Assembly: GCF_014466955.1 (NCBI RefSeq)
Contig: NZ_AP023396.1
Span: forward strand, 5,084,001-5,148,000
Direction of reading: 5' to 3'
Source of the DNA: Nocardia wallacei
Lineage (GTDB): Bacteria; Actinomycetota; Actinomycetes; Mycobacteriales; Mycobacteriaceae
DNA length: 64,000 nt
In this document: positions 1 through 64,000 of the stretch, piece after piece
Numbering within the stretch: the stretch's first letter is position 1
Layout of the letters: every line of letters begins with the position of its first letter
The notes under the pieces: generated by a model
Seen by the model: only the letters and a program-made list of their open reading frames with translations
Told to the model about the DNA's origin: nothing
Databases searched by the model: none
Position numbers and translations under genes: made by a program

Positions 1-33
1 CTCTCCCCCATCACTTCCGCGAAAGGACCCACG

Positions 34-1554
34 ATGACCCGGTATGTCGGAGCCATCGACCAGGGCACCACCAGCACCCGCTTCATGGTGTTCGATCACG
101 GCGGCAACGAGGTCACCCGCTGGCAGCTCGAGCACGAGCAGATAATGCCGCGCGCCGGCTGGGTCGAGCACAACCCCGCCGAAATCTGGGAGCGCACCAG
201 CACCGTCATCAAAACCGCACTGGCACACGCGGATCTGACCGCCGAGGACCTGGCGGCGGTGGGCGTCACCAATCAGCGCGAGACCACCATCGTGTGGAAC
301 CGGCGCACCGGGCGGCCCTTCTACAACGCCATCGTGTGGCAGGACACCCGCACCAACCGCATCGTCGGCGAACTCGAGCGCGCCGGTCACGCCGACACCA
401 TCCGGCACAAGTCCGGTCTGCCGCCCGCGACGTACTTCTCCGGCGGGAAGCTGCGATGGATCCTGGAGAACGTGCCCGGCGTGCGGGAGGCGGCCGAGCG
501 CGGCGACGCGCTGTTCGGCACCCCCGACACCTGGGTGCTGTGGAACCTCACCGGCGGCCCGCGCGGCGGCCACCACGTCACGGACGTGACCAACGCCAGC
601 CGCACCATGCTGATGAACCTCGAGACGCTGGACTGGGACGACGAACTGCTGGAACTGTTCGGAGTGCCGCGCGCGATGCTGCCCGAGATCCGGCCCTCGG
701 TGCATCCGGGCCTGTTCGGCACCACCTCGGCCGACGGCCCGTTCCAGGCCGAGGTGCCGATCGCGGGCGTGGTCGGCGATCAGCAGGCCGCCACCGTCGG
801 CCAGCTGTGCTTCCGGCCCGGCGAGGCCAAGAACACCTACGGCACCGGAAACTTCCTGCTGCTCAACACCGGCGAGGAGATGGTGCGTTCGGAGCACGGA
901 CTGCTCACCACCGTCGCCTACCAGTTCGGCGAGCAACGGCCGGTGTACGCGCTGGAGGGCTCGATCGCGGTGACCGGCTCGGCGATCCAGTGGCTGCGCG
1001 ATCAGCTCGGCATCATTTCCGGTGCGGCACAGAGCGAATCGCTCGCGCGACAGGTCGACGACAACGGCGGGGTGTACTTCGTCCCGGCGTTCTCGGGCCT
1101 GTTCGCGCCCTACTGGCGCTCCGACGCGCGCGGCGTCATCGTCGGCCTGTCCCGCTACAGCAACAACGCGCATCTGGCGCGCGCCGCGCTGGAGGCCATC
1201 TGTTATCAGACCCGCGATGTCGTGGAGGCCATGCAGGCCGACTCCGGCGTGCGATTGGACGTGCTGCGCGTGGACGGCGGTGTCACCGCCAACGAGCTGT
1301 GCATGCAGTTGCAGGCCGACTTCCTCGGGGTGCCGGTGTCGCGGCCGGTGGTGTCGGAGACCACCGCGCTCGGCGCCGCCTACGCCGCCGGGCTCGCGGT
1401 CGGCTTCTGGAAGGACGTCGACGAACTGGCCCAGAACTGGCAGGAATCCAAGCGCTGGACCCCGACATCGAGCGAGGAGCAACGCGAACGCGGCTACGCG
1501 CGATGGAAGAAGGCAGTGGCCCGCACGCTCGACTGGGTCGACGTCGACGACTGA
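34..1554 (+). CDS. glpK: glycerol kinase
   Basis: Phosphorylates glycerol to sn-glycerol 3-phosphate with ATP in the cytoplasm. The 506-residue product has the usual length (E. coli GlpK is 502). Visible family landmarks are the phosphate-binding DQGTTSTR at residues 9-16, the NQRETT substrate motif near residue 80, the catalytic Asp in VVGDQQAA (D249, equivalent to D245 of E. coli), and the C-terminal [15 protein letters not shown] and DGGVTAN signatures. The ATG at 34 is preceded by GAAAGGA at good spacing. glpD follows after 31 bases, so the pair is an operon for glycerol use. Any glpF facilitator would lie to the left of the window. Confidence 0.97.
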
Positions 1555-1585
1555 CCCGTACCGAACACGAGAGAGAAATACCGCT

Positions 1586-3262
1586 GTGACAACACAATTG
1601 GATCCGCAGTACCGGGCCGAGGCGCTGCGCTCACTGGGCCGCGACGACATCGACGTCCTGATCATCGGCGGCGGCGTGGTCGGCGCCGGGGCCGCGCTGG
1701 ACGCCGCCGCGCGCGGCCTGACCACCGTCGTGGTCGAGGCCCGCGACTGGGCGGCCGGCACCTCGAGCCGCTCCAGCAAACTCATCCACGGCGGGCTGCG
1801 ATATCTGGAGCAGCTGGACTTCGCGCTGGTACGAGAGGCGCTGAAGGAGCGCGGCCTGCTGCTGAACCGGCTCGCCCCGCACCTGGTACATCCGGTGTCG
1901 TTCCTGTTCCCGCTGCGGCGGCACTGGGAGCGGCCCTACATCGGCGCGGGCGTCGCGCTCTACGACACCCTCGGCGGGGCCCGCGCACTGCCCATGCACC
2001 GGCATCTGAGCCGTTCGCGCGCACTGGAATTCGCGCCCGCGCTGCGCGCCGACGCCCTCACCGGCGCCATCCGCTATTTCGACGCGCAGGTCGACGACGC
2101 ACGGCACACCATGATGCTGGCCCGCACCGCCGCCCAGCACGGCGCCACCGTCCTGACCCGAACCAAGGTGACGGCATTGCTGCGCGAGCACGATCGGGTG
2201 GTCGGCGCGACGGTCACCGATCTCGAGAGCGGGCGCAGCTACGACGTGCGGGCCCGCAGCGTGATCAGCGCGACGGGCGTATGGACCGACGAGATGAACG
2301 CCATGACCGGCGTGCCTTTCCCCTTCCGGGTGCGCATGTCCAAGGGCGTGCACATCATGGTGCCGCGCGACCGGCTGGACCTGCACACCGGCCTGATCAT
2401 GAAGACCGAGAAGAGCGTGCTGTTCGTGATCCCGTGGCGCGAGCACTGGATCATCGGCACCACCGACACCGACTGGTCGCTGGATCGCGACCACCCGGTG
2501 GCAACCGCGACGGACGTGCGCTACATCCTCGATCACGTCAATTCCCTACTGCGCGAACCGATTTCCGAGGACGACATCGTCGGCACCTACGCCGGGCTGC
2601 GGCCGCTGCTGTCGGGCGCCTCCGACGACACCGCGAAGCTGTCGCGCGAACACGCGGTGGCCGAACCGGTTCCGGGGCTGTTCGTGATCGCGGGCGGCAA
2701 ATACACCACCTACCGGGTGATGGCCGCCGATGTCGTCGACGCCGCGGTGGCGGGCTTCGGCCGGGCCGTGGCGCCGTCGGTGACCGAGAATCTGCCGGTG
2801 CTCGGCGCGGTCGGCTATCACGAATTGCGCGCCGACGCCGGGACGGTCGCGCGCCGGGCGGGCCTGCCGGTCGAGACGGTGACGCATCTGCTCGAGCGGT
2901 ACGGCTCGCTGGCCACCGAGCTGCTCGCGATGATCGACACCGCGCCGGAGCTGGGCATGCGGCTGCCGGGCGGCGGCGATTATCTCGGCGTGGAGGCGGT
3001 GTACGCGGTCACCCACGAGGGCGCGCTGCATCTGGACGACATCCTCACCCGCCGCACCCGCATCTCCATCGAGGTACCCGACCGCGGCCTGGCCGCCGCC
3101 GCGGTGGTCGCGGACCTCGTCGCGGGCCATCTGGACTGGGACGAGGCCACCAAGGCCGCCGAACTGGCCCGCTATCGCGACCGGGTCCGGGCCGAACTCA
3201 CCGCCAACGCGGCCGCCGACGACGTGTCGGCGAACGCGGCCCGGTTGGTGGCGGTGTCCTGA
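1586..3262 (+). CDS. glpD: aerobic glycerol-3-phosphate dehydrogenase (FAD)
   Basis: Oxidises glycerol 3-phosphate to dihydroxyacetone phosphate and passes electrons to the quinone pool at the membrane. The 558-residue product begins with an FAD Rossmann motif, IIGGGVVGAGAAL, near residues 20-32, followed by the GlpD family segments SSRSSKLIHGGLRYLEQ and RYFDAQVDDARH and the C-terminal GGKYTTYR motif. I chose the GTG at 1586 because it lies just after the glpK stop and its product starts about 20 residues before the FAD motif; the open frame upstream of it overlaps glpK and is not coding in that frame. Operon partner of glpK. Confidence 0.95.
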   Translation: MTTQLDPQYRAEALRSLGRDDIDVLIIGGGVVGAGAALDAAARGLTTVVVEARDWAAGTSSRSSKLIHGGLRYLEQLDFALVREALKERGLLLNRLAPHLVHPVSFLFPLRRHWERPYIGAGVALYDTLGGARALPMHRHLSRSRALEFAPALRADALTGAIRYFDAQVDDARHTMMLARTAAQHGATVLTRTKVTALLREHDRVVGATVTDLESGRSYDVRARSVISATGVWTDEMNAMTGVPFPFRVRMSKGVHIMVPRDRLDLHTGLIMKTEKSVLFVIPWREHWIIGTTDTDWSLDRDHPVATATDVRYILDHVNSLLREPISEDDIVGTYAGLRPLLSGASDDTAKLSREHAVAEPVPGLFVIAGGKYTTYRVMAADVVDAAVAGFGRAVAPSVTENLPVLGAVGYHELRADAGTVARRAGLPVETVTHLLERYGSLATELLAMIDTAPELGMRLPGGGDYLGVEAVYAVTHEGALHLDDILTRRTRISIEVPDRGLAAAAVVADLVAGHLDWDEATKAAELARYRDRVRAELTANAAADDVSANAARLVAVS

Positions 3263-3299
3263 GGAGACGGCCCGGGCCGGATGTCGTTGTGCGGCAGGC

Positions 3300-3734
3300 T
3301 CAGTGCACGGTCACGTCGAGCGAGAACTGCTGCGCCGGGGCGGGGTCACCGGGGCGCACCGAGACCAGGGTCAGGTGGGTGGCGCCGCGATCCCCGGCGG
3401 TGAAGGCCCACACCGAGTTGCCGGGGCCGCCGGGCATCAGGTCGCCCGGGTTCTGGCGGAATTGCGGCTCACCCTCCTGCCGCAGCACGGCCTGGTCGAG
3501 GTCGGCGACCTGCCAGTGGTAGCCGGTGGACGGGGTGTCCGGCAGGGCCACCACCAGTTCCTGACCGGACGACAGGGTGACAGCCTGGCCGTCGGCGTCC
3601 GCGCCCAGCACCACCGGTTCGGCGATCGGCGCGGCGCTCATGCCGGGCAGCGGGTCGGCCGCCGCTATCACGTTCGGCCCACCGGCCGTCAGCGCCAGTC
3701 CGAACACAACCATCAGCAAAGGTGTACGCACCAC
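3300..3734 (-). CDS. secreted chagasin-type (I42) cysteine protease inhibitor
   Basis: Product of 144 residues starting at GTG 3734 (an alternative GTG lies one codon later), preceded by GGAAGGA. It opens with a short Arg followed by a hydrophobic stretch (LLMVVFGLALTA) that looks like a signal peptide or lipoprotein-like export signal without an obvious lipobox Cys. The mature part has the three chagasin loops: TPSTGYHW (the NPTTG-type wedge loop), GGPGNSVWAF, and a C-terminal VRPGDPAPAQQFSLDV strand. Chagasin proteins block papain-family cysteine proteases; in bacteria their natural targets are mostly unknown. It is convergent with glpD and not in an operon with it. The longer upstream open frame is Arg/Ser-rich antisense noise. 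Confidence 0.75.
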   Translation of the reverse strand: MVRTPLLMVVFGLALTAGGPNVIAAADPLPGMSAAPIAEPVVLGADADGQAVTLSSGQELVVALPDTPSTGYHWQVADLDQAVLRQEGEPQFRQNPGDLMPGGPGNSVWAFTAGDRGATHLTLVSVRPGDPAPAQQFSLDVTVH

Positions 3735-3870
3735 AGTCCTTCCAATTACGTCGAGGCGCTCACACCTTACAGTCGCCGCCGCGGCGGTCGGCCTCGGATC
3801 CGCGAAAACGGCTCGGCACCAATTGCTTCCATCCAGCACGACCGCCCGGACCAGTCCTTCCGGCCGTCGT

Positions 3871-4677
3871 TCACTCCTTGCGGGCGAGACCCCCGTACGC
3901 ACCGGACAGCTCCGGCCGCTCCCCGACGTCGGCCGGGTTCTCGGGCCGCCACAGCGGCAGGTGCACCAGGCCCGGCTCGAGCAGGGTCCAGTCTCCGAAG
4001 AACGCCGCGATCTCGTCCTTGCCGCGCAGCACGATCTCGGTGGAGGTGCGGCCGGAGAGCTTCTGCGCCTCCAGCACCTCCGCGGGCTGCCCGTCCGCGG
4101 TGGCGTGCGTGATCGCGATGTAGCTGCCGGGCACGACCGCCTCCTGCAGCCGCGCCACGCAACCGGCGGGGTCGGCGTCATCGGGCACGAAGTGCAGCAC
4201 CCCGAGCAACAGCACCGCGACGGGCTGGCCGAAGTCCAGCAGCCGGGTCACCTCCGGGTCACCGAGAATCGTCTCGGGATCGGCCATATCGGCCTGCACG
4301 ACGCTCGCGCGCTCGTTCCCGGCGAGGATCGCCTGGCTGTGCGCGACGGCGACCGGGTCGATATCGACATAGACCACCCGCGACTCGGGATTGCGCGCCT
4401 GCGCCACCTCGTGCACGTTGCCGACCGTCGGAATGCCCGAACCGAGGTCGAGGAACTGGGTGATCCCGGCGTCGACCAGGTCGCGCACGCATCGGCGCAG
4501 CAGATCCCGGTTGGCGCGCATGGTTTCGGCGACGTTCGGGGTGAACGATTCGATCTGGCGGGCCAGCACCCGATCGATCTCGAAATTGTGCATGCCGCCG
4601 ACGAAGAAATCGTAGACTCGCGAGGCGCTGGGCCGGTCCAGATCGATTCCCTCGGGCGCCCAACTCGGTCTGGTCAT
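3871..4677 (-). CDS. SAM-dependent methyltransferase, actinobacterial PF04672 type
   Basis: The 268-residue product belongs to the S-adenosylmethionine methyltransferase family that is abundant and mostly uncharacterised in actinomycetes. Typical features are the N-terminal DRPSASRVYDFFVGGMHNFEIDR block (residues about 11-33), the SAM motif FLDLGSGIPTVGNVHEVA, and YVDIDPVAVAH for the acidic ribose-binding position. The ATG at 4677 is favoured because AGAGAGG precedes it and the family starts at this point; an in-frame extension to 4752 lacks a ribosome site. The substrate is unknown. It diverges from the GGDEF/EAL gene, sharing the 108-base gap 4678-4785. Confidence 0.88.
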   Translation of the reverse strand: MTRPSWAPEGIDLDRPSASRVYDFFVGGMHNFEIDRVLARQIESFTPNVAETMRANRDLLRRCVRDLVDAGITQFLDLGSGIPTVGNVHEVAQARNPESRVVYVDIDPVAVAHSQAILAGNERASVVQADMADPETILGDPEVTRLLDFGQPVAVLLLGVLHFVPDDADPAGCVARLQEAVVPGSYIAITHATADGQPAEVLEAQKLSGRTSTEIVLRGKDEIAAFFGDWTLLEPGLVHLPLWRPENPADVGERPELSGAYGGLARKE

Positions 4678-4785
4678 CGCAAAACCTCTCTGCACCGGAA
4701 GACGAAGCATCGCAATCGTATTCGAGCAACCTTCGAAACGTGTGCGGTTCACACGCGGCGACGCCGCCGACTAGGATCGAAATTT

Positions 4786-6957
4786 ATGGCGTGGGAAGGG
4801 TCCGACGACGTCCTGCACGCCGATCTGGCCGAGCGGTGGGCGGCCGCACTCGGTGGCGGGGCCCGCGATCACGTCGTGCCGCTGAGCGCCGCCGAGGTAC
4901 GCGACCTGTTGACCGGACTGGCCGCCGACCTGCACGCGGTGTCGCACGCCGGCGGCACCGCACGCGCGGCCGAGGCCGGCGGCCGGCTGGCGCGCGCCCA
5001 TTTCGTCGGCGACGAGGTGCTGGGCCGCAGCATCGCCGTGCTCAGCACCCACTTCGCGGCCACCGGGGTGAACGCGCACCGGGCCGCGGAGGTGCTGGCC
5101 GCCTTCGCCTCCGGTTATGTGCGGGCGTTCCGGGCCTGGTTGCTGAGCGAACAGGAGAGCGTGCACGCCGCGGATCTGGCCGCGCGGCAGCTGGCCGAAC
5201 AGCGGCTGCGCACCAGTGAGGCGCGGTTGCGGGCGGTGTTCTCGCAGGCGGGGATCGGCACCGGGCTGTCGGATATGACCGGCCGCATCATCGAGGTCAA
5301 CCACGCCTTCGCCGCGCTGCTGGGCTACCGGCCCGAGGAAATGGCCGAACTCAACGTCGCCGAGCTCACCCATCCCGACGACCCCCCGGAGATGTGGCAG
5401 CTGTACGCGGGCGTGCTGCGCGGCGACCACGACAACGTGCAGCTGGAGAAGGCATATCGGCACCGCGACGGCCACACGGTATGGACCAATATCAACGTGT
5501 CGCTCATCCGCGACGAACAGGGCCTGCCGCAGTACACGCTGGTGCTGGTGGAGGACATCTCCGAGCAGCGCGTGCTGCGCGAGCGGCTGCACTACCGCGC
5601 CCACCACGACCCGCTCACCGGGCTGGCCAACCGGAGCCGCTTCTTCGACGCGCTCACCACCGCGTTCGCCGATCCGGACGCCCGCGTCGGGCTCTGCTAC
5701 GTCGATCTGGACCACTTCAAGAGCGTCAACGACACCTTCGGTCACGCCGCGGGCGACGAACTGCTGACCCAGGCCGCCGCGCGCCTGAGCGCCTGCATCA
5801 CCGAGCCGGATCATCTGGTGGCGCGCATGGGCGGCGACGAGTTCGTGGTCCTGGTGCCCCGCGCGGCCAGCGGCGGCGACCTCGCGCGGCTGGCCCGTAC
5901 GGTGCTGGACGCGTTCACCCGGCCCTTCGACATCCACGGCCATCGGCTCAATGTCAGCGCCAGCGTCGGGGTGACGGTACAGCGCGCGGGGCACACCAGC
6001 ACCGACGAGCTGCTGCAGGCCGCCGACACCACCATGTACTGGGCCAAGGCCGACGGCCGCGGCCGCTACGCGATGTTCGACGCCGACCGCCGCCGCCGCG
6101 AGCACACCCGCGCCGAGTTGTCCGCGGCGATGCCCGCGGCGCTGGGCCGGGGCGAGTTCTTCCTGGACTTCCAGCCGATCGTCGCGCTCAGCGGCCGGGC
6201 GCCGGTGGCGGTGGAGGCGCTGGTCCGCTGGCGGCATCCGGATCTCGGCGTACTCACCCCGGCCCGGTTCGTGGAGCTGGCCGAGGACGGCGGGCACATC
6301 GGAGCGCTGGGCGCGGTCGTGCTCACCGACTCCTGCCGCGCCGCACGCGATTGGCACGACAGCTACGGCCCGCGCACGCCGGTGCTCAGCGTCAATGTCT
6401 CGGCCGCGGAGGTGGCCGACCCGACCTGGCTGGACCGGGTGCGGCGGACCATCGACGACACCGGGATCGACCCGCACCGGCTGCAGCTGGAGCTGACCGA
6501 GCGGGCGTTCATGCACGCGGCCGGTCGGCCGCTGCAGGCCCTGCGCGCGCTCGCCGAGGCCGGGGTGCGCATCGCCATCGACGACTTCGGCACCGGCTAC
6601 TCGAATCTGGCCTACCTCGGCCGACTGCCGCTGCACGTGGTGAAGCTGGCCGGGCCGTTCATCCACCGCATCCGCACGCCCGGCACGTCCAGCCGCAGCG
6701 ACCTGCTGGTGCTGCAGAGCATCATCGATCTGAGCCATCAGCTGGGCCTCACCGTCACCGCCGAATGCGTGGAGACCCAGCACCAGGCCGAGCGGCTGCT
6801 GGACATGGGCTGCGATACCGCGCAGGGCTGGTTCTTCCACCACCCGATGCCGTCCGAGCAGATCGCGAAGGTGCTGGCCGAGACCGAATTCACCTGGCCG
6901 CCCGCGCTATTCGAGCCGGGCCTGCCCGGGCGGCCGGAGCCGCGGCCCAGGCGGTGA
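4786..6957 (+). CDS. PAS-GGDEF-EAL cyclic-di-GMP protein
   Basis: The 723-residue product has an all-helical N-terminal part (residues 1-130, resembling RsbR N-terminal sensor domains), a PAS domain (about 146-265), a diguanylate cyclase domain with an intact GGDEF at 349-353, and a phosphodiesterase domain with EAL at 477-479 and DDFGTGYS at 599-606. Both catalytic signatures look intact, so synthesis, hydrolysis or switching between them is possible. The RxxD inhibitory site normally five residues before GGDEF is degenerate here (TEPD, with one extra residue), so product inhibition may be lost. There are no membrane segments, so sensing is probably cytoplasmic. I chose the ATG at 4786 because the domain content starts there; upstream in-frame sequence is antisense to the methyltransferase. 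It is probably monocistronic. Confidence 0.9.
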   Translation: MAWEGSDDVLHADLAERWAAALGGGARDHVVPLSAAEVRDLLTGLAADLHAVSHAGGTARAAEAGGRLARAHFVGDEVLGRSIAVLSTHFAATGVNAHRAAEVLAAFASGYVRAFRAWLLSEQESVHAADLAARQLAEQRLRTSEARLRAVFSQAGIGTGLSDMTGRIIEVNHAFAALLGYRPEEMAELNVAELTHPDDPPEMWQLYAGVLRGDHDNVQLEKAYRHRDGHTVWTNINVSLIRDEQGLPQYTLVLVEDISEQRVLRERLHYRAHHDPLTGLANRSRFFDALTTAFADPDARVGLCYVDLDHFKSVNDTFGHAAGDELLTQAAARLSACITEPDHLVARMGGDEFVVLVPRAASGGDLARLARTVLDAFTRPFDIHGHRLNVSASVGVTVQRAGHTSTDELLQAADTTMYWAKADGRGRYAMFDADRRRREHTRAELSAAMPAALGRGEFFLDFQPIVALSGRAPVAVEALVRWRHPDLGVLTPARFVELAEDGGHIGALGAVVLTDSCRAARDWHDSYGPRTPVLSVNVSAAEVADPTWLDRVRRTIDDTGIDPHRLQLELTERAFMHAAGRPLQALRALAEAGVRIAIDDFGTGYSNLAYLGRLPLHVVKLAGPFIHRIRTPGTSSRSDLLVLQSIIDLSHQLGLTVTAECVETQHQAERLLDMGCDTAQGWFFHHPMPSEQIAKVLAETEFTWPPALFEPGLPGRPEPRPRR

Positions 6958-7003
6958 CGGCCCCGGCCTCGCGAGGCGCGGCGTACCGCGATGACCGGGG
7001 CCG
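6958..7003. terminator. GC-rich stem-loop after the GGDEF/EAL gene
   Basis: CGGCCCCGG (6958-6966) pairs with CCGGGGCCG (6995-7003), with a second small palindrome, CCTCGCGAGG (6967-6976), in the loop. It starts directly after the stop codon at 6957. There is no T-run, so if it terminates transcription it is of the actinobacterial type without a U-tract. Confidence 0.5.
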
Positions 7004-7063
7004 CGGCTGATCTCCCGACCAAACCCGCACCCGCCCGGGCGTCGTGTTGCACACTTATTCACT

Positions 7064-7141
7064 ATGCTCACGATCTACTACGGGTTGTTCCTCCTGCTGC
7101 TGGAGGGCGAAAAGCTCTTGGAGCAGATCCTGCAGCAGTGA
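7064..7141 (+). CDS. possible 25-residue hydrophobic micropeptide
   Basis: ATG at 7064, stop at 7139-7141. The product (begins MLTIYYGLFLLLLEGEK, ends EQILQQ) has a hydrophobic N-terminal half and an amphipathic, charged C-terminal half. Nearly every third codon position is G or C, the signature of real coding DNA in this genome. Against it: no clear ribosome site, very short, and no recognisable family. It sits between the GGDEF/EAL gene and the convergent LuxR gene, with only seven bases separating its stop from the LuxR stop. Function unknown. Confidence 0.3.
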   Translation: MLTIYYGLFLLLLEGEKLLEQILQQ

Positions 7142-7148
7142 CGCCGGC

Positions 7149-9278
7149 TCATACCGCCTCCGTCCGCTCCGGCTCGCTCCCGCCGAGCACGACCGCCAGG
7201 TCGGTGCGGCGGGTGACGCCGAGCTTGCGATAGACGCGAGTGAGGTGCTGTTCGACGGTACTGGTGGTGATGTGCAGATCCCGCGCGATGTCGCGATTGC
7301 GGCACCCGGCCGCCGCCAGCCGCGCCACCTTCAGTTCCGACGGGCTCAGCGTGTCGAGGGCCCCGCGCGGATTGTCGGTCGGCGGCACCGAGTGCAGGCC
7401 CGGCGCGCGAGCACCCGCCAGCCGCGCCCGCAACGGTTCCGCGCCGCACTGTTCGGCCAGCCGCAGGGCCCGGCGCGTCGCGGTGCGCGCCCGATCCCGC
7501 TCCCCGATGTCGAGGTATGCCTGCGCGAGATCGGCCAGCGCCGTGGCCAATTCGAGCCTGTCGGGACCCGCTCCGGCGATTTCGGTCGCCTTGCGCAACA
7601 GCCCCACCCGCTGTGCGGGCGCGCTGGTCGCGGCGACCAACCGTAACGAGGTCGCGCCGCTGGAATGCCGGGTGGCGCCGCGAATGTGGTGCACGTGCGC
7701 CGCCGCCCATCGGCGCGCCGCGGCCATGTCGCCGGCCGCCACATACGTCTCGGCCAGATCGTTGCGCCAGGCCGCTATGCCCGGAATGTCCATGCGCCAG
7801 CGCCGCATTCGCTCGCCGCACAGCGTGAAATCCGCCAGCGCCGCCTCGTGCTCGCCGAGGGCGAGCCGGTAGCGGCCCCGCGCGCGCAGATAGTGCAGGC
7901 CGATCCGGGACAACGGCACCGTGTCGGGCAGTTCGGTGTCGAGGTAGGCGGCGGCCTCGCGATAGCGCCCCGCCGCCGTCGACGCCTCTACCAGGCCGGC
8001 GACCGCCAAACCCGCATAGATGCCCAGACTTTCGCCGCGCACCCGGCCCAGCGCGCTGCCCGCGTGCCCGATGGCGGCGTCCAGCGCGCCCGCGCGCACG
8101 AACATCGCCGACCGCCAGATCGCGAAGATCGACTGCCAGGCCGGCGCCCGCCGCGCCGCCGCCTCCAGCATCAGCGACTCGCACCAGATCGCCGCCGAAT
8201 CCAGCCGGTCGCTGTAGACCATGCCGTCGAGCACCATCAGCAGCGCGCCGAAGGTGGTGTCGTCGAGGCGGTGCGCACGCACCAGCCGCTGCGCCCGCGC
8301 CATGGCGTGGTCACACGCGCCGTGGGTGAACACGTCCGACAGCAGGCGGGCCGCGTCGGCGTCGGATTCGGCCCAGCCGCTGCGCAGATACGCTGCGGCA
8401 CGGTCGGATTCGGCGACTCGGGCCGGGTCCTCGGCCCCGTCCAGCAGGCCCGGATAATGACAGGCCAGCCATTCCCGCAGCGCCGACCAGCCCGCGACGC
8501 CGGTCTCGTCCCCGGCGCGGGCGGCGGCGCGCAGGAACCGCAGCGCCACCGCCGCGTCGCCGGTGCGGCCGTGCCACAGCAGGTAGCGGGCCGCCATGGG
8601 CAGGCACGCCACCGGCATCGCGCCCCCGCGCACCGCCACCAGCAGCCGGGCGAAGCTGCGGTTGGACGTCGACGGGTTGAGCCGCCAGCGGATCATCGCC
8701 AGCATCATCAGCATGACCGCGCGGTCGGCGTCATCGCCGGACAGGCGGCAGGCCAATTCGAGATAGTCGATGGCGCGGTGGATCTCGTCGTCGGCGATGG
8801 CGTCCTCGGCGGCCGCACGCAACACCGGCACCGCCCACGGCATCCGGACGTCGTCGGCGCCGAGCAGGTGATCGGCCACCCGCACGGCCGGCGCTCCGCC
8901 GTCCTCGAGCACCTGCGCGATCCGGCGGTGCAGCCGCTGCCGCACCGCGACCGGCGCCTCGCGCAACACCGCGTCGCGGACGTCGCGCCGCCGGAACTGC
9001 GCGTACGCCACCAGATTCGCCGCGGTGAGATCGCGCACCAGCGCTCGCACCACGGCCGGTTCCGCGTCCAGCACGCGCGCCATGATCCACAGCGCGGTCG
9101 GCTGATCCAGTACTGCCAGCAGTTGCGCCACTCGAACCCGTCCGACGCCGCCGCGGCGTAGGAAGGCCAATGCCGCCGGCACCGACCAGGTTCGACCGCG
9201 CCCCCCGGCAGAAACGGTCCCACCCGAAATTCTCTGTTCCGATTCTGCGATTCTTTCAACTGCTACCAAGGGAAGCAC
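7149..9278 (-). CDS. LuxR-family regulator (LAL-like, lacking the ATPase domain)
   Basis: About 709 residues. The C-terminus is a LuxR/FixJ helix-turn-helix (LSPSELKVARLAAAG, then RNRDIARDLHITTSTVEQHL). The middle is a long helical repeat region of TPR type with many Ala/Arg helices. The N-terminus begins in what matches the winged-helix segment that follows the AAA ATPase in LAL regulators (VPAALAFLRRGG, then VRDLTAANLVAYAQF). No Walker A or B motif is present. The start is uncertain: GTG 9278, TTG 9269 (eight bases after AAGGG), GTG 9182 or ATG 9359 are all in frame. Base usage at third positions looks non-coding upstream of about 9190, so the true start may be as late as 9182. Its target genes are unknown. 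Confidence 0.75.
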   Translation of the reverse strand: MLPLVAVERIAESEQRISGGTVSAGGRGRTWSVPAALAFLRRGGVGRVRVAQLLAVLDQPTALWIMARVLDAEPAVVRALVRDLTAANLVAYAQFRRRDVRDAVLREAPVAVRQRLHRRIAQVLEDGGAPAVRVADHLLGADDVRMPWAVPVLRAAAEDAIADDEIHRAIDYLELACRLSGDDADRAVMLMMLAMIRWRLNPSTSNRSFARLLVAVRGGAMPVACLPMAARYLLWHGRTGDAAVALRFLRAAARAGDETGVAGWSALREWLACHYPGLLDGAEDPARVAESDRAAAYLRSGWAESDADAARLLSDVFTHGACDHAMARAQRLVRAHRLDDTTFGALLMVLDGMVYSDRLDSAAIWCESLMLEAAARRAPAWQSIFAIWRSAMFVRAGALDAAIGHAGSALGRVRGESLGIYAGLAVAGLVEASTAAGRYREAAAYLDTELPDTVPLSRIGLHYLRARGRYRLALGEHEAALADFTLCGERMRRWRMDIPGIAAWRNDLAETYVAAGDMAAARRWAAAHVHHIRGATRHSSGATSLRLVAATSAPAQRVGLLRKATEIAGAGPDRLELATALADLAQAYLDIGERDRARTATRRALRLAEQCGAEPLRARLAGARAPGLHSVPPTDNPRGALDTLSPSELKVARLAAAGCRNRDIARDLHITTSTVEQHLTRVYRKLGVTRRTDLAVVLGGSEPERTEAV

Positions 9279-9502
9279 CCTTACCCAACAGACCGGTCGC
9301 TGATTTGTGCGGCCGGTAACGGATACGGTACGAGGACCCCGGCGTCCACCGCTCGTCATGGTAATCGCGTGAACGGCCGAATGTGTTCACAGCGATTTCG
9401 GGTAACTACCCCGCGAACCGTGTTCCGCGACAGCGGAATTCGCCGGAAGATCCCATGTTTCACCCACATTGTCTCGATATCCCCCCGCCGGCCGAGCGAC
9501 CC

Positions 9503-9518
9503 GAACAAGAACTTGTTC
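9503..9518. promoter_or_regulatory. perfect inverted repeat, operator-like
   Basis: GAACAAG and CTTGTTC flank two bases (AA). It lies in the lower-GC gap (9279-9718) upstream of the LuxR-type gene. That gap of about 440 bases holds no convincing gene; it contains this site, a larger palindrome at 9576-9600 and a stem-loop at 9657-9693. A dimeric regulator site is the obvious reading; the regulator is unknown. Confidence 0.4.
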
Positions 9519-9575
9519 ATCGTAAATTATGCACGTCTGCCGGAAAAATGGCGACTTCCGCGCACACGCCGATCA

Positions 9576-9600
9576 GGCGTATCGGATATTCCGATACGCC
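9576..9600. promoter_or_regulatory. 25-base near-perfect palindrome
   Basis: GGCGTATCGGA (9576-9586) and its exact reverse complement (9590-9600) are separated by TAT. This is far longer than expected by chance in a 440-base gap. A T-run (ATTTTT) begins some 17 bases later, too distant for a standard intrinsic terminator. It is most likely a protein-binding site upstream of the LuxR-type gene, or a small hairpin in an untranslated RNA. Confidence 0.5.
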
Positions 9601-9656
9601 CGGTCGGGATCGATAGATTTTTCGAATTGCGCGCTGCCGGCGTCAGCCGCCTTTCC

Positions 9657-9693
9657 GCCCCGAGCGGCGGCCTGCGCCGGTCCCGCTCGGGGC
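9657..9693 (-). terminator. stem-loop at the 3' end of the MFS gene
   Basis: GCCCCGAGCGG (9657-9667) pairs with CCGCTCGGGGC (9683-9693), an 11-bp GC stem with a 15-base loop, 25 bases past the stop codon of the leftward MFS gene. There is no U-tract on either side. Confidence 0.5.
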
Positions 9694-9718
9694 CCTGAAA
9701 TTCATGCTATGAGTTCGG

Positions 9719-11161
9719 TCACACACGGTCCGCGCCCACCGGCCGCGCGTCGGTCATCGGCAGGGCCGCCAGCACCACCGGCACCATCGCCGCGGCGGCG
9801 AACCAGAACACCGCGTGCAGCCCGTCCAGCCAGCCCGTGGTGACAGTGGTGGTGATCGCCGCGAACGCCGCGATACCGAGGCCACCGCCCATCTGCCGGG
9901 CGGTCATGCTCATGCCGTACCCGGAGGCGAACTTCTCCTGCGGCACCGACGTCGCCGCCGCCGAGGACACCGCGGTCATCAGCAGCCCGATCGCCAGCCC
10001 GGACAGCAGCCCGACCGGCAGCCACACCGCCAGGAACCGCGTCTGCTCGTGCAGCAGCAGTGCGAACAGCACCCCGGAGACGCCGAACAGCACCGCACCG
10101 GCGATCGTCGCGAGCCGCTGGATGTCTGGATGCTTGGACTTGCCGACGACACCGGCGCCGATCGCGGCGGTGAACGCGCCCGGCGAATTCGCCAGTCCCG
10201 CTTCCCAGATCGAGTACTTCCAGACCACGATGGTGTACAGCGGGCAGGCCAGCAGCCAGGCGAACATCGCGATGCCGAACAGGAACGACACGGCGCTGGC
10301 GGCGGCGAATTTCCGGTCGGCCCACAGCTGCACCTCGAACACCGGCACCCGGTGCCGCATCGAGCGCAGGATCCCGGCGGCCAGCAGCACCAGTCCGCCC
10401 ACCGTCGCGGCGATGAAACCGGCACTGAGCCAACCCCATTCGCCACCCTGGGTGAGTCCGACCACGACCGTGCCGACACCGAGCGCGATCAGTATCGCGC
10501 CCAGCGGATCGGGCCGCTCCCGCACCTCGGGCTTGATCTCGGGCAGCCAGTTGCGGCCGATCACGAAGGCCACCAGGCCGACCGGGACGTTGATCAGGAA
10601 CACCGCGCGCCAGTCCCAGGCCCACACCAGCAGCCCGCCGAGCGCGGGACCGAAGGCGGCGGCCGCGGAGGAGGCCGCCGCCCAGGCCGCCACCGCCGCG
10701 ACCCGGCGCTCGGGCGGGTAGGCGCCCAGTACCAGGCCGAGGGCGGCGGGGATCATGCCACCGGCCGCGAGGCCCTGCAAAAACCTTGCGCCGATGAGGA
10801 ATTCGACGGTCGGCGCCGCGGTGCACAGCGCGGAGGCTATGGTGAACGCGAGCAGCGACCACAGGAAGACCGCCTTGCGGCCGAACACGTCGGCGTAGCG
10901 GCCCACGGGGGTGAGCACAGCCGCGAAGAACACGGCGTATCCCGACACCACCCACGACAGTGTCGGCAGCGCGGTGCCGGGGAAGCTCTCGAAGATGTCC
11001 GAGAACGCGACGTTCACCACGGACATGTCGAGGAAGGCCACGAAGGTGGCCACCGAGGTGATCAGCAGGACCCGCCGCGGCTCGATCGGCGCGCGGGCTC
11101 CTGCGGGGAGGGGGTATGCCGACGCCTGGGTCGAGACCTTGTCGGCGACGTCGTCAGTCAT
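9719..11161 (-). CDS. MFS drug exporter, EmrB/QacA (DHA2) type
   Basis: The 480-residue integral membrane protein is a proton-driven multidrug exporter. Family signatures seen are FLDMSVVNVAFSDI in the first helix (motif D1 of 14-helix exporters), GRYADVFGRKAVFLW (motif A), RFLQGLAAGGMIP (motif B) and ALGGLLVWAWDWRAVFLINVPVG (motif C region). A string of hydrophobic segments runs through the whole length. The ATG at 11161 follows GGCAGGTGG. It diverges from a TetR gene, and a long operator-like repeat overlaps its putative promoter, so it is probably repressed by that TetR protein. It could export the polyketide of the neighbouring cluster, but position is the only support. Confidence 0.9.
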   Translation of the reverse strand: MTDDVADKVSTQASAYPLPAGARAPIEPRRVLLITSVATFVAFLDMSVVNVAFSDIFESFPGTALPTLSWVVSGYAVFFAAVLTPVGRYADVFGRKAVFLWSLLAFTIASALCTAAPTVEFLIGARFLQGLAAGGMIPAALGLVLGAYPPERRVAAVAAWAAASSAAAAFGPALGGLLVWAWDWRAVFLINVPVGLVAFVIGRNWLPEIKPEVRERPDPLGAILIALGVGTVVVGLTQGGEWGWLSAGFIAATVGGLVLLAAGILRSMRHRVPVFEVQLWADRKFAAASAVSFLFGIAMFAWLLACPLYTIVVWKYSIWEAGLANSPGAFTAAIGAGVVGKSKHPDIQRLATIAGAVLFGVSGVLFALLLHEQTRFLAVWLPVGLLSGLAIGLLMTAVSSAAATSVPQEKFASGYGMSMTARQMGGGLGIAAFAAITTTVTTGWLDGLHAVFWFAAAAMVPVVLAALPMTDARPVGADRV

Positions 11162-11220
11162 CGTCCACCTGCCGGGGAATCACGAGAGGGCACATCGGGA
11201 AGACCTCACAGTCTGTTGAA

Positions 11221-11269
11221 CCGAACGTTCGTGCGGGATCATTAACGCACGATCGTTCGGTCAGGTCAA
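11221..11269 (-). promoter_or_regulatory. promoter and TetR operator of the MFS exporter
   Basis: On the minus strand a -35-like TTGACC (11269-11264) and a -10-like TTAATG (11245-11240) are 18 bases apart. The spacer and the sequence beyond the -10 contain two 15-base arms, CCGAACGTTCGTGCG (11221-11235) and CGCACGATCGTTCGG (11246-11260), which are reverse complements apart from one base. A dimer or pair of dimers bound here would block the promoter. Confidence 0.6.
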
Positions 11270-11330
11270 GACGGACTGCACGGCTCTTCCATCGAAATCC
11301 CACGAATTCTCGCCCGGACCGGCAAGTCTG

Positions 11331-11348
11331 GCCGAACGATCGTTCGGC
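11331..11348 (+). promoter_or_regulatory. TetR autoregulatory operator
   Basis: GCCGAACGATCGTTCGGC is a perfect 18-base palindrome directly followed by a -10-like TAAGAT (11349-11354). It shares the CGAACGATCG core with the operator of the divergent MFS gene (11221-11260), so one regulator probably binds both. The tetR start codon lies 50 bases further on. Confidence 0.6.
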
Positions 11349-11403
11349 TAAGATGGTTAGCGAGGGGTACCAGCCAGGGGTTGTGAAAAGGAGACACGGG
11401 TCG

Positions 11404-12066
11404 ATGACGGAGACTCGCCCGGCACGCGGCCACGACACCCGCCGTGCCATCCTGCGTGAAGCGGTCCAGGTCGGCGCGGTGGAGGGCCTGGACAGGCTCA
11501 CCATCGGCCGGCTCGCCACCGCCCTCGGCGCCAGCAAGAGCGGCGTGTTCGGGCTGTTCGGGTCCAAGGAGGAACTCCAGCTGGCCGCGATCGAGGAGGC
11601 CAAGTCGACCTTCATCGCGGAGGTGATCGGCCCGGCGCTGCGGCGGCCCTCGGGCATCGAGCGGCTGCGCACGCTGTGCGAGGCCTGGCTCGACCACACC
11701 AGCCGGGATGCCGCGGCCGACGGCGCCTGCTTCTTCCTGTCGGTCGGCTCCGAGTTCGGGTCGCGACCCGGGCGGGTGCGCGACGCCATCGTCTCGGTGT
11801 GGCAGCAGTGGCACGACTTTCACCGCCAGACCATCGTGGAGGCCCAGCAACTGGGCGAGATCACCGCCGCGACCGACCCGGCGCAGCTGGCCTTCGAGCT
11901 AGCGGCCATCGAGCGCAGCGCGGTGGCCGACTCGACGCTGCTCGACGACACGGCCGTGTTCGACCGGGCCCGCACCGCGATGCTGCGGCTGCTGCGCGAG
12001 CACGCCACCGACCCCGAACGGATCCCCGTGCCGCCGCACAGTCGTGCGGCCGACCGGCGAGCTTAG
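11404..12066 (+). CDS. TetR/AcrR-family transcriptional repressor
   Basis: The 220-residue product has an N-terminal TetR helix-turn-helix: TRRAILREAVQVGAVEGLD then LTIGRLATALGASKSGVFGLFGSKEELQ (residues about 10-58). The ligand-binding half contains the LCEAWLDHTS and GACFFLSVGSEFGSRPG blocks typical of the TetR_C YfiR-like subgroup. The ATG at 11404 is chosen because AAAAGGAG precedes it and it starts just before the DNA-binding domain. It is divergent from the MFS exporter with shared operators, so it is expected to repress both genes and release them on binding a ligand. Similar half-sites lie near 43030 and 43175. Confidence 0.9.
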   Translation: MTETRPARGHDTRRAILREAVQVGAVEGLDRLTIGRLATALGASKSGVFGLFGSKEELQLAAIEEAKSTFIAEVIGPALRRPSGIERLRTLCEAWLDHTSRDAAADGACFFLSVGSEFGSRPGRVRDAIVSVWQQWHDFHRQTIVEAQQLGEITAATDPAQLAFELAAIERSAVADSTLLDDTAVFDRARTAMLRLLREHATDPERIPVPPHSRAADRRA

Positions 12067-12116
12067 GGGACGCGTAGGGGTTACCGCTCCCGGGTGATTG
12101 GACAACAGTGGGCCTA
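12064..12116 (+). promoter_or_regulatory. promoter of the rightward polyketide operon
   Basis: TAGGGG (12064-12069) repeats after five bases as TAGGGGTTACCGC (12075-12087). Sixteen bases later comes CAACAGT (12103-12109), a candidate -10. The same element with the same spacing occurs upstream of the leftward PKS gene (40599-40651). The first TAGGGG includes the tetR stop codon. The predicted start of transcription falls at or next to the ATG at 12116, suggesting a leaderless mRNA. Confidence 0.6.
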
Positions 12117-12991
12117 TGCGCTCAGTGTCCGGCCCGGGTGCCCGCCATCGGCACCGCACGACCGTGCGGCAACGTCCGCGGGTCGGCCATATCGACTTCC
12201 TCAACTGGCTGCCCATCCTGTGGGGGCTGGCCCGCACCGGGAACCTGATCGAACTGGATCTGGTGCGCGGCACCCCCGACGACCTCAGCGACGCCCTCGC
12301 CGCCGGTTCGCTCGATCTGGGCCCCATCAGTCTGGTCGAATACCTTTCGCACACAGACGAATTGGAGCTGCTTCCGGATCTGGCCATCGGCTGTGACGGG
12401 CCGGTCATGTCGTGTCTCATCGTGAGCCGGGTGCCGCTGGACCGGCTCGACGGCGTCCCGGTGGCACTGAGTTCGACCAGCCGCACCTCGGTGCGGCTGG
12501 CCCGGCTGCTGCTCAGCGACTACGTCGGGGTGCGGCCGCGATTCTTCGTCAGCCCGCCCGATCCGGCGCTCATGTTCACCCAGGCCCCGGCCGCGGTGCT
12601 GATCGGCGACGTCGCGCTGCGCACGGCGCTGTTCGAGGCGCCCGAGCGGGGCCTGGTGGTGCACGACCTGGGCCGGATGTGGCGGGAGTGGACCGGGCTG
12701 CCGTTCGTCTTCGCCGTGCTCGGTGTACGACGCGAATTCGCTGTGCGCGAACCGGATTCCGTGCGCCGGGTGCACGCCGACCTGCTGGCGGCCCGCGATG
12801 TGGCGCTGGCGGAGATGGACGAGCTGTGCGAGCGGGCAGCGCGCTGGGAGGAATTCGACGCGGACACGCTGCGGCGCTACTACACCGGCGCGCTGGACTT
12901 CGACCTCGGGCCACGACATCTGGAGGGCATCGCCGAGTTCGCGCGGCGGACCGGGTTTCGCACCGATCTCACTGCCGCGCTACCGGCGTGA
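12116..12991 (+). CDS. MqnA-like chorismate dehydratase
   Basis: The 291-residue product belongs to the MqnA/MqnD family (PF02621) and matches MqnA in particular: RVGHIDFLNWLPI at the start of the fold, LVRGTPDDLSDALAAGSLDLGPISLVEYL, then GCDGPVMSCLIVSRVPL, and the C-terminal RRYYTGALDFDLG. MqnA removes water from chorismate to give 3-[(1-carboxyvinyl)oxy]benzoate, the first step of the futalosine route to menaquinone. No other mqn gene is present here, and the gene leads an operon with an acyl-CoA ligase-ACP and two PKS genes. I infer that it makes an aromatic starter acid. The start is uncertain: ATG 12116 lacks a ribosome site but fits a leaderless transcript; GTG 12164 and TTG 12098 are alternatives. 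Confidence 0.82.
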   Translation: MRSVSGPGARHRHRTTVRQRPRVGHIDFLNWLPILWGLARTGNLIELDLVRGTPDDLSDALAAGSLDLGPISLVEYLSHTDELELLPDLAIGCDGPVMSCLIVSRVPLDRLDGVPVALSSTSRTSVRLARLLLSDYVGVRPRFFVSPPDPALMFTQAPAAVLIGDVALRTALFEAPERGLVVHDLGRMWREWTGLPFVFAVLGVRREFAVREPDSVRRVHADLLAARDVALAEMDELCERAARWEEFDADTLRRYYTGALDFDLGPRHLEGIAEFARRTGFRTDLTAALPA

Positions 12992-13025
12992 CAGGCGGCG
13001 GTGCGCGATGACAGCGGGAGGTTCG

Positions 13026-15143
13026 ATGACGGCAACGGTGGATCTGAGCCCGGCGGCTCGGGTCGACGCCCTGGCCCGGCAGGCCGGGCGCCGGGTCGCG
13101 GTGGTGTACGAGGGCGGCACCTACAGCTACGACGTGCTCGCCGGGCAGTCCCGGCGGCTGGCCGCGGCGCTGGCCGACGGTGGCGCGGGCGAGGGCGACC
13201 GCGTGGTGTACCTGGGCGGCAACAGCGTCGCCTTCCTTGCGACCTTTCTCGCCACCGCACGGCTGGGATCGGTGTTCGTGCCGGTGAATTCGCGGCTGAC
13301 CGCTGCGGAGGTGGCGGTGATCCTCGCGGACTGCGCGCCGCACACCCTCGTGGTCGAACCCGGGCACCGGGAGATCGCCGAGGCGGCCGGAAGCGCCGCC
13401 CGGTTGCTGCTCGTGCCCGGCGACCCAGGACAGGATCCGGACGAAAAGCCCGGGGGCGCTTGGGAAGTACTGCCGCCGACCACCGGTGACACGGTCGCCG
13501 ACCCGGTTGCGTGCCCGGCCGATCGGCCCGCCATGCTCGCCTACACCTCGGGCACCACGGGCAGGCCCAAGGGTGTGCGGCTGACGCACGGGAATCTGTG
13601 GTGGAACGGCCTCAACCTGGACATGGTGGCGCCCGCGGCACCGCTGGACGTCACCCTGGTCGTGGCTCCCCTGTTCCACACCGCGCCACTGGGCTGTTTC
13701 ACCTTGCGCACCCTGCTGCGCGGCGGAACGGTGGTGCTGCGCCGCGACTTCCAGGCCCCGCGGATGCTGGCGGATCTGGTCGACTACCGGGTCACCACCG
13801 TCTTCGCGGTACCGGCCATGTTCGCTGCGGTCGCGGCCCTGCCCGGCTTCCCGGCGGCGGATCTGTCGGCGCTGCGCACCGCGGTCACCGCCGGTGCGCC
13901 CGCGCCCGCACCGCTGATCGGCCGCTACCTCGACCGCGGCATCGCGCTGCAGCAGGCGTACGGGCTCACCGAGACGCTGTTCGTCACCTGCCTGCCCGCC
14001 GACCGGACCGCCGAGCACGCCTCGTCGGCCGGACTCGCTCTGCCCTACACCGAGATTCGCATCATCGACCCGGCCGCCGGGACACCGGTCGCGCCGGGCG
14101 AGCCCGGTGAGGTGTGCCTGCGCGCGCCGACGGTGACCAGCGGGTATCGCAACGCCCCCGAGGCGACCGCGGCCGCGTTCGCCGACGGCTGGTTCCGCAC
14201 CGGCGATATCGGCTATCTGGACCGCGGCGGCTGTCTGTACCTGGTCGACCGGCGCAAGGACATGATCATCGTGGGCGGCGACAACGTGTACTCGGCCGAG
14301 GTCGAGCAGGTGCTGGCGCGCTGTCCCGGCGTGACCGATGTGGCGGTGGTCGGGATGCCCGATCCGCACGAGGGCGAGAGCGTGGTCGCGATCGTGAGCG
14401 GCCACGCCGACCTCCGTCCCACGCTGGCCGACCTGCGGCGCTTCGCCGAGCGCGAGCTGGCGGGCTACAAGCTGCCGACGCGAGTGGTGCATGCCGAGCA
14501 GATCCCGCGCAATGCGATGGGCAAGATCGACAAGGTCGTCATCCGGGCGGCGCTGGCCGACGCGGATCACGCCGTGTTCGCCGCAGAACCGGACGATCGG
14601 TCGCCAGACGAACAGCCCTCCACCGCAACACCTTCCACGACGCCGCCCGCGTGGTTGCGGGCGCTGCCGTCGCTGCCGCCCGACGAGCAATACCGCGTCG
14701 TGTTCGACGTCGTGGCGGCGAGCCTCGCCCGCACCATCCGCGGCGCGCCGCGGGTGCCGGCCGCCGAGGATCGGCTGCGCGACATCGGCCTGGGCTCGCT
14801 GGCGGCGGTGGAGCTGGCCCGTCACCTCGGCGCCACCTTCCACCTCGACCTGCCCACCACCACCCTGTTCGATCACGCCACGGTCGGTGGGCTGGTCCGG
14901 CAGCTGTGCGACCGGATCACCGCCGCCGGGGCGCGGCCGCCCGTGCTGAAGCTGATCGCGGAATTCGAACGCGCACTGCGCGATACCCCGTTCGAGCCGG
15001 CCGTGCGCGCCGAGCTGCGCGAGCGCCTGCGCGCCTCGCTCAACCAGCTCACCGGCGCGCCGGGCGCCGCCAACCCCGATGTCACCGGCGCCACCGACCG
15101 CGAGCTGTTCGCCCTGCTCGACGCCGAACTCGGAACACGCTGA
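13026..15143 (+). CDS. PKS loading protein: acyl-CoA ligase fused to an acyl carrier domain
   Basis: The 705-residue product is an ANL-family adenylating enzyme (residues 1-520) with the ATP motif [11 protein letters not shown] near 173-183, [13 protein letters not shown], and the catalytic Lys in NAMGKIDK (K500). A carrier domain follows, with the phosphopantetheine Ser in [12 protein letters not shown] (S591). The last 60 residues ([18 protein letters not shown], then [15 protein letters not shown]) look like a C-terminal PKS docking domain. This is the architecture of a loading module that activates a free carboxylic acid, as for aryl starters in ansamycin-type assembly lines. ATG 13026 is preferred over 13008 because GGGAGG lies just before it. 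It sits between the MqnA-like gene and PKS module 1. Confidence 0.88.
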
Positions 15144-15201
15144 GCCGCTACCAGCACGCCGCTCGCCGACCGTCCACGCACCGTCCGGGAGGAGTCCTCC
15201 G

Positions 15202-20483
<5,282 letters not shown>

Positions 20484-20487
<4 letters not shown>

Positions 20488-23400
20488 CCAACCCGAACGC
20501 CGAATTGACCGAGGCCCTGCGCGCCGCCCTGGTGGAGCGGGATCGGTTGCGGCGGGAGAACTCCCGGCTCGCCGAGCGGCTCGACGAACCGATCGCGGTG
20601 ATCGGCATGAGCTGCCGCTTCCCCGGCGGCGTGCACGGCCCCGACCAGTGGTGGGAATTCCTGGCCGCCGGCGGCGACGGCATCACCGGCTTCCCCGAGG
20701 ATCGCGGCTGGCGCGACGACGACCGCGCCGAGCGCGGCGACTACCCGAGAGTGGGCGGATTCCTCGATACCGCTTTGGATTTCGACCCGGACATGTTCGG
20801 GATCTCGCCGCGGGAGGCGCTGGCCACCGATCCGCAGCAGCGGCTGCTGCTGGAGGCGTCGTGGGAGGCGATCGAACACGCGCGCCTCGATCCGCTCGCA
20901 CTGCGGGGGTCTCAGACGGCCGTGTTCGCGGGCGTGATGTATCACGACTACGCCGATCGGCTCGGCGCGGTGCCCGAACGCGTCGAGGGGCATCTGCGCA
21001 CCGGCAGCCTCGGCAGTGTGGTGTCCGGGCGGGTCGCCTTCGCGCTGGGACTGCACGGCCCTGCGGTCACCATCGACACCGCGTGTTCCTCGTCGCTGGT
21101 GGCGATGCACCTCGCCGGGCACGCGCTGCGGCAGCGCGAATGCTCGCTGGCCCTGGCCGGTGGTGTGACGGTGATGTCGACACCGAAGGTGTTCGCCGAG
21201 TTCGCCCGGCAGGGCGGGCTCGCCCCGGACGGGCGCTGCAAGGCCTTCGGCGCGGGAGCCGACGGCACCGGCTGGTCGGAGGGCGTCGGGGTGCTCGTGC
21301 TGGAGCGGCTGTCGGACGCGCGGCGGCTCGGACACCGGGTCCTCGCGGTGCTGCGCGGTTCGGCGGTCAACTCCGACGGCGCCTCGAACGGTCTCACCGC
21401 ACCCAACGGCCCCGCCCAGCAGCGAGTGATCCGGCAGGCGCTCGCGGCGGCGGCGCTGCGACCCGACGACATCGATATGGTGGAGGGCCACGGCACCGGC
21501 ACCCGCCTGGGTGACCCGGTCGAAATCCAAGCCCTCCTCGACACCTACGGCCCCGGCCGGACCAGGCCCCTGTGGCTCGGCTCGGCCAAATCGAACGTAG
21601 GCCACACCCAGGCCGCCGCCGGAATGGCCGGAGTGATCAAAGCCGTCATGGCCATGAGCCACGGCACCATACCCCCCACCCTGCACGCGAAAACCCCCTC
21701 CCCCCACGTGGATTGGACCGAGGCCCCGCTCCACCTACCCACCACACCCCAACCCTGGCCCACCACCGGCCACCCCCGCCGCGCAGCCGTCTCCTCCTTC
21801 GGCATCAGCGGCACCAACGCCCACATAATCCTCGAGCAGCCCCCAGCCCACCAGCCCGCCCCGACCGGGATCCAGCCACCCGCCACCCGCCGCACCGCGG
21901 CACGTCCGGGCACGACACAGCCACACACCACCGAACAGCGCCCGACACAGCCGATCACGGTCCGCACCGAACGGCCTGCGGCGGGGCCACACATCACCGA
22001 CCACGGCGCGACACGGCCGGGCATCACCGGCGAGACGGGGCCCGGGATGTCACCGCCGACCACCACACGAGGTGCGGTGGGGGCGATCACGCCGCGCGTT
22101 GCCGATCCAGGTGTGGCGCGGGCGGCCACGGTGGCGGACGGCGAAGGTGTCGGGGCGCAGGCGGGTCCGGTCGCGTGGCCGTTGTCGGGGCGGACCGAGG
22201 CGGGGTTGATCGGGCAGGCCGGTCGGTTGGCGGAGCACGTCGGGGGGCGGCCGGAGGTGGCGGCGGGCGATATCGGGTTCTCGCTGGCGACCACGCGGTC
22301 CCGGTTCGCGCGGCGGGCCGTGGTGCTGGGGCGGGACCGGGACGAGCTGATCGAGCGGCTGGGCGTGCTGGCCGCGGACGGGCGCTCGCCCGGGGTCGTG
22401 CGTGGGACGGCGCACCCGAAGGCCAAGACTGCCTTGCTGTTTCCCGGGCAAGGGTCGCAGCGGCCGGGTATGGGGCGTGAGCTGCACGCCCACTATCCGG
22501 TGTTCGCCGACGCCTTCGACGAGGTCGCCGGGCTGCTGGACCCGAAGCTGGAGCGTCCGGTGCGCGAGATCGCCTGGGCGCCCGCCGATCACCCCGACGC
22601 CGTCCTGCTGGATCGCACCGACTTCACTCAGGCCGCGCTGTTCACCGTCGAGGTCGCGCTCTACCGGCTGCTCGAATCCTGGGGCGTGGCACCGGATTTC
22701 CTGCTCGGCCATTCGATCGGCGAGGTGAGCGCGGCGTACCTGGCCGGGGTGTGGTCGCTGACCGACGCCGCGGCCCTGGTGGCCGCGCGCGGCCGGTTGA
22801 TGCAGCGGCTGCCGTCCGGCGGCGCGATGCTGGCGGTCACCGCCGACGAACGCACCGCCGACGAACTCGTCGCCCCGTACGAGGGCCGGGTCGCCATCGC
22901 CGCCGTGAACGGCCCGGCGGCGCTGGTGATTTCCGGCGACGAACCCGCGATCGACGAGATCGCGTCCGCCGCCGAGGCCCGCGGCCACACCGCGAAGCGG
23001 CTCCGGGTGAGCCACGCCTTCCACTCCCCCCGCATGCGCCCGATGCTCGAGGATTTCGCCGACGTCTGCGCGGCACTGACCTACCGGCCGCCGCGACTGC
23101 CGATCATCTCCGATCTCACCGGGCTACCGGCCGATCCCGCCGCCGTGCGCACGCCGGATTACTGGGTGCGGCACGTCGCCGAGCCGGTGCGTTTCGCCGA
23201 CGGCGTGCGCTGGCTCCGGGACACGGGCCGGGTCACCGTTTTCGCCGAGGTCGGCCCGGGTGCGGCACTGTCCTCACTGGTGGCGGGTGCCGACGACGAC
23301 GCGGTGGTGACGCCGCTGCTGCGCCCCGACCGGCCCGAGCCGGAGGCGATCACGACCGCGGTGGCGGAGGCCTATGTCGCGGGCGCCGCGGTGGACTGGG

Positions 23401-26400
23401 CGGCCCTCGTCCCCGGCGCGCGCGTCGTCGACCTGCCGACGTACGCGTTCGCGCACCAACGTTTCTGGCTCGAGCACACTCCGCGCGCCGATGTCCGCGC
23501 CGCCGGGTTGACCGCCGCGGACCATCCACTGCTCGCGGCGGTCGTGGCGGCGCCCGACGGCGCGGCGACCGTCCTCACCGGCACGCTGTCCGTCCGGGAC
23601 CAGCCGTGGCTGGCCGATCACCGGATCGGCGGCCAGGTGCTGGCCCCGGCAACGCTGTTCGTGGAGCTGGCATTGCGCGCTGCCGACGAGGTGGGCTCGC
23701 ACGGTATCGCGGACCTGACGGTCGTGACGCCGCTCGTGCTCGCCGAGGAACCCGTGCGGGTCCAGGTGCGAGTGGAACCGCCGGGGGCCGAGGGCCGCCG
23801 CGCGTTCACAGTCCACGCCCGCGACGACAACGGACCGTGGACCACCCACGCCGAGGGCACGCTCGCCGAGGAGTCCTCGCGCGAGACGGCGCCGCGCCGC
23901 GTGGCGCAGGCCGCGGCGTGGCCACCGCCGGGAGCCGTCGCGCTCGCCCCCGAGGAGCTGTACCGGCGACTCGCGGACGCCGGACTGCGGTACGGCCCTG
24001 CCTTCCAGGGCATGCGGGAAGTGTGGCGCGACGGCTCGGATCTCTGTGCGCGCGTGGCGCTTTCCGAGAACATCGACACCGGTCGATTCGGACTGCACCC
24101 GGCCCTGCTCGACGCGGCTCTGCACGCGCTCGTGGCACTCGCCGACGCCGCCGTACCGGCTACCGGGCCACGGGACGGGCTCGGCGGCGACGCTCGGGTC
24201 CGCCTGCCGTTCTCCTGGCGCGGCATCGAACTCCCCGCCCGGGGCGCGACGGAACTCCGCGTCCGACTCTGCACCCCGGCACCGGACCGGATCACGCTCT
24301 CGGCCACCGACCCCGCGGGCGCACCCGTCATCACCGTCGACTCACTCGAACTACGCCAGGCCCCAGCCGTTTCCGTCACTCCAGCCGGTCCGCCGCTCTA
24401 CGCGGTCCACTGGGGCCCGGCCTCCGAACCGAGCGGAGATCCGCTCCCGGTCGAGGTCCGCCTCGCCGGCACCGACCGTCCCCCTGCCTCTTCCGCGGCG
24501 GACGGGAACTCCGCTCGCGCGCAGCCCGGCGTGATCGTCCTACCGGCCGATGCCGACTCCGCCGAGCCGGTAGCCGCTACGGTCCGAAACCACGTGGCGC
24601 ACACGCTCGCCCGGATGCAACGGCTGCTCGTGGACGAACCGGACACCACGCTGGTCGTCCTCACCCACGGCGCCGTCGCCACGGACCCGGCTCGCGAACG
24701 ACCCGATCTCGCGGGTGCCGCGGTATGGGGCCTGGTACGCAGCGCCCAGGCCGAGTACCCGGACCGGATCGTGCTACTGGACGCCGACGGCGCGGCACCC
24801 GCCGTGCTCGGCACCACGCAGCTCACCCCGCTGATCGCCCGCGTCCTGGCCACCGGGGAACCGCAACTCGCAGTGCGCGACGGCGGACTCCTCGTCCCAC
24901 GCCTGTCCCGCCTCGCCGCGCCCGCCGGCCCGGACCTGCTGCGCGGTGACCCGTGGCGGCTGGTCGTCACCGAGCCGGGCACGCTCGACACGGTGACCCT
25001 GCGACCAGCGGCGGAAACACCGAAACCCCTGGCACCGCACCAGGTTCGGGTCGCCATGCGCGCCGCCGGAGTGAATTTCCGGGACATCCTGATCGGGCTG
25101 GGCATGTACCCGGACCCGAACGCCGTGCTGGGCGGCGAGGGCGCGGGTACGGTGCTCGAAGTCGGTTCCCGGGTCACCGCGTTCGCGCCCGGAGACCGGG
25201 TGATGGGCCTGTTCGACGGCATCGGATCGACGGTCACCACCGATCACCGCCTGGTGGCCCGCATCCCCGACGGCTGGACCTACGCGCAGGCCGCCGCGGT
25301 CCCGGTCGTATTCCTCACCGCCTACTACGCGCTGGCCGATCTGGCCGGGCTCCGCGCCGGGGAATCGGTGCTGGTGCACGCGGCCGCCGGCGGCGTCGGC
25401 ACCGCCGCGACCCAACTGGCAAGGCATTGGGGCGCGGAGGTTTTCGCCACGGCGAGTCCCGGCAAGTGGCAGGTGCTGCGAGAGCGCGGTCTCGACGCGG
25501 ACCATCTCGCCAACTCCCGCACCCTCGAGTTCGAACAACACTTCCGCACCGTCACCGACGGCCGCGGCATGGACGTCGTCCTCGACTCGCTGGCCGGGGA
25601 TTTCGTCGACGCGTCGCTGCGATTGCTACCCCGCGGCGGGCGGTTCGTGGAGATGGGCGTCACCGACGTGCGCGACCCGGAGACCGTCGCCGAACGCCAC
25701 CCCGGTGTCAGCTACCACTCGTTCCTGATCAGCGAGGTCGATCCCGACCGCATCCGGGCCATGCTCACCGACCTCGTAACACTGTTCGACAGGCGCGTGC
25801 TGACCCCGCCACCGATCACCGGCTGGGACGTGCGCGACGCGGTGACCGCACTGCGCCACGTCGGCCAGGCACGGCACATCGGCAAGGTGGTTCTCACCTG
25901 CCCGCGCCCGCTGGACCCGGCGGGCACGGTGCTCATCACCGGCGGCACCGGCATGATCGGCGCGGCGGTGGCCCGCCACCTCGTGTCCCACTACGGCATC
26001 CGCCGCCTGCTCCTGACCAGCCGCGCGGGCGAAAACGCCCCCGGCGCCATGGAATTGGCGAAAGAACTGACCGCAGGCGACGCCCACGTGGAGATCGTGG
26101 CCTGCGATGTGACCGACCGCGCGGCCGTCGCACAGCTGCTGCGCCGGTTTCGCGCACCGCACCCGCTCACCGCCGTCGTGCATGCCGCGGGCACCGTCGA
26201 CGACGCCCTGTTCGCCGGTCAATCCCCCGAGAAGCTGGCGCGAGTGCTGCGCCCGAAGGTCGACGCCGCCTGGCACCTGCACGAACTCACCCGCGCGCAG
26301 GATCTCGCGGCCTTCGTCGTGTTCTCCTCCGCGGCAGGCGTTCTCGGCACCCCGGGGCAAGCCAATTACGCGGCCGCCAACGGATTCCTCGACGCGCTGG

Positions 26401-27200
26401 CCTCCGTACGGCAGCACGACGGGCTGCCGGGCAGCTCGCTGGCGTGGGGGCTGTGGGCCGAGCAGAGCGCGGTGAGCGCACATCTCGGCGCCCGCGACCG
26501 CGCCCGCATGGAGCGCGGCGGCTTCCGCACCCTCACCACCGCCCAGGCATTGGGGTTGTTCGACGCCGCGATGCGCAGCAGCCTGCCGGTCACCGTCCCG
26601 ATCCGCCTGGACACCGCCGCCGTCACCGATCCACCGCCGCTGCTGCGCGGGCTCGTGCGCCGCCGCCGCGCCGCCGCCACGGCCGCGCCCGAACCCGCCG
26701 ACTTCGCCGCCCGCCTCGCCGGGCACACCGTCGAGGAGCAGCACCGCCTGCTGCTGGAGTTGCTGGCGCGGCATGTGGCCGCGGTTCTGGATCACGACCC
26801 CGGCCGGGCGTTCGACGGTCATCGTCGTTTCGCCGATCTCGGCTTCGACTCACTCACCACCGTGGAGCTGCGCAATCAGCTGCGCCGGTCGACCGGTGTG
26901 ACGATCTCTCCCACCGCGATTTTCGACTATCCGACCCCGGCCGCGTTGGCCGAGCACCTACGCGGCCGCATGGATCCGCCCACGGCGGCCGCGGGCAATC
27001 TCGTCGCCGATCTGGAACGCGACCTGGACCGGGTGGCCGAATCCGACATTCCCCGCGCCGATCTGGAACGGCTCGCCGCCAAGCTGGCCGCGGCACTGCA
27101 CCGCCACCAGCCCGACGCGACCGTCGACCTCATCGAAATAGCCGGGGACGACGAGATATTCGACCTCATCGACCGTCGCTCGGACGGACTGCGCACATGA
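20484..27200 (+). CDS. type I polyketide synthase module 2 (KS-AT-DH-ER-KR-ACP)
   Basis: The 2238-residue protein holds one fully reducing module. A short N-terminal docking helix ([20 protein letters not shown]) is of a different class from those of modules 1 and 3. KS has Cys201; AT has Ser744 in GHSIGE and HAFH, so malonyl is predicted; DH has His1046 ([10 protein letters not shown]) and Asp1210; ER has the NADPH site HAAAGGVG near 1636; KR has [10 protein letters not shown] near 1819 with a VDD motif; ACP has Ser2123. The protein ends in a class 1-type docking domain ([11 protein letters not shown]). The KS-AT linker (about residues 455-560) is unusually long and rich in Thr, Pro and Arg. 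Start and stop overlap both neighbours by ATGA, so translation is coupled. Confidence 0.95.
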
Positions 27201-27238
27201 CACATCGGCCGATTCCACAGCGGGGACGGGGTTTTGCG

Positions 27239-28501
27239 ATGACGAGCACGGACCGGTACGACGTGGTGGTGGCGGGGGGCGGCTCGGCGGGCGTGGCGGC
27301 CGCCGTCGGCGCCGCCCGCACCGGGGCGCGGACCCTGCTGATCGAGCGCGGCCCGTGCCTGGGCGGCGCCGCGACGCTCCGCAACGTACTGACCTACTGC
27401 GGGATCTACACCCGCGCCGACCCACCGCGCCAGGTGGTGTTCGGCGTCGCCGAGGAGGTGCTGCGCGGGCTGCGCCGCCTCGGCGCGGTCTCCGCACCGA
27501 CCCGATTCACCTCTGTCGCCGTGGTATTCGACCCCGAGTCGGTGAAACTCGTCCTCGACCGGATCTGCCACGACGCCGGAGTAGACGTCCGGCTCGACAG
27601 CCAGCTCGTCGGCGCCGACCGCCACGGTGAGGTGATCGGCGCGGTCCACCTCGCCGATCATCAAGGCCTGCACACGATCCGGGCCGCCGCGTACGTCGAC
27701 GCCACCGGCGAGGCGGACCTGGCGAACTTCGGCGGCGCCGCGGTCCGGTACGGCAACGGCGGTCTGGTCCAGAACGGCACGCTGGGTGTGCGGTTCGGCG
27801 GCATTCCGCGCGCGGCCGAGGTCACCCGCGAAACGCTCGCCACCGCCGTCGCCGCCGCCAAACTGCGTGGCGCACACGTGCTGGCCGAGCGCGGACTGGT
27901 TGCGCGCCTGCCGATCTCGGGCGACATCGTCACCTATGTGGTGGACGAGGGCTACGACGCCCGCGATGCGCGCGAGCTCACCCGCGCCCAGACACACGCT
28001 CGCGCCCAGGCCCAGGAGTACCTCGCCGTGCTGCGCACCCTCCCCGGTTGCGCGGACGCGCACATCGTCACGACCGGCCCGGAGATCGGCACCCGCGAAT
28101 CACGCCATCTGCTCGGGCACTACCGGCTCAGCACCGACGAGGTGCTCGGGGCCGCCCGCCACGAGGAGGTGGTCGCGATGGGCGCCTGGCCGATCGAGTA
28201 CCACCCCGGCCCGGGCGTAGTTCCGCAGTGGCAGTTCATCTCCGGCGACGCCCATTACGACATTCCCTTCGGCGTGGTCCGCAGCATCGACACCGCGAAC
28301 CTCTTCGCCGCCGGGCGCACGGTCGACGCCGACCGCTACGCCGGCGCCTCCCTGCGTGTCATGGGCACCGCCTTCGCCACGGGCCACGCGGCGGGGATCG
28401 GCGCGGCCCTGCACGCGGCCGGGGCGGGGACGAGCGCGGCGCTCGTGCAACGCGAACTGCTCTGCCAAGGGGCGTATCTGGAGATTCCGCGCGCCGCCTG
28501 A
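27239..28501 (+). CDS. FAD-dependent oxidoreductase (PF12831 type)
   Basis: The 420-residue product has an N-terminal dinucleotide fold (YDVVVAGGGSAGVAAAVGAA, residues 7-26) followed by GPCLGGAATLRNVLTYCGIY, the DATGEADLANFGG segment, and a C-terminal FAD site LFAAGRTVDADRYAGASLRVMG. This matches the FAD_oxidored family, whose members oxidise varied substrates; the substrate here cannot be read from sequence. It is last in the rightward polyketide operon and probably tailors the chain. An in-frame ATG at 27197 overlaps the PKS stop (ATGA); I prefer 27239 because the family start lies there, but coupled initiation at 27197 is possible. Its stop is only ten bases from the stop of the convergent arm. 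Confidence 0.8.
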   Translation: MTSTDRYDVVVAGGGSAGVAAAVGAARTGARTLLIERGPCLGGAATLRNVLTYCGIYTRADPPRQVVFGVAEEVLRGLRRLGAVSAPTRFTSVAVVFDPESVKLVLDRICHDAGVDVRLDSQLVGADRHGEVIGAVHLADHQGLHTIRAAAYVDATGEADLANFGGAAVRYGNGGLVQNGTLGVRFGGIPRAAEVTRETLATAVAAAKLRGAHVLAERGLVARLPISGDIVTYVVDEGYDARDARELTRAQTHARAQAQEYLAVLRTLPGCADAHIVTTGPEIGTRESRHLLGHYRLSTDEVLGAARHEEVVAMGAWPIEYHPGPGVVPQWQFISGDAHYDIPFGVVRSIDTANLFAAGRTVDADRYAGASLRVMGTAFATGHAAGIGAALHAAGAGTSAALVQRELLCQGAYLEIPRAA

Positions 28502-28511
28502 TCGGGTGGGC

Positions 28512-28589
28512 TCAGTCGGGGAACGAGGCGACGAAGGCGGCGGCGATCAGGGCGGCGCTGATCACGGCGATGACGGCGATGCTCCACAT
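28512..28589 (-). CDS. 25-residue single-pass membrane peptide
   Basis: ATG at 28589, preceded by GAGAG at usable spacing. The peptide (MWSIAVIAVISAALIAAAF, ending VASFPD) is a single transmembrane helix with a short charged tail. Every codon after the start ends in G or C, which is strong coding bias even for this genome. It is the last gene of the leftward polyketide arm, 52 bases after the CPA2 antiporter, so it may be an accessory subunit or regulator of that transporter. I recognise no family. Confidence 0.55.
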   Translation of the reverse strand: MWSIAVIAVISAALIAAAFVASFPD

Positions 28590-28641
28590 GGGGACTCTCT
28601 TCGGTTGGGTGCCAAGCGGATTCAACCTAGCGTGAGCTGAC

Positions 28642-29982
28642 TCACACCGCCACCCGGACCGCGGCGGTCTCGCCGCCCGCGCCGAAGACCAACCCGTTCT
28701 TCCAGGCATTGCGTTCGAACATCCGGAACAGCGGGCCCGCGACGAACGTCGTCACGATGGTCATGATCGCCAGGATGGTGAACAGCGTCGGGGTGATGAG
28801 TCCCTGGGTGAGGCCGATGTTGATGAGCACCAGCTCCATCAGTCCGCGCGCGTTGGCCAGCGCGCCCATCGCACCCGCCTCCCGCCAGCTCAGTCCCTGC
28901 CACCGCGAGGCCAGCGACACCGCGCCGAACTTCCCCGCGAACGACACCACCAGCACCGCCGCGGCCGCCACGATCGCCACCGGATGCAGCAGCAGGCTCA
29001 ACTTGGTATTGAGCCCGGCGTACACGAAGAACGCGGGCAGCAGCAGATACGCCACCAGCGGCTCGGTCCGCTCCCGCACCCGGTCCAGCCACTGCCCGCG
29101 CGGCATCACCACCCCGGCGAGGAACGCCCCGAACACCGAGTAGATGCCCGTCCAGTCGGTGAACCAGGCGCACACGAGCACGACCAGCAGCACCACCGTG
29201 AACGGCCCGAGCGGCAGCCCGCCCGCGGGATCGGCGCGCATCTCCTGCTCGGCCCAGCCGTTCAGCACCCGCAGCAGCCGCCGCCCGACGGTCAGCATGA
29301 ACAACACGAACGCTCCGCCACCGACGAAGGCCAGCACGGCACTGTTCATATTGCCCTGGGCACTGGCGACCACGACCGCCAGCAGGATCCACGACCAGGC
29401 GTCGTCGAACGCCGCGCACGCCAGCGTCATGGTGCCGACCCGCGTGTCGTGCAGCCCGGAGTCGTGAATGATCCACGCCAGCACCGGAAACGCGGTGATA
29501 CCCACGGCCGCCGCGAGGAACAGTGCGGCCTGCCACGCCGCCACCTTCCCCGTGAAGAAGTCGCCGTGCTGGAACAGCACGTACCCGGTGACGGCGCCGA
29601 ACAGCAGCGGCACCGTGAGCCCGGCCGTCGCGGTGGCGCCCGCCACCCGGAAGTGGTCGGTGAGAATCCCGGTCCGGAACGACGACCCGACCGAGAACAT
29701 GTAGAGCACCAGACCCAGTTGCCCCACCACGTAGATCATCGTCAGCGACGGATGCGGAATCGTCTGCCCGCCGACCGCGAGGGTCGCGGGGAACAGCCAC
29801 CGCTGCCCGCTGGGCCAGATCGCGCCCAGCACCGAGGGCCCGAGCAGGAATCCGGCGGCCATGATGGCGACCACCTGCATCTGCCCGAGCCGTCTCAGCA
29901 CCGGCCACAGCAGCCGGTAGGCCGCGAGGATCACCGCCATCTGCAGAAAGAAGTGCAGCGTCAGCTCGAGAAACGACGGCAT
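28642..29982 (-). CDS. CPA2-family cation/proton antiporter
   Basis: The 446-residue protein is largely hydrophobic with about 12 helices and matches the Na+/H+ exchanger family of CPA2 (KefB/NapA-like) transporters. The double Asp of the ion site is visible in AAFDDAWSWILLA (near residue 195), with GAFLAGVVMPRG, FFVYAGLN and the C-terminal GALANARGLMELVL characteristic of the family. No regulatory TrkA domain is attached. Antiporters of this class occur in several polyether and other polyketide clusters, where they are thought to help export or self-protection. It follows the halogenase gene after 60 bases on the same strand. Confidence 0.88.
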   Translation of the reverse strand: MPSFLELTLHFFLQMAVILAAYRLLWPVLRRLGQMQVVAIMAAGFLLGPSVLGAIWPSGQRWLFPATLAVGGQTIPHPSLTMIYVVGQLGLVLYMFSVGSSFRTGILTDHFRVAGATATAGLTVPLLFGAVTGYVLFQHGDFFTGKVAAWQAALFLAAAVGITAFPVLAWIIHDSGLHDTRVGTMTLACAAFDDAWSWILLAVVVASAQGNMNSAVLAFVGGGAFVLFMLTVGRRLLRVLNGWAEQEMRADPAGGLPLGPFTVVLLVVLVCAWFTDWTGIYSVFGAFLAGVVMPRGQWLDRVRERTEPLVAYLLLPAFFVYAGLNTKLSLLLHPVAIVAAAAVLVVSFAGKFGAVSLASRWQGLSWREAGAMGALANARGLMELVLINIGLTQGLITPTLFTILAIMTIVTTFVAGPLFRMFERNAWKNGLVFGAGGETAAVRVAV

Positions 29983-30042
29983 GGGTCAACACCTTTCACC
30001 GCGTCCGCGACCGTGGTCGCGGACGCGCGCGGGGTTCGGTGG

Positions 30043-31341
30043 TCAGGCCGGGACCACGGTCCTGGAGTCCGCGGTGCGCGGATAGATCGGGCAATCGGGG
30101 TACAGGTCGAACGGCGCGAACAGCGACCAGTCCGGCTCCGCCCGCAGCCGGTTCACCAGCGGGCTCTCCTGGGTCCAGAAGTCGCCACTGACCAGCCGCA
30201 CATGCCATTTCGGGTCCAGGTCGGCGGCCATGTCCAGGATGACCTGCCCCATGACCGGCTGCCGGTTGTCGTAGACGGCGCAGATCAGGCGGTAGTAGGT
30301 GCCGTAGGCGGTCTTGAAGAACGATTCGTAGCTCGTGGTGGCGTCGTCGTCGGAGACGTTGCCCGCCAACCGATCCGCCGCCAGCTCGCCCGCCTTGCGG
30401 CCGGTCGCCAGGGCCAGCAGCACGCCGCCGGAGAACACCGGGTCGGTGAAGCTGCCCGCGTCGCCGACCAGGAAATAGCCGGGGCCGCAGAGTCTTTCGG
30501 AGTGGTACTCGAAGTTCCGTTCGCCCTTGAGTTCCCGCAGCACGGTCGCGCCGCGCAGCCGCTGCTGGATCCGCGGCACGCGAGCCAGATGCTCGTCGAA
30601 CACCGCCTCGGGCCGGTCGGACTGCAGGATGGACATGGGCGCGACGGCGCCGACGCTGATGGCGTCGGCGCGCAACGGGATCGCCCACATCCAGCCGTCC
30701 TGGTGGATGCCCAGCTGGGTGTCGCCCTCCACGCCGGGGTTCTGGCTCTCGTCGAGATTGCCGTAGTGCTTGAACACCGCGGCCATCTTCAACCGGCTGT
30801 CGTGCACCCGCAGCCCGAGCTTCTTGGCGATCACCCCGGCCCGGCCCGACGCGTCGGCGAGGTAAGGCGCTGTGGCGTGGTGGGTTTCGCCGTCGTAGGT
30901 GTAGGTGACGCCGGTGACCCGGCCGTCGGCGGCCACGTCCACGTCGATGACGGCCGCCTCCTCGAGCACGGTGACGCCGGCCTTGGCGGTCTCGTCGAGC
31001 AGCGTCTTGTCGAACTCGGCGCGCTCGACCTGGATGGCCCAGGTGCGGCGGCCGTCCCCGATCTCGCCGAAGTCGATGCGGCGGGCGTTACCGGCGATCC
31101 CGGTCAGCTCCACCCCGGGTTTGAACGCGTACGGCTTGGCCATGACGGCGTCCAGCAGCCCGAGCTGGTCCAGGATCTCCACGGTGTAGGGCAGGAACGA
31201 CTCGCCGATGTGGAAGCGCGGGAACCGCACCTTCTCCAGCAGCAGCACCCGGTACCCGCGCCGCAGCATGGTCAGCGCGTACGCGCAACCGGCGGGACCG
31301 CCGCCGATGACAATCGTGTCGTAGGTCGTGGTTTCGGCCAT
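30043..31341 (-). CDS. flavin-dependent halogenase
   Basis: The 432-residue protein is in the flavin-dependent halogenase / geranylgeranyl-reductase-like superfamily. The FAD motif is IGGGPAGCA (residues 12-20). The halogenase signature WxWxIP is present as WMWAIP (217-222), and FTDPVFSGG matches the second family motif near the flavin. HIGESFLP is followed by a candidate catalytic Lys in YAFKPG (K74), where halogenases carry the residue that carries or activates hypohalous acid. The type resembles phenol or carrier-bound pyrrole halogenases rather than tryptophan enzymes. It requires reduced FAD from a partner reductase, which is not in this window. ATG 31341 follows GGAG and is preferred to an in-frame GTG six bases earlier. 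Confidence 0.82.
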   Translation of the reverse strand: MAETTTYDTIVIGGGPAGCAYALTMLRRGYRVLLLEKVRFPRFHIGESFLPYTVEILDQLGLLDAVMAKPYAFKPGVELTGIAGNARRIDFGEIGDGRRTWAIQVERAEFDKTLLDETAKAGVTVLEEAAVIDVDVAADGRVTGVTYTYDGETHHATAPYLADASGRAGVIAKKLGLRVHDSRLKMAAVFKHYGNLDESQNPGVEGDTQLGIHQDGWMWAIPLRADAISVGAVAPMSILQSDRPEAVFDEHLARVPRIQQRLRGATVLRELKGERNFEYHSERLCGPGYFLVGDAGSFTDPVFSGGVLLALATGRKAGELAADRLAGNVSDDDATTSYESFFKTAYGTYYRLICAVYDNRQPVMGQVILDMAADLDPKWHVRLVSGDFWTQESPLVNRLRAEPDWSLFAPFDLYPDCPIYPRTADSRTVVPA

Positions 31342-31359
31342 GATCACTCCATTTTCGTT

Positions 31360-33087
31360 TCAGCGGAACGTGATTCGGTTCATTGCTGCGCTCAGTTCGG
31401 CGCCGGGGTCGGTGCTCGCGCCGGGGCTGCGCCACGCCACGTGCTGGTCCGGGCGCACGAGCAGCGCGCCATCGGCCTTGATCTCCCGCACCCGCGCCCA
31501 GTTTTCGGAATCCGGTTGCGCCACCCGCAACGGCAGACCCGCCCGCTCCCGCACCGCACGCGCCGCCGCGGCCCATGCCCCTCCGGCGGGACCGGCCACG
31601 AGCGTGAACTCCCCCGCGCACACCAGGTCCAGGGTGGAGCGGCGCGCCCCGTCGTGCTCGACCCAGGCGTGCGGCAGCCGACGTCCCGGCCGCGTGGACG
31701 GAACGTGCTTGTCCCCCATGGGTTCCGGCTCCGGCGCGACCGTGCCGTCGGGCACCAGCGCACCGTCCTCGTAGGCGGCGCCGATCTCGATGTCGATAGC
31801 CTGGCAATCGATCCGATGGGTGCGCAGCACCTCCGCGGCGCGGGCGCGGGCGGTGCGGCCGCGCGCGGAGTCCTCGAAGTAGGTGTTGAAGAACGTCGGC
31901 CGCATCCACTGCGGCACATGGGGTCCCAGGCCCAGCGCGGCCTCGCTCATCAGTTCCGAGTTGGCGATGATGCCCACCGCCCAGTCCAGGTTGCGGCGGC
32001 CGATCGGGCGGCGCTCGGTGTCGTAGGTGTCCAGCAGGCCCGGACCGGCGTGCCCGCGCCGCACCGCGGCGATCTTCCAGGCCAGGTTGTGCGCGTCCTG
32101 GATGGCGGTGTTGAGGCCGAGCCCGGCCGCCGGCGGCAGCTTGTGCGCGGCGTCACCGGCCAGGAAGACCCGGCCGTGCCGGTAACGCTGGGCGTTGACG
32201 GCGTCGACCGTCCAGTTGCTGACCTTGTGCAGCCGCACCCGCAGATCCGGGATGCCGAGGGTGTCGCGGATGCGCGCCAGCACCGCGTCGCGCTGCGAGC
32301 GCGCCGGATCGTCGGGTCCGGTGGTGAAGTGCAGCCCCCACTCCTCGCTGAATCTGCCCCAGGTGGGCCCCATTTCGACGAGCGTGGCCCCGGACAACTC
32401 CGGACGCTTGGGGTTGACGAAGTAGGTCAGCAGCGCGCCGTCGCGCTGCCAGCGGGACAGGTCGGCGGTGAAGTGCACGGTGGTGACGTGATGGAACCGC
32501 GGCCAGCCGTCGAACCGCACACCCAGCGACGGACCCAGCGTCCGGCCGCCGTCACCGGCGATCAGGTACTCGGCGGTGACGGTGTGCCGCGCGCCGTCCG
32601 CGTCGCGCACGGTCGCGACGATCCGGTCGTCGCGCTCGGCCCACTCCACCAGTTCGCAGCCGTACCGGACGCGCCCGGGCGCGCGCTGCTCGGCCGCTGT
32701 GCGCAGCAACGGTTCCGAACGGATCTGCGGCACGTTGGTCGCGGCCACCGGGCTCGCCGCCGACCAGCTCTCCCGCAGTTCCCCGCCGCCGAAGGCGTCC
32801 ATCTCGTAGATCACCCGGCCGTCGAAGGGCCCCTTCCCTGCCAGCGTGGTCTGCCAGCACACCGCGCCGAACTTCTCCAGCGGCGCGCCGACCGTCTCGA
32901 GTTCCTCGGCCAGGCCGTACTGCCGGAAGATCTCCATGGTCCGGTGATTGAGGTAGTGCGCCTTGGGCAGACGCGCCGTGTCCGGGCGCTGCTCCACCAG
33001 CAGATGGTCGATGCCCAACTCGGACAGGAAGATCGACGCCGTCAGACCGCAGCCGCCGGCGCCCACGATCAGCACGGTGGTGTCCAT
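31360..33087 (-). CDS. class A flavin monooxygenase (phenol hydroxylase / TfdB-like)
   Basis: The 575-residue protein is a single-component NAD(P)H-dependent aromatic hydroxylase of the PheA/TfdB type. It shows the FAD-binding VGAGGCGLTASI (residues 8-19), the DG-type motif AGDGGRT, and the second FAD motif FLAGDAAHKLPPAAGLGLNTA. The C-terminal 150 residues match the thioredoxin-like domain of phenol hydroxylases. Enzymes of this family hydroxylate phenols or other electron-rich aromatic rings, and some polyketides. In this operon with a halogenase and an aryl-starter PKS, ring hydroxylation is the natural inference. ATG 33087 follows GGGGAC; an in-frame start at 33114 would overlap the upstream gene. 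Confidence 0.88.
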   Translation of the reverse strand: MDTTVLIVGAGGCGLTASIFLSELGIDHLLVEQRPDTARLPKAHYLNHRTMEIFRQYGLAEELETVGAPLEKFGAVCWQTTLAGKGPFDGRVIYEMDAFGGGELRESWSAASPVAATNVPQIRSEPLLRTAAEQRAPGRVRYGCELVEWAERDDRIVATVRDADGARHTVTAEYLIAGDGGRTLGPSLGVRFDGWPRFHHVTTVHFTADLSRWQRDGALLTYFVNPKRPELSGATLVEMGPTWGRFSEEWGLHFTTGPDDPARSQRDAVLARIRDTLGIPDLRVRLHKVSNWTVDAVNAQRYRHGRVFLAGDAAHKLPPAAGLGLNTAIQDAHNLAWKIAAVRRGHAGPGLLDTYDTERRPIGRRNLDWAVGIIANSELMSEAALGLGPHVPQWMRPTFFNTYFEDSARGRTARARAAEVLRTHRIDCQAIDIEIGAAYEDGALVPDGTVAPEPEPMGDKHVPSTRPGRRLPHAWVEHDGARRSTLDLVCAGEFTLVAGPAGGAWAAAARAVRERAGLPLRVAQPDSENWARVREIKADGALLVRPDQHVAWRSPGASTDPGAELSAAMNRITFR

Positions 33088-33100
33088 GTCCCCGCCGCGG

Positions 33101-33964
33101 TCAATGATGGCCATGGTGCTCGGGCAGATCGGGGCCCACCGAGGTCGGTCCGCCCGGGTACGGGAACGAGCCGGGGATGCCGCCGTCGTGGCCGACGACG
33201 ACCTGCGCGGTGTTCACCGCCCCCGTGATCGGGGTGTCGCTGCCGGGCACCAGCCACACATGCAGGTCCCAGGCCCGCGGATGCACCAGGCCGGGCGGGT
33301 TCGGCAGCGCCGCGGGGATGCTGCCCGGCTCCTGCCCCACCCAGTCCTCGGCCGGCGGCTGGGTCACCATATCGAAGGTCGGGAAGGCGTGCACGCCGCG
33401 CTCGTGGAATCCCCAGTCGGTCGGATAGACGCACAGCCCGTGCTCGATCGGCGTCAGGCCCGGGGTGTAGACCGCGCCGTAGAACCAGCCCACCAGCTCG
33501 TAGGGGAACGACGGCGTGTACGGATCGTCGTGCACCGCAGCCGGATTCAGCGAGCGGTAGAACAGTCCGGTCGGCTGCCCGCTGGTCACCGCGTCGCGGG
33601 TGATCGTCCCGGCGGTGACGCCGTCGATCTGCTTGGCGATGATGTCCAGCGAGCGCGGCAGATTCAGCAGGCCCACCCCGACCCCGCGATACTGCACCCA
33701 GCCGTGCGAGTCCGGGCCCCAGCCGCCCAGTGCGGCCAGCGCCACCACGTCCTGCGGGCCGTTCAGTACGCGCAGCGAGCCCAGCCGATCGAGCACCCGC
33801 CGCTGGTCGGCGGCCAGGGATGCGGCGCGCTGGCCCGCGTCGCACTGCCGGTCGGCGGCCGGGACGCGATCGGGCCGCACGATCTCGTCGGCCGCGACGG
33901 CCGGGGCGAGCGCCGCGGCGGTCGTCAGCGCCGCCGCCAGCAGCAGTGGAATCCGAAGAGCCAT
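33101..33964 (-). CDS. secreted protein of unknown function
   Basis: The 287-residue product has a clear Sec signal peptide (MALRIPLLLAAALTTAAAL, with a likely AVA cleavage site near residue 26). I do not recognise the mature domain. It contains regularly spaced aromatic blocks (GWGPDSHGWVQYRGVGVG, then PYELVGWFYGAVYTPGL, then CVYPTDWGFHERGVHAFPTFD, then WDLHVWLVPGSDTP) and a Gly/Pro/His-rich end. There are two Cys, which could form a disulfide. ATG 33964 follows CGGAGA. It lies 13 bases after the PKS module 3 stop and 13 before the monooxygenase, so it is a true operon member, which is unusual for a secreted protein in a PKS cluster. Possible roles are binding, transport or extracellular modification of the product. 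Confidence 0.8.
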   Translation of the reverse strand: MALRIPLLLAAALTTAAALAPAVAADEIVRPDRVPAADRQCDAGQRAASLAADQRRVLDRLGSLRVLNGPQDVVALAALGGWGPDSHGWVQYRGVGVGLLNLPRSLDIIAKQIDGVTAGTITRDAVTSGQPTGLFYRSLNPAAVHDDPYTPSFPYELVGWFYGAVYTPGLTPIEHGLCVYPTDWGFHERGVHAFPTFDMVTQPPAEDWVGQEPGSIPAALPNPPGLVHPRAWDLHVWLVPGSDTPITGAVNTAQVVVGHDGGIPGSFPYPGGPTSVGPDLPEHHGHH

Positions 33965-33977
33965 CGGTGATCTCCGT

Positions 33978-40532
<6,555 letters not shown>

Positions 40533-40598
40533 ACCCGTCTCCCGAATTCCGGCAAAGATCGCCACCGCGGCCGGTTACGAAATTGTCCGGCCGCGAAC

Positions 40599-40651
40599 GT
40601 CTTCCATAGTTGCCGCGACCGCGATCGGCGGTAACCCCTAGCCTGCCCCTA
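40599..40651 (-). promoter_or_regulatory. promoter of the leftward polyketide operon
   Basis: On the minus strand TAGGGG (40651-40646), five bases, then TAGGGGTTACCGC (40640-40628), then 16 bases, then CAACTAT (40612-40606), a candidate -10. This aligns without gaps to the element upstream of the MqnA-like gene (12064-12109). The predicted transcription start near 40599 leaves a 5' leader of about 67 bases before the PKS start. The remainder of the 220-base gap to the divergent SGNH gene shows no other clear site. Confidence 0.6.
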
Positions 40652-40752
40652 TCCCCGCATACCGGGGCGGACACCGGCGCAGAGGTCTGCTTATACTCCG
40701 GCACAACGTCATTCGTGTTCCGCAATGCCGGAGAACACAGTTAGGTCGCTTC

Positions 40753-42093
40753 ATGAATCGCCTCGGAAATCCGCGCCGCCGTGCCGTTTCCAGCAATGTC
40801 CGCAGCGTGGTCTCGGCGCTCACGCTGGCATTCGGTGTCACCGCCGCAACCACCCCCGCCCTCGCCGATCCGCCGGCCGCCGACTGCGCGAGCCCACGCT
40901 GGGTGGGCAGCTGGCTGATGGCCGCATCGGACGCCACGCCGGTATCGGATATGGCCCTGACCCCGACCGTGTCGCTGTTCGACCAGACCTACCGGATGGT
41001 CGTCACCCCGCACCTGGGCGGGGCGACACTGCGCCTGCATCTGACCAACCGGCTCGGCCCGCTGCCGATCACCTTCGGCACCGTCACCGTCGCCAAGCAG
41101 GCCGAGGGCGCCGCGGTCGACCCCGCGTCACTGCGCCCGGTGACCTTCGGCGGGCAGGTGTCGGCGACCGTGGCACCCGGCGCCGAGCTGGTCAGCGACC
41201 CGGTCCCGCTGTCGTTCGCCGCCTTCGAGCCGCTGGCGATCAGTGTGTACGTGCCCGGTCTGTCGGCCCCGGCCACGGAGAACATCGTCGGCCTGTCCAC
41301 CAGCTACTACGGCCCGCCCGGCTCCGGCGACCACGCCGCCGACCCCACCGGCGCGGCGCTGAGCCTGCGCACCACCAGCGTGCTGTTCGCCGGAGGCATC
41401 GATGTGCTTGCCGCGCCGGACCGCTCGAGCGTCGTGGCCATGGGCGATTCCATCAGCACCGGATATGCGGGGGCGACATATTTCGAGGGGCCGCAGGATG
41501 CTTCCCTCGTCGACCGCAACCTCCGGTATACGGATTTCCTGCAACACCGCCTGGATGCCGCCGGAATTCCACTGACCGTGTTGAATTCGAGTATCTGGGG
41601 CAATCGCGTGGTGCGGAATCAGACAATCCCGCAAACGGGCCCGGGCGCCTCCGCCAGATTGCAGCACGACGTCATCGAGACCGCCGGAATTTCCGATGTG
41701 ATAATCGCCTCGGGCACCAACGATCTCGCATTTCCGCCGACGCAGAATCCCGAACAGCTGGCGGCGGCCTACGCCGAATTGATCGGCCGGCTGCATGCGG
41801 CCGGACTCCGGGTGCACCTGGCGACGATTCCGCCGTCGGTGCGTTCGTTCATCGCCGGTGGCCTCGCCCCGAACGCCGAACCGGTCCGGCAGCGGGTCAA
41901 CGACTGGATCCGTAGCCAGCAGCTGTCCGACACCGTCATCGACTTCGACGCCGTACTGCGCGACCCCGACGATCCCGCCGCGCAGCGCCCCGATCTGGTC
42001 TCACCCACGCTGGTGCACCCCAACCCGCAGGGTCACCGGGCACTGGCCGACGCGATCGACATCGGCGCCTTCCAGGGCTCGCCCTGCCGCTGA
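40753..42093 (+). CDS. secreted SGNH/GDSL hydrolase
   Basis: The 446-residue product has a twin-positive N-terminus and a hydrophobic stretch (VVSALTLAFGVTAATTPALA), a signal peptide. An all-beta lead domain (about 50-200) precedes the SGNH fold: the nucleophile Ser in MGDSIST, the oxyanion Asn in SSIWGNRV, GTND for the third block, and the DxxH-type dyad in LVHPNPQGH. These enzymes hydrolyse esters of lipids or carbohydrates outside the cell. This subgroup is common in actinomycetes as a putative secreted lipase or esterase. It is divergent from PKS module 3 and may lie just outside the cluster. Confidence 0.88.
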   Translation: MNRLGNPRRRAVSSNVRSVVSALTLAFGVTAATTPALADPPAADCASPRWVGSWLMAASDATPVSDMALTPTVSLFDQTYRMVVTPHLGGATLRLHLTNRLGPLPITFGTVTVAKQAEGAAVDPASLRPVTFGGQVSATVAPGAELVSDPVPLSFAAFEPLAISVYVPGLSAPATENIVGLSTSYYGPPGSGDHAADPTGAALSLRTTSVLFAGGIDVLAAPDRSSVVAMGDSISTGYAGATYFEGPQDASLVDRNLRYTDFLQHRLDAAGIPLTVLNSSIWGNRVVRNQTIPQTGPGASARLQHDVIETAGISDVIIASGTNDLAFPPTQNPEQLAAAYAELIGRLHAAGLRVHLATIPPSVRSFIAGGLAPNAEPVRQRVNDWIRSQQLSDTVIDFDAVLRDPDDPAAQRPDLVSPTLVHPNPQGHRALADAIDIGAFQGSPCR

Positions 42094-42102
42094 CCATCAC
42101 CC

Positions 42103-42143
42103 CCGCCGCGGGCCCGAGACTGCGAGGTCCGGGCCCACGGCGG
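42103..42143. terminator. bidirectional stem-loop between convergent genes
   Basis: CCGCCGCGGGCCCG (42103-42116) pairs with CGGGCCCACGGCGG (42130-42143) apart from one position, a 14-bp stem with a 13-base loop, centred in the 61-base gap between the SGNH gene and the convergent SDR gene. Confidence 0.65.
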
Positions 42144-42154
42144 AACATGCTGTG

Positions 42155-42976
42155 CTACAGCCGGTCTCGTACGGATGCCTGCTTACGGAACACCGGCGAC
42201 ATCCGCCGGGCCATCCGGTCGGCGAAAGCCGGCGACAGCTGCGTCGTCGCGAACATCGACCGCACCGGCATACCCATATCCAGCACCTCGGACTTGTTGC
42301 GCCGCACCGCCCCGACGATCTTCCCCGCGATCCGGTCCACGGTGGTGGAGCCGAGCAGCGCGCTGGCCCGCACCCCCTGGTCGACCCAGACCTGGTACAT
42401 GCCATCGCCCTTCACGAAACCGGGCAACACGACGGAGAATCCGATCGGCGTGCCGTGGTACTCGGCGCGCAGTGATTGGGCCAGCGAGACCAGCCCGGCC
42501 TTCGTCGCGGCGTAGGGCGCCTGAAACGCGGGCGCCACCTTGGCGGCGCCGGTCGACACGAACAGCACATGCCCGCCGCCCCGCTCGACCATGCCCGGCA
42601 GCACGCGCCGGGTGAGCAGCATCGGCGCCATCAGGTTGACCTGGACAATCCAATTCAACTCGGCCGGTTCGTATTTCGTGAACGCCGCGGCCAGCTCGAC
42701 GCCCGCGTTGTTGATCAGCACGTCGATCGGACCCAGCGCGCGCTCCGCCCGGTCGACCAGATCGTCGAGACCGGCCGCATCGGCCAGATCGCCGAGAATC
42801 GGCTCGGCCTTGGCGCCGCTCTCGCGCAATTCCTCCGCCAGCGCACCGAGTACGTCGGCCTGCCGTCCCACCAGGGCGACGCGCGCGCCCTGCGCGGCCA
42901 GCCGGCGTGCCACGCGCTTCCCGATACCGCCCGACGCCCCGGTCAGGAGCACCGTCCGTTCCTTCAGATCCTTCAC
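42155..42976 (-). CDS. short-chain dehydrogenase/reductase
   Basis: The 273-residue classical SDR has the cofactor motif TGASGGIG (residues 13-20), NNAG (near 88-91), a Ser in FVSTGAAK and the YAATK catalytic Tyr/Lys. GRQADV after the second strand carries Arg where NADP-preferring enzymes do. The GTG at 42976 is preceded by a strong AGGAGGAGC. The substrate is unknown. Upstream are two sequences resembling the TetR operators at 11221-11260 and a repeat resembling the polyketide promoter element, so it may belong to either regulon. Confidence 0.88.
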   Translation of the reverse strand: MKDLKERTVLLTGASGGIGKRVARRLAAQGARVALVGRQADVLGALAEELRESGAKAEPILGDLADAAGLDDLVDRAERALGPIDVLINNAGVELAAAFTKYEPAELNWIVQVNLMAPMLLTRRVLPGMVERGGGHVLFVSTGAAKVAPAFQAPYAATKAGLVSLAQSLRAEYHGTPIGFSVVLPGFVKGDGMYQVWVDQGVRASALLGSTTVDRIAGKIVGAVRRNKSEVLDMGMPVRSMFATTQLSPAFADRMARRMSPVFRKQASVRDRL

Positions 42977-43024
42977 TGCTCCTCCTGGAGTCCCGATGCG
43001 AAGGCACCTCTCGGCAGCATTTAC

Positions 43025-43038
43025 CGCACGACCGTTCG
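43025..43038. promoter_or_regulatory. half-site resembling the TetR operator
   Basis: CGCACGACCGTTCG differs by one base from the right arm CGCACGATCGTTCG of the MFS-gene operator at 11246-11259. It lies 49 bases upstream of the SDR start codon. Confidence 0.4.
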
Positions 43039-43075
43039 CCGACGCCCTCCGAGCCTGCCGTTCATCGACCGAGCA

Positions 43076-43099
43076 GGTAAACCCCTATCCACGCCCCTA
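43076..43099 (-). promoter_or_regulatory. TAGGGG direct repeat upstream of the SDR gene
   Basis: On the minus strand TAGGGG (43099-43094), six bases, then TAGGGGTTTACC (43087-43076). This resembles the two polyketide operon promoters but has a spacing of 12 rather than 11 and TTTACC in place of TTACC. It is about 100 bases upstream of the SDR start. Confidence 0.4.
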
Positions 43100-43169
43100 T
43101 CGGCGGGTCAGGCCCGGCAACCACGGGTACCTTGACCCTCAGCCCACGCGCCCGGTAGCGTACAGAGCA

Positions 43170-43184
43170 CGCACGTTCGTGCGG
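43170..43184. promoter_or_regulatory. second TetR-operator-like site, upstream of an SGNH gene
   Basis: CGCACGTTCGTGCG is a palindrome with a TT centre; ACGTTCGTGCGG (43173-43184) is identical to bases 11225-11236 in the left arm of the MFS-gene operator. It lies 38 bases before the SGNH start codon at 43222. Confidence 0.4.
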
Positions 43185-43221
43185 TTGATGAAAGCCCACC
43201 TCAGCGACCAAGGAGAAGCCC

Positions 43222-43944
43222 ATGACGGAGGCAAGCGGGTCCACCACCGCGGCCGCGGACCGCGACCTCGGCGCGGCCCCGGAGCAGGCTTACACCGAGG
43301 CCACCGACCCCGACTGCATTTCGGACGAGGTGGCCGTCGATCTGCTCCGCGCCGCACCGTGGCGCCGCATCGCACTCGTCGGCGACAGCACCGCGCACGG
43401 CGCGGGCGACCCCAGCCCCGGCTACCGCGAAATGTACTGGGCCCCAAGGGTGATCCAGGTCCTGCGCGCGGCCGTGGGCGAAGTCGAGTTCCTCAACACC
43501 GGTCGCATCAACGCCACCACCCGCCAGGTGCTCGACGAGCAACTGGAAACAGCCCTGGCCTTCGATCCGGACCTGCTCTACGTCGCCTGCGGCGGCAACG
43601 ACCTGTGGACCGACACCCCCGACTACGACGCCGCCGAAGCGAACCTGGACCGAATCTTCGCCGCCGGCAAAGCAATCGGCGCCCGCCTCGCCACCATGAC
43701 CATCGCCGACGCCGTCCCCGAGCACATCCCCCAGCTCCGCCCGTTCCACGAACGCCTCGACCTGCTCAACCAGGTGATCCGCCGCGTAGCCACCCGCCAC
43801 GACGCCATTCTGATCGACCTGTGGTGGCACCCGGTCGGCCACCGCCCCACCGTCATGTCCGCCGACAACATCCACTTCAACATCTCGGGCCACGCCGTCG
43901 TAGCCGCCGAGGTAATCAAGGCCCTCGCAGCCGCCACCCCCTGA
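43222..43944 (+). CDS. cytoplasmic SGNH/GDSL hydrolase
   Basis: The 240-residue product has no signal peptide. The SGNH blocks are LVGDSTAHGAG (nucleophile Ser), LNTGRINATT, CGGNDLW (third block Asn) and the dyad ADNIHFNISGH. The class covers acyl-ester hydrolases and arylesterases; the substrate cannot be told. AAGGAGAAG precedes the ATG. It diverges from the SDR gene across a 245-base region that contains the operator-like sites described separately. Confidence 0.88.
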   Translation: MTEASGSTTAAADRDLGAAPEQAYTEATDPDCISDEVAVDLLRAAPWRRIALVGDSTAHGAGDPSPGYREMYWAPRVIQVLRAAVGEVEFLNTGRINATTRQVLDEQLETALAFDPDLLYVACGGNDLWTDTPDYDAAEANLDRIFAAGKAIGARLATMTIADAVPEHIPQLRPFHERLDLLNQVIRRVATRHDAILIDLWWHPVGHRPTVMSADNIHFNISGHAVVAAEVIKALAAATP

Positions 43945-44032
43945 CTCGCTCCCGGCCGACGCACGGGTGTAACCCTGTGCGGCACATCGAAGTCCGGGCA
44001 GGAACCGAGCGGCTCGGGCCATATCGCGGGCA

Positions 44033-44048
44033 TATCGAAAATTCGATA
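44033..44048. promoter_or_regulatory. inverted repeat upstream of vanH
   Basis: TATCGAA and TTCGATA flank AA, 36 bases before the vanH start codon, in the 140-base gap after the SGNH gene. A partial copy (ATATCG) lies 12 bases upstream. It is a candidate regulator or repressor site for the van operon. Confidence 0.4.
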
Positions 44049-44084
44049 CGCGCGGGCAACGTCGCGCTGGCTTGACTGAGAGGC

Positions 44085-45107
44085 ATGAGCTCCAGCGAAC
44101 CAGCGATCTCACGCTCCCGGCCACCGGCGACGGCCGGACCATCGGTACGAGCCACGATCTACGGGTGCGGCGCGGACGAGGCCGTCCTGTTCCGACAGCT
44201 GGCCCCTCGTTTCGGCGTACTGCCGACGCTCACTGCGGCGCCGGTCGCCGAAGACACCGTTGATCTGGCGCTCGGAAACCGAGCTGTCAGTGTCGGCCAC
44301 AGGACTCGGGTGACGAACGCGACGCTTGCCGCTCTGAGCCGAGCAGGCGTGCAGTACATCTCCACCCGAAGTGTCGGGTACGACCACATCGATGTCGAAT
44401 ACGCCCACCGCGTCGGTATTTCCGTGGGCACCGTGACCTACTCACCCGACAGCGTCGCCGACTTCACCGTGATGTCGATGCTCATGCTGGTGCGCGGCGT
44501 GAAATCGGTACTCCGTCGCTCCGCACTTCACGACTATCGGCCGAGCGACACCCGAGGTAGAGAACTGCGCGACTTGACCGTCGGAGTGGTCGGTACCGGG
44601 CGCATCGGCAGGGCGGTCATCGATCGGCTGCGCGGCTTCGGCTGCCGCGTACTGACCTACGATATTCGCCCCACCGTCCACGTCGGTCGTGCCGGGCTCG
44701 ACGAGTTACTGGTGAACAGTGACATCGTGACGCTCCATACGCCCCTATCCACGACCACACATCATCTTCTCGATCGGCAACGGATCGACCGGATGAAATA
44801 TGGAGCATTTGTCGTCAATACCGGGCGCGGTTCGCTGATCGACACCAGCGGTCTGCTGTCGGCGTTGGAAAGCGGAAGGCTGGGCGGTGCGGCCCTGGAT
44901 GTCCTCGAAGGAGAGGAAGGGATCTTCTACGCCGACTGCCGAAACGAACACATCGACAATGCCGCCCTGCTGCGTCTGCAAAGACTCCCCAATGTGCTGA
45001 TCAGTCCGCATATCGCGTATTACACAGATCACGCCCTGGCGGACATCGTCGAGAACAGCCTCATCGATCTCGTGAACTTCGAAATGGATACCGCAGCACA
45101 TGAATAG
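44085..45107 (+). CDS. vanH: D-lactate dehydrogenase, VanH type
   Basis: Reduces pyruvate to D-lactate for peptidoglycan precursors ending in D-Ala-D-Lac. The 340-residue D-2-hydroxyacid dehydrogenase shows ISTRSVGYDHID (substrate segment), the NAD motif GVVGTGRIGRAV, the catalytic Arg in VNTGRGSLID, Glu in DVLEGEEG and His in ISPHIAYYTD, in the VanH order. GAGAGG precedes the ATG. vanA overlaps its end by eight bases. The operon has more T- and A-ending codons than the neighbouring core genes, consistent with transfer. Confidence 0.95.
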   Translation: MSSSEPAISRSRPPATAGPSVRATIYGCGADEAVLFRQLAPRFGVLPTLTAAPVAEDTVDLALGNRAVSVGHRTRVTNATLAALSRAGVQYISTRSVGYDHIDVEYAHRVGISVGTVTYSPDSVADFTVMSMLMLVRGVKSVLRRSALHDYRPSDTRGRELRDLTVGVVGTGRIGRAVIDRLRGFGCRVLTYDIRPTVHVGRAGLDELLVNSDIVTLHTPLSTTTHHLLDRQRIDRMKYGAFVVNTGRGSLIDTSGLLSALESGRLGGAALDVLEGEEGIFYADCRNEHIDNAALLRLQRLPNVLISPHIAYYTDHALADIVENSLIDLVNFEMDTAAHE

Positions 45108-46137
45108 AGTGAAGATCGGCGTCATCTTCGGCGGATCGTCCGAGGAGCATCCGGTATCCGTCAAATCGGCGAACGAAATCGCGAACAACCTCGATACCGG
45201 CAGGTACGAGCCGTACTGGATAGGAATTACGAGATCCGGTGCATGGATGCTCTGTGACGGGCCGGACGCGGATTGGGAGAACAATGGTGGCCGTCCCGCC
45301 GTCTTGGCACCGGATCGAAGCGTCCATGGATTGCTCGTCCGGAGGCGCGCGGGCTACGAAACCGTCCGCCTGGACATGGCTCTCCCGGTGCTCCACGGAA
45401 AGCTCGGCGAAGACGGTGCGATCCAGGGCTTGCTGGAGCTGTCCGGACTTCCCTATGTCGGTTGTGGTGTCGCCGCCTCCGCGTTGTGCATGGACAAGTC
45501 CCTCGCTTACCTCGTGGCCCGCAGCGCGGGAATCGCCACGCCGAACTTCCTCGTGGTCGCGGCGAGCGGGGACGTCGATGCCGAACAGCTCACGTATCCG
45601 GTCTTCGTGAAGCCGGCTCGTTCGGGTTCCTCGTTCGGCGTCAGCAAGGTCGCCGGGAAGGACGAGTTGGCCGCCGCGCTGGCGGCGGCCCGCCGGTACG
45701 ACTCGAAGGTCATGATCGAGGAGGCGGTGCCGGGCCATGAGGTCGGTTGCGCGATCCTCGGGGATGGACCGGACCTGGTAATCGGCGAAGTGGACCGGGT
45801 CGCCCTCTCGCACGGTTTCTTCAGGATCCACCAGGAGAGCTCACCGGAAACCGGTTCCGAGAACTCGACGTTCATTGTCCCCGCCGACATCTCCGACGAT
45901 CTGCGCCGACGCGTCCGGCAGACCGCCGAGACCATCTACCGCGCGCTGGGCTGCCGAGGCCTTGCCCGGGTGGACATGTTCCTCACCGAGGACGGGCGGG
46001 TCGTCCTCAACGAGGTCAACACCTTCCCCGGTATGACCTCCTACAGCCGCTACCCCAGGATGATGGCCGCCGCGGGCCTTCCGCTGCCCGACCTGATCGA
46101 CCGGCTCGTGTCGATGACACTGCACGAGGGCCGATGA
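45100..46137 (+). CDS. vanA: D-alanine-D-lactate ligase, VanA type
   Basis: Joins D-Ala to D-lactate, giving cell-wall precursors that vancomycin-type antibiotics bind poorly. The 345-residue ATP-grasp ligase has IFGGSSEEHPVSVKSA at the N-terminus, HGKLGEDGAIQGLLELSGLPYVG, the lid motif PARSGSSFGVSK and NEVNTFPGMTSYSRYP. The omega-loop SHGFFRIHQE carries His (H238) where D-Ala-D-Ala ligases have Tyr; this His marks the D-lactate-specific subgroup. The call as VanA-like depends on that residue and on the gene order. It could equally be called vanO or another van allele; allele naming needs an alignment. Confidence 0.95.
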   Translation: MNRVKIGVIFGGSSEEHPVSVKSANEIANNLDTGRYEPYWIGITRSGAWMLCDGPDADWENNGGRPAVLAPDRSVHGLLVRRRAGYETVRLDMALPVLHGKLGEDGAIQGLLELSGLPYVGCGVAASALCMDKSLAYLVARSAGIATPNFLVVAASGDVDAEQLTYPVFVKPARSGSSFGVSKVAGKDELAAALAAARRYDSKVMIEEAVPGHEVGCAILGDGPDLVIGEVDRVALSHGFFRIHQESSPETGSENSTFIVPADISDDLRRRVRQTAETIYRALGCRGLARVDMFLTEDGRVVLNEVNTFPGMTSYSRYPRMMAAAGLPLPDLIDRLVSMTLHEGR

Positions 46138-46814
46138 TGAATGCCGATTTCGTATTCGTGGACGAACTGGTGCCCGGCATTCGCTGGGACGCCAAGTACG
46201 CCACCTGGGACAACTTCACCGGCAAACCGGTGACCGGATATCTGGCGAATCGCATCGTCGGCACCAAGGCCCTGTGCGAAGCACTGACGCGGGCGCAAGC
46301 GCAAGCCGTCGAACTCGACTTCGGCCTACTTCTGTGGGATGGGTATCGACCGCGACGAGCCGTGGACAGCTTCCTCCATTGGTCGAGACAGGCGGAGGAC
46401 GGCCGAACCAAACCACGTCACTACCCGAATATCACCCGATCCGAGCTGATCGGCAAGGGATACGTCGCCGTCGAATCCGCGCACAGCCGAGGCAGTACCG
46501 TCGACCTCACGCTCTATCACTTGCCTACGGGCGCATTGGCACATATGGGCGGCGGCCACGATCTGATGGACGTGATATCGCATCACGGAGCGGTGGGAAT
46601 AAGCCGCGATGCGGCGAGAAACCGTCGTCAGCTTCGTTGGATCATGGAAAGCAGCGGTTTCCGCTCATACGATCGCGAATGGTGGCATTACACCCTCGAC
46701 AGCGAACCATATCCGGACACCTACTTCGATTTTCCGATCACATCGAACAATCGATCGCTGCACGCTGCCCCCATTCCCGCAGGGCCCGCACGACACAGAG
46801 AGCCGGTGCTGTAA
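46134..46814 (+). CDS. vanX: D-Ala-D-Ala dipeptidase, VanX type
   Basis: Zinc dipeptidase that removes normal D-Ala-D-Ala so that D-Ala-D-Lac precursors dominate. The 226-residue product has the SAHSRGSTVDL motif (zinc ligands H117 and D124) and EWWH (catalytic E182, zinc ligand H185), each one position beyond the enterococcal VanX numbering, plus the YRPRRAVDSF Arg segment. The start ATG overlaps the vanA stop, and the vanX stop overlaps the next start, so all four genes are translationally coupled. Confidence 0.95.
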   Translation: MMNADFVFVDELVPGIRWDAKYATWDNFTGKPVTGYLANRIVGTKALCEALTRAQAQAVELDFGLLLWDGYRPRRAVDSFLHWSRQAEDGRTKPRHYPNITRSELIGKGYVAVESAHSRGSTVDLTLYHLPTGALAHMGGGHDLMDVISHHGAVGISRDAARNRRQLRWIMESSGFRSYDREWWHYTLDSEPYPDTYFDFPITSNNRSLHAAPIPAGPARHREPVL

Positions 46815-47497
46815 TGAATGACGGCCTGCCCTACTTCTCACAGTGGGGAAGTAGGCAGCGTAACGACCACGTCGTGGTGCGGCGAACCGATCCCTCGACC
46901 GTGGAAGCGGTCCTGCGAGATATCGACTCCCGGTACGACTGGCGCTCCGACGGGTACAGTTCGCGTGCCGAATACCTGTTCTGGTCCCGGAAGCTCTGCG
47001 GCTTGGCGTGTCTACAGTCGTTGCTACACGGCTGGACCGACACCCGGCTGTCGATGGGCGCACTACTGACGCTTGCTCTCGATCGGGGCTGCTACACAGT
47101 CGAGCCCTCCGGCAAGGTCCACGGACTGTTCTACCGGCCCTTCATGGCGTGGATAGATGCGCAGTTCGGGTTTCGCTGCGAATTGGTCGAGCGCACCACG
47201 ATCGAGGTGTCCGCCCGCCGGATCGGTCCCGGGCGGGTCATGATCGCTTCGGTATCACCCGAGATTCGCGACCCGGCCACCAAGAATCCGCTGCGAGGGG
47301 GTCATCTCGTATTGATCCATGCGGTCCACGACGGAGTCGTCCGGTTCCACGACCCGTCCGGATACACCAGCAACTCCGAATCCGCATCACTGCCCATACC
47401 TGTGTTCGAGAGATTTCACGCCGATCGAGGCATCGTGATCAGCAGCCGCGAAACAGCGGAATCGGCAGCCGCCGAACCGATTCGGCGGGCGTCATGA
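46814..47497 (+). CDS. C39-like papain-fold cysteine peptidase in the van operon
   Basis: The 227-residue product shows the C39-type pattern: CG at 62-63 in KLCGLACLQSLL (C62 nucleophile, second Cys at 66), GGHLVLIHAV (H164) and FHDPSGY (D180), in the order and spacing of a papain-like triad. The N-terminus YFSQWGSRQRNDHVV resembles the QLPYYSQW lead of C39-like proteins. No signal peptide or membrane segment is seen, so it would act in the cytoplasm. The start overlaps the vanX stop (TAATG), so it is expressed with vanHAX. It is not VanY, VanZ, VanW or VanK. Function unknown; cleavage of a peptide or precursor in cell-wall remodelling is an inference. Confidence 0.8.
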   Translation: MNDGLPYFSQWGSRQRNDHVVVRRTDPSTVEAVLRDIDSRYDWRSDGYSSRAEYLFWSRKLCGLACLQSLLHGWTDTRLSMGALLTLALDRGCYTVEPSGKVHGLFYRPFMAWIDAQFGFRCELVERTTIEVSARRIGPGRVMIASVSPEIRDPATKNPLRGGHLVLIHAVHDGVVRFHDPSGYTSNSESASLPIPVFERFHADRGIVISSRETAESAAAEPIRRAS

Positions 47498-47668
47498 TGC
47501 CCGGTCTGCGCGCACCGCGCATGCTTCGATTCGGCGTGGCCCAAGGGTCTGCAAGTCGCGTCCGCCCGGCACAGCGGGGATTGATGTGTAGATGCGCATA
47601 TCACGGTATAGGTATCTACCTGATGTCGACCCGCGATGTCTCAATGCTTGCTGCGGTCCGCGTGTCGG

Positions 47669-47702
47669 TGCGGGTCGGCGCTCCCCCAGGCGCCGACCCG
47701 CA
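47669..47702. terminator. strong stem-loop between the van operon and engA
   Basis: TGCGGGTCGGCGC (47669-47681) and its exact complement (47690-47702) form a 13-bp stem with an 8-base loop between two convergent operons. There is no T-run. The rest of the 222-base gap shows only an imperfect AGGTA/TACCT repeat near 47610. Confidence 0.7.
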
Positions 47703-47719
47703 TCGAATCGCGTTAGGGC

Positions 47720-49141
47720 TCAGCGCTTGCGGCGGTCGCGCTTCTCGCGGACCCGGATGGAGATGCGTACCGGGGAGCCGTCGAAACCGAATTCCTCGCG
47801 GAGGCGGCGTTCCAGGAAGCGGCGGTAGCCCGCCTCCAGGAAGCCGGTGGTGAACAGGACGAAGGTGGGTGGGCGCGTCGTTGCCTGGGTGGCGAACAGG
47901 ACGCGGGGAAGGCGGCCGCCGCGCATGGGGGGCGGGGTGGCCGCTACCACTTCCTTGAGCCACGTGTTCAGGCGGCCGGTGGGGATGCGCTTGTCCCATG
48001 ACTCCAGCGCGGTTTCCATTGCGGGGACCAGCTTTTGGACCGCGCGGCCGGTGTGGGCCGAGATGTTGACCCGCTGGGCCCACGGCACCTGGACCATCTC
48101 GCGGTCCACCTCGCGCTCGAGCTGGTAGCGGCGGTCCTCGTCGACCAGATCCCACTTGTTGTAGGCGATCACCAGTGCCCGCCCGGCGTCGGCGATCATG
48201 CTGATCACCCGCAGGTCCTGCTCGGTGATCGGCTGCGAGGCGTCGATCAGCATGACGGCGACCTCGGCCGCCTCGATGGCCGATTTGGTGCGCAGCGAGG
48301 CGTAGTACTCGGTGCCGCTGGCATTGACCACCTTGCGCCGCAAACCGGCGGTGTCGACGAAACGCCAAGGCTTGCCGCCCAATTCGACCAAGGAATCGAC
48401 CGGGTCGACGGTGGTCCCGGCCACGTCGTGCACCACCGAACGCTCGTCGCCCGCGAGCTTGTTCAACAGGCTGGACTTGCCGACGTTCGGCTTGCCCACC
48501 AGCGCGACCCGGCGCGGCCCCGCCACCACGACACCGTCCTCGCGCGGCGTCTCCGGCAGCACCCCGAGCAGGTCGTCGAGCAGGTCACCGGTGCCCCGGC
48601 CGTGTGCCGCGGACACCAGCCGCGGCTCGCCCAGGCCCAGCGACCAGAGCACCGCGGCCTCCGCCTCCAGCTTCGCGCCGTCCACCTTGTTGGCGACGAG
48701 GATGACCGGAGTCTTGGAGCGGCGCAACACCTTCGCCACCGCTTCGTCGGTCGCGGTGGCGCCCACGGTCGCGTCCACCACCAGCAGGATGGCGTCCGCG
48801 GTTCGCATCGCCAGCTCGGCCTGCCGCGCCACCGACTGCTGCAGCCCCTTGGCGTCGGGCTCCCAGCCGCCGGTGTCCTGCACCAGGAACCGCCGGCCTG
48901 CCCACGACGCCTCGTAGGAGATGCGATCGCGGGTCACACCCGGCACATCCTCCACCACGGCCTCGCGGCGGCCCAGAATCCGGTTCACCAGAGTCGATTT
49001 GCCGACGTTCGGACGGCCCACGACCGCCACCGTCGGCATCGGCAGCTGCTCCTGCGCCGCCACGTCACCGTCGAGATCGGCGATCTCCCAGTCGGTTTCG
49101 TCCGACCAGACGCCGTCGGTGGCGAAGGTCTCCTGCGTCAT
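47720..49141 (-). CDS. der: ribosome-assembly GTPase Der (EngA)
   Basis: Tandem-GTPase essential for 50S subunit assembly. The 473-residue protein has an acidic actinobacterial N-terminal extension of about 38 residues, then G domain 1 ([18 protein letters not shown]), G domain 2 ([17 protein letters not shown]) and a C-terminal KH-like domain ([28 protein letters not shown]). The ATG at 49141 overlaps the cmk stop. Longer in-frame upstream sequence is antisense-like and belongs to cmk in another frame. It is part of the conserved rluB-cmk-der operon. Confidence 0.97.
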
Positions 49142-49860
49142 TGCCCGCCTCCCGCCGAAACTTGTTGTGCCACAACCTGATACAGCTCGTCGATGACCTG
49201 CTCGCGGGTGAGCTCGCTGGTGTCGACCAGCACCGCGTCGGCGGCCGGCCGCAGCGGCGAGACCGCACGGGTGGAATCCAGGTTGTCGCGGCGCTGCACG
49301 TCGGCCAGCACCGCCTCGTAGTCGTCGCCGCGGCCCTCGGCGATGTTCTGCTGATTGCGCCGGAACGCCCGGGCCTCCGCCGAGGCGGTCAGATAGATCT
49401 TGGCGTCGGCGTCGGGCAGCACGACCGTGCCGATGTCGCGCCCCTCCACGACGATGCGCCCGGCGGCCACGGCGATCTCCCGCTGCAACGCGACCAGCTG
49501 CTCGCGGACCTCGGGCACCGCCGAGACCGCGGAGACCGCCTTGGTCACCTCGTTGCCGCGGATCTCGATGGAGACGTCCTCGCCGTCCAGCTCGATCACC
49601 TCGTGTGCGGGATCGGTGCCGATGGTCAACGGCAGATCCTTCACGGCGGTCGCGATGGCCACCGCGTCGGACAGATCGACGTCGTTGCGTAGCACGCGCA
49701 GGGTCGCCACCCGGTACATCGCGCCGGTGTCGAGATAACGCGCACCCATCCGGGTGGCGAGTTTGCGCGACACGCTCGACTTCCCGGTACCCGACGGGCC
49801 GTCCATCGCGACGACCAGCGTCGCCCGGGACAGCTCGTCCGGAATCCGCGTACCGTCCAC
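49138..49860 (-). CDS. cmk: cytidylate kinase
   Basis: Phosphorylates CMP and dCMP with ATP. The 240-residue product has the P-loop [22 protein letters not shown] (substrate site), the [11 protein letters not shown] motif and RAFRR with [10 protein letters not shown] in the lid. I chose GTG 49860 because AGGAGGA lies seven bases before it; an in-frame GTG at 49890 lacks a ribosome site and would nearly abut the upstream stop. The stop overlaps the der start codon. Confidence 0.95.
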
Positions 49861-49886
49861 GACGCTTCCTCCTGCTTGCACACCGT

Positions 49887-51758
49887 TCACAACGCCACCG
49901 CCTCGTAGAGCTTCCCGATTTCGTCACGGCCGAGCACCCGCAGCGTGCCGGGCCGCTGGTCGCCGAGCGCGACCGGGCCGATGTTGGTCCGCACCAGCGC
50001 GATCACCGGATGACCGACCGCGTCGAGCAACCGGCGCACGATGTGTTTGCGGCCCTCGTGCAGCACCACCTTGACCAGCGACTTGCCCTCGCCGACCTCC
50101 AGCACCTGGAATTTGTCGACGCGCGCCGGGCCGTCGTCGAGTTCGACGCCGTCGCGCAGTTGTCTGCCGATGCCGCGCTGGACCTCGCCCTGCACGGTCG
50201 CCAGGTAGGTCTTGCTGACCTCGAACGAGGGATGCATCAGCCGGTGAGCCAGGTCGCCGTCGTTGGTGAGCAGGAGCAAACCCTCGGTCTCGGCGTCGAG
50301 GCGGCCGACATGAAACAGGCGCTGCCCGGCCATCACCCGCTCGGCGACGATATCGCCCACGCAGGGGCGGCCGAGTTCGTCGGACATGGTCGACTGGTAG
50401 CCCTTCGGCTTGTTCAGGGCGAGGTACACTTGTTCGTCGCGGACCACGATGCGTACGCCGTCGACGCGGACCACCGCGGTATTCGGGTCGATGCGCAAGC
50501 CCTGTTCACGGACGATCGCGCCGTCGACCTCCACACGGCCCTGCTCGATCAGCTCCTCGGCGGCGCGGCGGGAGGCCACGCCGGCCTTGGCGAGCACCTT
50601 CTGCAGTCGCTCGCCCTCGCCCCAGGGCAGCTTCTTCGGCCCGGTCTCCTCCGGCTCGACATGCTGGTGCCGCGCGGGCTTGGCGAAGCTGAGCACAGTC
50701 GGCTGTTTGCGCTGCGGTTTCGGCTTGCGGCTCGGCGCCGGTTTGGGCGTCAGCGGCCGACCACCGCCGATGCTGGGTTTGCCTGCCAGCGAACGGCTTT
50801 CGCCCCGGCCGCTCTGCCCGGGACGCCCCCGTCCGGCCCCATAACCACCACGCTCATCCCCTCCACCACGGAATCCGGACCGCTCGCCCCCACCCCGCGC
50901 CCCGGAGTAACCCCCACGCTCTTGCGAGTAGCCGCCCCCCTGCGAACTACCGCCCCGGTCCTGCGAATAACCGCGACCTTGCGAACTGCTGCCACGGTCG
51001 TTCGAGTAGCCACGGCCTTGTGAGCTACTGCCACGATCCTGCGAAAAACCACGGCCCTGCGAGCTGCCACCACGATCCTGCGAAAAACCGCGACCCTGCG
51101 AGCTGCCACCACGATCCTGCGGATAATTGCGACCCTGCGAGCTGCCACCACGGTCGCCCGAATAACCACGGCCCTGCGGGCTCCCACCACGGCCCTGCGG
51201 GGCACTACCACGGTCGCCCGAATAACCGCCGCCCTGCGAGCTCCCACCGCGATCCTGCGAATAGCCGCGGCTTTGCGAGGTGCCGCGATCCTGCGAATAG
51301 CCGCCTCGCCATTGGGAATTGGTGCCACCGGAGGCCTCCCCGCGGCCACGCGAGAAGTCGTTGCGGCCGGATCGATCCGAACCGGACCGGCCACCGAAAT
51401 CACGGCGATCGTCCTGGGCCGCGCCGTAGCCTCGGCCTGGCCGATCCGAGCCGCCGCGCCCGGAGTAACCGCCGGATCGGTCGCCGCGGCTCGCGTAGCC
51501 GCCGCTGTCACCTCGGCCGGAATAGCCACCGCGCTTGTCCCCACCACGACCCGCGTCTCCCCCGCGCCCGGAGTAACCGCCGCCGGTGTTTCCACCGCGG
51601 CCGGAGTAGCCACTTCCGTTGCCATCGCGGCGGCCGTAGTTTCCGCCGGAGTCGCCGCGTGCGCCTTGGGGGCCGCGTCCGCGGGATGAGCCACGGGGTG
51701 GCTCGTCACTACGTTTTCTGGGATCCGGTGTGCCATCTCGGCGAGCGGGTGTATTCAC
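49887..51758 (-). CDS. rluB: RluB-type 23S rRNA pseudouridine synthase with an RGG-like repeat N-terminus
   Basis: The C-terminal 260 residues are a standard RsuA/RluB pseudouridine synthase: an S4 RNA-binding domain ([26 protein letters not shown]) and the catalytic Asp in [10 protein letters not shown]. The N-terminal 310 residues are low complexity, with Gly, Arg, Ser, Gln, Tyr and Asp arranged as repeats of about 13 residues based on [13 protein letters not shown]. Such RGG/YG-rich segments bind RNA or form condensates in other proteins. The start is a GTG at 51758 with AGGACA upstream. It is followed by cmk and preceded by scpB, as in mycobacteria. Confidence 0.92.
50900..51320 (-). repeat. 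39-base coding tandem repeats in rluB
   Basis: About nine imperfect copies of a 39-base unit encode the [13 protein letters not shown] repeats; the + strand shows recurring blocks such as CGAGCTGCCACCACGATCCTG. Copy number may vary between strains. Confidence 0.75.
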
Positions 51759-51767
51759 GTTGTCCTG

Positions 51768-52838
51768 TCAATCCTCTGAGCCGAGGTCGATATCGGCCTC
51801 GGCGGGTTTCCTCAGCTTGGCGTACCGCGGGTCGGTGTCCAGGCTCTCGTTGATCTCGTCGATCAGGTCGACGCCCGGCAGCAGGGGCGCCAGCGACGGC
51901 AGTTCCGCCAGCGACGCGAGCCCGATGCGTTCCAGGAACAGCTCGGTCGTGACGTACAGGGTGCCGTTGGTCTCCGGATCGGTCCCGGCCTCGGCGATGA
52001 GGCCGCGTGCCACCAGGGTCCGGATCACGCCGTCGACGTTCACTCCACGCACGGCGCTGACCCGTGCTCGCGTAACCGGTTGACGATAGGCGATGACCGC
52101 CAGCGTCTCCAAGGCGGCCCTGGTGAGCTTGGACCGCGCCCCGTCCAGCAGCATCCGCTCGACGTACGGCGCGAAGTCGGTTCGAGTGTAGTAGCGCCAC
52201 CCGTCGCCCACGAATCGCAGGTCCATACCGCTGCGCCGCGCCGTCAACTCCGCCGACATCTCCCGCAACGCCCGCTCCACCCGCTGCTCACTGTCGTCCA
52301 GCGCCGAAGCCAGCAACTCCACCGGCGCGGGCGCGTCCACGATCAGCAACATCGCCTCCAGCGCCGACCGAAACTCCTCGTCATCGAGGACCTCCGGCGC
52401 CTCACCCGCAGTGTCGTCACTCACATCGACACGAGCGTCGAACCCACCGTCAGCCACCTCGCCCCTGCCATCACCATGCGCCTGCCCACCACCGAACGGC
52501 TCGGTGCCGACAGCCGTCCCGAGATCAGCCGCCCTGACATCGGCGGATCGCGTGTCGGCACCGCGTTCACCGGCAGCAGTGGTCTCCGATGTGACAGCGG
52601 TGTCGGTGGTGTCGGCCGTATCGCTCGCGGCACGCACGAGTTCCGCCGCGATCTCCGCTGCGGTTTGCCGCATCGGCGCCGAGCGTCCGGATGAGGCGGA
52701 GCGTTCGGATGAGGCCGAGCGTTCGGATGAGGCGAAGGAGTCGGTCCGGACGCCCGTTGCGGCGACACCGCCCGCGCCGGGATCTGGAGTTGCTGCTTCC
52801 GTGCCGGCGGGGTTCGTAGCCGCGCTGTCGTTCGTCAC
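51768..52838 (-). CDS. scpB: segregation and condensation protein B
   Basis: Partner of ScpA and Smc in chromosome condensation. The 356-residue product is longer than the usual 190-250: the first 150 residues are an acidic, Ser/Thr/Ala-rich disordered extension, including three copies of a SERSAS-like hexamer, and the conserved winged-helix pair starts near LDDEEFRSALEAMLLIVDAP. Family landmarks are ALETLAVIAYRQPVTRARVSAVRGVNVDGVIRTL and GLASLAELPSLAPLLP. The GTG start overlaps the scpA stop. Confidence 0.93.
   Translation of the reverse strand: MTNDSAATNPAGTEAATPDPGAGGVAATGVRTDSFASSERSASSERSASSGRSAPMRQTAAEIAAELVRAASDTADTTDTAVTSETTAAGERGADTRSADVRAADLGTAVGTEPFGGGQAHGDGRGEVADGGFDARVDVSDDTAGEAPEVLDDEEFRSALEAMLLIVDAPAPVELLASALDDSEQRVERALREMSAELTARRSGMDLRFVGDGWRYYTRTDFAPYVERMLLDGARSKLTRAALETLAVIAYRQPVTRARVSAVRGVNVDGVIRTLVARGLIAEAGTDPETNGTLYVTTELFLERIGLASLAELPSLAPLLPGVDLIDEINESLDTDPRYAKLRKPAEADIDLGSED
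52680..52738. repeat. 18-base tandem repeat in the scpB extension
   Basis: Three consecutive copies of a GAGCGTTCGGATGAGGC-type unit (first copy GAGCGTCC) on the + strand encode repeated SER/SSGR residues in the disordered ScpB N-terminus. Confidence 0.7.
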
Positions 52839-53725
52839 CCGTAGTCCTCGTCGATTGTCAGCGGTTGGGCGGGCTGGTCCTCCGGTTCACCGACCCAGCT
52901 GATCGCCAGTGGACCGAGGGGGTCGGGCTGGTCGAATTCGATCGTCTTGCCTCGGTAGAGCTCCAGCAGGGCCAGGAAGCGGGCGACGATCTGGATCGGT
53001 ACGTCGCAGTCGGCACACAGTTCCGGGAACGTGGTCCAGCCGCCCGCTCCGCGGTTCTTCAGCATCTCCAGCACCAGCGCGGCCTGCTCGGCGACCGAGA
53101 TGGCGTGGGCGTGCAGATGGTCCAGCCCCACCTTCGGCGTCGGCCGCGGCCGGAACGCCGCCGCGGCGACCTCGGCGAAACCGGCGGCGTCGACCCCCAG
53201 GGTAACCTCCGGCAGCAGGTCGAGGAATCGCTCCTCCAGCGACACCGCCCGCGGATACCGCCGCAGCGCCGCCTGTTCCAGCTCCCCCAGCAGTTCGGCG
53301 ACCTGCTTGAACGCCCGGTATTGCAGCAGCCGCGCGAACAGCAGGTCGCGAGCCTCCAGCAGTTCCAGATCGTCCTCGTCGGTCACCTCACCGGCGGGCA
53401 GCAGCCGCGCGGCCTTCAGATCCAGCAGCGTGGCGGCCACCACCAGGAACTCGGTGGTCTGGTCGAGGATCTTGTCCGCACGCAGCGTCGGATCGGCATC
53501 CAGGCTCGCCGTCAGCATCTTGGTGTAGGCGATGAATTCATCGGTGACCTGATGCAACGCCACCTCGGTGACGTCGAGCCGACGCTGACTGATCAATTGC
53601 AGCAGCAGGTCGAACGGACCCTCGAAGTTGCTCAGCCGCAGATGAAATCCGGCCGATCTGTCCGGATCGTCCGGCGCGGCGGGGGCGGGCAAGTCCTGAA
53701 CTGCTGACCGGATGGTCTCCGTCAC
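52835..53725 (-). CDS. scpA: segregation and condensation protein A
   Basis: Kleisin subunit linking Smc heads. The 296-residue product contains FEGPFDLLLQLISQRRLDVTEVAL (conserved N-terminal kleisin segment), EFLVVAATLLDLKAARLLP and the C-terminal winged helix VARFLALLELYRGKTIEFDQ. GTG start overlapping the parA stop; its own stop overlaps scpB, so parA-scpA-scpB are translationally coupled. Confidence 0.95.
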   Translation of the reverse strand: MTETIRSAVQDLPAPAAPDDPDRSAGFHLRLSNFEGPFDLLLQLISQRRLDVTEVALHQVTDEFIAYTKMLTASLDADPTLRADKILDQTTEFLVVAATLLDLKAARLLPAGEVTDEDDLELLEARDLLFARLLQYRAFKQVAELLGELEQAALRRYPRAVSLEERFLDLLPEVTLGVDAAGFAEVAAAAFRPRPTPKVGLDHLHAHAISVAEQAALVLEMLKNRGAGGWTTFPELCADCDVPIQIVARFLALLELYRGKTIEFDQPDPLGPLAISWVGEPEDQPAQPLTIDEDYG

Positions 53726-54693
53726 CGGCCCGACCGGTGGATGACTTCCCGTGCCATCGCCCGATACGCTTCCGCGCCAGCCGATTTCGGCGCCCAGGTG
53801 GTGATGGGCTCACCGGCCACGCTGGCATCCGGGAAGCGCACCGTCCGGTTGATCACGGTGTCGTACACCAGCTCGCCGAACACCTCGACCACCCGTGACA
53901 TCACCTGCCGCGAATGCAGCAATCGAGCATCGAACATGGTGACCACGATGCCGGACAGGCTCAGGCGCGGGTTCAACCGGTCCCGCACTTTCTCCACGGT
54001 GTCGGTGAGCAGCGCGAGTCCGCGCAGCGAGAAGTATTCGCACTCCATCGGAATGATCACGCCGTCGGCGCAGGCCAGCGCGTTGACGGTGAGCAGCCCG
54101 AGCGACGGCTGGCAGTCGATGAGGATGTAGTCGTAGCTGCCCCGCAACGGAGCCAACGCGCGGCCCAGCGTCTGCTCCCGGCCGACCTCGTTGACCAGCT
54201 GGATCTCCGCGGCCGACAGATCGATGTTGCTGGGTAGCAGGTCCATGTTGTCGACCTTGGTCTTCATCAGCACGTCGTCCGCGCTCGCGCGGCCACCGAC
54301 CAGCAGATTGTGCACGGTGAGGTCCAGATCGTGATGCGCGACGCCGAGGCCCGCCGATAACGCCCCCTGCGGATCCAGATCGACCAGCAGCACCCGGCGC
54401 CCGTATTCGGCCAGCGCGGCACCGAGATTGATGGTGGAGGTGGTCTTGCCGACCCCGCCCTTCTGATTGCACATGGCGACGATCAGCGCGTCGCCGTCCC
54501 CGGTCACGGGCGGGGGTTCCGGAATTTCGCGCAGGGGGCGACCGGTCGGGCCGAGTTCCGTGCCGTCCGCCACGATGTCCTTCGCCTCCCACAAGGTCTG
54601 GGCCGCCTGCTCGATGCGCGAGCCTGGCCGGGTCTGTGAAAGCGGTTCTGCCGCAGCTCTGATCGGCGGTTCGGCCGCGTCGGCTGTCGTCAT
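53722..54693 (-). CDS. ParA-family chromosome partitioning ATPase
   Basis: The 323-residue product has the deviant Walker A KGGVGKTT with the signature Lys, LVDLDPQGALSAGLG (Walker A' Asp), IDCQPSLGLLTVNAL (Walker B) and CEYFSLRGLALL. It is the ParA/Soj paralogue next to scpAB rather than the one near oriC, and no parB follows. ATG 54693 follows AAGGAG at eight bases; an in-frame start 30 bases upstream lacks a site. Mycobacterial homologues lie at the same place (Rv1708). The 238-base gap upstream (54694-54931) holds nothing I can call. Confidence 0.93.
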   Translation of the reverse strand: MTTADAAEPPIRAAAEPLSQTRPGSRIEQAAQTLWEAKDIVADGTELGPTGRPLREIPEPPPVTGDGDALIVAMCNQKGGVGKTTSTINLGAALAEYGRRVLLVDLDPQGALSAGLGVAHHDLDLTVHNLLVGGRASADDVLMKTKVDNMDLLPSNIDLSAAEIQLVNEVGREQTLGRALAPLRGSYDYILIDCQPSLGLLTVNALACADGVIIPMECEYFSLRGLALLTDTVEKVRDRLNPRLSLSGIVVTMFDARLLHSRQVMSRVVEVFGELVYDTVINRTVRFPDASVAGEPITTWAPKSAGAEAYRAMAREVIHRSGR

Positions 54694-54931
54694 ATCCGCT
54701 GCTCCTTCAGTTTTCCTGCCCAAATGCCCCGCCGAGCGCCGCGGGAAGTGTTCCCACCCGACGTCACCCAGGGTCGCATCCAGACCCCATAGACGCTACC
54801 GCTTGCGAGCGCAAGACCTATGCTCGGACACGCTCTGTGAACATGCCCGCAGCACGGTCCGGCATCGAGTGTGAACATGAATACCGCATCGGAGTCAACA
54901 CTAATCGTGGCCGCGACCGGCACCGGCGAGA

Positions 54932-56410
54932 TCAGTCGGCAATCTCGTGCGGCGGCACGATCCAGTCGGGAATGTCCGCATCGGTGTCGGCCGTGTCGGA
55001 GACGGCGCGCCTGGGAAAACCTTGCGGTGCGGCGGGACCGGGCTTGGCGACCGCGCCGTCGGTGAGCAGGTCCCAGCGAAAGCGCACATCGCGCACGGCG
55101 ACGGTGGCGAGGTTGCGGGTGAACTCGGTGAGGTCCTCGGCCTCGCGGCGGGAGGTGGCGACCAGCCCGAACCCTGTGTCGGCAGCGTTCTCCGCGGCCC
55201 GGGCGGTGGTCAGGTTCTCCTGCTCGGCAGCGTTCTTCGCGGCCCGGGCGGTGACCAAATTCTCCTGCACCGCCAGCGCCAGCATCGGGTTGTCGGCCAG
55301 TTCGACGAACAGGTCCGCGCTGTCCGCGGCGGCCATGGTGGCCTGGTCGAACCGCACCCGGTTGCGCAGGTTCAGGAACCAGAAGTCCGCCTGCGGCAGT
55401 CCCGGCGGCATCCGGCCGCCGATGGTCGAGGCGAACAGCGGAATGTCGGAGTCGTCGAAGGTCCACTCGTACAGGTGCTCGCGCACACCCTCGACGGCGA
55501 GCCGCCGGTAGGGCGCGACGACATCGGTGTGCGCCGGGTAGTCGACGCGGATCTCCTTGGCGAATCGAGCGCTCGCCCGGACGGATTCGATGACCTCCAG
55601 CACCGCCGCCCGGTGTCCGGAGACGGCGACGATATGGGGCGAGTTCACTACCGACAGTTTCAGCCAGCCGATGTTGCGGGCGATGATCGACTCACATTCG
55701 GCGACGTCCACTCCGAGCACCGCCATGGTGTAGCCCCGCGGCGCGTGCTCGGCGATGAGATCGGCGCGCACCTTCGTCGCCACCAGCGCGTCGCGCACGG
55801 TGGACATGCCGCACACCACCGCCGCCGCCAGCTCACCCTGGCTGTGCCCGATGGTCGCCACCGGGGTGACGCCGGCGGCCAGCCACATCGCGGCCAAGCC
55901 GAGGGTGTGCATGAACAGCGCCGGCTGCAGCACGCCGATGTCGTCGGTGTACTGGTCGTCCTCGACGAGCAGATAGTGCAGCGGTTCGGGCGCTCCGAGT
56001 TCGTCACCGAGGATGACCGCGCACTCGTCGACCCGGGCACGATAGGCCGCCGAGCGGTCGTAGTAGATCCGTCCCATGCCCGGCCGCTGACTGCCCTGCC
56101 CGGGAAAGACGAATGCGGTGCGCTGTGTGGTGGCCGGTCGCTCGCCGCGCACCACCGCCGGATCGGATTCCCCCGACACGACGGCGTCCAGGGCGCGGCG
56201 CAGCTCATCGCGGTCGGAGACCATGGCGAGCGCGCGGTGCGGCCGGACCGTTCGGGTCCGCAGCAACGCGGCGGAAATCTGATCGGCGCCCGCATCGGGG
56301 TGTTCGTCGAGATAGGCGCGCACCGCGACCGCTTCACGCGTCAGCAGGTCGGAATTCTCGGCGGAGAGTACGACGGGAATCCGCCCGTCCGGCAGCCTGT
56401 AGCTGGAAAT
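54932..56410 (-). CDS. stand-alone polyketide-type acyltransferase
   Basis: About 492 residues with a single PKS-type AT domain: the [14 protein letters not shown] lead, the nucleophile in GHSQGELAAA (S190), VVNSPHIVAVSG, and YPAH where extender-selective ATs have HAFH or YASH. No KS, KR or ACP is attached. The conserved lead-in of AT proteins (LPDGRIPVVLSAENSDLL) lies in frame upstream of the first GTG (56323) with no ATG, GTG or TTG before the preceding stop. A strong AGGAGG sits seven bases before ATT 56410, so I propose that ATT is the start codon. Function unknown: it could serve the three-module PKS or a siderophore line elsewhere. It sits between parA and xerD. Confidence 0.75.
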   Translation of the reverse strand: MSSYRLPDGRIPVVLSAENSDLLTREAVAVRAYLDEHPDAGADQISAALLRTRTVRPHRALAMVSDRDELRRALDAVVSGESDPAVVRGERPATTQRTAFVFPGQGSQRPGMGRIYYDRSAAYRARVDECAVILGDELGAPEPLHYLLVEDDQYTDDIGVLQPALFMHTLGLAAMWLAAGVTPVATIGHSQGELAAAVVCGMSTVRDALVATKVRADLIAEHAPRGYTMAVLGVDVAECESIIARNIGWLKLSVVNSPHIVAVSGHRAAVLEVIESVRASARFAKEIRVDYPAHTDVVAPYRRLAVEGVREHLYEWTFDDSDIPLFASTIGGRMPPGLPQADFWFLNLRNRVRFDQATMAAADSADLFVELADNPMLALAVQENLVTARAAKNAAEQENLTTARAAENAADTGFGLVATSRREAEDLTEFTRNLATVAVRDVRFRWDLLTDGAVAKPGPAAPQGFPRRAVSDTADTDADIPDWIVPPHEIAD

Positions 56411-56476
56411 GATTCTGCCTCCTGATCCGCCGCACAGCTAACCCGAGGAAACAATATGCCACAGGCCGGGAACGGG

Positions 56477-57403
56477 TCACCTCGCGCGCGGATGCGCGGT
56501 CGCCCACACCTCGTGCAGCGTGTTGACGGTCACCAACGTGTAGATCTGGGTGGTCGTCACCGAGGCGTGGCCCAGCAGCTCCTGCACGACCCGGACATCG
56601 GCGCCGCCGTCGAGCAGATGCGTCGCGAACGAATGGCGCAGCGTGTGCGGCGAGACCGTGGCGCCGATTCCCGCGCGCTCCGCCGCGTCCTGCAGCACCT
56701 GCCAGGCGCTCTGCCGCGACAGCCGGCCGCCGCGGACATTGCAGAACAGTGCCGGATTTCCCTTGCCGCGCAAGGCCAATGCGGGCCGGCCGCGGACGAG
56801 ATAGGCGTCCAGGGCCGCGAGCGCCGGACGACCGATCGGTACCATGCGCTGCTTGCCGCCCTTGCCGTGCAGCACGACCGCGCGGTCCGCGGTGTCGATG
56901 TCGTCGATGTCGAGCCCGACGACCTCGGAGATGCGGGCGCCGGTCGAGTACAGCAGCTCGAGCAGGGCGCGATCGCGTAGTCCCCGCGGCCCCCCGTCGG
57001 CCGGTCCGGTACCGCCCGCTGCCTCCAGCAGCCGCGAAACCTGGTCGTACGGAAGGGCTTTCGGCAATCGGCGGGCCGGGGTCGGCGGTTTGACCGCGTG
57101 CGCGACATCGCCCGCGGTGATGCCCTCGGCGGCGGCGAACCGGTGCAGCCCGCGCACCGCGACCAGGCCCCGGGCGGCGGAACTGGCCGCCAGCGGCGGG
57201 TAACCGTCGCCCCCGGCGCGCAATGCGACCACGAAGTCGGCGATATCGCTCTCGGTGACCCGGTCCAGCCCGTCGATCCCGCGCCGGGACAGGAATTCCC
57301 GGTATCGCTCGAGGTCGCGCCGGTAGGCGCTGGAGGTGTTGCGCGCCGCGCCGCGCTCGACCGTCAGATGGTCGAGGTACGCCTGGATCTGCCGCTGCAA
57401 CAC
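56477..57403 (-). CDS. xerD: tyrosine recombinase XerD
   Basis: Resolves chromosome dimers at dif together with XerC. The 308-residue product has the N-terminal SAM-like core-binding domain ([19 protein letters not shown]) and the catalytic domain with Arg in [23 protein letters not shown] (His and Arg), [12 protein letters not shown] (His and the Tyr nucleophile) and a catalytic-Lys strand [18 protein letters not shown] 57403 is chosen because GGGAG precedes it and the family starts there; the longer frame is Arg/Gly noise. Confidence 0.93.
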
Positions 57404-57600
57404 CCGTCGCTCCCTACTGCCGCGTCCCGCGCGACCGTATCCCACCCGCGCGGCCGAATCCCGCCCGCGGGCACCGCCCGCCGGGGCACGATCCGGTGCG
57501 GCGGGACAGTCACGGATCACATCATGGCAGCAGCACCCGGCGTCACACCGGACCGGACACGCGCCCGCGGGCGACGGACGGACAACTCGCCCGTCTGTGC

Positions 57601-57638
57601 CCCGCTACAACGCCGCCCCGCTACAGGGCCCCGCTACA
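57601..57638. repeat. three short direct repeats
   Basis: CCCGCTACA occurs at 57601-57609, 57617-57625 and 57630-57638 in the 230-base gap between xerD and the MazF-like gene; the last copy runs into that gene's stop codon. The rest of the gap shows nothing identifiable. Confidence 0.5.
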
Positions 57639-57942
57639 GGCTCAGGGCGGCTCGCAGCCGGGTGTCGAGCGCGTCCATCTCCTCGGCGGACAGTTCGCCC
57701 GCCAGTTCGGCCAGCCACACCCGGTAGACCCGGTGGAACTCGAGCGCGTCGGCCCAGCCGTGGCAGGTGTGGATGGTCAGCACGTGCCCCGGGTCGGCCT
57801 CGGCGAACGGGACGACGTGCAGCCAGCGGTACGGCGAGGTGATCACCGCCGGGTCCGACACCACCACCACGGTGGTGCGGCGCGGCGCCGGGGTGCCGTC
57901 GGGCAGCACCGGCGCGTACCGCCAGACTTCACCGCGTCTCAT
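57634..57942 (-). CDS. MazF/PemK-like endoribonuclease toxin
   Basis: The 102-residue product matches the PemK/MazF fold: MRRGEVWRYAP at the start (MRRGEIW-type), RTTVVVVSDPAVI for the core strand, WLHVVPF and the C-terminal ELAGELSAEEMDALDTRLRAAL helix. MazF toxins cut mRNA at short sequences. Some family residues differ: the usual NQ after the RPVLV strand is not evident, so activity is uncertain. Its ATG overlaps the stop of a tiny upstream open frame, the usual arrangement for an antitoxin-toxin pair. It lies between xerD and the NUDIX gene. Confidence 0.65.
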   Translation of the reverse strand: MRRGEVWRYAPVLPDGTPAPRRTTVVVVSDPAVITSPYRWLHVVPFAEADPGHVLTIHTCHGWADALEFHRVYRVWLAELAGELSAEEMDALDTRLRAALSL

Positions 57943-58022
57943 ACGACCTCACGCGCCCGGGCGGCCACCCGCGGATCCAGGGTGACCGGCACCGGGTTCG
58001 CCTCGCGCATACCCACATGCAT
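57939..58022 (-). CDS. tiny open frame coupled to the MazF-like gene, possible antitoxin remnant
   Basis: ATG 58022 (or 58010, or upstream to 58085) runs to a TGA that overlaps the toxin ATG. The product of 27 residues (core MREANPVPVTLDPRVAARAREVV) is basic and has an alternating strand-helix look, like the start of a ribbon-helix-helix antitoxin, but is far too short to be a complete one. Third positions are mostly G or C. It may be a leader for translational coupling, a degraded antitoxin or chance. Confidence 0.35.
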   Translation of the reverse strand: MHVGMREANPVPVTLDPRVAARAREVV

Positions 58023-58131
58023 ACCAGAGCGGCGCGAGACCAGGAACCCGGCGGCAACTCGGGATCTGCGAGATTCGGATTGCATGAGTCGCATGCGCTT
58101 TCACCGCCCGGCCCGACACCGACCGGTTCCG

Positions 58132-60530
<2,399 letters not shown>

Positions 60531-60720
60531 TCACGTTAACACGAAAAGCGCCGGCGAATCGACGCCACGCGAGGTAGCCGCGGGATGGCTGGAAGTTCCT
60601 TCGTCACTTGCGCCCCATCCGGCGCTGCGGGCACACCGACCCCGCTGGCCCCGGCAACGGCTGCGGTGGTCGAGTCGTCGGCACGATTGTCCGGATGTGT
60701 GCCGCGCGGGGCCTCGAGCC

Positions 60721-61641
60721 TCACTGCGGCGCGGCGGCGACGGTCAGGGAACTCGCCCTGTCTCCCGTGCCGTAGCGGCCGATCACGCCGTGCAGCTGCT
60801 CGCCGAGCCCGAGTGCCGTTGTGACGCGGCCGATCTCGGAGTCGACATTGTCGACCGTGGTGACCGCCGCGCCGAGCTGGGAGTCACCACGCACCACGGC
60901 GATGGGTCCCGAACCCGCGGCAGCGCCCGGCCGTCCGGCCAGCACCACACCCGCGCCGCGGCCTTTCAGCCCACCGGCGAACCGGCCGACGATCGACCCG
61001 CGATTGTTCTCCTCTGCCCGCGCACCGGCACCGGTCACCACCACGGCGAGCTGCGCGGGGTGCACCGTGTCGGCCGTGAGAAAGCCACCGCCCCGCAACG
61101 TGTCGAGGATCAGCCCGCGTTCCTGATCCGTCGCGCGGGGTTGCCCGCTGCCGGGATCGGTGAGCAACGCCGTCCCGAGCAGGTCACCGGCCAGACTGCC
61201 CTGGTCGACGGCACCGGTCGGCAGTTGCGCGCCCGCCGGGATCATGTTGGTGATCGCCGTGCGCAGCCGGTCGCCCTGCCCCGAGTCCACGAAGGCGTCG
61301 GTCAGCGCGACCGTGCCGCCGACCACCGCACCGGCCGTCGTCAACGCCTTGGTGACCGCCTCGACATCGGCGGCGTCGGCGTCGGGCGTGGTGAACACCA
61401 GCACCGTGCGGTCGGTCAGCGTCCCACCCAGCAACCGTCCCGCAGACCGCGCGATGAAGGCGTCGGCGGACCGCAATCGGTCGGTGAGTTCGCCGTTCTC
61501 GGCGGCCAGCGCACCCGCGCGCCGGTCGCTCCGGTCGGTCTGCGACGGGCCACCGCGCAGCTGTGCGCCCAGAAGCACGCCGACCGCGACCGCGAGCAGG
61601 ACCGCGGCGATCGGAACGGCGTGCCGTCGTAGCGAAAACAC
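60721..61641 (-). CDS. mctB: copper-efflux channel protein MctB
   Basis: The 306-residue product has an uncleaved-looking N-terminal membrane segment (HAVPIAAVLLAVAVGVLLGAQL) followed by a short coiled region (ALAAENGELTDRLRSADAFI) and a periplasmic domain. It matches the mycobacterial Rv1698 family of outer-membrane channels that limit copper build-up, and lies between pyrG and steA as in M. tuberculosis. The identification rests on the N-terminal architecture and this conserved order. Confidence 0.85.
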   Translation of the reverse strand: MFSLRRHAVPIAAVLLAVAVGVLLGAQLRGGPSQTDRSDRRAGALAAENGELTDRLRSADAFIARSAGRLLGGTLTDRTVLVFTTPDADAADVEAVTKALTTAGAVVGGTVALTDAFVDSGQGDRLRTAITNMIPAGAQLPTGAVDQGSLAGDLLGTALLTDPGSGQPRATDQERGLILDTLRGGGFLTADTVHPAQLAVVVTGAGARAEENNRGSIVGRFAGGLKGRGAGVVLAGRPGAAAGSGPIAVVRGDSQLGAAVTTVDNVDSEIGRVTTALGLGEQLHGVIGRYGTGDRASSLTVAAAPQ

Positions 61642-61650
61642 TTGTCCCCC

Positions 61651-62865
61651 TTAGAGTTTTCGGTCCAGCAGCCCACGCGCCCAGGATTCGGCGTGCTGCC
61701 AGGTGTCGCGCGCCCAGTTCAGCGCCTCGCCCCCGGTGTGCTGCGAGACCAGCAGAGCGACGATCAAGGCGATCAGCGCGGCCAGCACCAGCAGCGCCGC
61801 CGCCCAGCCCGAGGTGTGATGCCGGTACAGCGTCGCCACGGCCTTCGCGTCCATCAGCTTGGATCCGGTCTTGAGCCTGGTCAGGAAGGTCGCCGGATTG
61901 GACTCGCGGCGACTGCGGTCGAAGAAGTCGTCCAGCGAGGCGGCCGCGCCGCAGGTGACGATGAGCGACGCGCCGTGGTGGTCGGCGAGCAGCAGCGCCA
62001 GATCCGTCGCCGAGCCCGACGACGGGAAGGTGGTGGCGCCGATGCCCAGGTCCTGGATGCGTTCCAGGCCCTTGGCGTGCCCGTCGGTGTCGGCGGGCAG
62101 GATCACCTCGGCGCCGCACTTCAGCGTGGTCGCCGTGATCTCCTCGGGATCGCCGACGATCAGGTCGGGCCGGTAGCCGCAGCGCGTGAGCGTGTCGGCG
62201 CCGCGACCCACCCCGACCAGGATCGGCGCGTACTCCTTGATGAAGGGCTTGAGCGATTTCAGGTCGTCTCGATGGTCGGGTCCGTCGGCCACCACCACGA
62301 CATGCCTCTTGCGCATGGATAATTCGAGGTCGGGCATGCCCAGACCGTCGATCAGCAAGGCGCTTTCGGTGCGAACGAACTCGATCGTGTTGCCCGCGAA
62401 AGCTTCCAGATGGTCGGCCAGGCCGTTACGGGCGGCGATCATGCGCTCGGCGATCGCCGATTCGGTCAGTTCGATGCCCTCGACCAGCGCCTCGGGCACC
62501 TTCTTGGTGAGCCGGTCGGCGTAGACGACCCCCTCGTCGACCCGGACCTTCACCCCGTCCTTGATCTTGGTGAAGACATCCGAGGACACCGCGTCCAGCA
62601 GCAGGATCCCGTTGGCCACCAGCACTTCCGGGCCCAGGTTCGGATAGCGCCCGGAAATCGAGGGCGAGGCGTTCACGACCGCCGCCACACCCGCCTCGAC
62701 CAGCCGGTCGGCGGTGAGCCGATCCAGATCCATCTCGTCGAGCACCACGACGTCGCCCGGTCCGACCCGCTTGAGCAGACGCCGGGTGTTGCGGTCGACC
62801 CGGGCTATCCCGGACACACCGGGCAGCGTTTCGGTGCTCCTCGACAACAGTGCCAGCATCTTCAT
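61651..62865 (-). CDS. steA: cytokinetic ring protein SteA
   Basis: The 404-residue product matches Rv1697 from end to end: MKMLALLSRSTETLPGVSG at the start, GDVVVLDEMDLDRLTADRLVEAG, NASPSISGRYPNLGPEVLV, AGNTIEFVRTESALLIDG, DDLKSLKPFIKEY and FPSSGSATDLALLLADHHG. A C-terminal membrane helix (SGWAAALLVLAALIALIVALLV) anchors it. SteA acts with SteB in cell separation in corynebacteria. ATG 62865 is the family start. The longer in-frame region upstream is not conserved. mctB follows after ten bases. Confidence 0.95.
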   Translation of the reverse strand: MKMLALLSRSTETLPGVSGIARVDRNTRRLLKRVGPGDVVVLDEMDLDRLTADRLVEAGVAAVVNASPSISGRYPNLGPEVLVANGILLLDAVSSDVFTKIKDGVKVRVDEGVVYADRLTKKVPEALVEGIELTESAIAERMIAARNGLADHLEAFAGNTIEFVRTESALLIDGLGMPDLELSMRKRHVVVVADGPDHRDDLKSLKPFIKEYAPILVGVGRGADTLTRCGYRPDLIVGDPEEITATTLKCGAEVILPADTDGHAKGLERIQDLGIGATTFPSSGSATDLALLLADHHGASLIVTCGAAASLDDFFDRSRRESNPATFLTRLKTGSKLMDAKAVATLYRHHTSGWAAALLVLAALIALIVALLVSQHTGGEALNWARDTWQHAESWARGLLDRKL

Positions 62866-63043
62866 GACGTCCGATGATGGGCCCAAACCCTCAACCCGTG
62901 GTGGAGGCGCGCCGCATTCCGCTACCTGATTCGTCACTGTGATGCCAGCGACGCGCCAGCTACGGCCGCGGCGGGGTACCGATATGCTGTGCCACACGGC
63001 ACACCGGCGGCCCGCACGGGCACGCACGCGCGAAGGAGAAGTT

Positions 63044-63469
63044 ATGGCAAGCACCACCCTCGACACCGTCGTTCCCGCCCCGCGCGAGGTGGTGTACAAG
63101 CTGTTCACCGAGCGTGACAGCCTCAACGGGTATCTGCCCGTGAAGTTCACCCTGAAGCAGCCCGGTTCGCCCGAGCCCGCCGGAGTCGGCGCCCGCTACC
63201 GCGTCGGTGTCGGCGGCGTCGGCATCACCGAGGAGACCACCGAGCTGGTACCCAACGAGCGCATGGCGTACAAGATCGTCGCCGGCGCCCCGGTCCGCAG
63301 CCACACCGGCACCATCACCTTCGCCGACGCTCCCGGCGGCGGCACCCTGGTCACCTACCGCATGGACTCCGACCCCAAGGTCCCCGTCCCCGCGGCGCTG
63401 ACCCAGCTGCTGCTGAAGGGGCTCATCAGCCCGTTCCTGAGCGCGGCTCGCAAGGCCGCCGCCAAGTAA
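63044..63469 (+). CDS. SRPBCC (START-like) ligand-binding protein
   Basis: The 141-residue product has the SRPBCC pattern: TLDTVVPAPREVVYKLFTERDSLNGYLPV, a central beta sheet (ITEETTELVPNERMAYKI) and a long C-terminal helix (AALTQLLLKGLISPFLSAARKA). These proteins bind hydrophobic ligands; the role here is unknown. AAGGAGAA precedes the ATG. It is monocistronic, divergent from steA and convergent with recN, whose stop lies three bases away. Confidence 0.9.
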   Translation: MASTTLDTVVPAPREVVYKLFTERDSLNGYLPVKFTLKQPGSPEPAGVGARYRVGVGGVGITEETTELVPNERMAYKIVAGAPVRSHTGTITFADAPGGGTLVTYRMDSDPKVPVPAALTQLLLKGLISPFLSAARKAAAK

Positions 63470-63472
63470 TCC

Positions 63473-64000
63473 TCAACTGGCCGCGGGCGTACTGTCCTTT
63501 TCGGTACGGGCGGTTTCGAGGAGTTCCTCGGCGTGGGCGCGGCCGGTTTCGGTGTCGTCGAGACCGGCGAGCATGCGGGCCAGTTCCTTTACTCGTTCGT
63601 CGTTGGTGAGGGCGTGGACGCCGCTGTTCACGCCCTTGCCGTCGTCCACCTTGTCGACCACCAGGTGGGTGTCGGCGAAGGCGGCCACCTGCGGCAGGTG
63701 GGTCACCACGATGACCTGATGGGTGCGGGCCAGCCGGGCCAGGCGGCGGCCGATCTCGACCGCGGCGCGACCGCCCACCCCGGCATCGACCTCGTCGAAC
63801 ACCATGGTGGCACCGTGCTCGGAGCTGGACAGCACCACCTCGAGCGCCAGCATCACGCGCGACAGCTCACCGCCGGACGCGCTCTTGCTCAGTGGCAGCG
63901 ACTGTGCCCCCGAGTGCGCCGACAGCCGGAACTCGACCTCGTCCACACCGGCGGCCCCGGCGTGTAATTCCTTGCCGTCCAACGTGATCGGGGCCGAATC
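63473..64000 (-). CDS. recN: DNA repair protein RecN, C-terminal part
   Basis: SMC-like ATPase for double-strand break repair. Only the last 175 or so residues lie in the window; the frame is open to the right edge at 64000. The ABC signature SKSASGGELSRVMLALEVVL, the Walker B FDEVDAGVGGRAAVEIGRRL and THLPQVAAFADTHLVV (His switch) are diagnostic. Adjacent to steA as in mycobacteria. Confidence 0.95.
   Translation of the reverse strand, partial: DSAPITLDGKELHAGAAGVDEVEFRLSAHSGAQSLPLSKSASGGELSRVMLALEVVLSSSEHGATMVFDEVDAGVGGRAAVEIGRRLARLARTHQVIVVTHLPQVAAFADTHLVVDKVDDGKGVNSGVHALTNDERVKELARMLAGLDDTETGRAHAEELLETARTEKDSTPAAS

Follow-up and report, generated by a model that had tools for sequence, protein, structure and literature searches.

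An orphan MqnA-type gene linked to a ligase-carrier protein fusion and polyketide synthases in Nocardia encodes a candidate supplier of an aryl starter unit

The stretch of Nocardia wallacei DNA analysed here (the window, 64,000 nucleotides in its entirety) carries an orphan gene of the MqnA family, for which chorismate would be the substrate expected from family membership, next to a gene encoding an AMP-forming acid ligase fused to an acyl carrier protein (CoL-ACP) and to polyketide synthase (PKS) genes, and this linkage is real. We consider it likely, from sequence and gene neighbourhood, that the gene encodes a catalytically competent MqnA-type dehydratase that no longer serves menaquinone synthesis and works for a single polyketide pathway.

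The mqnA-type gene heads an operon whose second gene, as the preliminary description had proposed, encodes a ligase with a carrier domain: CoL-ACP starts 16 bases downstream on the same strand, and its PF00501, PF13193 and PF00550 domains were matched on a longer ORF. Its C-terminal stretch, judged by eye, presumably resembles a docking helix. The KS, AT, DH, KR and ACP motifs are present in PKS1, PKS2 and PKS3, and the AT domains of all three contain HAFH, which we take to indicate malonyl specificity, while the docking ends gave no fixed order of the three proteins. The halogenase carries WxWxIP, which we take to be the motif of such enzymes, and the nearest PDB entries to the phenol hydroxylase are 2,4-dichlorophenol 6-monooxygenase and 2-hydroxybiphenyl 3-monooxygenase. 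The family-less protein matched no Pfam or NCBIfam entry and gave an unusable structure model (pLDDT 38); the protein search listed six rows for it, including one with an identical sequence. The true start of the TetR-family ORF probably lies further in. In the subset of window ORFs that was scanned, we found no thioesterase domain, no chorismate pyruvate lyase and no chorismatase (Hyg5/FkbO). Both GDSL hydrolases lie at the PKS3 end and are conserved across clusters; because no thioesterase domain was found, they are candidates for chain release, the one beside PKS3 being a possible chain-release or maturation enzyme.

Table 1. Features of the mqnA-CoL-ACP-PKS region in window coordinates.
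Feature	Coordinates	Strand	Evidence
LuxR-type regulator, 736 aa	7149..9359	-	PF00196 at C-terminus; orthologue beside cluster in related loci
DHA2-type MFS exporter	9719..11161	-	TIGR00711 over cut-off; orthologues 74-96% in related clusters
TetR-family regulator (ORF)	11116..12066	+	PF00440, PF16925; ScbR-like match below cut-off
MqnA-type chorismate dehydratase (predicted), orphan	12116..12991	+	PF02621, fold, N30/S99/Y255, W31 for near-invariant Cys
CoL-ACP (AMP-forming acid ligase + acyl carrier protein fusion)	13008..15143	+	PF00501, PF13193, PF00550, adenylation motifs
PKS1: KS-AT-DH-KR-ACP	15202..20487	+	domains; motifs present
PKS2: KS-AT-DH-ER-KR-ACP	20484..27200	+	4-base overlap with PKS1; motifs present
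FAD-dependent oxidoreductase (flavoprotein), conserved core	27239..28501	+	PF12831
CPA2-type cation/proton antiporter	28642..29982	-	PF00999
FADH2-dependent halogenase, CmlS type	30043..31347	-	PF04820; PDB 3i3l, 8zop, 3e1t; WxWxIP
FAD phenol hydroxylase	31360..33114	-	PF01494 + PF21274
Family-less protein, signal-peptide-like N-terminus (by eye), conserved in these clusters	33101..33964	-	
PKS3: KS-AT-DH-ER-KR-ACP, N-terminal docking domain PF08990	33978..40532	-	motifs present
GDSL lipase/acylhydrolase, signal-peptide-like N-terminus (by eye), beside PKS3	40753..42093	+	PF13472; 6 other Nocardia clusters
Short-chain dehydrogenase, possible cluster edge	42155..42976	-	PF00106; same place in 4 other clusters
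Second GDSL hydrolase, possible cluster edge	43222..43944	+	PF13472; 6 other clusters

The window protein had been described as matching MqnA along its length, which we confirmed: it adopts the PF02621 fold, shows 56-58% identity to S. coelicolor MqnA (SCO4506; PDB 7ahr, 2nxo), and is nearer MqnA than MqnD in both sequence and fold ranking, which ruled out identity as MqnD. A chance ORF was likewise ruled out by conservation of the gene across 12 Nocardia genomes. In the printed alignments, three S. coelicolor MqnA structures carry changed residues, Asn to Ser in 7an7, Ser to Ala in 7an8 and Tyr to Phe in 7an9, and the entries 7an6 and 7ywc score lower across query residues 1-60 and thus differ from wild type in that N-terminal stretch. 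N30, S99 and Y255 of the window protein align with the positions changed in 7an7, 7an8 and 7an9. These Asn, Ser and Tyr positions, which we take to be catalytic and which a 2022 paper reportedly identified as such, are kept in 10 of 10 aligned orphan-cluster proteins and, wherever a comparator has a residue at the position, in the comparators too (39/39, 40/40 and 40/40, respectively), and 45 of the 52 positions invariant among the 40 comparators are also kept throughout the 10 orphans. The same conservation, together with frames free of stops in 12 genomes and a place before CoL-ACP kept in 11 of 12, argues against a non-catalytic relic or binding protein lying in the operon by chance, a reading to which we give almost no weight, although the PF02621 fold is shared with periplasmic binding proteins and degraded copies occur in two other Nocardia.

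The preliminary description had counted altered active-site residues, combined with a lack of activity on chorismate, as evidence against a chorismate-converting enzyme; the Asn, Ser and Tyr are intact, but the Cys adjacent to the Asn has become Trp. Position 31, which directly follows the Asn, holds Trp in 8 of 10 orphans as opposed to Cys in 39/39 comparator residues, position 119 is Ser or Thr in 8 of 10 as opposed to Gly in 39/40 comparators, and all 10 orphans carry Ile for Val at position 91 and Ala for Ser at position 226. With W31 beside the Asn and Ser or Thr at 119, it is possible that the chemistry is altered, so that substrate or product could differ. Chorismate might then be bound and 3-hydroxybenzoate or another aryl acid be made directly, in a chorismatase-like manner, by way of W31 and position 119, which would suit the free phenol suggested by the phenol hydroxylase and the PDB entry 6o9a, titled as MqnA complexed with 3-hydroxybenzoic acid. 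However, the orphans of three genomes with the same cluster type (G038, G046 and G515) retain Cys31 and Gly119, so the changes at 31 and 119 are dispensable for the pathway; this and the intact Asn, Ser and Tyr positions make such direct formation unlikely in our view.

Is the gene truly an orphan? In the source genome (7.89 Mb, 100% complete), profile searches found a single PF02621 gene, no second one that could be MqnD, and no MqnC over the cut-off, the best match scoring 324 bits against a cut-off of 428 in an 888-residue frame. PF02621 is also single in seven of seven further named Nocardia genomes carrying the gene, and with one PF02621 gene each, none of the eight genomes (source genome included) contains MqnD. 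MqnC over the cut-off was found in none of seven named Nocardia genomes carrying the gene and in none of 12 distinct Nocardia genomes tested, a set assembled from six and seven genomes with N. aurea in both (as G057 and G104), which includes two genomes with only broken copies and leaves out G512 and G515, where no mqnC was found in the examined stretches of 56 and 36 kb, respectively. The best matches below the cut-off (319-326 bits) fall in frames of 867-1234 aa, presumably as expected for the F420 protein FbiC; an extra weak match to the MqnC model (~171 bits) occurs in two of the seven further Nocardia genomes and is absent from the source genome. Both non-Nocardia comparators have MqnC over the cut-off. 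Conversely, MenB and MenD are over their cut-offs in the source genome, about 3 kb apart, and in 6/6 Nocardia tested versus 0/2 comparators, and the Men route would thus supply the menaquinone of the cell.

These genome-wide searches extend what had been stated from the window, that mqnC and mqnD are missing and that nocardiae use the Men route, and a complete mqn pathway elsewhere in the genome, named beforehand as contrary evidence, was not found, mqnC and a second PF02621 gene both being missing. A role in menaquinone or naphthoquinone synthesis was ruled out on the lack of MqnC over the cut-off and of a second PF02621 gene. Relatives at 63-69% identity do lie beside mqnE and/or mqnC in Streptomyces, Streptantibioticus and Dactylosporangium, and one protein of the same sub-lineage (L046, S. 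olivoreticuli) is accompanied by mqnE and mqnC, which would suit a gene feeding a futalosine-type naphthoquinone, as in PM100117/118, or menaquinone, with the other mqn enzymes encoded elsewhere. However, the absence of MqnC over the cut-off from all 12 distinct Nocardia genomes, the single PF02621 gene in eight of eight and the MenB and MenD of six of six render this very improbable.

Across the genus, 14 of 150 Nocardia genomes match the gene, 12 near full length and two with partial or broken copies. A CoL-ACP orthologue and PKS genes accompany the near-full-length gene in 12 of 12, a conserved link that strengthens the polyketide starter role first suggested from the window. The two genes are adjacent in 11 of these; in N. 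aurea they lie ~54 kb apart on the same contig (mqnA at 736.8 kb, CoL-ACP at 680.2-682.4 kb). The N. aurea cluster (G104; L089-L091, L066) is split, with CoL-ACP and PKS1 standing together at that distance from mqnA. The PF12831 flavoprotein is found in 11 of the 12 loci, and the contig of the twelfth, N. transvalensis, breaks off within PKS1. Nine loci contain both the phenol hydroxylase and the family-less protein; for the other three, the N. wallacei and N. transvalensis contigs end first and the G515 stretch reaches the contig end. A halogenase gene occurs in five of the 12 loci and was not found in the stretches examined of N. salmonicida, N. aurea, G038 and G046. Because in G038 and G046 (L060/L062) the ligase-ACP is fused to a KS, as the domains of P0157, a protein of the G038 type, illustrate, and a single additional PKS was found within the stretches examined, the pathway occurs in several sizes, and the single further module hints at iterative extension.

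Two other genomes, G045 and G053 (L064, L065), hold MqnA-like remnants, one opening after the N-terminal part and one frame-broken, and no PKS matching the cluster was found in the 19 kb examined of each. To look for versions of the cluster that lack mqnA, 397 genomes of the order were searched with the family-less protein; only the source genome and G408 matched, the latter at 39-41% identity and with no PKS neighbours in the 36 kb examined. The order-wide ligase search of 397 genomes returned the source genome only, a weak negative in that the best two candidates per genome were scored.

Beyond the named Nocardia genomes, at least six further MqnA/CoL-ACP pairs, one of them from Pseudonocardiaceae, seem to sit on shared contigs, since their longest contigs among the matches listed are equal in size (one such length being 60,512 bases, from a Pseudonocardiaceae bacterium, and another 302,048 bases); the pairing covered 52 of 120 listed MqnA rows and 35 of 120 listed CoL rows. 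In P0087 (403 residues, on a contig of 8,929 bases), an MqnA domain is fused to an acyl/peptidyl carrier domain, which may be a genuine fusion or an artefact of gene calling, and the protein groups with four of the apparently CoL-paired MqnA proteins with support of 100/98. A thioesterase domain forms part of the polypeptide in the CoL-ACP relative P0161 (972 aa).

Two trees, of 53 and 58 rows, the larger omitting 20 rows without examined context as well as L018 and L058, both place the window protein together with the remaining Nocardia orphans. The CoL-linked trait, assigned to 18 rows, needs three changes on the tree, and 17 of the 18 fall in one group of moderate support (85/90), which also takes in L046 and leaves out P0022. 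One row, P0007, was labelled CoL-linked without its neighbourhood being inspected, its longest contig equalling that of P0126, a homologue of the family-less protein of the cluster, and the label mqnC_linked includes some rows whose examined DNA showed no mqnC. The I91/A226 signature is shared by four of six proteins apparently paired with CoL-ACP elsewhere and by L046, which has no PKS genes matching the cluster in the 20 kb examined. It is plausible, with a branch order that is not firm, that the orphans were recruited from MqnA copies already serving special metabolism.

In the pathway we propose, the dehydratase would convert chorismate into 3-[(1-carboxyvinyl)oxy]benzoate (3-enolpyruvylbenzoate), as its fold, identity and conserved residues suggest. 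CoL-ACP would adenylate the benzoate carboxylate of this compound, or of 3-hydroxybenzoate after loss of pyruvate, and, to judge from its domains and gene linkage, would tether the activated aryl acid to its own carrier domain. PKS1, PKS2 and PKS3 would then add malonyl units to the aryl chain in a largely reducing manner, in keeping with the module content in Table 1, and the phenol hydroxylase, the core flavoprotein and, in some species, the halogenase may tailor the ring or the chain. The product would probably be a meta-hydroxyaryl polyketide or a short phenolic lipid, possibly chlorinated in the source strain.

Which acid enters the assembly line bears on this scheme at two points. The presence of a phenol hydroxylase and a halogenase points to a phenol that is free at some point in the pathway, which would favour removal of the enolpyruvyl group either ahead of chain extension or afterwards; no enolpyruvyl-removing enzyme is evident. 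Against loading of 3-enolpyruvylbenzoate itself, the aryl ether would bring a second carboxylate into the ligase. We hold only tentatively, and as rather doubtful, that CoL-ACP loads intact 3-enolpyruvylbenzoate, the vinyl or carboxylate being acted on by the core flavoprotein or retained in the product; such a starter may occur in 12 of 150 Nocardia genomes and, it appears, in one or more Pseudonocardiaceae, the dehydratase-carrier fusion being its most compact form. In the open-licence PMC literature we found no description of an aryl enolpyruvyl ether as a starter unit and, in titles and abstract starts, none of a lone MqnA as a starter enzyme.

An aryl starter of either kind has to be weighed against the family of the ligase, whose matches are mainly fatty-acyl and general CoA ligases. 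NCBIfam matches CoL-ACP best to long-chain and general acyl ligases, with every match shown lying below the cut-off, many of its relatives bear the name fatty-acyl-CoA synthase or acyl-CoA synthetase, and of its two tied closest PDB chains, one (8weu) is a fatty-acyl-CoA synthase and the other (8wev), the hint of aryl specificity, is a feruloyl-CoA synthetase. CoL-ACP could thus load some other acid, for example a fatty acid, with the MqnA product serving as a tailoring group or a free metabolite. However, CoL-ACP lies directly behind MqnA at the head of the run in 11 of 12 genomes, and the pair seems to recur outside Nocardia; with the feruloyl-CoA synthetase match, these observations make loading of another acid distinctly improbable to us, and priming by an MqnA-derived aryl acid is the reading we retain.

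If true, chorismate could yield aromatic starters by a further route, in addition to those through pyruvate lyases and chorismatases, and the first enzyme of the futalosine pathway would prove recruitable by itself, without the rest of the vitamin K2 pathway; an orphan mqnA beside a ligase-ACP gene would then be a hook for genome mining. It would also caution against taking an mqnA gene alone as evidence of futalosine menaquinone synthesis.

Compared with the futalosine-pathway MqnA of S. coelicolor (SCO4506; 7ahr, 2nxo), the window protein has the fold, the 56-58% identity and the Asn, Ser and Tyr positions in common. By contrast, its gene lies in a PKS operon, it has W31 for Cys, and its genome encodes MenB and MenD and contains neither mqnC over the cut-off nor a second PF02621 gene. 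In mycobacterial phenolic glycolipid priming, Rv2949c presumably acts on chorismate as a pyruvate lyase, and FadD22, we assume, carries an ACP. This priming by Rv2949c, FadD22 and Pks15/1 has been described as a hydroxybenzoate supply, an aryl-AMP ligase and a malonyl-extending PKS (PMC7205293). The window cluster resembles it in arrangement, with the succession of aryl-acid supplier, ligase and PKS, whereas the mycobacterial route uses the para isomer and a pyruvate lyase and the window cluster would use the meta isomer by way of a dehydratase.

Closest among the precedents found is gonM1 of S. caniferus, an mqnA homologue from the PM100117/118 PKS cluster, where it is accompanied by mqnC, mqnE and mqnD homologues proposed to build a naphthoquinone (PMC4763440). 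In both cases an mqnA homologue appears dedicated to a PKS-derived natural product, but the window gene stands alone beside a ligase-ACP gene. The earlier claim that supply by an MqnA-type dehydratase would be new is thereby narrowed: an mqnA homologue had already been placed in a PKS cluster, but with mqnC, mqnE and mqnD, and for a naphthoquinone rather than a starter. In Hyg5-type, chorismatase-fed lines (nat-hyg5, unantimycins), 3-hydroxybenzoate from chorismate serves as the starter, and the nat-hyg5 PKS cluster has a CoL loading domain (PMC7170507). There the chorismatase yields 3-hydroxybenzoate directly, whereas the window cluster has an MqnA-type dehydratase instead. Taking these comparisons together, the proposed arrangement resembles both phenolic glycolipid priming and a chorismatase-fed PKS, with an MqnA-type enzyme substituted at the chorismate step.
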